A stretch of 40,886 bases of DNA from Bacteroidota bacterium. Its GTDB lineage: Bacteria > Bacteroidota > Bacteroidia > 2-12-FULL-35-15. Location: the NCBI GenBank assembly GCA_029237775.1, contig JAQZBR010000003.1:274599-315484 (forward strand), written 5' to 3'. The first letter of the stretch is position 1. Each line of letters opens with the position of its first letter. This document shows, in pieces, positions 1 to 40,886 of this stretch. The notes beneath the pieces were generated by a model. That model was not told the origin of the DNA, ran no database searches, and saw only the letters and a list, made by a program, of their open reading frames with translations. The position numbers and the translations under genes were made by a program.

Positions 1-71
1 AAAAGTCATCCAAACAAGCACTTAAAAAAGTGTTATATGAGTTGAAGGCTCATCACGTATTGGACAAATAA
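1..71 (+). CDS. C-terminal tail of an unidentified protein (partial)
   Basis: Reading from base 3, an open frame encodes a lysine-rich tail ending KAHHVLDK and stops with TAA at 69-71. Only about 22 residues are inside the window, so no family can be named. It lies 22 bases upstream of the pyruvyl transferase on the same strand and would fit the last residues of another glycan-biosynthesis gene, but that is inference from position only. The other two + frames stop early in this stretch (TAA at 23-25 and TGA at 43-45). Confidence 0.5.
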   Translation, partial: KSSKQALKKVLYELKAHHVLDK

Positions 72-93
72 CAACTTAATTATTCAGAAAAGA

Positions 94-969
94 ATGAAGC
101 TAACATATCATGAAGGGAAAAATTTCGGAGACGCTTTGAACCCTTTGATATTTCATCATTTCCTTGGAAAGGATTTTTTTGATGAAGATTCTTCTGTTCA
201 GTTTATCGGTATTGGATCTATTCTTGGTTTAAAGACTCAAAAAGGGAAAAAGATTGTATTTTCCTCAGGATACGCTGCAGGTGATAATAAAACGTATGGC
301 GCGCCTCCTGTTATAAATGATGATTATGAGATCATCTGCGTGAGAGGACCTAAAACAGCCCAAGTTCTTAAACTGCCACAGGATAAAGCTATCGCTGATG
401 GTGCAGTCCTTATCCCAAAGGTGTATATGCCCGGTGTGAACAAGCGATTTAAATGTTCGATGATCCTGCATCACAAAAGCCTGGAGTTTTATAATGGTTG
501 GAAAGAGTTATGTGATCAGTGCGGAATACATTTAATAGATGCCCGGGGAGATGTCAAAGAAGTGATAGAGGAGATCCTGGCTTCTGAACTGGTATTGTGT
601 GAAGCAATGCATGGCGCCATTGTAGCAGATGCTTACAGGGTTAAATGGGCTGCAGTCAATTTTTATCCTCATATAAATCATTTTAAATGGCAGGACTGGT
701 GTGAATCTCTTAAGATGAATTACGCTCCTGATAATTGTTTTCATTATTTGCATGACCACGATTTTTTAACTGAGGTGGTTCATAACAAAACCAAAATGCC
801 GGTATTGTTTTCGAAATTAGTCGCTTTAATGGCGCTGAATTTCAGGAAACGCTCTGTTGTTAAATTTCTCGAACGGATGAAAAAAGCGCAGGGCCAGCTC
901 TCTGATGAAACGATATTGCATTCCAGACAATCTCAGTTGATTAATAAACTAGACCAATTAAAAAAATGA
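94..969 (+). CDS. polysaccharide pyruvyl transferase family protein
   Basis: Probable cytoplasmic transferase that places a pyruvyl ketal on a sugar of the repeat unit, with phosphoenolpyruvate as donor (family knowledge). The 291 residues begin with MKLTYHEGKNFGDALNP, the NFGD-type opening of the family. They continue with an ICVRGPKT stretch near residue 82, ADGAVLIP near 102, and CEAMHGAIVADAY near 168, the conserved HG region near the C-terminal half. Length fits the ExoV-like members. No signal peptide or membrane segment is seen. The stop overlaps the next start in an ATGA arrangement at 966-969, so translation is probably coupled to the GT4 gene. A pyruvylated, acidic polysaccharide is the inferred product. 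The exact sugar acceptor cannot be read from sequence. Confidence 0.85.
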   Translation: MKLTYHEGKNFGDALNPLIFHHFLGKDFFDEDSSVQFIGIGSILGLKTQKGKKIVFSSGYAAGDNKTYGAPPVINDDYEIICVRGPKTAQVLKLPQDKAIADGAVLIPKVYMPGVNKRFKCSMILHHKSLEFYNGWKELCDQCGIHLIDARGDVKEVIEEILASELVLCEAMHGAIVADAYRVKWAAVNFYPHINHFKWQDWCESLKMNYAPDNCFHYLHDHDFLTEVVHNKTKMPVLFSKLVALMALNFRKRSVVKFLERMKKAQGQLSDETILHSRQSQLINKLDQLKK

Positions 970-2105
970 AGCTCGGGATAATTTCATCAATGGCTGGTGC
1001 AGCCTGGGGGGGAAGCGAAGAGCTATGGCTTGAGCTAGGAAAAAAAGCTCTCGGTGCGGGAGACAGCGTAGCTTTATCTCTCTACGACTGGAAAGAAACT
1101 CCTGCTAAAGTCCGGGAGATAGTCTCACAAGGGGCTTCTTTAAGTTTGCGGTCAAGGATCAGCTATCCTGATATAAAAGGCAAAATCATCGGTAAGATCA
1201 TACAGAAATCTTTTGCAAAAAAACAGCTGGAACAATTTATCGGGAAAGAAAAGCCGGAAGTGTTGTTTGTTAGTCTTGGTGCGTTATGCGACCTGGAAAT
1301 TGACCCGTTGAGAGAATTCCTACGTGGCACATCAATTCCTTTTTTTTTAGTGGTTCACGTTAATACGGAGACGTATATTCCTGATAGGGCCAAGCTTGAA
1401 GAGGTAAGGGCGCTGTGTGTCAAAGCTCAAAAGATTTATTTTGTTTCAAAACGGATCATAGAGCAGGGCGAGAGGCAATTGATTCACAAGTTCGAAAATG
1501 CTCGAATCGCTGTTAACCCGGTGAATATAGACAAATTTGAATGTCTGAGTCTTCCGCGGGATCCTGTGGTTCAGATGGCGTGCGTGGGGAGGATTCAGAT
1601 GGATGTCAAAGGCCAGGCTCTTTTATTGCAGATTCTGTCATCGCAGGAATGGAAGAAAAGAGCATGGAATTTGAATTTCTTTGGAAAAGGTCCGGACGAA
1701 CTGTTTTTAAAGGAACTGGCAGAATTTTATGGTATAGCCGATAAAGTTTTTTTCAGAGGTCAGGTCAGCAACATTAAAAAGGAGATCTGGGAAAAAAATC
1801 ATTTGCTTGTAATGCCTTCTTATCAGGAAGGACTTCCGATTGTGCTTGTGGAGGCGATGTTGTGCGGGAGAACTGCAGTTTTAACAGACGTTGGAGGTAA
1901 CAGAGAATTGATCGAAGATGGCTTTTCCGGCTATATAGCCGATGGGACGACTCCATTTTCATTCGGGAAAGCTTTGGAAAGGGCATGGAATGATCAGCAA
2001 GACTGGCCGGTTAAAAGTGTAAATTCGTTTAATAAAGCAAATGAATATTACGGGCAAGATCCGGTAATGAAATTATTGAACGAAATAAAAGCTTACAAAT
2101 ATTAA
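966..2105 (+). CDS. glycosyltransferase family 4 (GT-B fold)
   Basis: Transfers a sugar from an activated nucleotide donor to the growing lipid-linked repeat unit at the cytoplasmic face (family knowledge). The N-terminal domain opens MKLGIISSMAGAAWGGSEE, with the glycine-rich GGSE loop typical of GT4 enzymes. The C-terminal half has VACVGRIQMDVKGQ-like and FFGKGPDE stretches, followed by the donor-binding EGLPIVLVEAM motif (E-x7-E type) and VLTDVGGNRELI. At 379 residues the length is normal for GT4. It overlaps the pyruvyl transferase gene by four bases. A run of seven G (1006-1012) falls in the GGSE loop codons and a run of nine T (1340-1348) lies further in. Donor and linkage are unknown. 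Confidence 0.88.
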   Translation: MKLGIISSMAGAAWGGSEELWLELGKKALGAGDSVALSLYDWKETPAKVREIVSQGASLSLRSRISYPDIKGKIIGKIIQKSFAKKQLEQFIGKEKPEVLFVSLGALCDLEIDPLREFLRGTSIPFFLVVHVNTETYIPDRAKLEEVRALCVKAQKIYFVSKRIIEQGERQLIHKFENARIAVNPVNIDKFECLSLPRDPVVQMACVGRIQMDVKGQALLLQILSSQEWKKRAWNLNFFGKGPDELFLKELAEFYGIADKVFFRGQVSNIKKEIWEKNHLLVMPSYQEGLPIVLVEAMLCGRTAVLTDVGGNRELIEDGFSGYIADGTTPFSFGKALERAWNDQQDWPVKSVNSFNKANEYYGQDPVMKLLNEIKAYKY

Positions 2106-2141
2106 GTCGCCTACCAAACAGGACAATTTTGTGCGTTAAGA

Positions 2142-3119
2142 ATGAAAATAAATAATCATGTTCCCGTTTTAGATGTCTTGAGAGCTCTCGCAGCTCTTTC
2201 GGTTTGTTTATATCATTTTGTCATCGGGCCCATAAACTTTATCACCAACGAAAGTGTATTAAATTTTTTTGGATATGGAAAATATGGTGTTCAGTTATTC
2301 TTTGTTATATCAGGATTTATTATCCCTTGGGCGTTATCAAAGTATGAGTATAATCTGAATAAATATCCTAAATTCTTATTGAAAAGATTCCTTCGATTGG
2401 AGCCACCTTATTTAATTTCAATAGCATTAGCACTTGGAGTACTTTTTGTCAGAGGTTTTTATTCTGAATTGCCATCTTCCAGGGTGGTACATCTTGATCA
2501 GTTTCTGTTGCACATCGGTTATTTAATACCGTTTTCAAATTATAAATGGATACTGGAAATTTATTGGACACTTGCGATAGAATTCCAGTTTTATCTTTTT
2601 ATGGGTTTGTTTTATTTCGCTATAATTAATAAAAGGTCAGGTGTAAGGATCTTGTCTTATATAATCGTTCTGTTCCTGTCATTTATTGGAACAAGGAACT
2701 TCGTATTCTACTGGTTACCTGTATTTTTATTGGGCAACATATTGTTTCTGTTTATGACATCTAAGATCAATCGGTCCGAATTTTATTTTGTGTCACTTAT
2801 TATCCAGATTTTTATTGGTGTTTTTTTATCAATACCAATTTTAGTGTCTTCAATAATTGCTTACTTGACGATACTATTTATGTTTAATTATTCCAATCGT
2901 GTTTTTGCATGGGTAGGAAAGATCTCATATTCAATATATCTTATTCACACAATTGTAGGGACCACCGTTATCAATATACTGTCTCATCACGTGCATTCCC
3001 CGATAATGAAAATGGCTGTCGTTCTCACAGGAGTTGCTGTAACTATTTTTGTTTCCTATATGATGTACTTACTGGTTGAAAAGCCATCGCAAAAGTTATC
3101 TTCAAAAATAAAATTATAA
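2142..3119 (+). CDS. membrane acyltransferase, acyltransferase-3 family
   Basis: Integral membrane O-acyltransferase likely to acetylate or otherwise acylate the polysaccharide or its lipid-linked unit (family knowledge). The 325 residues start near the family signature LDVLRALAALSVCLYHF, with the conserved Arg and His at the end of the first membrane helix. GKYGVQLFFVISGFII follows near residue 46. About ten hydrophobic segments cover the rest, and the end MYLLVEKPSQKL matches the conserved terminal VEKP. It follows the GT4 gene after 36 bases and precedes a GT2 gene by 3 bases. The acyl donor and acceptor are not determinable here. Base composition is more AT-rich than the flanking GT4, which is usual for membrane proteins. 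Confidence 0.88.
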   Translation: MKINNHVPVLDVLRALAALSVCLYHFVIGPINFITNESVLNFFGYGKYGVQLFFVISGFIIPWALSKYEYNLNKYPKFLLKRFLRLEPPYLISIALALGVLFVRGFYSELPSSRVVHLDQFLLHIGYLIPFSNYKWILEIYWTLAIEFQFYLFMGLFYFAIINKRSGVRILSYIIVLFLSFIGTRNFVFYWLPVFLLGNILFLFMTSKINRSEFYFVSLIIQIFIGVFLSIPILVSSIIAYLTILFMFNYSNRVFAWVGKISYSIYLIHTIVGTTVINILSHHVHSPIMKMAVVLTGVAVTIFVSYMMYLLVEKPSQKLSSKIKL

Positions 3120-3122
3120 ACT

Positions 3123-4043
3123 ATGATAAGTGAAGTTGATATTATAATAACTACTAAGAACCGACTTTCTGATCTATTGGTAACAATGGCTCACATGATA
3201 TCAATCGGGTTCAGCGAAAAACAATTTTATATCATTGATGACGCGTCTACAGACAATACATTCGACACGATCAAGAAATTATATCCGGGTTGTAATATCC
3301 GGTTCAACAGGGAATCCAGGGGCCTTATGGTTAATCGTTCAGATATGATGCTGTGGTCAGAAAACGACTTCGTTTTATCAATTGATGATGATTCTCATAT
3401 ACGAACGCGTGAAGATGTGGAAGAAGCCATTGCCCTTATGAAAAGCGACATCTCATACGGAATTTTTCATTTTCGTGTGTTCAATCAGATCGCACCGCCA
3501 CCTCCAAAAGAGCTTCTAAACAGAAAAGTAAGGTTACTGAGAGGATATATCGGTTGTGGCCATATAATCAGGCGGGATGTTATTCAAAAGCTCGGGCGGT
3601 ACCGCGAAGTGCTTGTTTTTTATTGTGAAGAGCTCGATTATTCTTTAAGGGCTTTCAAGTCAGGCTACTCTACAGTGAGCAGAGATGATCTGATTGTACA
3701 TCACAGGATAGACATGGCGCAGCGTGAAAAACAAAAAATAACGGTAAACTCTAAAGGCATTTACGGGCGCGAATGGCGGAATATTCATCTGTATTCAAAT
3801 AATCTCATAATTACTGCACTATATTATCCTCCCGGATTTGATATAGCTTTTATTGTTTATCGCCTATTCTCAGCTTTTTTTAATATGGCTTTAAAAGAAA
3901 AGCAATTCTTCGGTTTTTTCAAAATGCTTAAACGATTTTTAGGATTTTTACCTTATTGTTTTAAAAATTCTGACAAATTGAGCTATAGCTCGTTTTTTGA
4001 GTGGTTTTCATATCCTGACATGACTGATTCCAATACGGTTTAA
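3123..4043 (+). CDS. glycosyltransferase family 2 (GT-A fold)
   Basis: Nucleotide-sugar glycosyltransferase. The N-terminal IIITTKNR and YIIDDASTDNT stretches are the classical GT2 nucleotide-binding opening. SIDDDSHI near residue 89 supplies the DxD-type metal ligand and FYCEELDYSLRA near 180 supplies the acidic catalytic region. It has 306 residues, with no multi-span C-terminal membrane domain, only hydrophobic patches around 235-270. Spacing of 3 bases from the acyltransferase gene points to the same transcript. It is the last gene before a 101-base gap holding a long-range inverted repeat and a candidate promoter, so it may close a transcription unit. Sugar specificity is unknown. Confidence 0.87.
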   Translation: MISEVDIIITTKNRLSDLLVTMAHMISIGFSEKQFYIIDDASTDNTFDTIKKLYPGCNIRFNRESRGLMVNRSDMMLWSENDFVLSIDDDSHIRTREDVEEAIALMKSDISYGIFHFRVFNQIAPPPPKELLNRKVRLLRGYIGCGHIIRRDVIQKLGRYREVLVFYCEELDYSLRAFKSGYSTVSRDDLIVHHRIDMAQREKQKITVNSKGIYGREWRNIHLYSNNLIITALYYPPGFDIAFIVYRLFSAFFNMALKEKQFFGFFKMLKRFLGFLPYCFKNSDKLSYSSFFEWFSYPDMTDSNTV

Positions 4044-4110
4044 GAGAGTTGAGTACTGCTAATTCGATACTCCCGAGATATGTAACACGGAACCTGCACT
4101 CTCTCTTAAA
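4039..4110. repeat. 10-bp inverted repeat spanning the GT2 stop and the gap before the DUF4956 gene
   Basis: TTTAAGAGAG at 4039-4048 is perfectly complementary to CTCTCTTAAA at 4101-4110, separated by 52 bases. The GT2 stop codon TAA lies in the left arm. The right arm runs into six A rather than a T tract, so this is not a canonical intrinsic terminator on the + strand. It may form a long-range RNA stem or be a binding site. It sits directly before a candidate promoter at 4118-4125. Confidence 0.45.
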
Positions 4111-4117
4111 AAATGCT

Positions 4118-4125
4118 TAAATTTG
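4118..4125 (+). promoter_or_regulatory. candidate -7 box TAAATTTG before the DUF4956 gene
   Basis: TAAATTTG is an exact match to the Bacteroidota -7 element TAnnTTTG and lies 19 bases before the ATG at 4145. No clear TTG/TTTG element is found at the expected upstream distance. If used, it would give a 5' leader of roughly a dozen bases and make the phosphate-module genes independently transcribed. Confidence 0.4.
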
Positions 4126-4144
4126 CCTGCCCAAACACAGCGCT

Positions 4145-4828
4145 ATGAATAATTTTAAAGCATTTATATCTGATAACCTTTCCGGATTTTCTCCTAAAGC
4201 CATCCCAGGATTTATTTTCAGTTTTATTATTTGTGCAATTTTAGCTTTTATTCTCGGTAAATTTTATGTGCGTTATGGAAATGCATTATCAAACAGAAAA
4301 GCATTCGCAAGAAATTTTATTGTCTTAGCAATTACAACAATGTTTATCATTTCAGTTGTAAAATCTTCCCTGGCATTGTCTTTAGGACTGGTGGGCGCTT
4401 TGTCAATCGTTCGTTTCAGGGCAGCGATTAAGGAGCCCGAGGAATTAACGTATCTTTTCCTCACTATTGCAATAGGGCTTGGCTGCGGTGCAGGTCTAAC
4501 AATCCTCACCATTCTTGCATTTGTAGGATTCATAATGGTGATCTGGTTTATAAACAGATATCAGAAAAGCATAGAATCACAGAGTTTATATCTTACTGTT
4601 TCCGGAAGCGCTTCAACGGAGATAAATCTTAAGAGCCTTGTGAACGTACTGAAAAAGTATGCCTCTGCCATTAAGCTGAAAAGGACCGATGAATCTGAAA
4701 CCATGATTGAAGCTTCTTTTTTTGTAGAGTTTGAGGATTTTGAAAAGCTGGAGCTTGCCAAAGTTGAACTGAAAAGTATTCATCCATCCATAACTATCTC
4801 GTTTATGGATAATACAAGGGATCTTTAA
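4145..4828 (+). CDS. DUF4956 domain-containing membrane protein
   Basis: A 227-residue inner-membrane protein of unknown biochemical function. About three to four hydrophobic segments are visible, near residues 18-40, 53-85 and 98-135. They surround the hallmark GALSIVRFRAAIKEPEE, the most conserved stretch of DUF4956, near residues 84-100. The last 90 residues are soluble and mixed charge. Homologues commonly sit beside VTC-domain and CotH genes (family knowledge), and here the VTC gene follows after 13 bases. I infer that it is the membrane partner of the VTC protein, by loose analogy to multi-subunit VTC complexes. The family is clear; the role is inferred. Confidence 0.85.
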   Translation: MNNFKAFISDNLSGFSPKAIPGFIFSFIICAILAFILGKFYVRYGNALSNRKAFARNFIVLAITTMFIISVVKSSLALSLGLVGALSIVRFRAAIKEPEELTYLFLTIAIGLGCGAGLTILTILAFVGFIMVIWFINRYQKSIESQSLYLTVSGSASTEINLKSLVNVLKKYASAIKLKRTDESETMIEASFFVEFEDFEKLELAKVELKSIHPSITISFMDNTRDL

Positions 4829-4841
4829 TTCGTCCGGTTTC

Positions 4842-5528
4842 ATGAAAGAACAACAAGAACCCTTACGTTATGAACGTAAGTTTTTGATCACGGATTATTC
4901 TTTCAAAGATGTGGAACAGATAATAAAGTTTCATCCCGCCTGTTTTTCTGAAATATTTCATCAGCGCCAGGTTAATAATATTTATTTCGATACTCTTGGT
5001 TTCGCTAATTACTACGATAATGTGGAGGGCTCAAGGGAAAGGCTAAAAGTGCGCATCAGATGGTATGGTGATCTCTTTGGTGAGATCAGTAAGCCTGTTC
5101 TTGAATATAAGATAAAAAAGGGGCTTCTTGGGAAAAAAGACTCGTACAGGTTAAATCCGTTTATCCTCGGGCAGAGCTTTAGCCGCAAAAATATCGAAAG
5201 CTCAATGTTAAATTTGAATATACCGGAAAATATTCAGAATGAACTATTATCACTAAAGCCGGCTCTTTTGAACAACTACATCAGAAAGTATTTTTTATCT
5301 GCCGATAAAAAATTCAGAATCACGGTTGACTTCGATTTAAATTATTATAAAATTTTCTACGGTACAAATCCCTTTCTTCACAAAACCCTTGATCATCGCG
5401 CAGTTGTTCTTGAATTGAAATATGACTCAGAAGATGAAGCGCAGGCTAAAGAGATTGGTACAGATCTGCCATTTATGATGACGAAGAATTCGAAGTATTT
5501 GAGAGGGCTGGAACTCCTGTTTTTATAA
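4842..5528 (+). CDS. polyphosphate polymerase (VTC) domain-containing protein
   Basis: 228 residues forming a single triphosphate-tunnel type VTC domain, which in yeast Vtc4 makes polyphosphate from ATP (family knowledge). Visible basic and acidic tunnel motifs: RYERKFLI at 9-16, NNIYFDT at 45-51, the RIR pair R71 and R73, LEYKIKKG at 87-94, YIRKYF at 146-151, VVLELKYD at 188-195 with E191 and K193, and the terminal TKNSKYLRG with K215 and K218. These fit the pattern of nucleotide-, phosphate- and metal-binding residues of the family. There is no SPX domain and no membrane segment, so it is probably a cytoplasmic protein working with the DUF4956 neighbour. An alternative substrate to polyphosphate is possible. 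The family call is strong; the product is inferred. Confidence 0.87.
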   Translation: MKEQQEPLRYERKFLITDYSFKDVEQIIKFHPACFSEIFHQRQVNNIYFDTLGFANYYDNVEGSRERLKVRIRWYGDLFGEISKPVLEYKIKKGLLGKKDSYRLNPFILGQSFSRKNIESSMLNLNIPENIQNELLSLKPALLNNYIRKYFLSADKKFRITVDFDLNYYKIFYGTNPFLHKTLDHRAVVLELKYDSEDEAQAKEIGTDLPFMMTKNSKYLRGLELLFL

Positions 5529-5545
5529 GTCAACTAAACGGAATA

Positions 5546-7282
5546 ATGAAATCAATCAAATCAACTGGTCGTGCTATGGGAATTCCTCTCAGGCTGTTTG
5601 TGCTGATGGTTTTTCTTCTTGCAGTAAGTGCTTTTATCCTTTCTCTTAAATTTTCTGGTGCCGGGCAAACAGAAAATCCGATATTGAAACCTGATCCGGG
5701 GCTTAAAGTACCGGAATGTGATAAAGAAAGCGGCTTTTATCCGCAGGCATTTACAATCAAATTGTCATCTTCCTCAAAGATCTATTATACTCTTGACGGA
5801 TCCGAACCATCGCTTAAATCAAATTTATATACCGGGCATCTGTTCATTGAAGAAAGGACAGATAATTCTTCGGGGTTATCTTTTATCCCCACTTCAACAC
5901 GATGGAAACCACCATTGAATGGTGTATTTAAGGGAACGGTATTAAGAGCAATATCCGTAGATGAGAATAACAGAAAAAGCATTGAGCTTGTCAGAAATTT
6001 TTTTGTGCACCCCCGCTCTGTCAATCGGTACAGCATTCCGGTAATCACGATCACCGTAGATCCTGACGATTTTTTCGGTTACAGCAAGGGTATTTATGTA
6101 ATGGGTAAAAAATACGAGGATAAAGATTTTTATCTGAGGAAACATCTGTCATTGAATATGCCCTGGTGGGATTATCCTGCTAACTATCGCGCAAGAGGTA
6201 TCCAATCAGAGAGAAATGCTCATGTGGAACTGTTCGAAAATGGGGTTCAGACACTGACAATAAATACACGAATAAGGATCAATGGAAATGCAACCCGCGG
6301 CTTCAGTCAGAAATCTCTGAGAGTTTTGATTGATAACGCTGGCGAAGATTCTGCAGGAATTCATTATGAATTATTTCCCGGTTACAGAGTACATAAGTTT
6401 AATTCATTTATTTTGAGGAACGGTGGCAATGACTGGGATAAGACTATGTTCCGCGATGCCTTGATTCAATCTGTTATGAAACATTCCGATCTGGATATCC
6501 AGCAATATCGGCCAACGGTTGTTTTTATAAACGGGGAGTACTGGGGCGTTCACAATTTGCGCGAAAAGCTGGATGAACATTATCTTTCAAATAAACACGA
6601 TCTTAATACAGATAGTTTATCGATATTGGAATTCGATGGCGTGTTAGCATATGGGCAAAAAAAAGACAGTAAAAGCTTTAAAGACCTGTTGGCTTTTGTG
6701 CGGACTCATGATCTCGGGAATTCTGCAAATTATAATTATGTAACCCGGCAGATAGATACAGGCAGTTTTATGGATTTTATTATAGCAAATGTCTATTTTT
6801 GTAATTCCGACTGGCCTAATAACAATGTGCGGTTTTGGCGCTACAGAGCAATTGGAGGGAATGATAGTTTGTTTATTAAGGATGGAAGATGGAGGTGGAT
6901 GCTGTATGACACGGATTGGGGCTTTGGCTATACAGGTAAAGAAGCGGTAAAAATGGATCTTTTGGAAAGGGCATCGAAGATTGGAAGCATAGGTGTGCTT
7001 TTCAGCTCGCTGATCAGGAACGATTCTTTCAGATCAGCTTTTAAGCAGCGGTTTTTATTTCATCTGGATCACACTTTCAATGTTGCTCATATCAATAAAC
7101 AGATTGACGGATTTGCAAATGTTTTGGATCCGGAAATGACAGAACATATTAACCGTTGGAGAAGTATTGGGTCCTACGAACAGTGGAAAGATTATGTATT
7201 GGAGTTGCGGGAGTTCGCAAAGCTCCGCAATGAGATTCAGAGACAACAGTTAAATCAGTTTATAAAAAAGGCAGAACAATAA
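5546..7282 (+). CDS. CotH kinase family protein with chitobiase-type C-terminal domain and N-terminal anchor
   Basis: 578 residues. An N-terminal hydrophobic segment (about 15-35) after a basic start looks like a signal anchor, placing the rest outside the cytoplasmic membrane. Residues about 60-150 hold a chitobiase/beta-hexosaminidase C-terminal-like module with YYTLDGSEPS at 80-89. The CotH domain follows: RIRINGNATRGFSQKSLRV (242-260) with the nucleotide-binding Lys region, RNGGNDWDKTMFRDAL (291-306), FINGEYWGVHNLREKLDE (327-344), NSDWPNNNVRFWR (420-432) and the metal-binding YDTDWGFG (454-461). CotH of spore formers is an atypical protein kinase (family knowledge). All key motifs appear intact, so phosphotransfer is plausible, with protein or glycan as substrate. 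It lies between the VTC gene (17-base gap) and the polymerase-like gene (next start directly after its stop). Confidence 0.87.
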   Translation: MKSIKSTGRAMGIPLRLFVLMVFLLAVSAFILSLKFSGAGQTENPILKPDPGLKVPECDKESGFYPQAFTIKLSSSSKIYYTLDGSEPSLKSNLYTGHLFIEERTDNSSGLSFIPTSTRWKPPLNGVFKGTVLRAISVDENNRKSIELVRNFFVHPRSVNRYSIPVITITVDPDDFFGYSKGIYVMGKKYEDKDFYLRKHLSLNMPWWDYPANYRARGIQSERNAHVELFENGVQTLTINTRIRINGNATRGFSQKSLRVLIDNAGEDSAGIHYELFPGYRVHKFNSFILRNGGNDWDKTMFRDALIQSVMKHSDLDIQQYRPTVVFINGEYWGVHNLREKLDEHYLSNKHDLNTDSLSILEFDGVLAYGQKKDSKSFKDLLAFVRTHDLGNSANYNYVTRQIDTGSFMDFIIANVYFCNSDWPNNNVRFWRYRAIGGNDSLFIKDGRWRWMLYDTDWGFGYTGKEAVKMDLLERASKIGSIGVLFSSLIRNDSFRSAFKQRFLFHLDHTFNVAHINKQIDGFANVLDPEMTEHINRWRSIGSYEQWKDYVLELREFAKLRNEIQRQQLNQFIKKAEQ

Positions 7283-8659
7283 ATGCGTGAATATTATAAG
7301 GAGCATGTTCAGATGTATCTACTCTTCAGCCTTTGGCTGCTTGTTGGAATATACGGAGGACCCCTTATTTATCTGATTTTGCCCGCAACTCTTTATCTTC
7401 TCCTAAAAAAAGGAATGTACGAAGAGATTTTAATCGGCTACCTTTTTATACTTGTACTATCTGACAGTTCAGTAGACAGCCTGCTTTTTGCCAAAAATGT
7501 AAAGAATGTTTACATTGTGATCTTATCACTTATCTTCTTTACTCAGTCCGCAGGCTTTCAGCCTTTCAATAAGCTTTACAGGATTTTTATTCCCTTTTTT
7601 GCTATGGCGCTGATCACGATGATGTTTGGTTTTAATGAATCTTTTTTCTTTACGAGCGTTCAGAAGACAATTTCATACATACTCTCATTCATGGTAGTCC
7701 CAAATTTTGTTGCGAAATTATTTAATGATGAAGGTGAGGATTTTTTAAGGAGGTTCATATTCTTTTTATTTACCGTACTGGCGGTTGGGTTTCTGTTAAG
7801 ATTAGTTTCTCCTGAAATAGCTTTGCTTCCTGAAGGTCGCTACAGAGGTGTTTTTGGTGGGCCTAATGGATTGGGGATATATTGTGTATTGAGTTTTATC
7901 AGCTTTTACATATTAACGGATTTCTTTCCGGATCTCTTTAACAAAAATGAGAAGCTGTTAATGTATAGTGCCATCTTAATTTCTATCGTTCTTTGCGGCT
8001 CAAGGAATACGGTAATATCTGTCCTCATCTTTTATCTCTTTCAAAGATTTTTCAGCCTTTCGCCTTTTTTAGGTTTCCTGTTTTTCTTGATTGCTGTTGT
8101 GGTTTCCGAATTGATCAGCAGTAATGCCACTGCAATAATTTTATCACTTGGCCTGGGTGAATATTTCCGGACAAATACTATTGAAGAGGGTAGTGGACGA
8201 TATATAGCCTGGGGATTTGCCTGGAAGCAGATACAATACAATTTCTTTGTTGGTAAAGGTTTTTCCTATAATGAATCCTATATGAGACACCATTATGGAG
8301 AATTGCTGAAACTGAATCATCAGGGCGGAATACATAATTCCTTCTTAACTTTCTGGTTCGATCATGGCCTGATTGGTTTGCTGATTTATTTGAGATGTTA
8401 TATTCTGATGTTTATCAAAGCAGCAAAAAATACGAAATATGCATTTCCAATATTATTTTCAATTTCATTTTCTGCTTTTTTTGAATCCTGGTTGGTAGGT
8501 TCTCTCAGCGCTTTTGCTTTTCTCGGGCTCTTTATTTTCACTGTGATAACAAGTGAAGAAATGACGTTAAAACGTGAGCAACAGGTAATTAATGATGATG
8601 ACAATAACGTAACTTTATTACCTCCAATCGTTGATCACCAATTGAATATTTGTAGATGA
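7283..8659 (+). CDS. O-antigen ligase / polymerase-like membrane protein (Wzy or WaaL type)
   Basis: 458 residues with about eleven to twelve hydrophobic segments. A larger loop contains GVFGGPNGLGIYC near residue 193 and GIHNSFLTFWFDHGLIGLLIY near 351-371, the HNSFL region being typical of the Wzy_C/O-antigen ligase superfamily. It is expected to polymerise repeat units or ligate glycan on the outer face of the inner membrane (family knowledge). It is the only polymerase/ligase candidate in the window. No flippase (Wzx) or Wza/Wzc export gene is seen, so these should lie outside. The start codon abuts the preceding CotH stop and the 3' end overlaps the next start (8656-8659), which implies tight translational coupling with the two CotH genes. 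Confidence 0.83.
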   Translation: MREYYKEHVQMYLLFSLWLLVGIYGGPLIYLILPATLYLLLKKGMYEEILIGYLFILVLSDSSVDSLLFAKNVKNVYIVILSLIFFTQSAGFQPFNKLYRIFIPFFAMALITMMFGFNESFFFTSVQKTISYILSFMVVPNFVAKLFNDEGEDFLRRFIFFLFTVLAVGFLLRLVSPEIALLPEGRYRGVFGGPNGLGIYCVLSFISFYILTDFFPDLFNKNEKLLMYSAILISIVLCGSRNTVISVLIFYLFQRFFSLSPFLGFLFFLIAVVVSELISSNATAIILSLGLGEYFRTNTIEEGSGRYIAWGFAWKQIQYNFFVGKGFSYNESYMRHHYGELLKLNHQGGIHNSFLTFWFDHGLIGLLIYLRCYILMFIKAAKNTKYAFPILFSISFSAFFESWLVGSLSAFAFLGLFIFTVITSEEMTLKREQQVINDDDNNVTLLPPIVDHQLNICR

Positions 8660-11250
8660 AATTGACAGGGCAGTTTGAAGAACATTCCATTTCAGTCAAA
8701 AGGAAAAAAAGCAGAAATATTCTGCGTGTCCTTTTGCTGTTTGTTGTGATTTTAATATTTATCGGGATAGGTATTGCTAATCGTTTTATAAAAACAAAGG
8801 GATTTAATGGCTTGTATGATTTTGTTTCGACCTACGTCACCAATTATAAAAATGGTATCGGGGTTAAAGCGGAGAGCATTTCTATTGAGATAAAAGAAAA
8901 GGATTATAAAAAGCTTGAAAAGAACCGTGAGCAGGCAGTGCGAAGGGGAGTTATTATAAATGATATCGATGGAGATTACGTATCTGCAGAGATCACGTAT
9001 CTCGGCAAAAAGATCAGTGTTAAGTTACGACTGAAAGGTCATATGACAGATCATCTTCAGGACAATAAATGGTCATTCAGAATAAAGGTAAAAGAAAAGG
9101 ATGAAACCATTATGGGGATGAAGCGTTTTTCCATTCAACATCCCGGAACGAGAGGTTATTTGCAGGAATGGATCTATCATGAGGTGATGAAACGTGAAGG
9201 TGTAATAGCTTTGCGCTATAAATTCATAAATGTATATGTGAATGGAAGGGACTGGGGGATTTACGCATTGGAAGAGAACTTCGAAAATGAACTTATTGAA
9301 AATAATAAAAGGTTAAAAGGCCCGATCATAAGATTTAATCCGGACCTGTATTGGGTGAAGCGGCTGGAAGGGCTGCATGGTACAGCCCCTGTAGACGAAT
9401 TCGCATCCTACTATTCTGCGAATCCTGAAGCATATCGTGAAGATAAGGTTCTGAGTGATTCTTCTCAGAGGATCTATTATATGAAGGCAATTGGCCTGAT
9501 AGAAGGATTGAGAAAACGCGAAATTTCTGTGAGGTCTGCGTTTGACCTCGATATACTTGCGCGGTTCCACGCGGTTATTGATCTGGTGGGCGGTTTGCAT
9601 AGTATAGACTGGAGTGATATAAAATACTATTATAACCCGGTTACAACTAAGCTGGAACCTGTAGCGTATGAAAGTTTTACAGAACTGGGATCGAAGGAGA
9701 TATCAGCTGCTTATAAGTATGTTGTTCCGGATTCCGGAGCAAATTACAGGGATTGGCATACGATGATCTTCAGTGATCCGGATTTTTTTAAGTTATATAT
9801 TAAGCATTTGGAAAGGTTGTCACAACCGGAGTATCTGGATGGCTTTTTTAATAAAAACGATTCCGCATTAAAATCCAATCTCGCAATTCTGAACAAAGAG
9901 TTTGCATTCAAAAAATTTGACAAAACAAAGTATTATAAAAGGCAGCAGGCAATCGAAAAATGTTTGAATGCTCCGAAATCCGTCCACGCTTATCTTGAAA
10001 GCTGGAATGCAGATTCGATGGTAATTCAGGTGGGGGGCATCGATGCATTGCCGGTAAAGATACATTCGGTTAAATTTAATGGCAGAACATTGCTCCCTGG
10101 AAATGAAATTATAGTTCCCTCAAAACAATCGGGTGAGAATGTTGATTATAAACGCTATACTTTTTCCGGTAAGAATGGGAAAGCACTACCGGTACAAATA
10201 GATTCTCTGAAACTTACATACAGCATTCCCGGTGCCTCTGCAACCAAAGAGTGTGTTGTGTTTTTGATGCCGCATACTGACGAAACATTTGTACAGGATG
10301 ACCTTAAAAAAATGGAAGCCAACATCTCAGATTTTGATTTTTTACAAATTAACAACATCAATAAAACTATAATCATAAGTAGCGGCACTCATGTAATCAG
10401 TAAGAATCTTGTGATTCCTCCCGGATTTGTGGTGTCCGCCTTTCCGGCTGTTGTACTCGATTTCGTAAACGAAGCAGGGTTGATCTCTTATTCACCTCTG
10501 ATTATTACGGGAAGCGAAGAAGTACCTGTAGTTTTTATGTCATCAGATTCAACGTTCACCGGTTTAACATTGATCGGAAATAATGAGAAGTCCCTTCTAA
10601 AGTATATTGTTTTTAGAACTCTGCCTGAAGTTAAAAGTAAGCAGCGAAAGGATCAGGGCAGTCTTACATTTTATAATTCGGATATAACAATCGAGTCCTG
10701 CAGTTTCAGTAATTGCCGGGCGAAAAGCATAATTAATTGCATCCGGTCTCAATTTTCTATATCTGATTGTCTGTTCTACAAGTCAACGCATAATGCTGTA
10801 GATTTTGATTATTCAAACGGTTCGATATCACATTCAGCATTTGAAAATATCTCAAACAATGCAATTGGGTGCAGAACAGGAAACTTGTCGTTAGCATCGG
10901 TTTCTGTTATGAAAGTCAGAAAGGCTATAGCGGCAAAAAGCGGGTCTTATATTAAGGGGTCTGATATTACAATTTCCAACGCATTGGTTGCATTGAGTTC
11001 AGAAGATCTTTCCATAATAGAATTTTCAGATAAGGTTAGCATTACTGACAGTGAAATCGGAGTGACCGCATATAAAACCAAAGGGGGGGCAGGACATTCG
11101 CAGGTAAATATTAAAGGTTTGATTTTACAAAATGTAAAGAAAGATTTTATAAGGGAAGAAAAATCTTCCATAAAAATAAATGAAAAACAATCGGGAGAGA
11201 TAGTTAAAGATGTTGAATTATATCTGCAGAATGAAAAAAGCAAACAATAG
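8656..11250 (+). CDS. CotH-like protein fused to a parallel beta-helix domain
   Basis: 864 residues. A basic N-terminus is followed by one hydrophobic segment (about 23-42), consistent with a signal anchor and an exported body. A CotH-like domain spans about 70-400: KLRLKGHMTDHLQDNKWSF (123-141), FINVYVNGRDWGIYALEEN (190-208), HSIDWSDIKYYYNP (315-328) and LEPVAYES (333-340). The last motif takes the place of the DxD segment of canonical CotH and has E-S where Asp is usual, so activity is uncertain. Residues about 560-850 form an Asn/Ser-rich right-handed beta-helix with short repeats such as SDITIESCSFSNC and SISDCLFYKS. Beta-helices often bind or cleave polysaccharide. A G7 run lies at 11083-11089. 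Substrate unknown. Confidence 0.8.
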   Translation: MKLTGQFEEHSISVKRKKSRNILRVLLLFVVILIFIGIGIANRFIKTKGFNGLYDFVSTYVTNYKNGIGVKAESISIEIKEKDYKKLEKNREQAVRRGVIINDIDGDYVSAEITYLGKKISVKLRLKGHMTDHLQDNKWSFRIKVKEKDETIMGMKRFSIQHPGTRGYLQEWIYHEVMKREGVIALRYKFINVYVNGRDWGIYALEENFENELIENNKRLKGPIIRFNPDLYWVKRLEGLHGTAPVDEFASYYSANPEAYREDKVLSDSSQRIYYMKAIGLIEGLRKREISVRSAFDLDILARFHAVIDLVGGLHSIDWSDIKYYYNPVTTKLEPVAYESFTELGSKEISAAYKYVVPDSGANYRDWHTMIFSDPDFFKLYIKHLERLSQPEYLDGFFNKNDSALKSNLAILNKEFAFKKFDKTKYYKRQQAIEKCLNAPKSVHAYLESWNADSMVIQVGGIDALPVKIHSVKFNGRTLLPGNEIIVPSKQSGENVDYKRYTFSGKNGKALPVQIDSLKLTYSIPGASATKECVVFLMPHTDETFVQDDLKKMEANISDFDFLQINNINKTIIISSGTHVISKNLVIPPGFVVSAFPAVVLDFVNEAGLISYSPLIITGSEEVPVVFMSSDSTFTGLTLIGNNEKSLLKYIVFRTLPEVKSKQRKDQGSLTFYNSDITIESCSFSNCRAKSIINCIRSQFSISDCLFYKSTHNAVDFDYSNGSISHSAFENISNNAIGCRTGNLSLASVSVMKVRKAIAAKSGSYIKGSDITISNALVALSSEDLSIIEFSDKVSITDSEIGVTAYKTKGGAGHSQVNIKGLILQNVKKDFIREEKSSIKINEKQSGEIVKDVELYLQNEKSKQ

Positions 11251-12295
11251 AATTTTATTTCTCCTGCCTTTGTATATTCTTGGGTTCCTCTTTAAACAGG
11301 CATCTGCGCAACCATTTTCTCCTTTTAACGGGCTTGAAATTAAAGATACAAGCTCAAATTATTCCTTCACTATCAGCGGGCACTTTTATGGTGCATCTAC
11401 AAATGCATCAACGTTTCCAGCAAGTTCAATTCTGGCAAACATCGATACACTTAACGGTTTAAAACCTTTGTTTTTATTCTGTCTTGGTGATATGTTCATG
11501 GATGTGAATGATAATATAATATCAAATTACAAGAGATCTTTATTCGGTAAGTTGAAAATGCCATTGTTTAATTCGGTTGGCAATCACGATGTTTCGAATA
11601 ATAATATGTATGAAAAAGTTTTCGGGTCTACATACTATTATTTCAACAAAACGACTGAATTATTTATTGTTTTAAATACTGAGATAAATGATGGAAGTAT
11701 AAAAGATGCTCAGTTTGAAATGTTGCAAAAAGCATTGTTAAAGGCTAACGAATTTCAGGTCAGGAATATTTTCATTTTTTCGCACCGCCCTGTTTGGGCC
11801 GAACAGCATCCTGAGTATAGCAAGCTTTTTAGAGAGAATACGAGAACTGCATTGGGGAAGAATAACTATGTTGATGACATCGAGCCATTATTAAGTAAAT
11901 TGGCGTCTGAAAAGAATGTGTTTTGGATATCAGGTTCAATGGGAAATGGACCCGCTTCTTTCTTTTGGGATCGTGATAAAAGAACAAACATCAATTATAT
12001 GCAGACTGCGATCAGGGATTTACCCAGAGATGCGGTTCTTCAGGTGAATATAGTTAACGGTAATGTAAGATTTAAAGGTATCTCACTTACGGGCCAGAAC
12101 ATTGAGCCGATTGAATCTTATTCAGTGCAATACTGGCAGAAAACATTGCCTCCGGAGCAGAAATTTAATTATCGTCTTTTGCCTTTGATTATTTTTCAGA
12201 CGGTTAAGAGTAAGTCTTTCCTCTTCGGAATAGCTTTTTCATTATTCGTAATACTTATTGTTAAGCTGGTCCTTAGATGGAAAAGAAAAAAATAG
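11231..12295 (+). CDS. exported, C-terminally anchored metallophosphoesterase
   Basis: I choose the ATG at 11231 (354 residues, MKKANNRILFLLPLYILG) rather than the upstream ATG at 11210, because it begins a normal signal peptide ending near SAQ. It still overlaps the preceding gene by 20 bases. Calcineurin-like motifs are visible: SGHFYG near 45, FCLGDMFMDV near 85-94, SVGNHDVSN near 115, and FSHRPVW near 185. The first Asp of the usual DxH is absent (SGH). A single C-terminal hydrophobic helix followed by WKRKK (last about 30 residues) would anchor the protein in the inner membrane with the enzyme in the periplasm. A phosphatase next to two CotH proteins and a VTC protein suggests removal or trimming of phosphate. 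That is inference; the substrate is unknown. Confidence 0.8.
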   Translation: MKKANNRILFLLPLYILGFLFKQASAQPFSPFNGLEIKDTSSNYSFTISGHFYGASTNASTFPASSILANIDTLNGLKPLFLFCLGDMFMDVNDNIISNYKRSLFGKLKMPLFNSVGNHDVSNNNMYEKVFGSTYYYFNKTTELFIVLNTEINDGSIKDAQFEMLQKALLKANEFQVRNIFIFSHRPVWAEQHPEYSKLFRENTRTALGKNNYVDDIEPLLSKLASEKNVFWISGSMGNGPASFFWDRDKRTNINYMQTAIRDLPRDAVLQVNIVNGNVRFKGISLTGQNIEPIESYSVQYWQKTLPPEQKFNYRLLPLIIFQTVKSKSFLFGIAFSLFVILIVKLVLRWKRKK

Positions 12296-13323
12296 TCTTT
12301 TTATATACCGAGATAGCCGAATATTTTTTGGCTGGCTGCAGAGCATTGGTTGACAATAATGTTGAGCTGCATGTTGTAAGATATCCGGTAAATAAAGAGG
12401 CTCCTTTTCAATTCGAATTTCCTGAAAACATCAGTTTTTATGAGAAGGGTTCGATAGAAAACCTGTCAACTTTCATCTCTGGTATTTCTCCCGATGCTAT
12501 CATTTGCAGTGGATGGGTGGATAAGGATTATAAAAAAATATGTAAGCTTTATCGAAAAAGGATACCTGTTGTTTTAATTATAGATAATCAGTGGAAGGGG
12601 TCTTATAAGCAATACTTGCTTAAGCTCTTAAGTCCTTTTGTTATCGGTAATTCATATACGCACGCATTCGTTCCGGGAATTCTTCAATATCAATATGCGA
12701 GGAAACTGGGATTTGCGAAAGGAAATATCCTGAGTGGTTTTTATACTGCCGATGTGGATTATTTCCGCAGCTTATATGAGGTAAATAGGCCCCGTAAATC
12801 CACTGACTTCCCTAAAAAATTCTTATATGTTGGCAGATATTATGGTTTTAAAGGCATTACCGATCTATGGCAGGCATTTATTGAGATGCAGAATGAAATG
12901 CCGAATGAGTGGGAATTATGGTGTTTAGGGACCGGTGACGTTAAACCAATCGAGCATTCTAAAATCAGACATTTTGGTTTTGTACAACCCAAACAGTTGG
13001 CTAACTTTATTGGACAGACAGGCGTCTTTGTATTGCCGAGCCATTTTGAGCCCTGGGGAGTTGTAGTTCATGAATTCGCGGCTTCAGGATTTCCGATTAT
13101 ATGCAGCGATGAGGTTGGAGCAAGAACTGCATTCGTAGAGGATAATGTTAATGGGTTTGTATTTGCTTCTTCGGATGTTGACGATTTAAAGAGGGTTTTA
13201 AAAACCGTGGTTTCAATGAATGATCGGGAACTGATAAAGATGGCCGATAAAAGCTCTCAAAAGGCGCTGGACATCACTCCCAAAAAATGGGCAGGAACAA
13301 TTATGAAATTGTTCCAAAAATAA
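12277..13323 (+). CDS. glycosyltransferase family 4
   Basis: 348 residues, GT-B fold. The C-terminal donor domain is clear: KFLYVGRYYGFKGITDLWQAF near 185, LWCLGTGD near 210, VLPSHFEPWGVVVHEFAASG (E-x7-E near 250-265) and SDEVGARTAFVEDNVNGFVF. The N-terminal acceptor domain is less typical, starting VFLYTEIAEYFLAGC. It lacks membrane segments and is presumably peripheral to the inner membrane. The start lies inside the metallophosphoesterase gene (19-base overlap), and the deacetylase gene follows after 6 bases, so the transcript is continuous. Donor sugar and linkage cannot be deduced. Confidence 0.86.
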   Translation: MEKKKIVFLYTEIAEYFLAGCRALVDNNVELHVVRYPVNKEAPFQFEFPENISFYEKGSIENLSTFISGISPDAIICSGWVDKDYKKICKLYRKRIPVVLIIDNQWKGSYKQYLLKLLSPFVIGNSYTHAFVPGILQYQYARKLGFAKGNILSGFYTADVDYFRSLYEVNRPRKSTDFPKKFLYVGRYYGFKGITDLWQAFIEMQNEMPNEWELWCLGTGDVKPIEHSKIRHFGFVQPKQLANFIGQTGVFVLPSHFEPWGVVVHEFAASGFPIICSDEVGARTAFVEDNVNGFVFASSDVDDLKRVLKTVVSMNDRELIKMADKSSQKALDITPKKWAGTIMKLFQK

Positions 13324-13329
13324 ATTGAA

Positions 13330-14223
13330 ATGGAAAAAGAATCACAGAGGTTTACCGATACATACAAGGAAGTGAAATTGCTTAACCCTCCATCTCTCAG
13401 GTCCTTTATGAGGGATAAGGCGTTAGATCTGCTTTCATACCGGGATAGGTTTCGAGGGCTTGAGACAGAGCTGAAAAAGCCCCGCATACAATTCATCTAC
13501 CTTCATCACATGTTTAGGGACGAGTTAACAAACTTTGAGAAATTGATGGATCAGCTCAGTAAACATCATGAATTTATATCTTTCAGCGAAGCCGTTGAAA
13601 AGATCGTTACGGGAACCATTGATAAGCCTTATATTTCCATAAGTTCAGATGATGGTTTTAAAAACAATCTCCTTGCTCTCGACATACTCAAAGATTATAA
13701 TGCAAAAGCTTGCTTTTTTGTTAATACCGATATAGTAAATGAATCTGATTTTAATACATTAAAAAAATACTGCGCTGAAAAACTAAATTTTCCGCCCGTT
13801 GAATTTTTGACATGGAAAGAGGTTGAAAAAATACAGGCGGATGGCCACGAGATAGGTTCTCATACGCGGTCACATGAAAGAATATCAGAGCTTTCGAATC
13901 AGGAGATCACAGACAATATTGAAAAAACTTCCATCGTATTAAAAAAATACTGCGGTGAAGCAAAGCATTTTGCATTTCCGTATGGACGGTTCACCGATTT
14001 TAATCACTCAGGAAGAGAAGCTGTATTCAGGGCAGGCTTTATTTCATGCTCCAGCGCAGAACGGGGCTGTCATATCAACGGGCCTAAAATTTCACATAAT
14101 GAACTATGTATCAGACGTGATCATATGATTCTCGATTGGAACATAGACCATATTTTATATTTTATAGCAAAGAACTCACGGAACTCTTCTCCTGATAATA
14201 ATTTATTCCCTCTGACTCTATGA
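13330..14223 (+). CDS. polysaccharide deacetylase (NodB-type, CE4)
   Basis: 297 residues. Metal-dependent deacetylase that removes N- or O-acetyl groups from a sugar (family knowledge). Motif 1 appears as SSDDGF at 105-110, with the catalytic Asp at 107 and the metal Asp at 108, in place of the usual TFDDG. Motif 2 is GSHTRSH at 176-182, with His178 and His182. AFPYGRF near 218 matches the later conserved stretch. There is no signal peptide, so the enzyme is predicted to be cytoplasmic and would act on a nucleotide- or lipid-linked intermediate rather than on finished polymer. It overlaps the formyltransferase start by four bases (14220-14223), which suggests a deacetylate-then-formylate sequence, an inference from gene order. 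Confidence 0.85.
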   Translation: MEKESQRFTDTYKEVKLLNPPSLRSFMRDKALDLLSYRDRFRGLETELKKPRIQFIYLHHMFRDELTNFEKLMDQLSKHHEFISFSEAVEKIVTGTIDKPYISISSDDGFKNNLLALDILKDYNAKACFFVNTDIVNESDFNTLKKYCAEKLNFPPVEFLTWKEVEKIQADGHEIGSHTRSHERISELSNQEITDNIEKTSIVLKKYCGEAKHFAFPYGRFTDFNHSGREAVFRAGFISCSSAERGCHINGPKISHNELCIRRDHMILDWNIDHILYFIAKNSRNSSPDNNLFPLTL

Positions 14224-15005
14224 ATGTGGTTTTAATCTCCAGTTCTTGGAAAGGCACTTTAGCACATCATTTGCCTTGTCTGATCAATGGAAGCAATTTT
14301 AGGATCAGTACCGTTATCATCAATGAGGGAGTTGCTCTGAGGAAAAAAAATGTTTTAAAGAAAAAGCTTTTTAAAACTTTGAAGATAGGATTCCTGGGTG
14401 CGTTAAACGGGATAAGGATCAGAAAGTGGTTTCATCAGAATGTCGAAAAATATATTACCCTGGCTGATGTCAGGTCTTTATGTGAAAAGCAGGGCATCAG
14501 ATTAGTTGTTGTAAATGGCATTAACAGCAACGAGACAAAAAGCATATTAAGAGAAGTTAATCCTGATTTAGCGGTTAGTCTCGGCAACGGATACATCGCT
14601 AAAAGTGTATTCTCGATTCCCAAATACGGGATGATAAATATTCATCATGAACTTTTACCGGAATATCAAAATGCACAGAGTGTAATTTGGCAATTATATA
14701 ATGGATCTAACGAAACCGGATTCACTATCCATAAGATTAATGAGCGTATAGATGCCGGTGAGATCTTATATAGAAAAAGGATTAAAATAGAGGTCAGGGA
14801 TACACTTTCGGACACCGTTTCCTTTACAATTTCTAAAGTCCTCGATGCTTCTGCTAACGCCTTAAAAACTATCCTGGAGAAATTTCCGGAATACTATAAA
14901 GATGCAGTCCCGCAAGGGGAAGGACGTAATTATACGACTCCAAGCCTTTCTCAGTTTATCAGAATTTACTTAAACTTTCGTCAGCTCAAAAAAACACCTG
15001 AATAG
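14220..15005 (+). CDS. sugar N-formyltransferase-like protein (formyl_trans_N fold)
   Basis: 261 residues. Shares the N10-formyltetrahydrofolate-dependent formyltransferase fold. The catalytic triad is visible as N140 and H142 in MINIHHELLPEY and D178 in ERIDAGEIL; the 38-residue spacing from Asn to Asp equals that of methionyl-tRNA formyltransferase (N106 to D144). The protein is shorter than Fmt and sits in a glycan locus, so an amino-sugar acceptor is more likely than Met-tRNA. Sugar formyltransferases make N-formylated 4-amino-4,6-dideoxyhexoses (family knowledge), and a WecE-like aminotransferase is encoded two genes downstream. A 128-base gap with a candidate promoter follows. Confidence 0.8.
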   Translation: MNVVLISSSWKGTLAHHLPCLINGSNFRISTVIINEGVALRKKNVLKKKLFKTLKIGFLGALNGIRIRKWFHQNVEKYITLADVRSLCEKQGIRLVVVNGINSNETKSILREVNPDLAVSLGNGYIAKSVFSIPKYGMINIHHELLPEYQNAQSVIWQLYNGSNETGFTIHKINERIDAGEILYRKRIKIEVRDTLSDTVSFTISKVLDASANALKTILEKFPEYYKDAVPQGEGRNYTTPSLSQFIRIYLNFRQLKKTPE

Positions 15006-15020
15006 GGAAGTTACTCCCGC

Positions 15021-15051
15021 TTTGCAGAGAATATTTAAATGGTTATATTTA
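15021..15051 (+). promoter_or_regulatory. candidate promoter TTTG-N19-TATATTTA before the epimerase gene
   Basis: TTTG at 15021-15024 is followed after 19 bases by TATATTTA at 15044-15051. This matches the Bacteroidota -33/-7 layout with one mismatch in the -7 box (A for final G). It lies in the longest intergenic gap of the glycan locus (15006-15133) and would give a leader of about 75 bases. The rest of the gap shows no clear terminator or conserved RNA. Confidence 0.35.
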
Positions 15052-15133
15052 CAAGTCGGGTTATATAAATACATTGAAAAATGTGCTGGAACTCTTAAAT
15101 ATATCCTATGGCCCAAAAACTTAAATCGGTTTT

Positions 15134-16084
15134 ATGAACAGAATATTGATCACGGGTGGTGCCGGAAATATTGGAAGCGCTATCGTTGAAAAACTAATCA
15201 CTAAAGCAGAGAATTATGTAGTGATAGTTGATGATCTGTCCACAGGCTTTTTATCAAAGCTTCCTAAAATTCAAAATGAGCGGTGGGAATTTATCAAAGC
15301 GGATGTCAATGATTTCAAAGAAATTGCGCCTATAATGATGTCTCATAAGTTTGATTATGTGTTTCATTTCGCTGCTGTGGTTGGCGTAGCGCGCACCCAG
15401 GAAAATCCTGTTAAAGTGTTGAGAGATATAGATGGTATCAGGAATATTCTGGACCTGTCGAAAAACACTTCCGTTAAACGGGTATTCTTTTCTTCTTCTT
15501 CAGAAGTTTATGGTGAACCTGTAGTGCTTCCACAGCATGAAGAAACAACCCCGTTAAATTCAAGGGTGCCTTATGCTGTTGTTAAAAATGTAGGGGAATC
15601 CTTTTGTAAAAGTTATTATCAGGAATATAAGCTGAATTATACAATTTTTAGATTCTTCAATACTTACGGACCCAGCCAAAGCACCGACTTTGTCGTTGCC
15701 AGATTTCTTGCCGCAGCTCTTAAGAATGAGGATATTACAATTTATGGAGATGGGATGCAAACGCGAACCTTCACCTATGTTGATGATACAGTTGATACTT
15801 GCCTGAACTGTTTGTATAATAACCAGCAGGTAAACGATGTGATCAATATCGGGAATGATCAGTTGTGCACCATTTTGGAACTGGCTCAACTTATAATCAG
15901 CCTCACAAAGTCCTCATCAAAGATCATTCATCTTCCCCCTTTGAAAGAAGGTGACATGACCCGGAGGCAACCGGATAATGCGAAGATGAGAGAAATTCTC
16001 GGCAGACCCCTGGTTACTCTTGAAGACGGACTTCAGAAAATGATTTCTTCATCTCACTTTCTTTCTTCAATCGGATTGCAATGA
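15134..16084 (+). CDS. NAD-dependent epimerase/dehydratase (extended SDR)
   Basis: 316 residues. Nucleotide-sugar epimerase or dehydratase acting in the cytoplasm. The Rossmann motif TGGAGNIG lies at 7-14, VVDDLSTG-like adenosine-binding residues at 31-38, the Ser cluster SSSSEVYG at 120-127 and the catalytic Tyr147/Lys151 pair in YAVVK. RFFNTYGPSQ near 167 and YGDGMQTRTFTYVDD near 198 resemble the UDP-glucuronate decarboxylase and GalE-like groups. The exact reaction cannot be fixed. The gene overlaps the aminotransferase start by four bases, so both may serve one sugar pathway. Length is typical for the family. Confidence 0.85.
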   Translation: MNRILITGGAGNIGSAIVEKLITKAENYVVIVDDLSTGFLSKLPKIQNERWEFIKADVNDFKEIAPIMMSHKFDYVFHFAAVVGVARTQENPVKVLRDIDGIRNILDLSKNTSVKRVFFSSSSEVYGEPVVLPQHEETTPLNSRVPYAVVKNVGESFCKSYYQEYKLNYTIFRFFNTYGPSQSTDFVVARFLAAALKNEDITIYGDGMQTRTFTYVDDTVDTCLNCLYNNQQVNDVINIGNDQLCTILELAQLIISLTKSSSKIIHLPPLKEGDMTRRQPDNAKMREILGRPLVTLEDGLQKMISSSHFLSSIGLQ

Positions 16085-17220
16085 TTCCTTTTAATAAACC
16101 TTATTATTCAGGCAATGAGCTCTCTCTGATCTCTGAGGTCATGGAAACACGCATCCTCACCGGGGACACCGAACCCATAAAAAGGTGCGAATCATTACTC
16201 GAAAATAAATACGGTTTTAAAAAAGTTTACCTGACAAACTCCTGTACAATGGCCCTTGAGATGGCCGCTGTAATTTTGGAAATTAAGGCAGGTGATGAGG
16301 TAATCATCCCTGCTTATACTTATGTGTCAACTGCAAATGCATTTGCACTTAGAGGTGCAAAGCTCGTATTTGCAGACAGTAAAAAGGATCAGCCGAACAT
16401 TGATGAGGATCAGCTGGAATCTTTAATAACGCCTCATACAAAAGTGATAGTAGTAATGCACTACGCTGGCATTTCCTGCAATATGAACAAGATTCTGGAA
16501 ATTGCAAAGCGCCATAATTTATTTGTAGTGGAGGATGCTGCGCAATGTATCGATGCTTATTATAAAAACACGCCTTTAGGATCGATAGGTGATATAGGAT
16601 GTTTTTCATTCCACGAAACAAAAAACATTCATTGCGGTGAAGGTGGATTCATTTCTATAAATAATCCTGGCCTCATACGTAAAACTGAAATTGTAAGAAA
16701 CAAAGGGACTAACCGCACTGATTTTATAAAGGGGGAGGTCAATAAATATGAATGGATGGGACTGGGATTTTCGGCAATACCATCAAGTATCAGTGCAGCT
16801 TTTCTATTGGCTCAACTTCAGAAAATAGATGAGGTACAGGAAAAAAGAAGGGCCATCTGGGAACTTTATTATCAAAGATTTTCTTCATCTGCTGCAGGTG
16901 CTGCTTTTAAGCTTCCGGTAATTCCTGCGGATGCAAAAGCAAATGCACATTTGTTTTTTCTGATTTGCAATGATGAATCTGAAAGGAATGAACTGATTGA
17001 GTATCTGAAATTGAATGGAATCCAGGCGGTATTTCATTATCAGTCTTTGGAAATTAGCCCTTACTATAAAAGCAGAATCCCTCGGGCAGAGAATGCTCAA
17101 CGATTAAGCGAGTGTCTGTTACGTTTGCCACTTTATTTTGACCTCTCTGTTAAAGAGGCTGGCTTCATAGCCGACAAAGTGCTTGAGTTCTATTCTGAAA
17201 GGTTAAAAAAAAATATTTAA
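16081..17220 (+). CDS. wecE: dTDP-4-keto-6-deoxyhexose aminotransferase, WecE/RffA-like (DegT/DnrJ/EryC1/StrS)
   Basis: 379 residues, close along its length to WecE, the PLP enzyme that converts dTDP-4-keto-6-deoxyglucose to dTDP-4-amino-4,6-dideoxygalactose (family knowledge). Shared stretches are MIPFNKP at the start, LTNSCTMALEMAA (51-63), GDEVIIPAYTYVSTANAF (71-88), VVEDAAQ (149-155), and GCFSFHETKNIHCGEGG (173-189), whose K181 is the PLP lysine. RNKGTNR and VFHYQSLEISP also match. WecE requires a dTDP-keto sugar from RmlA/RmlB, and neither is in this window. It overlaps the epimerase gene by four bases and precedes the asparagine-synthase gene by 19. A related 4- or 3-aminotransferase specificity cannot be excluded. 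Confidence 0.83.
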   Translation: MIPFNKPYYSGNELSLISEVMETRILTGDTEPIKRCESLLENKYGFKKVYLTNSCTMALEMAAVILEIKAGDEVIIPAYTYVSTANAFALRGAKLVFADSKKDQPNIDEDQLESLITPHTKVIVVMHYAGISCNMNKILEIAKRHNLFVVEDAAQCIDAYYKNTPLGSIGDIGCFSFHETKNIHCGEGGFISINNPGLIRKTEIVRNKGTNRTDFIKGEVNKYEWMGLGFSAIPSSISAAFLLAQLQKIDEVQEKRRAIWELYYQRFSSSAAGAAFKLPVIPADAKANAHLFFLICNDESERNELIEYLKLNGIQAVFHYQSLEISPYYKSRIPRAENAQRLSECLLRLPLYFDLSVKEAGFIADKVLEFYSERLKKNI

Positions 17221-17239
17221 AGATTTTATCGGTTATCGA

Positions 17240-19135
17240 ATGTGCGGAATTAACGGATTATATGGTTTGAAGGATGAAGTTGTCGCCAGGGTGAAAATTA
17301 TGGCGATGAATACCTGCATGAAGCACCGCGGTCCTGATGATGATGGTTCATTTGTTTCTGGGCCTATTGCTTTAGGCCACAGAAGGCTTTCGATAATAGA
17401 TCTTTCAGCGGCAGGCCACCAGCCGATGAGCTCTTTTGACGGACGGTATGAGATCATTTATAATGGCGAGCTCTATAATTTCCGTGAGCTCAAATTTGAA
17501 CTTCAAAGAGTTGTAAGCGGATCAGGTGAGAAAGCCTATATCTTTCAAACTGGAACGGATACTGAAGTAATAATGGCTGCTTATGCGCGCTGGGGCTCTA
17601 ACTGTCTTTCACGCTTTAATGGCATGTTTGCTTTCGCAATATGGGACACAGAGAAAAAGGAGTTGTTCATTGCCCGTGATCGCCTAGGCATTAAACCACT
17701 TTATTATTTTTATATAAACGGAGTATTCGGATTTTCTTCCGAGATAAGATCATTGCTGGCAAGCGATTTAATACCTCGCGAAATAGATCCTGAAAGCCTC
17801 GTGGATTACCTCCGATATCAGACGGTTCACGCTCCGGATACAATATTAAAAGGAGTGAAGATGCTGATGCCGGGTCATTTCGTTGAAATTAAAAATGATA
17901 AACCCTCAATTAAAAAATATTGGAGCCTTCAAAAAAGTGCTGTTAATAAATCAGAAACCGGGAGTTATCAGGAAGTCTGCAAAGAAGTGAACAGCCTGCT
18001 TACAAGCGCTGTTGAAAGGCGTCTTGTAGCTGATGTTCCATTCGGTGCATTCCTTTCAGGAGGCATTGACTCCAGCGCAATAGTAGGATTGATGAGTAGG
18101 GTTTCTGCAGAAAAAGTAAAAACCTTTTCAGTCACATTTGATGAAAGTGAATTTTCTGAAGCGAAATATGCAAATTTGATAGCCAGGAAATTTAACACGG
18201 ATCACCACGAAATTAAACTTACTCCCGAAGATTTTTTAAAAGAGCTTCCATATGCATTGAAAGCAATGGATCATCCAAGTGGTGACGGGCCTAATACATT
18301 TGTTGTTTCTAAAGCAACAAGAAATGCAGGCATCACTATGGCTCTTTCAGGTCTTGGTGGAGACGAGCTGTTTGCAGGGTATGATGTTTTTAAGCGTGCT
18401 GGAGAGATCGACAAAAAAGCATGGCTCAATATGATTCCACGGATCCTAAGATCCGCAGGTGGACAAGCATTATTAAAAGCCCGTCCGGGTGTAGCTGCTG
18501 AAAAAATAGCCGCTTTGATGAAAAGTGAACGAATTGGTTTTAATTCTTTTTATGTTTTGTCAAGGCAACTGATGATGGACGATCAGATAAAGAAAATTCT
18601 GAATGATCAGGAGCTTTCTCAAAACAAAGTTGAATCGATTCTTGATGCCATTGATATTAATGAATCGAAGAAAAGGATATCGTCAGTTTCGATTGCCGAG
18701 ATCTCCACATATATGCAAAATGTGCTGTTAAGGGACACAGATCAGATGAGCATGGCGCATGCCCTCGAGGTGCGCGTCCCATTCATTGATTACACACTAG
18801 TAGAATATGTGCTGGGCTTGCCGGATAAATACAAAAGCACGTCTTCACCCAAGAAGCTGCTTGTTGATTCTTTAGGTGATCTTCTTCCGTCTGAGATCGT
18901 TAACCGGCCAAAGATGGGCTTCACTTTCCCCTGGAAACAATGGATGAAAAATGAACTGAAAACGTTTTGTGAGCAAAAAATGATCTCGCTTTCGAAACGA
19001 AAAATGTTTAATGAATCCGCCACCATTGAATTATGGAGACGTTTCATGGCCGATGATCCCAGGATAACTTGGTCGCGAATTTGGTATCTTGTAGTGTTGG
19101 AAAATTGGCTGCAGGAAAATAATATAAATGGCTAA
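17240..19135 (+). CDS. asnB: asparagine synthase (glutamine-hydrolysing) family amidotransferase
   Basis: 631 residues, full AsnB length. The N-terminal glutaminase domain begins MCGINGLYG with the nucleophile Cys2, and contains KHRGPDD, GHRRLSIIDLS and YNGELYNF. The synthetase domain carries the PP-loop SGGIDSS at 273-279 and SGLGGDELFAGYD near 373. RDTDQMSMAHALEVRVPF near 497 is also conserved. The general reaction is ATP-dependent amidation using glutamine (family knowledge). Within a glycan locus, between sugar-modifying genes and glycosyltransferases, it more likely amidates a uronic acid or other carboxylated sugar than makes asparagine, which is inference. The gene follows the aminotransferase by 19 bases and precedes a GT4 gene by 8. 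Confidence 0.88.
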   Translation: MCGINGLYGLKDEVVARVKIMAMNTCMKHRGPDDDGSFVSGPIALGHRRLSIIDLSAAGHQPMSSFDGRYEIIYNGELYNFRELKFELQRVVSGSGEKAYIFQTGTDTEVIMAAYARWGSNCLSRFNGMFAFAIWDTEKKELFIARDRLGIKPLYYFYINGVFGFSSEIRSLLASDLIPREIDPESLVDYLRYQTVHAPDTILKGVKMLMPGHFVEIKNDKPSIKKYWSLQKSAVNKSETGSYQEVCKEVNSLLTSAVERRLVADVPFGAFLSGGIDSSAIVGLMSRVSAEKVKTFSVTFDESEFSEAKYANLIARKFNTDHHEIKLTPEDFLKELPYALKAMDHPSGDGPNTFVVSKATRNAGITMALSGLGGDELFAGYDVFKRAGEIDKKAWLNMIPRILRSAGGQALLKARPGVAAEKIAALMKSERIGFNSFYVLSRQLMMDDQIKKILNDQELSQNKVESILDAIDINESKKRISSVSIAEISTYMQNVLLRDTDQMSMAHALEVRVPFIDYTLVEYVLGLPDKYKSTSSPKKLLVDSLGDLLPSEIVNRPKMGFTFPWKQWMKNELKTFCEQKMISLSKRKMFNESATIELWRRFMADDPRITWSRIWYLVVLENWLQENNING

Positions 19136-19143
19136 CAGGGAAG

Positions 19144-20283
19144 ATGAGCAAAAAACAAATTCTTGTTTTTATTGATTGGTACCTGCCCGGGTATAAAGCG
19201 GGGGGCCCGATCCAGTCTGTTGCCAATCTTGTAGCGCATTTACGTGACGACTATGATTTCTCAATAGTCACAAGGGACACCGATTATTGTGAAACCATTC
19301 CTTATCCAAATATTAAAAGCAATGAATGGAATGTGCTGGTGGATGGAACAAGGGTTTATTACTTTTCTGAAGATCAATTAACACGCTCAAATATTCGAAA
19401 GCTTATTAAGGAAACGAATTTTGATTACTTGTATCTGAATGGAATCTTCTCTCTTTATTTTACATTGATCCCGCTTTTCTTCATGCGAAAAAAACGTTCT
19501 AAACCTGTTATTGTTGCAGCCCGTGGAATGTTTGCAGAAAGCGCGCTGGAGGTGAAAAAAGTGAAGAAAAAAGTTTTCATGAAAGCTGTTCAGCTGTTTA
19601 AGCTTTTTCATAATGTAACTTTCCATGCGACAAATGAAACGGAAAAAGCCGACATTGTCAAAGTGCTGGGTGAAGCTCCGGTTAAAATTGCAGGTAATCT
19701 GTTTCAAAAGGAAGTCAGCAATAAGCTTTCATTACGTGAAAAACCCAGTGGTTTTATTAAACTTGTGAATGTTGCGCGAATAGCTCCCGAAAAAAATCTT
19801 TTATATGCTTTAAAGGTCTTAAGACAGGTGAAGGAAAATGTGGAGTTCGATTTTTATGGTCCCGTTTATAATCAGGAATATTGGGCTGAATGCAAGTTTG
19901 TACTTGATGAGATGCCCCCGAACGTGAAGGCAAATTATAAAGGGAGCGTTGAGAGCTCGCGTGTCCTGAAGCTACTGGAACAGTATCATATGCTGTTCAT
20001 GCCGACTGCAGGTGAAAATTTTGGACACATCATTCTTCAGGCACTTTCGGCCGGTTGCCCTGTTCTCATCAGTGATCAAACTCCCTGGAAGGATCTTTCA
20101 AATAAAAAAGTTGGATGGGATCTTAGCCTCGCTTCAATTTCTGATTTCGCAACTATTATAGATAGCTGCGCAAAAATGGGACAGGCAGAATATAATAGCT
20201 TGTCAGAATCGTCTTTTGACCTCGCAAGAAAATATAGTGCAAACGAGGAAATATTGAGACAAAACAAAGATTTATTCAGGTAG
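19144..20283 (+). CDS. glycosyltransferase family 4
   Basis: 379 residues, GT-B fold. The opening VFIDWYLPGYKAGGPIQSV contains the typical glycine-rich acceptor-side loop. LYLNGIFSLYF near 97 and VAARGMFAESALEVK near 125 are frequent in exopolysaccharide GT4 enzymes. The donor domain has LVNVARIAPEKNLLYAL near 212 and MLFMPTAGENFGHIILQALS (E-x7-type near 282-300) with AGCPVLISDQTPW. It has no membrane segment and is probably peripheral to the inner membrane. Spacing of 17 bases to the WcaF-like gene fits one transcript. The specific linkage is unknown. Confidence 0.87.
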   Translation: MSKKQILVFIDWYLPGYKAGGPIQSVANLVAHLRDDYDFSIVTRDTDYCETIPYPNIKSNEWNVLVDGTRVYYFSEDQLTRSNIRKLIKETNFDYLYLNGIFSLYFTLIPLFFMRKKRSKPVIVAARGMFAESALEVKKVKKKVFMKAVQLFKLFHNVTFHATNETEKADIVKVLGEAPVKIAGNLFQKEVSNKLSLREKPSGFIKLVNVARIAPEKNLLYALKVLRQVKENVEFDFYGPVYNQEYWAECKFVLDEMPPNVKANYKGSVESSRVLKLLEQYHMLFMPTAGENFGHIILQALSAGCPVLISDQTPWKDLSNKKVGWDLSLASISDFATIIDSCAKMGQAEYNSLSESSFDLARKYSANEEILRQNKDLFR

Positions 20284-20300
20284 CTTAATAAATTTGTATT

Positions 20301-20849
20301 ATGATTGAAACAGATCTGTCGAAATTTAATAACGCCTGGTATGATCCTGGAGCCGGTTCCGTTAAAAGAACATTATGGTATTTTACAAATTCAGTCTTTC
20401 TTAATTCATCATTTCCTTTGAGCGGTTTTAAGATATTTTTATTAAGGATTTTCGGAGCAGAGATGGGGAATGGCATTACCATTAAGCCTCACGTAAATAT
20501 CAAATATCCCTGGAGACTGAAAATCGGGGATCATGTTTGGATTGGTGAATATGCCTGGATTGACAATCTCGCAAATGTCACTATTGCGGATCATGTATGT
20601 ATATCTCAGGGGGCCCTGTTACTTTGCGGAAATCATAATTATAAAAAAGACACATTCGATCTTATTATTGGAGAAATCGTTCTTGAAAAAGGCGTCTGGA
20701 TAGGTGCAAAGTCAATTGTCTGTCCCGGGGTTAAGTGCTTTTCACATGCAGTGCTTTCAGCCGGTTCTGTCGCCACTTCAGATCTTCCTTCTTATGGAAT
20801 CTATCAGGGTAACCCCGCGAAAAAAATAAGAGAAAGGGTTATTTCCTGA
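20301..20849 (+). CDS. WcaF-like sugar O-acetyltransferase (left-handed beta-helix)
   Basis: 182 residues. Acetyl-CoA-dependent O-acetyltransferase of the hexapeptide-repeat class, similar to colanic-acid WcaF (family knowledge). The N-terminal region (WYDPGAGSVKRTLWYF) is the WcaF-type cap. Hexapeptide turns follow: GNGITIKPHVNIKYPWRLKI, GDHVWIGEYAWIDNLANVTI, LLLCGNHNY, GVWIGAKSIVCPGV and SAGSVATSDLPSYGIYQGNP. The catalytic His is likely in GNHNY near residue 115. It is cytoplasmic. It shares one base with the following GT2 start (20849). Together with the acyltransferase-3 protein, it implies two separate acylation steps on the glycan. Confidence 0.86.
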   Translation: MIETDLSKFNNAWYDPGAGSVKRTLWYFTNSVFLNSSFPLSGFKIFLLRIFGAEMGNGITIKPHVNIKYPWRLKIGDHVWIGEYAWIDNLANVTIADHVCISQGALLLCGNHNYKKDTFDLIIGEIVLEKGVWIGAKSIVCPGVKCFSHAVLSAGSVATSDLPSYGIYQGNPAKKIRERVIS

Positions 20850-21592
20850 TGAAGATTTCTGTGATCACTGTATGCTATAACAGTTCCTCAACAATTGAGG
20901 CCACTATCCGTTCAGTAGTTGAACAGGATTATCCTGTTGTGGAGTATATTGTTGTGGATGGGAAATCAACAGATAAAACACTTGAAATTGTAAACAAGTA
21001 CAGCAATAAGATCAGTAAAATAGTGTCAGAGAAAGATGAAGGGTTATATTTTGCAATAAATAAAGGAATCGCTCTGGCTAAAGGCGATGTGATAGGTATA
21101 CTTCATGCAGATGACTTTTTTACCAACAGTCATGTACTTTCAAAAGTGATGGAAGCCTTCATCAATTACAAACCGGATACGGTTTATGGAGATCTTCAAT
21201 ATGTTGATCGTACCGATACCAGCAAGGTTATTCGGAAATGGAACTCGGGGCAGTATTCAGATGGCTTATTCCTCAAAGGTTGGATGCCCCCACATCCGTC
21301 ATTTTTCGTCCGTAAGTCTGTTTACGAAAAATATGGTTCATTCAACACTACCTTAAGATCAGCGGCTGATTACGAAATGATGCTCCGCCTTCTTCATCGT
21401 TTTAAAGTAAGCACATATTATATACCTGAAGTACTCGTAAAAATGAGGGTAGGAGGGAAGAGCAATGTGTCCTTAGCAAACAGGATAAAAGCTAATCGCG
21501 AAGATAAAAAGGCATGGCTCATTAATAATTTGAAGCCGGGACTTTTCACTTTGATCAGAAAGCCCCTTTCTAAATTAAGCCAGTTTTTCTGA
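20849..21592 (+). CDS. glycosyltransferase family 2 (WcaA-like)
   Basis: 247 residues, GT-A fold. ISVITVCYNSSSTIEATIRS at the N-terminus, EYIVVDGKSTDKT near 32-44, SEKDEGLYFAINKGIALAKG near 61-80 and GILHADDFF near 83-91 with the DD metal motif are the standard GT2 set. HPSFFVRKSVYEKYGSF and AADYEMMLRL near 175 complete the catalytic part. It starts on the last base of the acetyltransferase gene and is the last + strand gene of the glycan locus. The racemase gene converges on it after 32 bases with no recognisable hairpin terminator between. Donor specificity is unknown. Confidence 0.88.
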   Translation: MKISVITVCYNSSSTIEATIRSVVEQDYPVVEYIVVDGKSTDKTLEIVNKYSNKISKIVSEKDEGLYFAINKGIALAKGDVIGILHADDFFTNSHVLSKVMEAFINYKPDTVYGDLQYVDRTDTSKVIRKWNSGQYSDGLFLKGWMPPHPSFFVRKSVYEKYGSFNTTLRSAADYEMMLRLLHRFKVSTYYIPEVLVKMRVGGKSNVSLANRIKANREDKKAWLINNLKPGLFTLIRKPLSKLSQFF

Positions 21593-21624
21593 TCTTTATT
21601 CTTTCTTCCGATTAACCATAACCT

Positions 21625-22329
21625 TTAACTATTTACAGTCTCGTTCAGAATAAATTTAACTGCTGCTTGTGAATGGATCAGTGTAGTGTCGAATAATGGA
21701 ACTCGTACATTTTCGGGCTGTATGAGCAACGGTATTTCAGTGCAACCAAGTACAATTCCTTCCGCACCTTCGCTGATTAAATGCTGAATTATTTCTAAGT
21801 ATTTTATTTTGGTTTCTTCTTTAATCACGCCTTTCCCAAGCTCTTCAAAGATCGTATGATGAATGAATTCACGATCAGCTTCGTTGGGAATAAGATGTTG
21901 AATGTTATGCTCTTTTAACTTATCCGTAAAGAAGTCTTGTTCCATTGTAAACTTGGTACCTAACAGCCCAACCGTCTTAAGTTTTTCTGCTGTGATACAA
22001 GCCGCTGTCGCAGCGGCAATGTTTATGACCGGTATTCCTATTGCCTTTTCAAGTTTATCAGCTATCATGTGCATTGTATTCGCACAAAGAACAATTGCTT
22101 TGGCACCACCCTTTTTCAGGTGGAGGGAAGCCTCCGTGATCATTGAAAGGGTGCTGACCCAATCGTTGTTATCATTATTTTTCTTGATGTCTGCGTAATT
22201 GAATGAATAAATTAGACATTCAGCGAAATTGAGGCCCCCAAGCCTTTCATTCACTCCGGTGTTTATGAATCTATAATAGTCAACTGTTGAAACCCAACTT
22301 ATTCCTCCGATCAATCCGATTTTTCTCAT
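21625..22329 (-). CDS. aspartate/glutamate racemase family protein
   Basis: 234 residues. Cofactor-independent amino-acid racemase fold using two cysteines (family knowledge). It opens MRKIGLIGGISWVSTVDYY; the first catalytic Cys is C82 in VLCANTMH and the second C196 in GIVLGCTEIP, so both are present. The closest general type is the broad-specificity aspartate/glutamate racemase group rather than MurI, judging from the GGISW start and LCANTMH. It would act in the cytoplasm. It is - strand, convergent with the glycan locus, and its start codon is directly beyond the terminator that ends the upstream PorG-like gene, so it has its own unidentified promoter or depends on read-through. Confidence 0.85.
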   Translation of the reverse strand: MRKIGLIGGISWVSTVDYYRFINTGVNERLGGLNFAECLIYSFNYADIKKNNDNNDWVSTLSMITEASLHLKKGGAKAIVLCANTMHMIADKLEKAIGIPVINIAAATAACITAEKLKTVGLLGTKFTMEQDFFTDKLKEHNIQHLIPNEADREFIHHTIFEELGKGVIKEETKIKYLEIIQHLISEGAEGIVLGCTEIPLLIQPENVRVPLFDTTLIHSQAAVKFILNETVNS

Positions 22330-22340
22330 AGCATTTAAAT

Positions 22341-22367
22341 AAAAAAGCCTCCGTGTGAGGAGGCTTT
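22341..22367 (-). terminator. intrinsic terminator after the PorG/DUF6089-like gene
   Basis: A perfect 9-bp stem (AAAGCCTCC at 22344-22352 with GGAGGCTTT at 22359-22367) encloses a 6-base loop. Reading the - strand, it begins 4 bases after the stop codon of the 22371-23276 gene and is followed by a T run (complement of A at 22341-22346). Confidence 0.85.
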
Positions 22368-22370
22368 GAA

Positions 22371-23276
22371 TTAGAACTTAGCGCGTATCTTACGTTTCTT
22401 ATACTTTTTGTGTTTGAAAATACTTCCATATTTAGAGCGATAGAAGCTGCTTCGCCCGCGAAGCACATAGCTGTAATATAATGATGTAGAAAGATATGAA
22501 TCGTTGTGTGAAGGATCACCGCGTTTTTTTCCGGGTGCATAGTTCGCAGCCACAGGCACATCAGCATCACCTAATTCATCATGACGATTAGCAAGAGCGA
22601 TCGCTTCTGCACTGGTAAGATCAGCAGGATCAGCATAAACTGTGCTAACGTCATCCAGGTAATCAGTGAAAGTGGTTCTCCAGCTGAATTCCCAACCAAT
22701 GCGATGGCGTTTCTCAAGAGTGAAGAATAATCCAATTCCTAAAGGAATAGCAACACCAACCTTTTTATAAGAAACTCCCTCAGTTTTCAGGGGTTGCAAA
22801 TTTACCCATTGACCGTTATATACTGTTCTTGGATTATGATAATAAGCAGCAACACCGGCAAAAGCATACATTTTGAAATCATTACGGTATCTGTAGGTAT
22901 GGCCAAGATCCGGTACTTCGTAAAAGAACACCTGACCTGTTAATTCAAGCTCAATGATATTATTTTGAAATGAAAGGTTGCGGCCTACACGGCCACGGTT
23001 TGTTGATTTATTATCCTCACCTTCTATACGAACCCAGTTAGCGGCAAGTTTTGCAGAGATTAACGGAGTGAATTTATAGCGGGCAAAACCTCCTGCAGTA
23101 ACTTGTGTTTTAGAGATCTTTAAGTCGCTGATGAAATTTCTGCGGGTCTTTTCTTTACCGCCCATCTCGCCAAGATAATTGGCAGCCCCGGCCTGTACAC
23201 CAAAGTCCCAGTTGTACTGAGCTTTTGACAGAAAAGGGTAAGATAAAACAGCTATAATAACTAGTATTTTACGCAT
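22371..23276 (-). CDS. PorG/DUF6089-like outer-membrane protein
   Basis: The open frame extends further upstream, but I place the start at the ATG ending at 23276: it begins a good signal peptide (MRKILVIIAVLSYPFLSKAQ) and lies 5 bases from an exact -7 box. The mature protein (301 residues in total) starts YNWDFGVQAGAANYLGEMGG, typical of DUF6089. Alternating hydrophobic strands with aromatic ends suggest an 8-stranded-type outer-membrane barrel. Proteins of this kind include PorG, a T9SS outer-membrane component (family knowledge, moderate certainty here). The tail is unusually basic (KHKKYKKRKIRAKF). It is monocistronic with its own terminator. Confidence 0.7.
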   Translation of the reverse strand: MRKILVIIAVLSYPFLSKAQYNWDFGVQAGAANYLGEMGGKEKTRRNFISDLKISKTQVTAGGFARYKFTPLISAKLAANWVRIEGEDNKSTNRGRVGRNLSFQNNIIELELTGQVFFYEVPDLGHTYRYRNDFKMYAFAGVAAYYHNPRTVYNGQWVNLQPLKTEGVSYKKVGVAIPLGIGLFFTLEKRHRIGWEFSWRTTFTDYLDDVSTVYADPADLTSAEAIALANRHDELGDADVPVAANYAPGKKRGDPSHNDSYLSTSLYYSYVLRGRSSFYRSKYGSIFKHKKYKKRKIRAKF

Positions 23277-23281
23277 AGATG

Positions 23282-23289
23282 CAAATATA
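23282..23289 (-). promoter_or_regulatory. -7 box TATATTTG, 5 bases from the start codon of the PorG-like gene
   Basis: Exact TAnnTTTG match on the - strand. Only 5 bases separate it from the ATG ending at 23276, so the transcript would be leaderless or nearly so. No convincing TTG element at the -33 position. Confidence 0.6.
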
Positions 23290-23326
23290 TAAAATTTCCG
23301 AATAAAAATACACCGAATAATATTTT

Positions 23327-23334
23327 TACCTTCG
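23327..23334 (+). promoter_or_regulatory. candidate -7 box TACCTTCG before the flavin oxidoreductase gene
   Basis: TAnnTTCG variant of the Bacteroidota -7 element on the + strand, 33 bases before the ATG at 23368. It is divergent from the - strand box at 23282-23289 in the same 91-base gap. Confidence 0.45.
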
Positions 23335-23367
23335 TACCTTAATTTACAAATATAAAAAAAGTAAATA

Positions 23368-24312
23368 ATGTCCAACAGGATTACCCAACTTTTTGATATC
23401 AAATATCCTGTAATTCAGGCAGGAATGATTTGGTGCAGTGGCTGGGAACTGGCATCTGCCGTGAGTAATGCCGGGGGACTCGGCATGATTGGAAGCGGCA
23501 GTATGTATCCGGAAACCCTTCGTGATCATATTCAAAAATGCAAAAAAGCCACGAATAAGCCTTTCGCGGTAAATGTGCCGCTTTTATACCCCGATATTGA
23601 TAAACATATTGAAATTATTATATCAGAAGGCGTTAAGATCGTTTTTACCTCTGCCGGCAATCCGAAAACATGGACTTCGATGTTGAAATCCAAGGGAATA
23701 GTTGTGGTTCATGTTATAGCGAATTCAAAATTTGCTAAAAAAGCAGAGGATGCCGGAGTTGATGCCATTGTTGCAGAAGGTTTTGAAGCAGGCGGACATA
23801 ACGGGAGGGAAGAAACGACAACATTATGCCTTATTCCCATTATAAGGAAAACCGTAAAAATTCCGGTAATTGCTGCCGGAGGTATTGGTACCGGAAGAGG
23901 AATGCTTGCGGCTATGGCCCTGGGTGCGGATGGCGTACAAATAGGAAGTCGCTTTGTAGCATCAAATGAATCTTCAGCAAGTCTTCAATTCAAAAACAAA
24001 GTTATAAATTCGGTTGAAGGTGATACCAAATTGATGCTAAAACAGCTTACACCTGTGCGACTTTTAAAGAATAAATTCTTCGAAGAAGTACAGGCAGCAG
24101 AAGCCAACGGAGCTTCCGTTGAAGAACTTGCTTCTCTTCTTGGGAAAGGAAGATCAAAAAAAGGGATGTTTGAAGGAGATCTCGATGAAGGCGAACTGGA
24201 AATCGGGCAGGTCTCCGCACTTATCAGGGAAATCAAACCCGCTAAAGAGATCATTGATGAGATCATCGATGAATACAAAAAAGGCAAAGAAGAATTAATA
24301 AACGGTTTTTAA
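23368..24312 (+). CDS. NAD(P)H-dependent flavin oxidoreductase, nitronate monooxygenase / FabK-like
   Basis: 314 residues, FMN-dependent TIM barrel (family knowledge: nitronate monooxygenases and enoyl-ACP reductase II). Visible are YPVIQAGM at 13-20, SNAGGLGMIGSG at 33-44, AVNVPL near 67, the GGHNGR stretch at 142-147 with catalytic-type His144, the phosphate-binding AAGGIGTGRGM at 169-179 and GADGVQIGSRF at 187-197. The C-terminal 60 residues are acidic and helical. The sequence cannot decide between detoxifying nitronate oxidation and a FabK-type role in fatty-acid synthesis. It is cytoplasmic. A 49-base gap separates it from the M16 pair. That gap has a small GAGTTG/CAACTC hairpin without a T run. 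Confidence 0.82.
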   Translation: MSNRITQLFDIKYPVIQAGMIWCSGWELASAVSNAGGLGMIGSGSMYPETLRDHIQKCKKATNKPFAVNVPLLYPDIDKHIEIIISEGVKIVFTSAGNPKTWTSMLKSKGIVVVHVIANSKFAKKAEDAGVDAIVAEGFEAGGHNGREETTTLCLIPIIRKTVKIPVIAAGGIGTGRGMLAAMALGADGVQIGSRFVASNESSASLQFKNKVINSVEGDTKLMLKQLTPVRLLKNKFFEEVQAAEANGASVEELASLLGKGRSKKGMFEGDLDEGELEIGQVSALIREIKPAKEIIDEIIDEYKKGKEELINGF

Positions 24313-24361
24313 GAGTTGAACCAACTCAATAGCTTTTAACCATTAACCTTTAAGTTACGTT

Positions 24362-25600
24362 ATGATACAATACGAGAAATTTCAGCTTGAGAATGGGTTG
24401 AAAGTTATAGTTCACAAGGACAAAGCTACACCTCTGGCTTGTATTAATATTTTATATAATGTGGGCGCCCGTGATGAGGACCCTGAACAGACAGGATTTG
24501 CACATCTTTTTGAGCATCTCATGTTCGGAGGCTCTGTGAACATTCCCAATTACGATGAGCCACTGCAGATGGTGGGAGGCGAGAATAATGCTTTTACAAC
24601 AAATGATATTACCAATTATTATCTGACACTGCCGGTTAGCAATCTGGAAACCGGTTTCTGGCTGGAAAGCGACAGAATGCTTAGTCTTGCATTCTCTGAA
24701 AAAAGCCTCGAAGTGCAGCGTAATGTGGTGATTGAAGAATTCAAGCAACGATATCTCAACCAACCATATGGAGATGTTTGGCTTCTTTTACGACCAATGG
24801 CTTATAAAGTGCATTCTTACAAATGGGATACAATTGGTAAAGAGATCTCTCACATTGAAAATGCAAAGATCGATGATGTAAAGAACTTCTTTAAAAAATT
24901 CTACTGTCCGAATAATGCCATCATGGTTGTCGCAGGTAATGTTGAAACATCTGAGGTGAAACGCCTGGCTGAAAAATGGTTCGGGCCGATCCCTAAAGGG
25001 CCGGACAATAAAAGAAATCTTCAGCCTGAGCCAGAACAGACTGAAGCAAGATCACTTACGGTTGAACGCGATGTACCTGTTGATGCGATATATAAGGCAT
25101 ATCATATGTGCTCCCGTTACGACAAAGAATATTATGCTGTCGACCTGATCTCCGATATCCTTTCCCGTGGCAATTCATCGCGAATGCATAATTCACTCAT
25201 CAAAGAGAAAATGCTTTTCAGTGATATCAGTGCTTATGTATTAGGTGATTTTGATAAAGGGTTGTTCGTTATTTCCGGAAAGCTTACCCAAGGTGTAACA
25301 ATGGAGCAGGCAGATCAGGCTATTGATGAGGAGCTTAAAAGAATGATAACAGAACCTGTTGCTGCTGATGAGCTTACCAAAGTTAAAAATAAGATGGAAG
25401 CTTCTCACGTATTTGGTGAAGTTGATATTCTAAATAAAGCTACTAACCTCGCTGTTTCAGAATTATTAGGGGATGCGGGAATGGTAAATCAGGAAGTAGA
25501 GAAATATTTAGCAGTCACGGACAAACAGATCATGGAACAGGCTTCAATAATTTTTCGCAAAGAGAACTGTTCAACACTTTACTACAAGTCAAAAAAATAA
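24362..25600 (+). CDS. M16 family zinc peptidase, catalytic subunit
   Basis: 412 residues. The inverted zinc motif HLFEH is at 48-52 (His48, Glu51, His52), with the downstream Glu ligand in VVIEEFKQRYLNQPYG near 125. This marks a processing-peptidase-like M16 protein with an intact active site. No signal peptide is apparent at the N-terminus (MIQYEKFQLENGLKVIVH), so cytoplasmic or non-classical localisation is expected. The second M16 gene follows after 30 bases (counted to its ATG) and lacks the zinc motif. Paired active and inactive halves form heterodimers in other bacteria (family knowledge). The substrate is unknown. Confidence 0.88.
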   Translation: MIQYEKFQLENGLKVIVHKDKATPLACINILYNVGARDEDPEQTGFAHLFEHLMFGGSVNIPNYDEPLQMVGGENNAFTTNDITNYYLTLPVSNLETGFWLESDRMLSLAFSEKSLEVQRNVVIEEFKQRYLNQPYGDVWLLLRPMAYKVHSYKWDTIGKEISHIENAKIDDVKNFFKKFYCPNNAIMVVAGNVETSEVKRLAEKWFGPIPKGPDNKRNLQPEPEQTEARSLTVERDVPVDAIYKAYHMCSRYDKEYYAVDLISDILSRGNSSRMHNSLIKEKMLFSDISAYVLGDFDKGLFVISGKLTQGVTMEQADQAIDEELKRMITEPVAADELTKVKNKMEASHVFGEVDILNKATNLAVSELLGDAGMVNQEVEKYLAVTDKQIMEQASIIFRKENCSTLYYKSKK

Positions 25601-25630
25601 TTCTTAAGGGATTAATTGAAATTAGAAATT

Positions 25631-26917
25631 ATGGAAATCATCGATAGAAAAAAAATACCTGCTTTCAATACAATTGATAAGATCGAAATGATCCACGCAA
25701 GTGAAAGAAGGCTTCGTAATAATGTTCCTGTTTACGCTATAAATGCAGGGACTCAGGATATCATAAAGATCGAATTTCTTTTCTCTGCAGGTATGTATCA
25801 GCAAAAGATGCCTTTACAGGCAACTACAGTTAACTCGATGCTGGAAGAGGGGACCTCTACAATGAATGCGGCACAGATCGCTGATGCGGTTGATTTTTAC
25901 GGTGCCTTTCTTGAAGTGGGTGTCGAACAGGATAACGCTTCAGTTATTCTATATACATTGAACAAACATCTCAGATCCACCTTACCGGTGATCGAACAAG
26001 TGATCAAGGATGCGGTTTTTCCTCAGCAGGAACTGGATATTCATCTTCAGAATAAAAAACAAAAATTTCTGGTAAACAACCAGAAAGTGGCTACCATCGC
26101 ACGTAAGAGGTTCAGTGAGCTTGTATTCGGAGAGAAGCATCCTTATGGTATTGATGTTAAGGACAAAGATTTTGAGATCATCAATCGTTCTCATCTTGTG
26201 GATTTTTATCGTTCACACTATCGTTCCAGCAATTGTAAAATCATTCTTGCAGGTAAAGTAACAGAAGATGTGTATACTGCAATCGATGATTTGTTTGGTG
26301 GAAACGATTGGAACGGTGATCAGCTCGCAAAGGTAGGTTCTGCACCGATGCAAACCACAACAGATAAACAACAGTTGGTTTTTAAAGAGGATGCTTTGCA
26401 ATCAGCGATAAGGATCGGTAAACCGATGTTCAACAAAACTCATGATGATTACCATCCTGTGCAGGTATTGAATACAGTCTTTGGTGGATATTTTGGTTCG
26501 AGATTAATGTCGAATATCCGTGAAGACAAAGGGTACACTTATGGAATTGGATCCGGCCTTGTATCTCTGAAGCATGGCGGTTATTTTTTCATTTCAACTG
26601 AGGTTGGCGTAGATGTTTGCAGCAAAGCGCTTGATGAAATATACATAGAGATGGAGCGTTTAAGGGAAACTGAAGTTGGAGCCGAAGAACTGGAACTGGT
26701 AAGGAATTACATGCTCGGTACCTTTATGAGGAATGCAGATGGGCCCTTCGCTCTGGCTGATCGTTTTAAGGGGATACTTGAATATGGTTTGGGTTATGAT
26801 TATTTCGACAGATACATTGCAACCGTTAAAAGTATTTCAGCATCACAGCTAAGAGATCTGGCGAATAAATATTTCGACAAGGATTCAATGATTGAGCTGG
26901 TGGTCGGGAAAAAATAA
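25631..26917 (+). CDS. M16 family peptidase-like protein, non-catalytic partner
   Basis: 428 residues from the ATG at 25631. An in-frame TTG at 25616 would add five residues and has an AAGGG 5 bases upstream, but ATG is preferred. The fold is M16 (NNVPVYAINAG opening, FLFSAGMYQQ, NSMLEEGTSTM), yet the position of HxxEH is replaced by non-ligand residues, so no zinc site exists. The C-terminal half keeps EDKGYTYGIGSG near 303, the Arg/Tyr-type substrate-gripping stretch supplied by the second subunit of M16 heterodimers (family knowledge). It most likely completes the active site of the preceding peptidase. It ends 9 bases before the large surface-protein gene. Confidence 0.84.
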   Translation: MEIIDRKKIPAFNTIDKIEMIHASERRLRNNVPVYAINAGTQDIIKIEFLFSAGMYQQKMPLQATTVNSMLEEGTSTMNAAQIADAVDFYGAFLEVGVEQDNASVILYTLNKHLRSTLPVIEQVIKDAVFPQQELDIHLQNKKQKFLVNNQKVATIARKRFSELVFGEKHPYGIDVKDKDFEIINRSHLVDFYRSHYRSSNCKIILAGKVTEDVYTAIDDLFGGNDWNGDQLAKVGSAPMQTTTDKQQLVFKEDALQSAIRIGKPMFNKTHDDYHPVQVLNTVFGGYFGSRLMSNIREDKGYTYGIGSGLVSLKHGGYFFISTEVGVDVCSKALDEIYIEMERLRETEVGAEELELVRNYMLGTFMRNADGPFALADRFKGILEYGLGYDYFDRYIATVKSISASQLRDLANKYFDKDSMIELVVGKK

Positions 26918-26926
26918 TAATGCCAA

Positions 26927-29900
26927 ATGTTTAAAAAATTATCTCTGCTTATATTCGGCTTTCTACTGTTTATAAACAGGGCAGATGCTTCCCATCTAAT
27001 GGGCGGTGAGATCACCTGGACCTGTCAGGGGAGCGGTCAGTATATTTTTACGATGAAGCTTTATCGTGACTGCAACGGAAATGATTTTTCTTCGGCTGTA
27101 AATCTCGATGTTTCTAATTTTCCCGGACTCACTACTATCACATTAAACTTAATTTCACAGATCGAGATCTCTCCGGTCTGCAATGCCGCGGGACCGGCTA
27201 TCACATGCGCCAATGCAATATCACAACCGAATTGGCCAGCAAGTTCTACACCGGTATCGGGAGCGGCTCAGGAATGCACATATCAGTCTGCTCCAATTAC
27301 CTTGTCCGGTGTGCCACCACCAGCAGGATGGATCTTTAGTTACACGGGTTGCTGCAGAAACGGCTTGATAAGTAATCTTCAAACTCCAAGCGGATATGGT
27401 TATACGCTGCGCGCGATCATGCATTCATTTAACGGACAGAACGCTAATCCTTGTTTTGACTCATCACCGCGGTTTCTCGAGCTTCCAAGTACTGTGATCT
27501 GTCTGGGTAATGCATTTACATATAACCACAATGCTTCCGATCCTGAGCTGGATTCACTTCATTATTCCTGGGCTCAGCCATTGGATGATTACACCGGGAC
27601 CTTTAACCCGCCCGGCAATCCGGTTCCTGTTCCTTTCTCTTCAGGATATACTTTTAATAACCCTTTGCCGGGTACATCGCAAAACTCTTCAAATATTCCT
27701 GCCGTTATAAATCCTTCAACAGGTGAGATTTCCTTTACTTCTTACACGCAGGGAAGTTTTATAACTGTTATAAAAGTGGAAGCATGGAAATGCGGACAGC
27801 TTGTAGGTGAGATCTATCGCGAAATGCAGATGGTTCTCCTCCCTTGCGGTTCGAACTCTTCTCCTTCAGTTGCTTTTACATCCTATGCGGATACTGTACT
27901 TGCTGGCGATCTGGTAAGCTTCACCCTGACAGCATCCGATCCCGGATTTCTTTCCGATGGGATCACTCCTCAAACAATTTCAATTTCGGCTTCCGGAAGT
28001 CAATTCGGAACAGCGTATACGAATGCCTCTGCGGGATGTTCCAATCCACCTTGTGCAACTTTAAGTCCGGCCCCTCCCCTTTCATCTCCGGCCAGTGCGG
28101 CTATTGCTTTTAATTGGCAGACCGCTTGCAGTCATCTGACTTATAATTCGATTTGTAATACACATTCAAACACGTACACATTTGTATTTAAATCGAAAGA
28201 TGATTTTTGTCCTTCACCCGCAGAACGAATTTCAACAGTTTCAATTACTGTACTGGCAAACATTGTCGCGTCTCCATCTCCCAAATGCGTTTCTGTTCTT
28301 CCCTCCGGTAATGTAAACCTGACCTGGGCTGTTCCTTCTGATACGGGATCTTCCTTTAATGCGTATCTGATTTATACTTCATCTTCCTTGAGTGGGCCTT
28401 ATACTTTGCTTGACAGTGTTTTTACATTAAGCCAAAACACTTACACGCATGTGGGAGCAAACGCTAATTCTGCAGTCAGATATTATTATATCAGAACACG
28501 TTCGGGATGCAACGGGCAATTTTTATCGCCAGCTGTTGACACAGTCAGATCAATGTTGTTGAATGTTTCTAATCCTGGAAATGGGACTGCGGTCTTGAAT
28601 TGGAACGCTATCGCCAGTCCTCTCCCGGGATCTTCCTCAGGCGTTTATAAAATTTATAACGAATATCCTGCAGGGGTATGGACATTGACCGGCAGTACAA
28701 GCAATCTTGCATTCGTTGATACTATCTTTATTTGCAGTGCGTCAATAAATTATCGTGTAGAGATAAGTGACAACTCAGGATGTGTATCAGTGTCGTCAGT
28801 TGATGGAGGGAGTTTTCAAAACAGGATCGTACCTTCTACGCCAATCATTGATACCTTAAGTGTAGATGACAATAATGACGCGTTGTTAAGCTGGAACATC
28901 AATCCTTCACCTGATGCGGAAGCTTATGTTGTTTATGGTTTCTCGAGTGGATCATGGCTGCCGATTGACACTGTTTACGGAATCAATAATGTCAGTTTTA
29001 CGAACACAGTTTCTGCTGCAGGTAGCACTGCCGAAGAATATTTACTGGTTGCACTCGACAGCTGCGGTAATGCAAGCCCGCTCGGTGATCCATTAAAAAC
29101 AATTCATCTTGATGCTGAAGCTGACATTTGTTCAAGAAGTGCAATCCTTAACTGGAACGCTTATTCAACGATTGGATCCGGGCTTGCGGGCTACAGGATT
29201 TATGTTTCCACTATTTCTGCTTCCGGTCCTTACACTCTATGGGGAACTGTGGGCCCTACAGTTCTTACCTATACAGTTTCACCACTTCCTCCGCTCTCCA
29301 ATTACTATTTTAAGGTAACGGCCTTTGATGCATCCGGAACTAAAACCGCTTCTTCCAACAGGTATACTTTTTATTCGGGAACTCCGGTTGCACCTCAATA
29401 TTCATATTTAAGAAAAGTCAGCGTTAGCGATCCAGACCGAGTGGTGATTACCTGTCATATCGATACAGCCTCTTCAACCAAATCTTATAAAATACTTCGT
29501 TCTGCAGACACCGTTTCTGCTAATTTTGAAAGCGTGGGGAGTATTCCTGCGAGTAATACCACACCGGTGGTTTTCACAGATATGAATGTGTTTACAGATA
29601 AACTCAGTTATTATTATAAAGTTGTAAATGTTGATAGTTGCGGATATGACGGCCTGACAACGAATATCGGAAGAACAATTCTTGCTCAGGGTGCAGGCAG
29701 ATCAGACCTTACAAATATTATTACATGGAATCAATATGAAGACTGGAGTGGGAATGTAATGTCGTACAATATCTATAGAGGAATCGATGGCGTTTTTGAT
29801 CCTGTTCCAATTGCTAATGTGTTGTATGATAATTCAGGTTCTTATAGTTACACAGATGATATTTCTATGATTTCTTCGGGTCAGGGTGTATTTAGTTATT

Positions 29901-30256
29901 ATGTAGAAGCATTGGAAGGTATGGGGAATGCTTATGGTTTCAGTGAAAACAGTACCTCAAATATTACTGAGGCTTATCAGGAAGCTGAAGTTTATATTCC
30001 TAATGCGTTTAAGCCTGCAGGTTTAAACAATATTTTTATTCCGGTGACTAATTATATCGACATCAGCGATTATGAATTTGATGTATTTAACCGTTGGGGC
30101 CTAAAAATTTTCAGTACTACCGATGTTTCGCAAGGCTGGGATGGAACTCATAAGGGCCAAAAAAGCGGAGTGGGAGTTTATGTGTATCTTTTACGTTTTA
30201 AAACTTCAAGAGGAAATTACATTGAAAGAAAAGGTTCAGTAACTTTAATCAGATAA
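26927..30256 (+). CDS. large secreted multi-domain protein with gliding-motility-associated (CHU_C type) C-terminal domain
   Basis: 1109 residues. Signal peptide 1-21 (LLIFGFLLFINRADA), then the SHLMGGEITWTC and KLYRDCNG opening common to Bacteroidota gliding-associated surface proteins. Cadherin- or PKD-like stretches (about 195-450) are followed by about six fibronectin type III-like units marked by recurring LTW/LNWN/LSWN strands and YKIY/YRIY/YNIY pairs (about 455-1010). The last 85 residues (VYIPNAFKPAGLNNIFIPV, FDVFNRWGLKIF, WDGTHKGQKSGVGVYVYLL) are the CHU_C domain, which can act as a type B T9SS signal (family knowledge). Cysteine pairs occur throughout the N-terminal part. Expected on the cell surface or released; possible adhesin. 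No enzymatic motif is seen. Confidence 0.85.
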   Translation: MFKKLSLLIFGFLLFINRADASHLMGGEITWTCQGSGQYIFTMKLYRDCNGNDFSSAVNLDVSNFPGLTTITLNLISQIEISPVCNAAGPAITCANAISQPNWPASSTPVSGAAQECTYQSAPITLSGVPPPAGWIFSYTGCCRNGLISNLQTPSGYGYTLRAIMHSFNGQNANPCFDSSPRFLELPSTVICLGNAFTYNHNASDPELDSLHYSWAQPLDDYTGTFNPPGNPVPVPFSSGYTFNNPLPGTSQNSSNIPAVINPSTGEISFTSYTQGSFITVIKVEAWKCGQLVGEIYREMQMVLLPCGSNSSPSVAFTSYADTVLAGDLVSFTLTASDPGFLSDGITPQTISISASGSQFGTAYTNASAGCSNPPCATLSPAPPLSSPASAAIAFNWQTACSHLTYNSICNTHSNTYTFVFKSKDDFCPSPAERISTVSITVLANIVASPSPKCVSVLPSGNVNLTWAVPSDTGSSFNAYLIYTSSSLSGPYTLLDSVFTLSQNTYTHVGANANSAVRYYYIRTRSGCNGQFLSPAVDTVRSMLLNVSNPGNGTAVLNWNAIASPLPGSSSGVYKIYNEYPAGVWTLTGSTSNLAFVDTIFICSASINYRVEISDNSGCVSVSSVDGGSFQNRIVPSTPIIDTLSVDDNNDALLSWNINPSPDAEAYVVYGFSSGSWLPIDTVYGINNVSFTNTVSAAGSTAEEYLLVALDSCGNASPLGDPLKTIHLDAEADICSRSAILNWNAYSTIGSGLAGYRIYVSTISASGPYTLWGTVGPTVLTYTVSPLPPLSNYYFKVTAFDASGTKTASSNRYTFYSGTPVAPQYSYLRKVSVSDPDRVVITCHIDTASSTKSYKILRSADTVSANFESVGSIPASNTTPVVFTDMNVFTDKLSYYYKVVNVDSCGYDGLTTNIGRTILAQGAGRSDLTNIITWNQYEDWSGNVMSYNIYRGIDGVFDPVPIANVLYDNSGSYSYTDDISMISSGQGVFSYYVEALEGMGNAYGFSENSTSNITEAYQEAEVYIPNAFKPAGLNNIFIPVTNYIDISDYEFDVFNRWGLKIFSTTDVSQGWDGTHKGQKSGVGVYVYLLRFKTSRGNYIERKGSVTLIR

Positions 30257-30275
30257 CCCTTTAAAAAAAACAATT

Positions 30276-31424
30276 ATGAAGCATTTTTACCAGATTATTA
30301 TGGCTTTAGTATTATGCGTCATTGGCTACGATGTTAAAGCGCAATGCAGCTGTACAACAACCATCACCGGCACAGATGCAGCGAACCATGTCATTGGTTC
30401 AGGCCAGACCCTTTGCATTGCTTCCACCGGTACATGTACAGGTTTGATCACTGTGGGAACCGGTGGAATACTTTGCAACCAAGGAACGATCAATTCAACT
30501 AATTTATGGGTGGCAGGAGGTACACTTAATAACTACGGAACAATTAATACAGACAAGATCCTTGTTTCAGGCCAGGGAGTTTTCAGCAATCGTGCAGTAG
30601 TGACGATGGATAGTTTGTTAGTTACAAATATCTATTCTTTACTGACAAATTATAATAATGGAAGCATCACAGGATTGAGATTAGGTAATTCAGATAATTC
30701 AAGCATTACCAATAACGGAGATATTACAGTTGATTATATGGCGGATTCAATGGCATCATTTACGAATAATGCTACGGGAAGCTTTATAGTGAATATGGAT
30801 TTCGCTAATGCGTATAACAGCGGTTATTGGAATTACGGATATTATAAAGTGTCCCGTGATTTTTATAATTCAACGAACTCTATTTTTGAAATGAATTGCA
30901 TGGGAGTTATTGGCAGAGATTGGTATAATACTGCACTTGTAACCGGTCCAACTTCGGGATGTGGAGGTTTTAATATTTCAGGAGGCTCATATAATACAGG
31001 AACTATTGGATCTGCTTCTACACACCTTGATCTTTGTGATGCAGGAAATCCTACTTTCGGGATTGATGGTCCAGGTGGGACGATAAATTCCACTACCACT
31101 TATTGCAGTTGTTCAAATTCTTGTGTGGCGCTGCCGGCTGGGATAAAAGAAATTGAAACAAGCGAAATTGTGATCGCATCCTTGTACCCAAATCCGTCTG
31201 TTAATTCTGTATCAATAAAAATGAATATTATCAATGCTCAGGCCCTAACGATTGAAATCTTCGATATGATGGGCAAAAAGCAAATGTTCTCTTCTGTAAA
31301 AGCATTTGCAGGTGAGAATACCACATCGCTTGATGTTACTAAATTATCTCAGGGTTCTTACATTCTAAGTGTTACAGATGAGCATAAAAAACAGACGAAG
31401 AAAATTTTTAATGTAATTAAATAA
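30276..31424 (+). CDS. T9SS type A cargo protein with beta-solenoid-like repeats
   Basis: 382 residues. Signal peptide about 1-22 (ending DVKAQ), then a Cys-rich start (CSCTTTITG). Asn/Gly/Thr-rich short repeats follow, such as GTINSTNLWVAGGTLNNYG and SITNNGDITVDYM, which look like a beta-solenoid. The last 80 residues hold the sorting domain: LYPNPSVNSVSIKM near 304-317, EIFDMMGKK and LSQGSYILSVTDEHKK, matching type A CTDs (Por_Secre_tail; family knowledge). It would be exported and attached to the surface by T9SS. No catalytic motif is visible. It starts 20 bases after the large surface protein and ends at a strong terminator, so the two may form one transcript. Confidence 0.82.
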   Translation: MKHFYQIIMALVLCVIGYDVKAQCSCTTTITGTDAANHVIGSGQTLCIASTGTCTGLITVGTGGILCNQGTINSTNLWVAGGTLNNYGTINTDKILVSGQGVFSNRAVVTMDSLLVTNIYSLLTNYNNGSITGLRLGNSDNSSITNNGDITVDYMADSMASFTNNATGSFIVNMDFANAYNSGYWNYGYYKVSRDFYNSTNSIFEMNCMGVIGRDWYNTALVTGPTSGCGGFNISGGSYNTGTIGSASTHLDLCDAGNPTFGIDGPGGTINSTTTYCSCSNSCVALPAGIKEIETSEIVIASLYPNPSVNSVSIKMNIINAQALTIEIFDMMGKKQMFSSVKAFAGENTTSLDVTKLSQGSYILSVTDEHKKQTKKIFNVIK

Positions 31425-31441
31425 TATTATAAGAAAGAAAA

Positions 31442-31474
31442 AACGCCCTGTGATTATTCACGGGGCGTTCTTTT
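31442..31474. terminator. bidirectional intrinsic terminator
   Basis: A 12-bp stem with one G-T wobble (AACGCCCTGTGA at 31442-31453 with TCACGGGGCGTT at 31458-31469) and a TTAT loop. CTTTT follows on the + strand, and an A-rich stretch precedes it, giving a T-rich tail on the - strand. It separates convergent genes ending at 31424 (+) and 31491 (-). Confidence 0.88.
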
Positions 31475-31490
31475 ATAAGGATAATTTTGC

Positions 31491-31895
31491 CTATTTAATT
31501 TCCTTCATCTTATGAGCAAGCATGTTAAAGAAATTTCCCAAAGGTTTTTCAACCATCATCTTTAGCATTGGGTTCATATCCGACTCAAATGTGAGCTGGC
31601 CGACACAATTTTCAGGGCCTTTTTCTTCAAGAAGAACATATAAATGAAAGTCAAAAGGAACCTTACCATTTGATGTAATGGTAATTTTTGAAAAAGGATT
31701 TTTTTCAATGATCTTCATTCCGATCGTAGCCATCCCATTTATAGTGAAAGAGCATTCTTCAGAGCTTGATTGCCAGTTTGTAACCTGTGAAGGCATCAAA
31801 TGCTGGAAATTATTAAAATCGCTCAGGTAGTTGAATATCTTTTCTGCAGAGTTATTGATCTCTACTTTTTCACTTTGTAGTTTTGTTTTTGACAT
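31491..31895 (-). CDS. SRPBCC (START-like) family protein
   Basis: 134 residues with a helix-grip layout: a beta strand carrying KVEINNSAEKIFNYLSDFNNF at the N-terminus, DFNNFQHLMPSQVTNW, long curved strands in the middle (CSFTINGMATIGMKIIEKN), and a C-terminal amphipathic helix ending NMLAHKMKEIK. This resembles the polyketide cyclase/dehydrase or coenzyme-Q-binding subgroup. Members bind hydrophobic ligands; the ligand here is unknown. There is no signal peptide. It lies 21 bases downstream of pyrE on the same strand and is probably co-transcribed with it. The - strand side of the 31442-31474 hairpin would end this transcript. Confidence 0.78.
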   Translation of the reverse strand: MSKTKLQSEKVEINNSAEKIFNYLSDFNNFQHLMPSQVTNWQSSSEECSFTINGMATIGMKIIEKNPFSKITITSNGKVPFDFHLYVLLEEKGPENCVGQLTFESDMNPMLKMMVEKPLGNFFNMLAHKMKEIK

Positions 31896-31916
31896 AAATT
31901 TTGTTGTAAGATGATT

Positions 31917-32573
31917 TTATTCTTTACCAACGAGCTTCCCCCATTCCGCAGGATTCAGGCGCCATTCCTGAAGGGATTTAAGGTCTTTTTCCGTAATATA
32001 TTTGGATTGAAGGGCCTGCTTAACAAGCGTATCGTAATTGCTTAGCGTCAAAAGCTTGCATTTTGCTGTTTTGAAGTTGTCCTCAGCATTTTTAAAGCCA
32101 TACGTAAAGATCGCAGCCATTCCTTTAACTTCGCAACCAGCCTCACGTAAAGCTTCCACAGCTTTCAGGCTGCTGCCTCCTGTTGAAATAAGATCTTCAA
32201 TAACAACCACAGATTGTCCTTTTTCGACAACACCTTCGATAAGATTTGATAAGCCATGTTTTTTAGCCTCGGAACGAATATACACAAATGGAAGTCCTAA
32301 TTCCTGTGCAACAAGAGCTCCCTGAGCAATTCCACCTGTTGCTACCCCGGCAATAACATCCGGCTTGGCATATTTTTCGTTTATAGCATTAACGAATTGT
32401 TGACGAATATACGTCCGGACCTTTGGATATGAGAGAGTTACGCGATTGTCGCAATATATGGGGGATTTCCAGCCTGATGCCCAGGTAAATGGTTTGTTGG
32501 GCTGTAATTTAATTGCCTTAACTTGTAGCAAAAATTCAGCAACTTTTAAGGCAGATTCATCGTTCAATATCAT
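31917..32573 (-). CDS. pyrE: orotate phosphoribosyltransferase
   Basis: 218 residues. Converts orotate and PRPP to orotidine 5'-phosphate in pyrimidine synthesis (family knowledge). The PRPP motif VVVIEDLISTGGSS lies at 122-135. WASGWKSPIYCDNR at 31-44 is the orotate-binding opening, GVATGGIAQGALVA at 76-89 is the second phosphate loop, and RSEAKKHGLSNLIEG at 100-114 is the flexible catalytic loop containing the essential Lys pair. Length is normal. The start is fixed by a near-perfect promoter 4 bases upstream of the ATG. The NUDIX gene is divergent across a 60-base gap. SRPBCC follows in the same direction. Confidence 0.95.
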   Translation of the reverse strand: MILNDESALKVAEFLLQVKAIKLQPNKPFTWASGWKSPIYCDNRVTLSYPKVRTYIRQQFVNAINEKYAKPDVIAGVATGGIAQGALVAQELGLPFVYIRSEAKKHGLSNLIEGVVEKGQSVVVIEDLISTGGSSLKAVEALREAGCEVKGMAAIFTYGFKNAEDNFKTAKCKLLTLSNYDTLVKQALQSKYITEKDLKSLQEWRLNPAEWGKLVGKE

Positions 32574-32577
32574 ACTG

Positions 32578-32606
32578 CAAATATACCAAAACTATGTCTA
32601 AGCAAA
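32578..32606 (-). promoter_or_regulatory. pyrE promoter TTTG-N17-TATATTTG
   Basis: On the - strand, TTTG at 32606-32603 and TATATTTG at 32585-32578 are separated by 17 bases: both Bacteroidota elements match exactly. Only 4 bases lie between the -7 box and the pyrE ATG, so the mRNA is likely leaderless. Confidence 0.75.
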
Positions 32607-32613
32607 GGCAAAA

Positions 32614-32631
32614 TTTAATTAACAAATTAAA
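32614..32631. repeat. 7-bp inverted repeat upstream of the NUDIX start
   Basis: TTTAATT at 32614-32620 and AATTAAA at 32625-32631 flank a 4-base spacer and end 2 bases before the NUDIX ATG. AT-rich; could be an operator or a weak leader hairpin, or chance. Confidence 0.3.
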
Positions 32632-32633
32632 CA

Positions 32634-33242
32634 ATGATTAAGATTACTTCAACAGGGAAAACCATACGCTTGATCAGTAATTATAAGCTTTCTGAACCTT
32701 CATCCGCTTTTATTTCAGTTGAGGTTCTTTCCGCAGAAGAGATGAAAAACTTCTATAATATCCTGATTGGGAGTAATGAAATTGATGAGATAAGGTTTTA
32801 CAATAAAGATGAAGAAAAATTATTTCAGTGGTTTAAATCCATGTTTAAAATCGTAGAGGCAGCAGGTGGGATTGTCAGAAACCCTAACAATGAATATCTC
32901 TTCATTTTCCGAAACGGCAAATGGGATCTTCCGAAGGGTAAAATTGAAAGGGACGAATTAATTAAGGAGGCTGCGATCAGAGAAGTTGAAGAGGAGTGTG
33001 GAATTTCGAAACTTGAAATCATAAAAGAATTGCCTACAACCTATCACACGTATTCAATTGACGATAAAGCTATTTTAAAGCCTACCTATTGGTTTGAAAT
33101 GTCTTCGAGCGATGGCTCCAAATTAGTTCCTCAAACAGAAGAAGGCATAACTGACGTGCAATGGATCAAAAACGGAGATATGAAAAAGGTGAGAGAGAAT
33201 ACGTATGGGTCTATCCTTGATCTTATTGAGGAAATAAAATAA
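32634..33242 (+). CDS. NUDIX hydrolase with extra N-terminal domain
   Basis: 202 residues. The NUDIX box runs from G102 to I124 (GKIERDELIKEAAIREVEEE followed by CGI), with REVEEE carrying the metal-binding Glu residues, so the site is intact. It probably hydrolyses a nucleoside diphosphate derivative (family knowledge); the substrate is not evident. Residues 1-70 precede the core and form an unclassified alpha/beta segment. FRNGKWDLPKGK at 92-103 resembles the diadenosine polyphosphate and nucleotide-sugar hydrolase type. Cytoplasmic. Divergent from pyrE. No exact -7 box was found on this strand in the short gap. It converges with the thioredoxin-fold gene after 67 bases, a gap with no clear terminator. 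Confidence 0.85.
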   Translation: MIKITSTGKTIRLISNYKLSEPSSAFISVEVLSAEEMKNFYNILIGSNEIDEIRFYNKDEEKLFQWFKSMFKIVEAAGGIVRNPNNEYLFIFRNGKWDLPKGKIERDELIKEAAIREVEEECGISKLEIIKELPTTYHTYSIDDKAILKPTYWFEMSSSDGSKLVPQTEEGITDVQWIKNGDMKKVRENTYGSILDLIEEIK

Positions 33243-33309
33243 TTGAATTTGAATTTTAAAACTTAAGTCAAAATTTTCTGCCTTAAGTCCCACAACCCCG
33301 GCCTCCAAC

Positions 33310-34734
33310 CTATTTCTGGTTTTGTTTATTTCCGATACCGTGGAGCTTACTTTTTAATTTCGTAAGATCATAGAATATTTGCTCAATATCCTCTTCAGGA
33401 CTGTCGGCAGGCACTTGAATAAACTTGCCATCCGGGCCGATAAGGAAATAAGTTGGGAAAGCCACTATCTCATAATTCTTTTTTAATTCGCCATTAGAAT
33501 CGTCATATAAAAACAGCCAGTCGTACTTTGGGTTTTTCTGCTGATAATCATTCAGGCTTGCATTTGATTTGTCGGTTGAAACGCTTACGAAGTTGATTCG
33601 CTCTCCATAGGTCTTTTTTAAAGCCGGGATTAATTTCATCTGTTCGCGGCTGGCAGAATTATTTTTATCGAAGAAGATCAGATAAATATACTTCTTGTCA
33701 CGCAACTCGTCAAGATCATGGGTTGTACCGTTTTTGTCAGGAAGCACAAACGAAGGTGCAATAGATCCTTTTTGTAAAGGGGAAAAAGAATTCAGAATGT
33801 TTTGAGCTATTTTCCGGTGTTCAGAGATCGCGCTTTCTGCAGCCATTTGTTGTAGTATAGCTTTGATCCCCGTTTTTTTAAATGATCCGTCATAATATGA
33901 TTCGTAAATGCCTTTAAGAATCACAAGCTCGCAAATGGTATCATTCAAAATAAATGGTGCGCGTTTCATAGCGTTTACTAAAGCCGGGTAACTTCCGCGA
34001 TCATCTATAATGAAATGAAGATCATTGCCATTTTTCGACAAGGCAAAGTTTTGTAGCTTTTCTTTATAGAAAGAATTGAAAAAGGCCATGTATTCCGGGT
34101 GATCATAAAGTACCGGCTTATTCAAAATATACCTTTCAAACAGCTTTTTTTCGCTCATCTTAGTATTGCGCTGCATTGATGCTATTGAATAGTTTATGTA
34201 ATTATTGAAATAAGGGTTGTTGACTGTTGAATAGAAATTATTCATTTCTCTTTTAAATGAATCCAGTGCCGGCTGTGGTGCACGTTTCAGGAACGCAGCA
34301 TAATTAAGAGTAAGGAAATCATCGAATCTTTTGTCATAATCCATGGTTAAAGCGTTGATCTCTGTTTTGCCGCTGAGCTTAATTTCGATCTTCACATCAT
34401 GTTCCGTATTTGGATTCTGATAAGTTGTTGAATCAGGAGGATGAATAATCACTTCGTAGTTGCGTCCCGGTTCAAGAAACATGGAGCAAACATTTTTATC
34501 AATTTTAAGATTGATGAAGTCAATGGTCTTAATATTGAATTCTAACAGGAAATTTCCTGTGGAGTCGATTTCTGATGAGGAGAGTAGTTTTTGTGTGTTG
34601 GAGATCCTGTCATTATAAACCCATAATCCAATTTCTTTTTTTTCATAGGATTTTGCCAGGCCTTTGATTGTTACATTTTGAGCAACTGATAGTAGCGGCA
34701 GAAAAAAAATAAAAAAAAGTTTCAGGGTTTTCAT
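33310..34734 (-). CDS. exported thioredoxin-fold protein (TlpA/AhpC-like) lacking the active-site cysteines
   Basis: 474 residues. Signal peptide 1-18 (FFIFFLPLLSVAQ), an N-terminal beta domain of the DUF4369-like type (about 20-120), a helical middle (130-315), then a thioredoxin-like domain from about 325: APSFVLPDKNGTTHDL, YIYLIFFDKNNSASREQ at 350-366, FVSVSTD, and the cis-proline region AFPTYFLIGPDGKF at 425-438. The usual WCxxC site is replaced by FDKNNSAS, so no disulfide redox chemistry is expected; a binding or scaffold role in the periplasm is more likely. The gene follows coaD by 23 bases and may be the last gene of the lipoprotein-DUF3822-rsmD-coaD run. One isolated Cys (C83) and another near 268 remain. 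Confidence 0.8.
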   Translation of the reverse strand: MKTLKLFFIFFLPLLSVAQNVTIKGLAKSYEKKEIGLWVYNDRISNTQKLLSSSEIDSTGNFLLEFNIKTIDFINLKIDKNVCSMFLEPGRNYEVIIHPPDSTTYQNPNTEHDVKIEIKLSGKTEINALTMDYDKRFDDFLTLNYAAFLKRAPQPALDSFKREMNNFYSTVNNPYFNNYINYSIASMQRNTKMSEKKLFERYILNKPVLYDHPEYMAFFNSFYKEKLQNFALSKNGNDLHFIIDDRGSYPALVNAMKRAPFILNDTICELVILKGIYESYYDGSFKKTGIKAILQQMAAESAISEHRKIAQNILNSFSPLQKGSIAPSFVLPDKNGTTHDLDELRDKKYIYLIFFDKNNSASREQMKLIPALKKTYGERINFVSVSTDKSNASLNDYQQKNPKYDWLFLYDDSNGELKKNYEIVAFPTYFLIGPDGKFIQVPADSPEEDIEQIFYDLTKLKSKLHGIGNKQNQK

Positions 34735-34757
34735 ATTAATACGCTGTACAGCGAAGA

Positions 34758-35231
34758 TTATGCCTTTATGTCTTTCAGGTCGATTCCATTGGGAACAAAA
34801 GGCGTTGCATCTCCGCCATTGCGAACTATATCACGTACAATTGTCGAGTTTATTGCAGATAGCTCAGGAATAGGCAAAATAAAAACTGTTTCGATTTCGG
34901 GAGCCATCATATTATTATTTTGTGCGATGGCTTTTTCAAACTCAAAATCCGCTGAAGTACGCAATCCGCGCAGGATGAACTTGGCGTTCATCTTTTTGCA
35001 AAAATCAATGGTAAGCCCGGTGTACGTTTCCACTCTTACATTGGCTTCGTTTTTAAAAACCTGACGAATCCATTTTTCGCGTTGTTCCAAACTGAAAAAA
35101 CTTTGCTTGTTGCTGTTCTTTCCTATCGCAATAATTATCTCATCAAACAAAGGCAGTGCCCGTTGTAGTATGTTTTCATGTCCCTTTGTGATAGGGTCGA
35201 ATGAACCGGGAAATATCGCTATGCGTTTCAT
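34758..35231 (-). CDS. coaD: phosphopantetheine adenylyltransferase
   Basis: 157 residues, normal CoaD length. Catalyses ATP + 4'-phosphopantetheine to dephospho-CoA, the penultimate CoA step (family knowledge). The nucleotidyltransferase motif GSFDPITKGHENIL occupies 9-22 with the TxGH signature at 15-18. RGLRTSADFEFEKAIAQ and NNNMMAPEIETVFI are the conserved central stretches, and the ISSTxVR-type region appears as INSTIVRDIV. It lies 30 bases after rsmD on the same strand, a common pairing in many bacteria. A TATATTCG box at 35257-35250 may give it an additional start of its own. Confidence 0.95.
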   Translation of the reverse strand: MKRIAIFPGSFDPITKGHENILQRALPLFDEIIIAIGKNSNKQSFFSLEQREKWIRQVFKNEANVRVETYTGLTIDFCKKMNAKFILRGLRTSADFEFEKAIAQNNNMMAPEIETVFILPIPELSAINSTIVRDIVRNGGDATPFVPNGIDLKDIKA

Positions 35232-35249
35232 AATGTATGTGTAGTTATA

Positions 35250-35257
35250 CGAATATA
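35250..35257 (-). promoter_or_regulatory. candidate -7 box TATATTCG before coaD
   Basis: TAnnTTCG variant on the - strand in the 30-base rsmD-coaD gap, 18 bases before the coaD ATG. The -33 element would lie inside rsmD and was not recognised. Confidence 0.35.
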
Positions 35258-35261
35258 ATGA

Positions 35262-35804
35262 TTAGCCCTCAATTCTGAAAATGGCGAAGTTGACATTGCC
35301 ATATTTTCGTTTTTCCTTAAAATGTTCCTGATTGCTTAAATCCGTGGAAGGTCCGTGCTCTACGATCAGCCAGCCGTTTTTTCTGAGCAATCCTTTTTCA
35401 AATACCAAAGGTGCAATCATTGGTATCTTTTCCAGATCATACGGAGGGTCCGCAAAAATTATATCATATGTTTCAGTGTTATTCTTGAGAAATGAGAATG
35501 CATCAGCTTTGATAACCCGGGCCTTTGGCAGTTTAAAAGCTTCAATTGTTTTTTTTATAAAGGAAGTACACAGGTAGCTGTCGTCTACACTAATAATGTC
35601 TGTACTCCCACGTGAAAGAAATTCATAGGTTATGTTTCCTGTGCCTGAAAAAAGATCCAGCACTTTAAGTCCTTCAAATTCAAAATGGTTATTAAGAATG
35701 TTAAAGATGCTTTCTTTAGCAAAATCTGTGGTTGGTCGCACAGGTAAATTTTTGGGAGCATGCACAACCCTGCTTTTGTGTGTGCCGCTGATAATGCGAA
35801 TCAT
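35262..35804 (-). CDS. rsmD: 16S rRNA guanine-N2 methyltransferase
   Basis: 180 residues. SAM-dependent enzyme that methylates G966 of 16S rRNA (family knowledge). MIRIISGTHKSRVV and RPTTDFAKESIFNIL (23-37) are the RsmD opening, DLFSGTGNIT at 50-59 is the SAM-binding motif I, and ADPPYDL at 118-124 is the catalytic DPPY motif for exocyclic amine methylation. Length is typical. It overlaps the DUF3822 gene by four bases (35801-35804, ATGA) and precedes coaD by 30 bases. Cytoplasmic. Confidence 0.93.
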   Translation of the reverse strand: MIRIISGTHKSRVVHAPKNLPVRPTTDFAKESIFNILNNHFEFEGLKVLDLFSGTGNITYEFLSRGSTDIISVDDSYLCTSFIKKTIEAFKLPKARVIKADAFSFLKNNTETYDIIFADPPYDLEKIPMIAPLVFEKGLLRKNGWLIVEHGPSTDLSNQEHFKEKRKYGNVNFAIFRIEG

Positions 35805-36676
35805 AAAAGATATTTATTGAAAAGAGAAAAATAGAAATGTTTAGGGAACGTTTGCAGCTGATAACTGTATTCGGCACTGTCGGCTCGCTCACCAAATTTA
35901 AGGTTCCGTATATATTTTTGAGAAAGTGTAAAGATCGCTGATGTTCTTTCTATCTCTCCAAGTAAAAGAGTCTCGATGTTCTCCGGATTCAGGTGTAGCT
36001 GTTCGCAAACGAAAAGAACATAATAAATGAAGTCTTCTGCAGTTTGGTAATTGAATGTGTTGTAAAAAATTAACTTTTTACCTTCAATAACAATTGTTTC
36101 AAGGTGTGATGCCTGAACGTGAATGAATAATTTCTTCTTGGTCTGGTTCTTATTCTGACTTAGAAGGTCTTCAATCAGGGCACTGGAAAAATGGTGATAA
36201 TTTATTTTACTGTAATAACTGTCAAGTTTCGACTTTAGACTAAAGGGGAGAGCGTAAACATTTTTCGTTTCTATATTTCTTATCTCATCGATCATTATAA
36301 GCTCATCACCCTGAAGTGATGTGTTAAACTTAAGATAGGTCTTCTTCTTATCACTTTCAAATAATGCTGAAGGTACAAGTGTAGATAGATTATTAACCAC
36401 CGAGCAGGTTACTGAGCGGTATTTTCTGTCAATGAATTTACTTTCATTTCTTGCAAGTTCAAAGAGATCGGAAACAACTTCCGGATTATAGATCTGCTGA
36501 AAACTGTAATATTCGAAAGCAATGTATTTGTTTTTTTCTTTGTCATAGACAATGGCGAATAAGCCATCGTTCCCGATCTGAAGCACAAGGTGAAAATCTG
36601 CCAGCCGCTCAATGTCGAATGCTTCATCGACAAATGAATTGATCTGACGTATTTTGGTTTTTAATTCGGTTGTCAT
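35801..36676 (-). CDS. DUF3822 family protein
   Basis: 291 residues, function unknown. The family is largely restricted to Bacteroidota and is usually found beside rsmD (family knowledge), as here. Visible features are LADFHLVLQIGNDGLFAIVYDK near 20-41, FSSALIEDLLSQNK near 158, KKLFIHVQASHLETIVIEGKK near 175-195 and LLLGEIERTSAIFTLSQKYI near 236. The two-lobed order of beta strands loosely recalls actin/PilM-like ATPases, but I see no definite nucleotide motif and do not assign one. No signal peptide. It is coupled by ATGA overlaps to the lipoprotein gene before it and to rsmD after it. Confidence 0.8.
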   Translation of the reverse strand: MTTELKTKIRQINSFVDEAFDIERLADFHLVLQIGNDGLFAIVYDKEKNKYIAFEYYSFQQIYNPEVVSDLFELARNESKFIDRKYRSVTCSVVNNLSTLVPSALFESDKKKTYLKFNTSLQGDELIMIDEIRNIETKNVYALPFSLKSKLDSYYSKINYHHFSSALIEDLLSQNKNQTKKKLFIHVQASHLETIVIEGKKLIFYNTFNYQTAEDFIYYVLFVCEQLHLNPENIETLLLGEIERTSAIFTLSQKYIRNLKFGERADSAEYSYQLQTFPKHFYFSLFNKYLL

Positions 36677-37017
36677 TTATCAATATGATATGTTAAGGTT
36701 GCATCCCTGTAACCTGCATAATTTCTTACAAGGCGGCCATCAACAATGATACCGCCCCTCACCCAAAGAGAATCTCCTGAATTCACCACGGTAGTATCTC
36801 CGCCAGCATTTAAAAGGATAAGTGAAATGTCGGTATTGCCACTAACAGTATAGATCTGCGAAAGTTCATTTCCTGAAGAGCCATTAATTGAGAATGTATA
36901 AAAGTTTCTATCGCTGATGTTCGAAGTGCACTCCACCAAATGTTTTAAAGGATCCTGCTCCTTTTTGCAAGCAAGGAGAGCCATCAAAACTAAAGCTATG
37001 GAAATTCTTTTTCTCAT
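36673..37017 (-). CDS. small putative lipoprotein
   Basis: The frame is open further upstream, but the start at the ATG ending at 37017 gives a clean lipoprotein signal: MRKRISIALVLMALLACKKE, with a lipobox LLAC and Cys17. The protein is 114 residues. The mature part is rich in Asp, Ser and Gly and contains FYTFSINGSSGNELSQIYTV and a beta-type ending LTYHIDK; no known domain is recognised. An exact -7 box lies 5 bases upstream of this ATG, which supports the choice. Expected to be attached to the periplasmic or outer-membrane lipid layer. It leads the DUF3822-rsmD-coaD run, overlapping DUF3822 by four bases. Confidence 0.7.
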   Translation of the reverse strand: MRKRISIALVLMALLACKKEQDPLKHLVECTSNISDRNFYTFSINGSSGNELSQIYTVSGNTDISLILLNAGGDTTVVNSGDSLWVRGGIIVDGRLVRNYAGYRDATLTYHIDK

Positions 37018-37022
37018 TCTTA

Positions 37023-37030
37023 CAAAGATA
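37023..37030 (-). promoter_or_regulatory. -7 box TATCTTTG, 5 bases from the lipoprotein start
   Basis: Exact TAnnTTTG on the - strand, followed by 5 bases and the ATG ending at 37017. It would drive the lipoprotein-DUF3822-rsmD(-coaD) transcript as a leaderless or nearly leaderless mRNA. No clear -33 TTG. Confidence 0.6.
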
Positions 37031-37042
37031 TATTTTTTATCC

Positions 37043-37073
37043 TTGGAAGCCCTCTCCCTTATTTGTAAATTCG
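37043..37073 (+). promoter_or_regulatory. candidate promoter TTG-N20-TAAATTCG for the RecD-like gene
   Basis: TTG at 37043-37045 and TAAATTCG at 37066-37073 with 20 bases between. The start codon TTG at 37098 lies 24 bases downstream. It is divergent from the lipoprotein promoter in the same 80-base gap. Confidence 0.45.
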
Positions 37074-37097
37074 CCCCTCTTTTAATAAAGAACCCAA

Positions 37098-38528
37098 TTG
37101 GAACATCAGGAATTCGCACGTATTTTATTGGATTTTTTCCCTTTCGAAACTACGTCAGGGCAGCGAGCCTTAATGACCAAACTTTCGGAATTTATACTGG
37201 GACGAAATTCGGATCACATCTTTGTTTTAAAAGGATATGCAGGAACCGGAAAAACTACTCTTGTGAGTTCGCTCGTTAAGGCTATGCCGGCACTGAACGG
37301 GAAAACCATGTTGCTCGCTCCGACAGGCAGGGCAGCAAAGGTTCTTTCGAACTATACGAAGAAGCCGGCTTTCACAATTCATAAAAAGATCTATATCCGC
37401 AGATCAAATGAGGAAGGAGGATTTGCTTTTCACCTTCAGCAGAATTTACATACGAATACGATTTTTATTGTCGATGAGGCATCGATGATTTCTAATAGCG
37501 GAGGATTGACCAAGGGAGGTTTATTCGGAGGGGGAAGTTTGCTTGATGACCTGATCGAATATGTGTTTAGCGGAACGAATTGCAAGCTCATTTTTATTGG
37601 CGATACAGCACAGCTTCCTCCGGTAGGCATGGACGTGAGTCCTGCCTTGAATATCGAATTTCTAAAAGCCTCCTATTCGTTCCAGATAGATTCTTTTGAA
37701 CTGACTGAAGTGGTCCGGCAGACGAACGATTCTGGAATCCTTACAAATGCAACAGCACTGAGAGATCAGATTAAAGGAGATGATGATCTTCAGCCGCATT
37801 TCGATGTGAATAATTTCAAGGACGTGTTAAGAATTGATGGTTCGGAGCTGGAAGATGCCTTAAACGAAGCCTATAATAAATTCGGTGCTGAAGACACGAT
37901 GATCGTTTGCCGATCAAATAAACGCGCAAATATTTATAACCAGCAAATCAGAGCAAGGATCAGGTGGCAGGAAAGTGAACTGTCAGCAGGTGATTATATG
38001 ATGGTGGTAAAAAACAACTATTTCTGGCTTCCTGAAAAAGAATCAAAGGCAGGCTTTATTGCGAATGGTGATATTATTGAAATATTAAGGGTAGGCAAGA
38101 TGCAGGAAATGCATGGTTTTCGTTTCGCAGATGTGAGAATAAGAATGATTGATTACCCGGATGAACCTGACCTGGAGGTTCGCCTGCTTTTAGATACCAT
38201 AATGAGTGAAGCACCTGCATTATCGCAGGTTGAAAATAAAAAGCTGTTCGATTCGGTGATGCTTGATTATAATGATGTTGCGGACAGACGCTTACGGCTT
38301 CAAAAAGTTAAGGAAGATGGTTTTTTTAATGCTCTTCAGGTAAAGTTTGCTTATGCAGTTACCTGCCATAAAGCTCAGGGTGGACAATGGCCATGTGTTT
38401 TTGTAGAGCAGGGATATTTAACTGATGAAATGTTGAATGTTGAGTATTTACGATGGTTATATACTGCCATGACGAGGGCTTCACAGAAACTTTATCTGGT
38501 GAATTTCAATAAAGAATTTTATTCTTAG
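37098..38528 (+). CDS. RecD2-like ATP-dependent DNA helicase (superfamily 1)
   Basis: 476 residues. DNA helicase-type motor: Walker A GYAGTGKTTL at 46-55, APTGRAAKVL near 74-83 (motif Ia), Walker B VDEASM at 125-130, GDTAQLPPVG (motif III), and the C-terminal UvrD_C_2 part with TCHKAQGGQW at 422-431 and YTAMTRAS at 455-462. The start is unusual. The N-terminal LLDFFPFETTSGQRAL is the conserved Q-motif-like opening of this family, and an in-frame TAA at 37086-37088 leaves TTG at 37098 as the only usual start that includes it; the next ATG (37173) would remove it. It is shorter than full RecD2 because it lacks the N-terminal extension. The stop overlaps the converging gene. Confidence 0.88.
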   Translation: MEHQEFARILLDFFPFETTSGQRALMTKLSEFILGRNSDHIFVLKGYAGTGKTTLVSSLVKAMPALNGKTMLLAPTGRAAKVLSNYTKKPAFTIHKKIYIRRSNEEGGFAFHLQQNLHTNTIFIVDEASMISNSGGLTKGGLFGGGSLLDDLIEYVFSGTNCKLIFIGDTAQLPPVGMDVSPALNIEFLKASYSFQIDSFELTEVVRQTNDSGILTNATALRDQIKGDDDLQPHFDVNNFKDVLRIDGSELEDALNEAYNKFGAEDTMIVCRSNKRANIYNQQIRARIRWQESELSAGDYMMVVKNNYFWLPEKESKAGFIANGDIIEILRVGKMQEMHGFRFADVRIRMIDYPDEPDLEVRLLLDTIMSEAPALSQVENKKLFDSVMLDYNDVADRRLRLQKVKEDGFFNALQVKFAYAVTCHKAQGGQWPCVFVEQGYLTDEMLNVEYLRWLYTAMTRASQKLYLVNFNKEFYS

Positions 38529-38935
38529 TAGTCTTCCCGTTCACGTGCATTTCCCGTTTGCGCTTTAAAGTCGGGAAATGAAACTATAGAACCATTTCGA
38601 TCTCTCGCTTTAATATTTGAGAAAAACAGGGTGACAATGCCATCGAGCCTGGCAAGCTTTTGTTGCATGGGCTTAGAGATGAAGCACCCGGTGGTTTGTT
38701 CTGAATAGGCTAAACCTTTGACAGTTGTTTTAAGATCAAATGAAAGAACAGCTGTATCATTTATATTTCCATACACATCCTTACAAACAAGACGGAAATT
38801 TACATCGTCATAAAAAACAGAATGGAGAGTCCCCTGTCTTTGAACCTTTATCGTACCATGACTAATCTCAGACGTGTCTTGTGAAAAGGTTGCTGAAGTA
38901 AACAGAATTAAACAAAGGCTAAGAAAATGTTTCAT
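38525..38935 (-). CDS. small secreted protein of unknown function
   Basis: 136 residues. Signal peptide of about 18 residues (FLSLCLILFTSATFSQ), then a mature part of mostly beta character with HSVFYDDVNFRLVCKDVYGN and VLSFDLKTTVKGLAYSE. Two Cys in the mature part could form a disulfide. The middle (KGLAYSEQTTGCFISKPMQQ) loosely resembles GldM C-terminal/Ig-like beta modules, but I make no assignment. Its stop codon (TAA, complement of 38525-38527) interlocks with the TAG (38526-38528) of the converging helicase gene. A -7 box lies 14 bases upstream of the ATG. Confidence 0.68.
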   Translation of the reverse strand: MKHFLSLCLILFTSATFSQDTSEISHGTIKVQRQGTLHSVFYDDVNFRLVCKDVYGNINDTAVLSFDLKTTVKGLAYSEQTTGCFISKPMQQKLARLDGIVTLFFSNIKARDRNGSIVSFPDFKAQTGNAREREDY

Positions 38936-38949
38936 GTGATTTTACGGGA

Positions 38950-38957
38950 CAAATATA
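38950..38957 (-). promoter_or_regulatory. -7 box TATATTTG before the small secreted protein gene
   Basis: Exact TAnnTTTG on the - strand, 14 bases upstream of the ATG ending at 38935. It lies in a 130-base divergent gap (38936-39065) that also holds the M43 gene promoter candidate. No -33 TTG recognised. Confidence 0.55.
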
Positions 38958-38997
38958 AGATCAATACTTAATAATACCGATTGCTCTAAAAAAAAGC

Positions 38998-39027
38998 TTG
39001 TTAAATCGGTCTTTTTTGTTAACTTCA
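38998..39027 (+). promoter_or_regulatory. candidate promoter TTG-N19-TAACTTCA before the M43 peptidase gene
   Basis: TTG at 38998-39000 and TAACTTCA at 39020-39027 with 19 bases between. The -7 box departs from TAnnTTTG at its last two bases (CA for TG). The ATG at 39066 is 38 bases downstream. Confidence 0.35.
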
Positions 39028-39065
39028 CACTACATAGAACTATTTCACTTTCTAATTTATTATTC

Positions 39066-40886
39066 ATGAAGTTAAAATTACGCGGCCTCATCCTGGGTCT
39101 TATTCTCGCGTCTCCATTTGTTGGGGTGGCACAAACTAATCATCCGTTAAACGGAAATACTGAACGCTGCAAGTCGGCTGTTTTGCATCATCAGTTGATG
39201 CAGTCCGATCCTCAGTATGCTGCAAGGATACAGGCAGATGAAGCGCAAATAAGACAAATTGCAAGTTCGGGCCAAAGATCTGGTGGTATTTATACAATTC
39301 CGGTTGTTGTTCATGTATTACATAAAGGTGAAGCTGTTGGCACAACAACAAATATTTCAGATGCGCAAATCAATAGTGCTATTGCTAATTTAAATGATTG
39401 CTATAGCGGAGCCGGATCTTATCTAACTGACATTGAAGTTCAGTTTCAGTTAGCAAGCCGTGATCCTTTTTGTGCAGCTACAACAGGAATTGTTCGTGTA
39501 AACGCATCATCCACCTCGGATTATGCGACAAACGGAATAACCTCGTCCAACGAAACCACTATCAAAGCTTTAAGCAGATGGCCGAATTCCGAATACTATA
39601 ATATATGGATCGTAAGTGAGATCGATGGAAATAATGGAGGTTCGGGAACGCAAGGATATGCTTATTTCCCGGGTGCTTCGTCAACCTATGATGGTGCCGT
39701 AATTTTATACAATTCTTTTGGATATGATCCGAACGGCACAATTGGCTATACACTTAAATCATACACTCGTCATAATGCAACAGCAAACCACGAGCTGGGA
39801 CATGCCTTTAATCTTTACCATACGTTTGAAGGTGATGATGCTGATGATGACGGGGTTGCTGATCAGTGCCCGACAAACGCGGTTTGTGCTACTGATGGAG
39901 ACCAATGTTGCGATACCGAAGCTCATAACAGAGATGATGGCGATTGCGGATCAACAGGTTCTAGCTGTACAGGTCAGAGTCTTGTCAATGTAGTTCAAAA
40001 TATTATGGCATATTCTTCTGATGTATGCCAGGTAATGTTCACTGCAGATCAAAAAACAAGAATGAGGGCTGCTATTTCAACCTCAAGGGCTTCATTGTTG
40101 ACCTCTCCGGCTTTATTACCCGTGACGGGCTCTTCACCATCTGTCACAAAACTATGTTCACCTCAATCAACCAACCTCATTAATAATGCAGGTATGGGAG
40201 TTTATGGCCTTACTATCGGCAGTACCTCTTATTCTTCAAGCGGAACAGTCGCTGATGGTGGCTTTAGAAACAACTGGTGTGGCAATTTTAGCCTGGCAAC
40301 CGGCACTTTGTATTCAATTACCGTTAAGAACAATACAGTAAATCCTGAAAAAGTCAAAGTGTATATAGATTACAATAACAACGGAGATTTTTCAGATGCG
40401 GGGGAAAATGTATATTCTGATAATACAGGCGGTTCTACTCATACCGGAAGCTTTACAACCATTGCTTCTCCTGTTACAGGACAGCCTGTTTGGATAAGAG
40501 TGATCTCAGATTTTTCAAATAACACCATTTCAAGTTCGTGTTATACACCTCAATACGGACAAGTAGAAGATTTTTCTGTGACATTTACAGGCGGATGTAC
40601 TGCTCCAACAATTTCCTCAACCACTCCGGGTAGTCGCTGCGGAACAGGGACAGTTACTCTGGCGGCAGCTGCTAGCGCAGGAACATTGAATTGGTATTCA
40701 GTAAGTACAGGCGGAACAAGCCTTGGAACAGGCACTTCATTTACAACACCGAGCATTAGCACAACAACAACATATTATGTTGATGCCACAAATGGCGGAT
40801 GTACATCAGCAAGGACTGCGGTTCTGGCTACAATAAATGCAGCACCTTCTGTTGCTTCAACAACACCTGGTAACCGTTGCGGAACA
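39066..40886 (+). CDS. secreted M43 (cytophagalysin/pappalysin) metallopeptidase with GEVED and Ig-like repeats, truncated at the window edge
   Basis: 607 codons are open with no stop before the edge. Signal peptide about 1-23 (GLILGLILASPFVGVAQ). The propeptide-like part has IYTIPVVVHVLHKGE, typical of M43. The zinc motif HELGHAFNLYH runs from His242 to His252 (ligands His242, His246, His252; Glu243 catalytic), and the Met-turn appears as NIMAYSSDVC. A GEVED domain follows, with KVYIDYNNNGDFSDAGENVY and GQVEDFSV. Then Ig-like (Ig_7-type) units begin: STTPGSRCGTGTVTL and, 80 residues later, STTPGNRCGT. Such proteins usually end in a T9SS sorting domain (family knowledge), which would be outside the window. 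Extracellular protease. Confidence 0.88.
   Translation, partial: MKLKLRGLILGLILASPFVGVAQTNHPLNGNTERCKSAVLHHQLMQSDPQYAARIQADEAQIRQIASSGQRSGGIYTIPVVVHVLHKGEAVGTTTNISDAQINSAIANLNDCYSGAGSYLTDIEVQFQLASRDPFCAATTGIVRVNASSTSDYATNGITSSNETTIKALSRWPNSEYYNIWIVSEIDGNNGGSGTQGYAYFPGASSTYDGAVILYNSFGYDPNGTIGYTLKSYTRHNATANHELGHAFNLYHTFEGDDADDDGVADQCPTNAVCATDGDQCCDTEAHNRDDGDCGSTGSSCTGQSLVNVVQNIMAYSSDVCQVMFTADQKTRMRAAISTSRASLLTSPALLPVTGSSPSVTKLCSPQSTNLINNAGMGVYGLTIGSTSYSSSGTVADGGFRNNWCGNFSLATGTLYSITVKNNTVNPEKVKVYIDYNNNGDFSDAGENVYSDNTGGSTHTGSFTTIASPVTGQPVWIRVISDFSNNTISSSCYTPQYGQVEDFSVTFTGGCTAPTISSTTPGSRCGTGTVTLAAAASAGTLNWYSVSTGGTSLGTGTSFTTPSISTTTTYYVDATNGGCTSARTAVLATINAAPSVASTTPGNRCGT
40616..40886 (+). repeat. 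240-base tandem coding repeat (Ig-like units), second copy cut by the window edge
   Basis: The 31-base segment starting at 40616 recurs with several mismatches at 40856; both end with the same GCGGAACA. The period is 240 bases, exactly 80 codons, so unit 1 is 40616-40855 and unit 2 begins at 40856. At protein level the repeated start is STTPGSRCGT and STTPGNRCGT. Confidence 0.7.

Follow-up and report, generated by a model that had tools for sequence, protein, structure and literature searches.

The window, i.e. the whole stretch of DNA that was analysed, covers 40,886 bp (G000:C1:274599-315484) of an uncultured Bacteroidota, and six genes lie side by side in it on the + strand. They encode a DUF4956 membrane protein (4145..4828; PF16316, 62.5 bits, over the cut-off), a VTC or triphosphate-tunnel polyphosphate polymerase domain (4842..5528; PF09359, 97.3 bits, cut-off 23), a first CotH protein, CotH1 (5546..7282; PF08757, 172.9 bits, cut-off 23.8), a Wzy_C polymerase/ligase-like multi-pass membrane protein, Wzy (7283..8659; PF04932, 42.9 bits, cut-off 31.7), a second CotH protein, CotH2 (8656..11250; PF08757, 44.8 bits, cut-off 23.8), and a protein with a calcineurin-like phosphoesterase fold in its AlphaFold2 model, MPE (11210..12295, the start being perhaps at 11231). 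The distances along the six genes are 13, 17, 0, -4 and -41 bases, the last one becoming -20 if MPE starts at 11231. A sequence-only reading of this DNA had described these genes in this order, with gaps of 17 bases or fewer or overlaps, and the ORFs and five Pfam matches bear it out, including the VTC domain, which keeps its basic active-site residues, and two CotH-type proteins with N-terminal hydrophobic segments, of which CotH2 has the CotH fold in its model. No NCBIfam family was found for any of the six proteins at E<=0.01.

Directly after MPE, a glycosyltransferase gene, GT4b (12277..13323, + strand; PF00534, 71.3 bits), overlaps its end by 19 bases. GT4b may be a seventh member of the unit, since besides this overlap it comes next after MPE in all 17 congeneric loci that extend past MPE. 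The flanking genes are of glycan type by Pfam (GT4, GT2, acyltransferase, WecE, AsnB, deacetylase and formyltransferase), and the upstream genome stretch, inspected by eye, likewise contains glycan genes. No Pel-named family was found in Pfam scans of 30 window ORFs, which revealed Wzy-type glycan genes instead. Promoter-like sites are not enriched between 3900 and 13000 (25 against 30.8 in shuffles). Terminator-like sites in the same interval number 12, against 5.7 in shuffles. Searches of the host's own genome found one Ppk-type polyphosphate kinase, one Poly_export on a different contig and seven Wzy_C genes. By hydrophobicity, DUF4956 has four hydrophobic segments, VTC none, CotH1 one at the N-terminus, Wzy eleven and MPE one at each end, while CotH2 has one N-terminal segment and a match at 586-604 that lies within its β-helix.

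Using CotH2 as query against 59 genomes, long matches (E < 1e-240) were found in 20 of the 35 other congeneric genomes, and one further congeneric genome has a fragment at a contig edge. We compared 19 of these 21 loci, 15 with the whole block and 4 cut by contig ends. The order DUF4956-VTC-CotH1-Wzy-CotH2-MPE is identical in all 15 whole-block loci and consistent over the part present in the four others; unlike the block, the more distant flanking glycan genes vary between congeneric genomes. Some blocks contain additional genes: one is inserted between DUF4956 and VTC in L051, and two between Wzy and CotH2 in L052, L057 and L059. One of these two codes for an MBOAT acyltransferase (PF03062; 72 bits for the L052 copy, to which those of L057 and L059 are 82-86% identical), and the other is SGNH-like by eye, with a weak DUF1574 match under the cut-off. 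The MBOAT and SGNH-like genes resemble parts of the AlgI-AlgJ-AlgX alginate machinery. An insertion in L049 consists of two small ORFs, doubtful as real genes.

In another family, L133 contains the full module including Wzy, plus an SGNH-like gene (with a weak GDSL match). L065/L095, a single locus outside the genus, has the module without Wzy and without genes similar to the glycan genes of the window. A wider scan of genome contigs, anchored on MPE alone, resulted in 56 loci, 33 from Bacteroidota and 23 from other taxa; the profiles for all six genes derive from sequences of the genus and its close relatives, and may miss divergent copies. Counting neighbours within 8 kb of the MPE positions given by tblastn, Wzy is present in 28/33 and CotH1 in 27/33 of the Bacteroidota loci. 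Nine Bacteroidota loci, in records mostly labelled Flavobacteriales, have CotH1-Wzy-CotH2-MPE without VTC in the locus (L097, L098, L100-L104, L106 and L107). A PF09359 search found VTC elsewhere in 8 of these 9 genomes and none in the L104 genome. In Bacteroidota, Wzy sits between the two CotH genes whether or not the locus contains VTC. The conserved co-occurrence with glycan genes expected from the first reading holds in Bacteroidota, considering the 15/15 congeneric order and L133. The view of the six genes as one module fits the whole-block loci but not the nine without VTC, even if 8 of those 9 genomes keep VTC at another place.

The association between VTC and DUF4956 goes beyond this block. 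Of 119 genomes of the class, 66 have DUF4956 and 56 have VTC, none of the latter being without DUF4956. DUF4956 is located within 4 kb and on the same strand at 59 of 63 VTC loci (64 rows before merging two VTC fragments of one genome), statistics that ignore kinship. The order is VTC-DUF4956 in 53 loci and DUF4956-VTC in six, including the window, which have a divergent DUF4956 (about 63-72 bits). Besides its hydrophobic segments, DUF4956 has a C-terminal soluble part and an RFR..IKEPEEL loop conserved in 18 sequences. Inserted genes can push VTC and DUF4956 beyond the 8-kb limit, which then gives too low a number, and the counts for these two refer to 53 of the 56 MPE-anchored loci (MPE was masked by the overlap filter in L112, L114 and L122) plus the window and L133. 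In this set there are 30 long DUF4956 proteins with RFR, and VTC is nearby in 28, the exceptions being L115 and L127. Six loci (L097, L098, L101-L103 and L107) have a short DUF4956 of 133-141 aa, reduced to the membrane part and without RFR, and none has VTC nearby; this form is clustered by kinship, so that six is not a count of independent events. Neither DUF4956 nor VTC was seen in L100, L104 and L106. In the locus, VTC and the soluble part of DUF4956 are gained or lost jointly. A supply of polyphosphate in trans is possible for the VTC-less loci, since most of their genomes (8/9) have VTC elsewhere.

The VTC protein has 228 aa and no SPX domain. The single sequence gave no useful relative in a search against PDB, but a VTC profile aligned to yeast Vtc4 (3g3q, E 2.2e-7), where K13 is matched to the lysine in TTKYW and R71/R73 to RLR in RLRWYG. 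Vtc4 K200, the counterpart of K13, is a basic residue of the tunnel. K13, R71, R73, K90, R148, R159, E191, K193 and K218 are invariant in 18 sequences, among 37 invariant columns that include the R-x-R and E-x-K positions. The Vtc4 alignment ends before E191, which is a candidate equivalent of the catalytic Glu E426. R71/R73 correspond to Vtc4 R264/R266, two residues named in the available text of PMC9911596, where a yeast VTC complex with R264A/R266A/E426N is described as catalytically impaired. The yeast complex (Vtc1/3/4), as presented there, shares with our proteins the VTC/TTM domain, the R264/R266 equivalents and a membrane partner, whereas here this partner is a separately encoded DUF4956 and SPX is missing; the likeness does not imply a channel. 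Retention of the basic active-site residues makes synthesis of polyphosphate from ATP the predicted activity.

CotH1 is composed of an N-terminal hydrophobic segment (17-35), a CHB_HEX_C_1/Fn3-associated region and a CotH kinase domain that keeps the NxDWPxxN and DxDxG motifs. Its D422, N427, D455 and D457 are invariant in 18 sequences, and we assume that these acidic positions, as well as those of CotH2 given below, are catalytic or metal residues. Searches of the CotH1, CotH2 and MPE sequences against PDB recovered no useful relative, and when the CotH1 and CotH2 profiles were compared, no more than 47 columns could be aligned, near the NGxxWG motif and with a probability of 13.8. CotH2 and MPE were folded, and the Z scores below cover only structures ranked by Foldseek. 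The CotH2 model (pLDDT 88.1) has a membrane anchor, a kinase-fold domain (about 71-439), a linker and a right-handed β-helix (about 548-852). The kinase-fold domain matches Bacillus cereus CotH (5jd9; Z 27.0, rmsd 3.2, 319 residues aligned) and shares its fold throughout with this protein (5jd9/5jda), from which CotH2 differs by its membrane anchor, predicted from the sequence, its fused β-helix and its altered acidic residues. The β-helix matches AlgG, a periplasmic alginate epimerase (4ozy; Z 26.9, 275 residues), followed at Z 22-25 by numerous β-helix proteins such as autotransporters, tailspikes, lyases and polygalacturonases. AlgG lacks the kinase fusion, and the likeness is one of fold only. 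Many proteins that act on or bind polysaccharides have β-helices of this type, and for this reason the modelled match suggests a polymer ligand rather than an epimerase. K138, R142, E206 and E207 of CotH2 are invariant in 37/37 sequences. D318, D321 and E339 are found in 25/25 Bacteroidota sequences, and outside Bacteroidota 12/12 aligned sequences have no Asp at 318, N321 and D339; the divergent L110 copy, left out of that alignment, does not fit this pattern.

No Pfam family matches the MPE copy of the window at E<=0.01 or E<=1, while 9 of 20 family members match Metallophos at E<=1. The conclusion that it is no phosphoesterase for want of a Pfam match was overruled by the calcineurin-like fold of its model (pLDDT 92.4, with a hydrophobic segment at each end), which aligns with GpdQ (Z 20.0, rmsd 2.8, 220 residues) and pig purple acid phosphatase (Z 19.9). 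In calcineurin-like metallophosphoesterases, the Asp of motif I and the GHxH of motif V are metal ligands. MPE resembles purple acid phosphatase, GpdQ and Rv0805 in fold (Z 18-20) and in the motifs GD, GNHD and a later His, and differs from them by a His for the motif I Asp, a Ser or Asp for GHxH and the hydrophobic C-terminal segment. In an alignment of 43 sequences, leaving out the weak MPE-like L131 and L132, the motif I Asp is replaced by H58 in all, and GHxH is absent from all: the residue after G242 is S in 28 sequences, D in 15 and H in none, with S at position 243 in 28/28 Bacteroidota and D in 15/15 others. H58, D94, N125, H126, H192 and D274 are invariant in 43/43. From their positions after the β-strands, we infer that the His at motif I and the Asp at motif V may represent a ligand swap, and MPE could still act as a phosphoesterase with a different ligand set. 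Thus the phosphoesterase assignment stands for the fold and not for a Pfam match or the two canonical motifs, and the proposed trimming of glycan phosphate is doubtful because these ligands are missing in all 43 sequences. Both CotH2 and MPE differ between Bacteroidota and other taxa at putative active-site positions. The Bacteroidota group of that split also has CotH1 and mostly Wzy.

In the 56 loci of the wider scan, a CotH2-type gene was found within 8 kb of MPE in 48. From the eight others, L094, L105 and L113 start at a contig edge, L109 ends 1.2 kb past MPE, and L131 and L132 have weak MPE relatives, which leaves L111 and L115 as plain exceptions. Outside Bacteroidota, Wzy and CotH1 were found within 8 kb in none of 23 loci with the genus-derived profiles. 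DUF4956, CotH2, VTC and MPE are together in 10 of these 23 (L108, L110, L116, L119-L121, L124, L125, L128 and L130), in gammaproteobacteria (Halieaceae/Halioglobus, Parabeggiatoa), Chloroflexi, a Gemmatimonadetes MAG and two MAGs labelled Nanohalarchaeota, possibly misbinned. The core appears in several gene orders, with MPE on the opposite strand in L124. The other 13 loci are without one or more of the four genes, some being cut by contig ends, and the Planctomycetota records contain partial sets only (L112, L115, L118 and L122). Glycan-type genes adjoin only some of these loci: the neighbours of L127 and L128 include glycosyltransferases or PMT_2-type proteins, and no clear glycan genes were seen by eye at L119 and L123. 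This distribution suggests that the four-gene set is a more general phosphate-transfer machine, tied in Bacteroidota to Wzy assembly by the addition of CotH1 and Wzy.

PF04932, the domain matched by Wzy, is common to polymerases, ligases and protein-glycan transferases. Its gene had been seen as locked between the two CotH genes, an arrangement taken to argue that phosphotransfer and glycan assembly are one process. This lock is not general: genes are inserted between Wzy and CotH2 in eight loci (L052, L057, L059, L097, L101, L106, L107 and L133), the single locus L065/L095 has no Wzy, and the profiles found neither Wzy nor CotH1 within 8 kb in the 23 loci of other phyla. Co-variation of distances was calculated for the window, L133 and 14 congeners, 16 loci altogether, with statistics that ignore kinship. 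The correlation is 0.88-0.93 among DUF4956, VTC and CotH1, 0.82 for CotH2-MPE and 0.77 for CotH1-MPE, and only weak for Wzy against any other module gene (r 0.44-0.63). By these sequence distances, DUF4956, VTC and CotH1 may form one group and CotH2 and MPE a pair, with Wzy more loosely attached, as would be expected if Wzy follows a changing sugar structure.

Part of the module has known relatives. The available text of PMC7112168 describes cotH–polyphosphate polymerase–DUF4956 (–DUF4832) accessory genes in Gram-positive pel loci. In Streptococcus intermedius, according to the accessible part of PMC12345266, SIR_1592-1594 lie beside pel, SIR_1594 being the CotH gene and SIR_1593 the polyphosphate polymerase; we infer that SIR_1592, by its neighbours and topology, is the DUF4956 protein and that SIR_1593 is the VTC, names that are absent from that part. 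Deletion of SIR_1592 is described there as leading to more Pel and deletion of SIR_1594 to less, with aggregation of both mutants down by more than 50% in one medium, and no such change is reported in that text for SIR_1593. By the same text, its authors looked in vain for the synteny of the three genes away from the Pel locus; should that be intended as a general statement, it is contradicted by the window and by the related blocks in Wzy-type loci. At NELoc-2 of Clostridium perfringens, a partly available paper likewise places VTC and CotH genes, and it mentions a chitin-synthase gene there. The Gram-positive Pel accessory module likewise has the three families as neighbours where an exopolysaccharide is encoded, but the available descriptions include no Wzy, no second CotH with a β-helix and no MPE, and the pel genes make the polymer. 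We found no description of the whole gene combination in the open-access literature searched. The three-gene DUF4956–VTC–CotH set is known beside Pel, and the coupling to Wzy, a β-helix CotH and MPE, as well as the cross-phylum core, appears to be new.

We lean tentatively, with somewhat less than even confidence, towards the block being an envelope system that phosphorylates a Wzy-assembled surface polysaccharide, with a putative donor, acceptor and MPE action. The cytosolic VTC would make polyphosphate from ATP at the inner membrane, as its active-site conservation suggests, and DUF4956 would tether VTC to the membrane and, by means of its soluble tail and the basic RFR..IKEPEEL loop, pass or gate the chain. 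CotH1 and CotH2, membrane-anchored and probably facing outward given their hydrophobic segments, would move phosphate to the glycan; the donor may be the VTC polyphosphate, given that little ATP is available beyond the cytosol. The AlgG-like β-helix of CotH2 would grip the polymer, and Wzy would polymerise or ligate the repeat units. In the least certain step, the exported MPE might take off phosphate, clear polyphosphate or just bind the phosphorylated polymer. A wider version seems to us somewhat unlikely: VTC and DUF4956 as a synthase-exporter feeding polyphosphate, and not ATP, to CotH2/CotH1, or having its chains attached, in the modification of a surface polysaccharide, partnered by a rebuilt metallophosphoesterase, and DUF4956–CotH/β-helix–VTC–MPE as a cross-phylum envelope phosphorylation machine. 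Phosphate modification of the glycan is favoured by the gene order conserved amid varying glycan genes and found again in L133, the frequent CotH2 neighbours of MPE, the four-gene core in other phyla, the pairing of VTC with DUF4956, the intact VTC residues, the CotH fold and AlgG-like helix of CotH2, the MBOAT and SGNH-like genes inside some blocks, and the changes in Pel amount and aggregation on deletion of SIR_1592 or SIR_1594 in S. intermedius. Against it are Glu339 of CotH2 in Bacteroidota, where nearly all others have Asp, and an MPE without the canonical ligands; CotH2 or MPE could be a binding protein. Further points against it are the nine VTC-less loci, the Ppk of the host genome, the lack of a reported SIR_1593 change in the available S. 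intermedius text, the weak correlation of Wzy with the other genes and, outside Bacteroidota, the incomplete core in 13 of 23 loci and the glycan-type neighbours of only some loci.

The CotH proteins could otherwise be regulatory protein kinases acting on envelope proteins such as Wzy or export parts and setting polymer amount or length, with VTC/DUF4956 as a phosphate or energy sensor and a glycan free of phosphate. Bacillus CotH is a protein kinase, as is also cited in the available text of PMC7112168, the authors of which propose regulation through protein phosphorylation, and the opposite Pel phenotypes of the S. intermedius CotH and SIR_1592 mutants in the accessible part of PMC12345266 would agree with this. 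We consider this unlikely, since CotH2 bears a carbohydrate-type β-helix, acyl-modification genes adjoin in some loci, and no conserved gene for a substrate protein was noticed in the module across the congeneric loci. The lineage-split positions 318, 321 and 339 of CotH2 and the MPE without its motif I Asp and motif V His in 43/43 would also fit two pseudo-enzymes working as polymer-binding scaffolds with Wzy, CotH1 being the sole catalyst. This is rather unlikely, because the invariance of four CotH2 residues in 37/37 and of six MPE residues in 43/43 would be odd if both were inactive.

Storage or scavenging of phosphate, in which envelope polyphosphate is processed by MPE and CotH and the glycan locus is a mere location, would agree with the core without Wzy in other phyla and with the absence of a reported Pel phenotype for the S. 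intermedius polyphosphate polymerase mutant in the available part of PMC12345266. The permanence of Wzy between CotH1 and CotH2 in Bacteroidota, whether or not VTC is in the locus, makes it very unlikely. Gene exchange does occur in this fast-changing glycan locus, and the six genes might be chance neighbours. The order kept in 15/15 congeneric loci, its presence in the other family of L133 and the core found together in other phyla led us to rule out chance clustering, whose probability we regard as practically negligible.

Phosphorylation of a Wzy-assembled surface polysaccharide, the reading that we tentatively prefer, touches the question of what donates phosphate to an exported bacterial CotH where ATP is low. 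This question becomes testable with a conserved operon in which an exported CotH is coupled to a polyphosphate polymerase that has its own membrane partner. A natural experiment is provided by the loci from which VTC and the soluble tail of DUF4956 are jointly missing, most of whose genomes retain VTC at another place.

Outside the DUF4956-VTC-CotH1-Wzy-CotH2-MPE module, the window contains formyltransferase, epimerase and WecE-type aminotransferase genes (14220-17220), which suggest the synthesis of a 4-amino-4,6-dideoxy sugar, perhaps N-formylated. Further downstream (24362-31424) lie two M16-type peptidase genes and, after them, genes for two proteins whose C-terminal domains are of the type IX secretion kind (CHU_C, Por_Secre_tail). 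Within the module, residue 60 of the calcineurin-like phosphoesterase-fold protein MPE (11210-12295) is Tyr; at this position His occurs in 20 of the 28 Bacteroidota sequences.

In six of the nine Bacteroidota loci that carry CotH1-Wzy-CotH2-MPE with no VTC in the locus itself (L097, L098, L101-L103 and L107), DUF4956-like membrane proteins of only 133 to 141 aa precede CotH1, and no Pfam family was found in the L101 copy. The gammaproteobacterial loci L116 and L119-L121 encode an uncharacterised protein of 183 to 192 aa between VTC and MPE; again, the copy examined (L116) returned no Pfam family. In genome G036, from a different family (loci L066 and L074), there are two VTC genes as well as three long matches of CotH2 type, and no window-like Wzy was seen near them.

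VTC-DUF4956 pairs also occur in other surroundings. In L134 and L135 the pair is flanked by two uncharacterised proteins, with no CotH recognised among the immediate neighbours, and neither of the two flanking proteins of L134 was assigned to a Pfam family. Another, commoner locus type is represented by L136-L139 and by L012, which lies on the minus strand of the genome carrying the window (C5:162000-181000, 7311-9382 and the preceding genes). A DUF2490 protein (PF10677) follows DUF4956 in all five inspected loci of this type, and CotH precedes VTC in every one except L139. The DUF2490 protein of L139 also matches an outer-membrane β-barrel family, although marginally (29.0 bits against a cut-off of 28.7). 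The VTC-DUF4956-DUF2490 locus type is a candidate for a phosphate system that includes a partner in the outer membrane.
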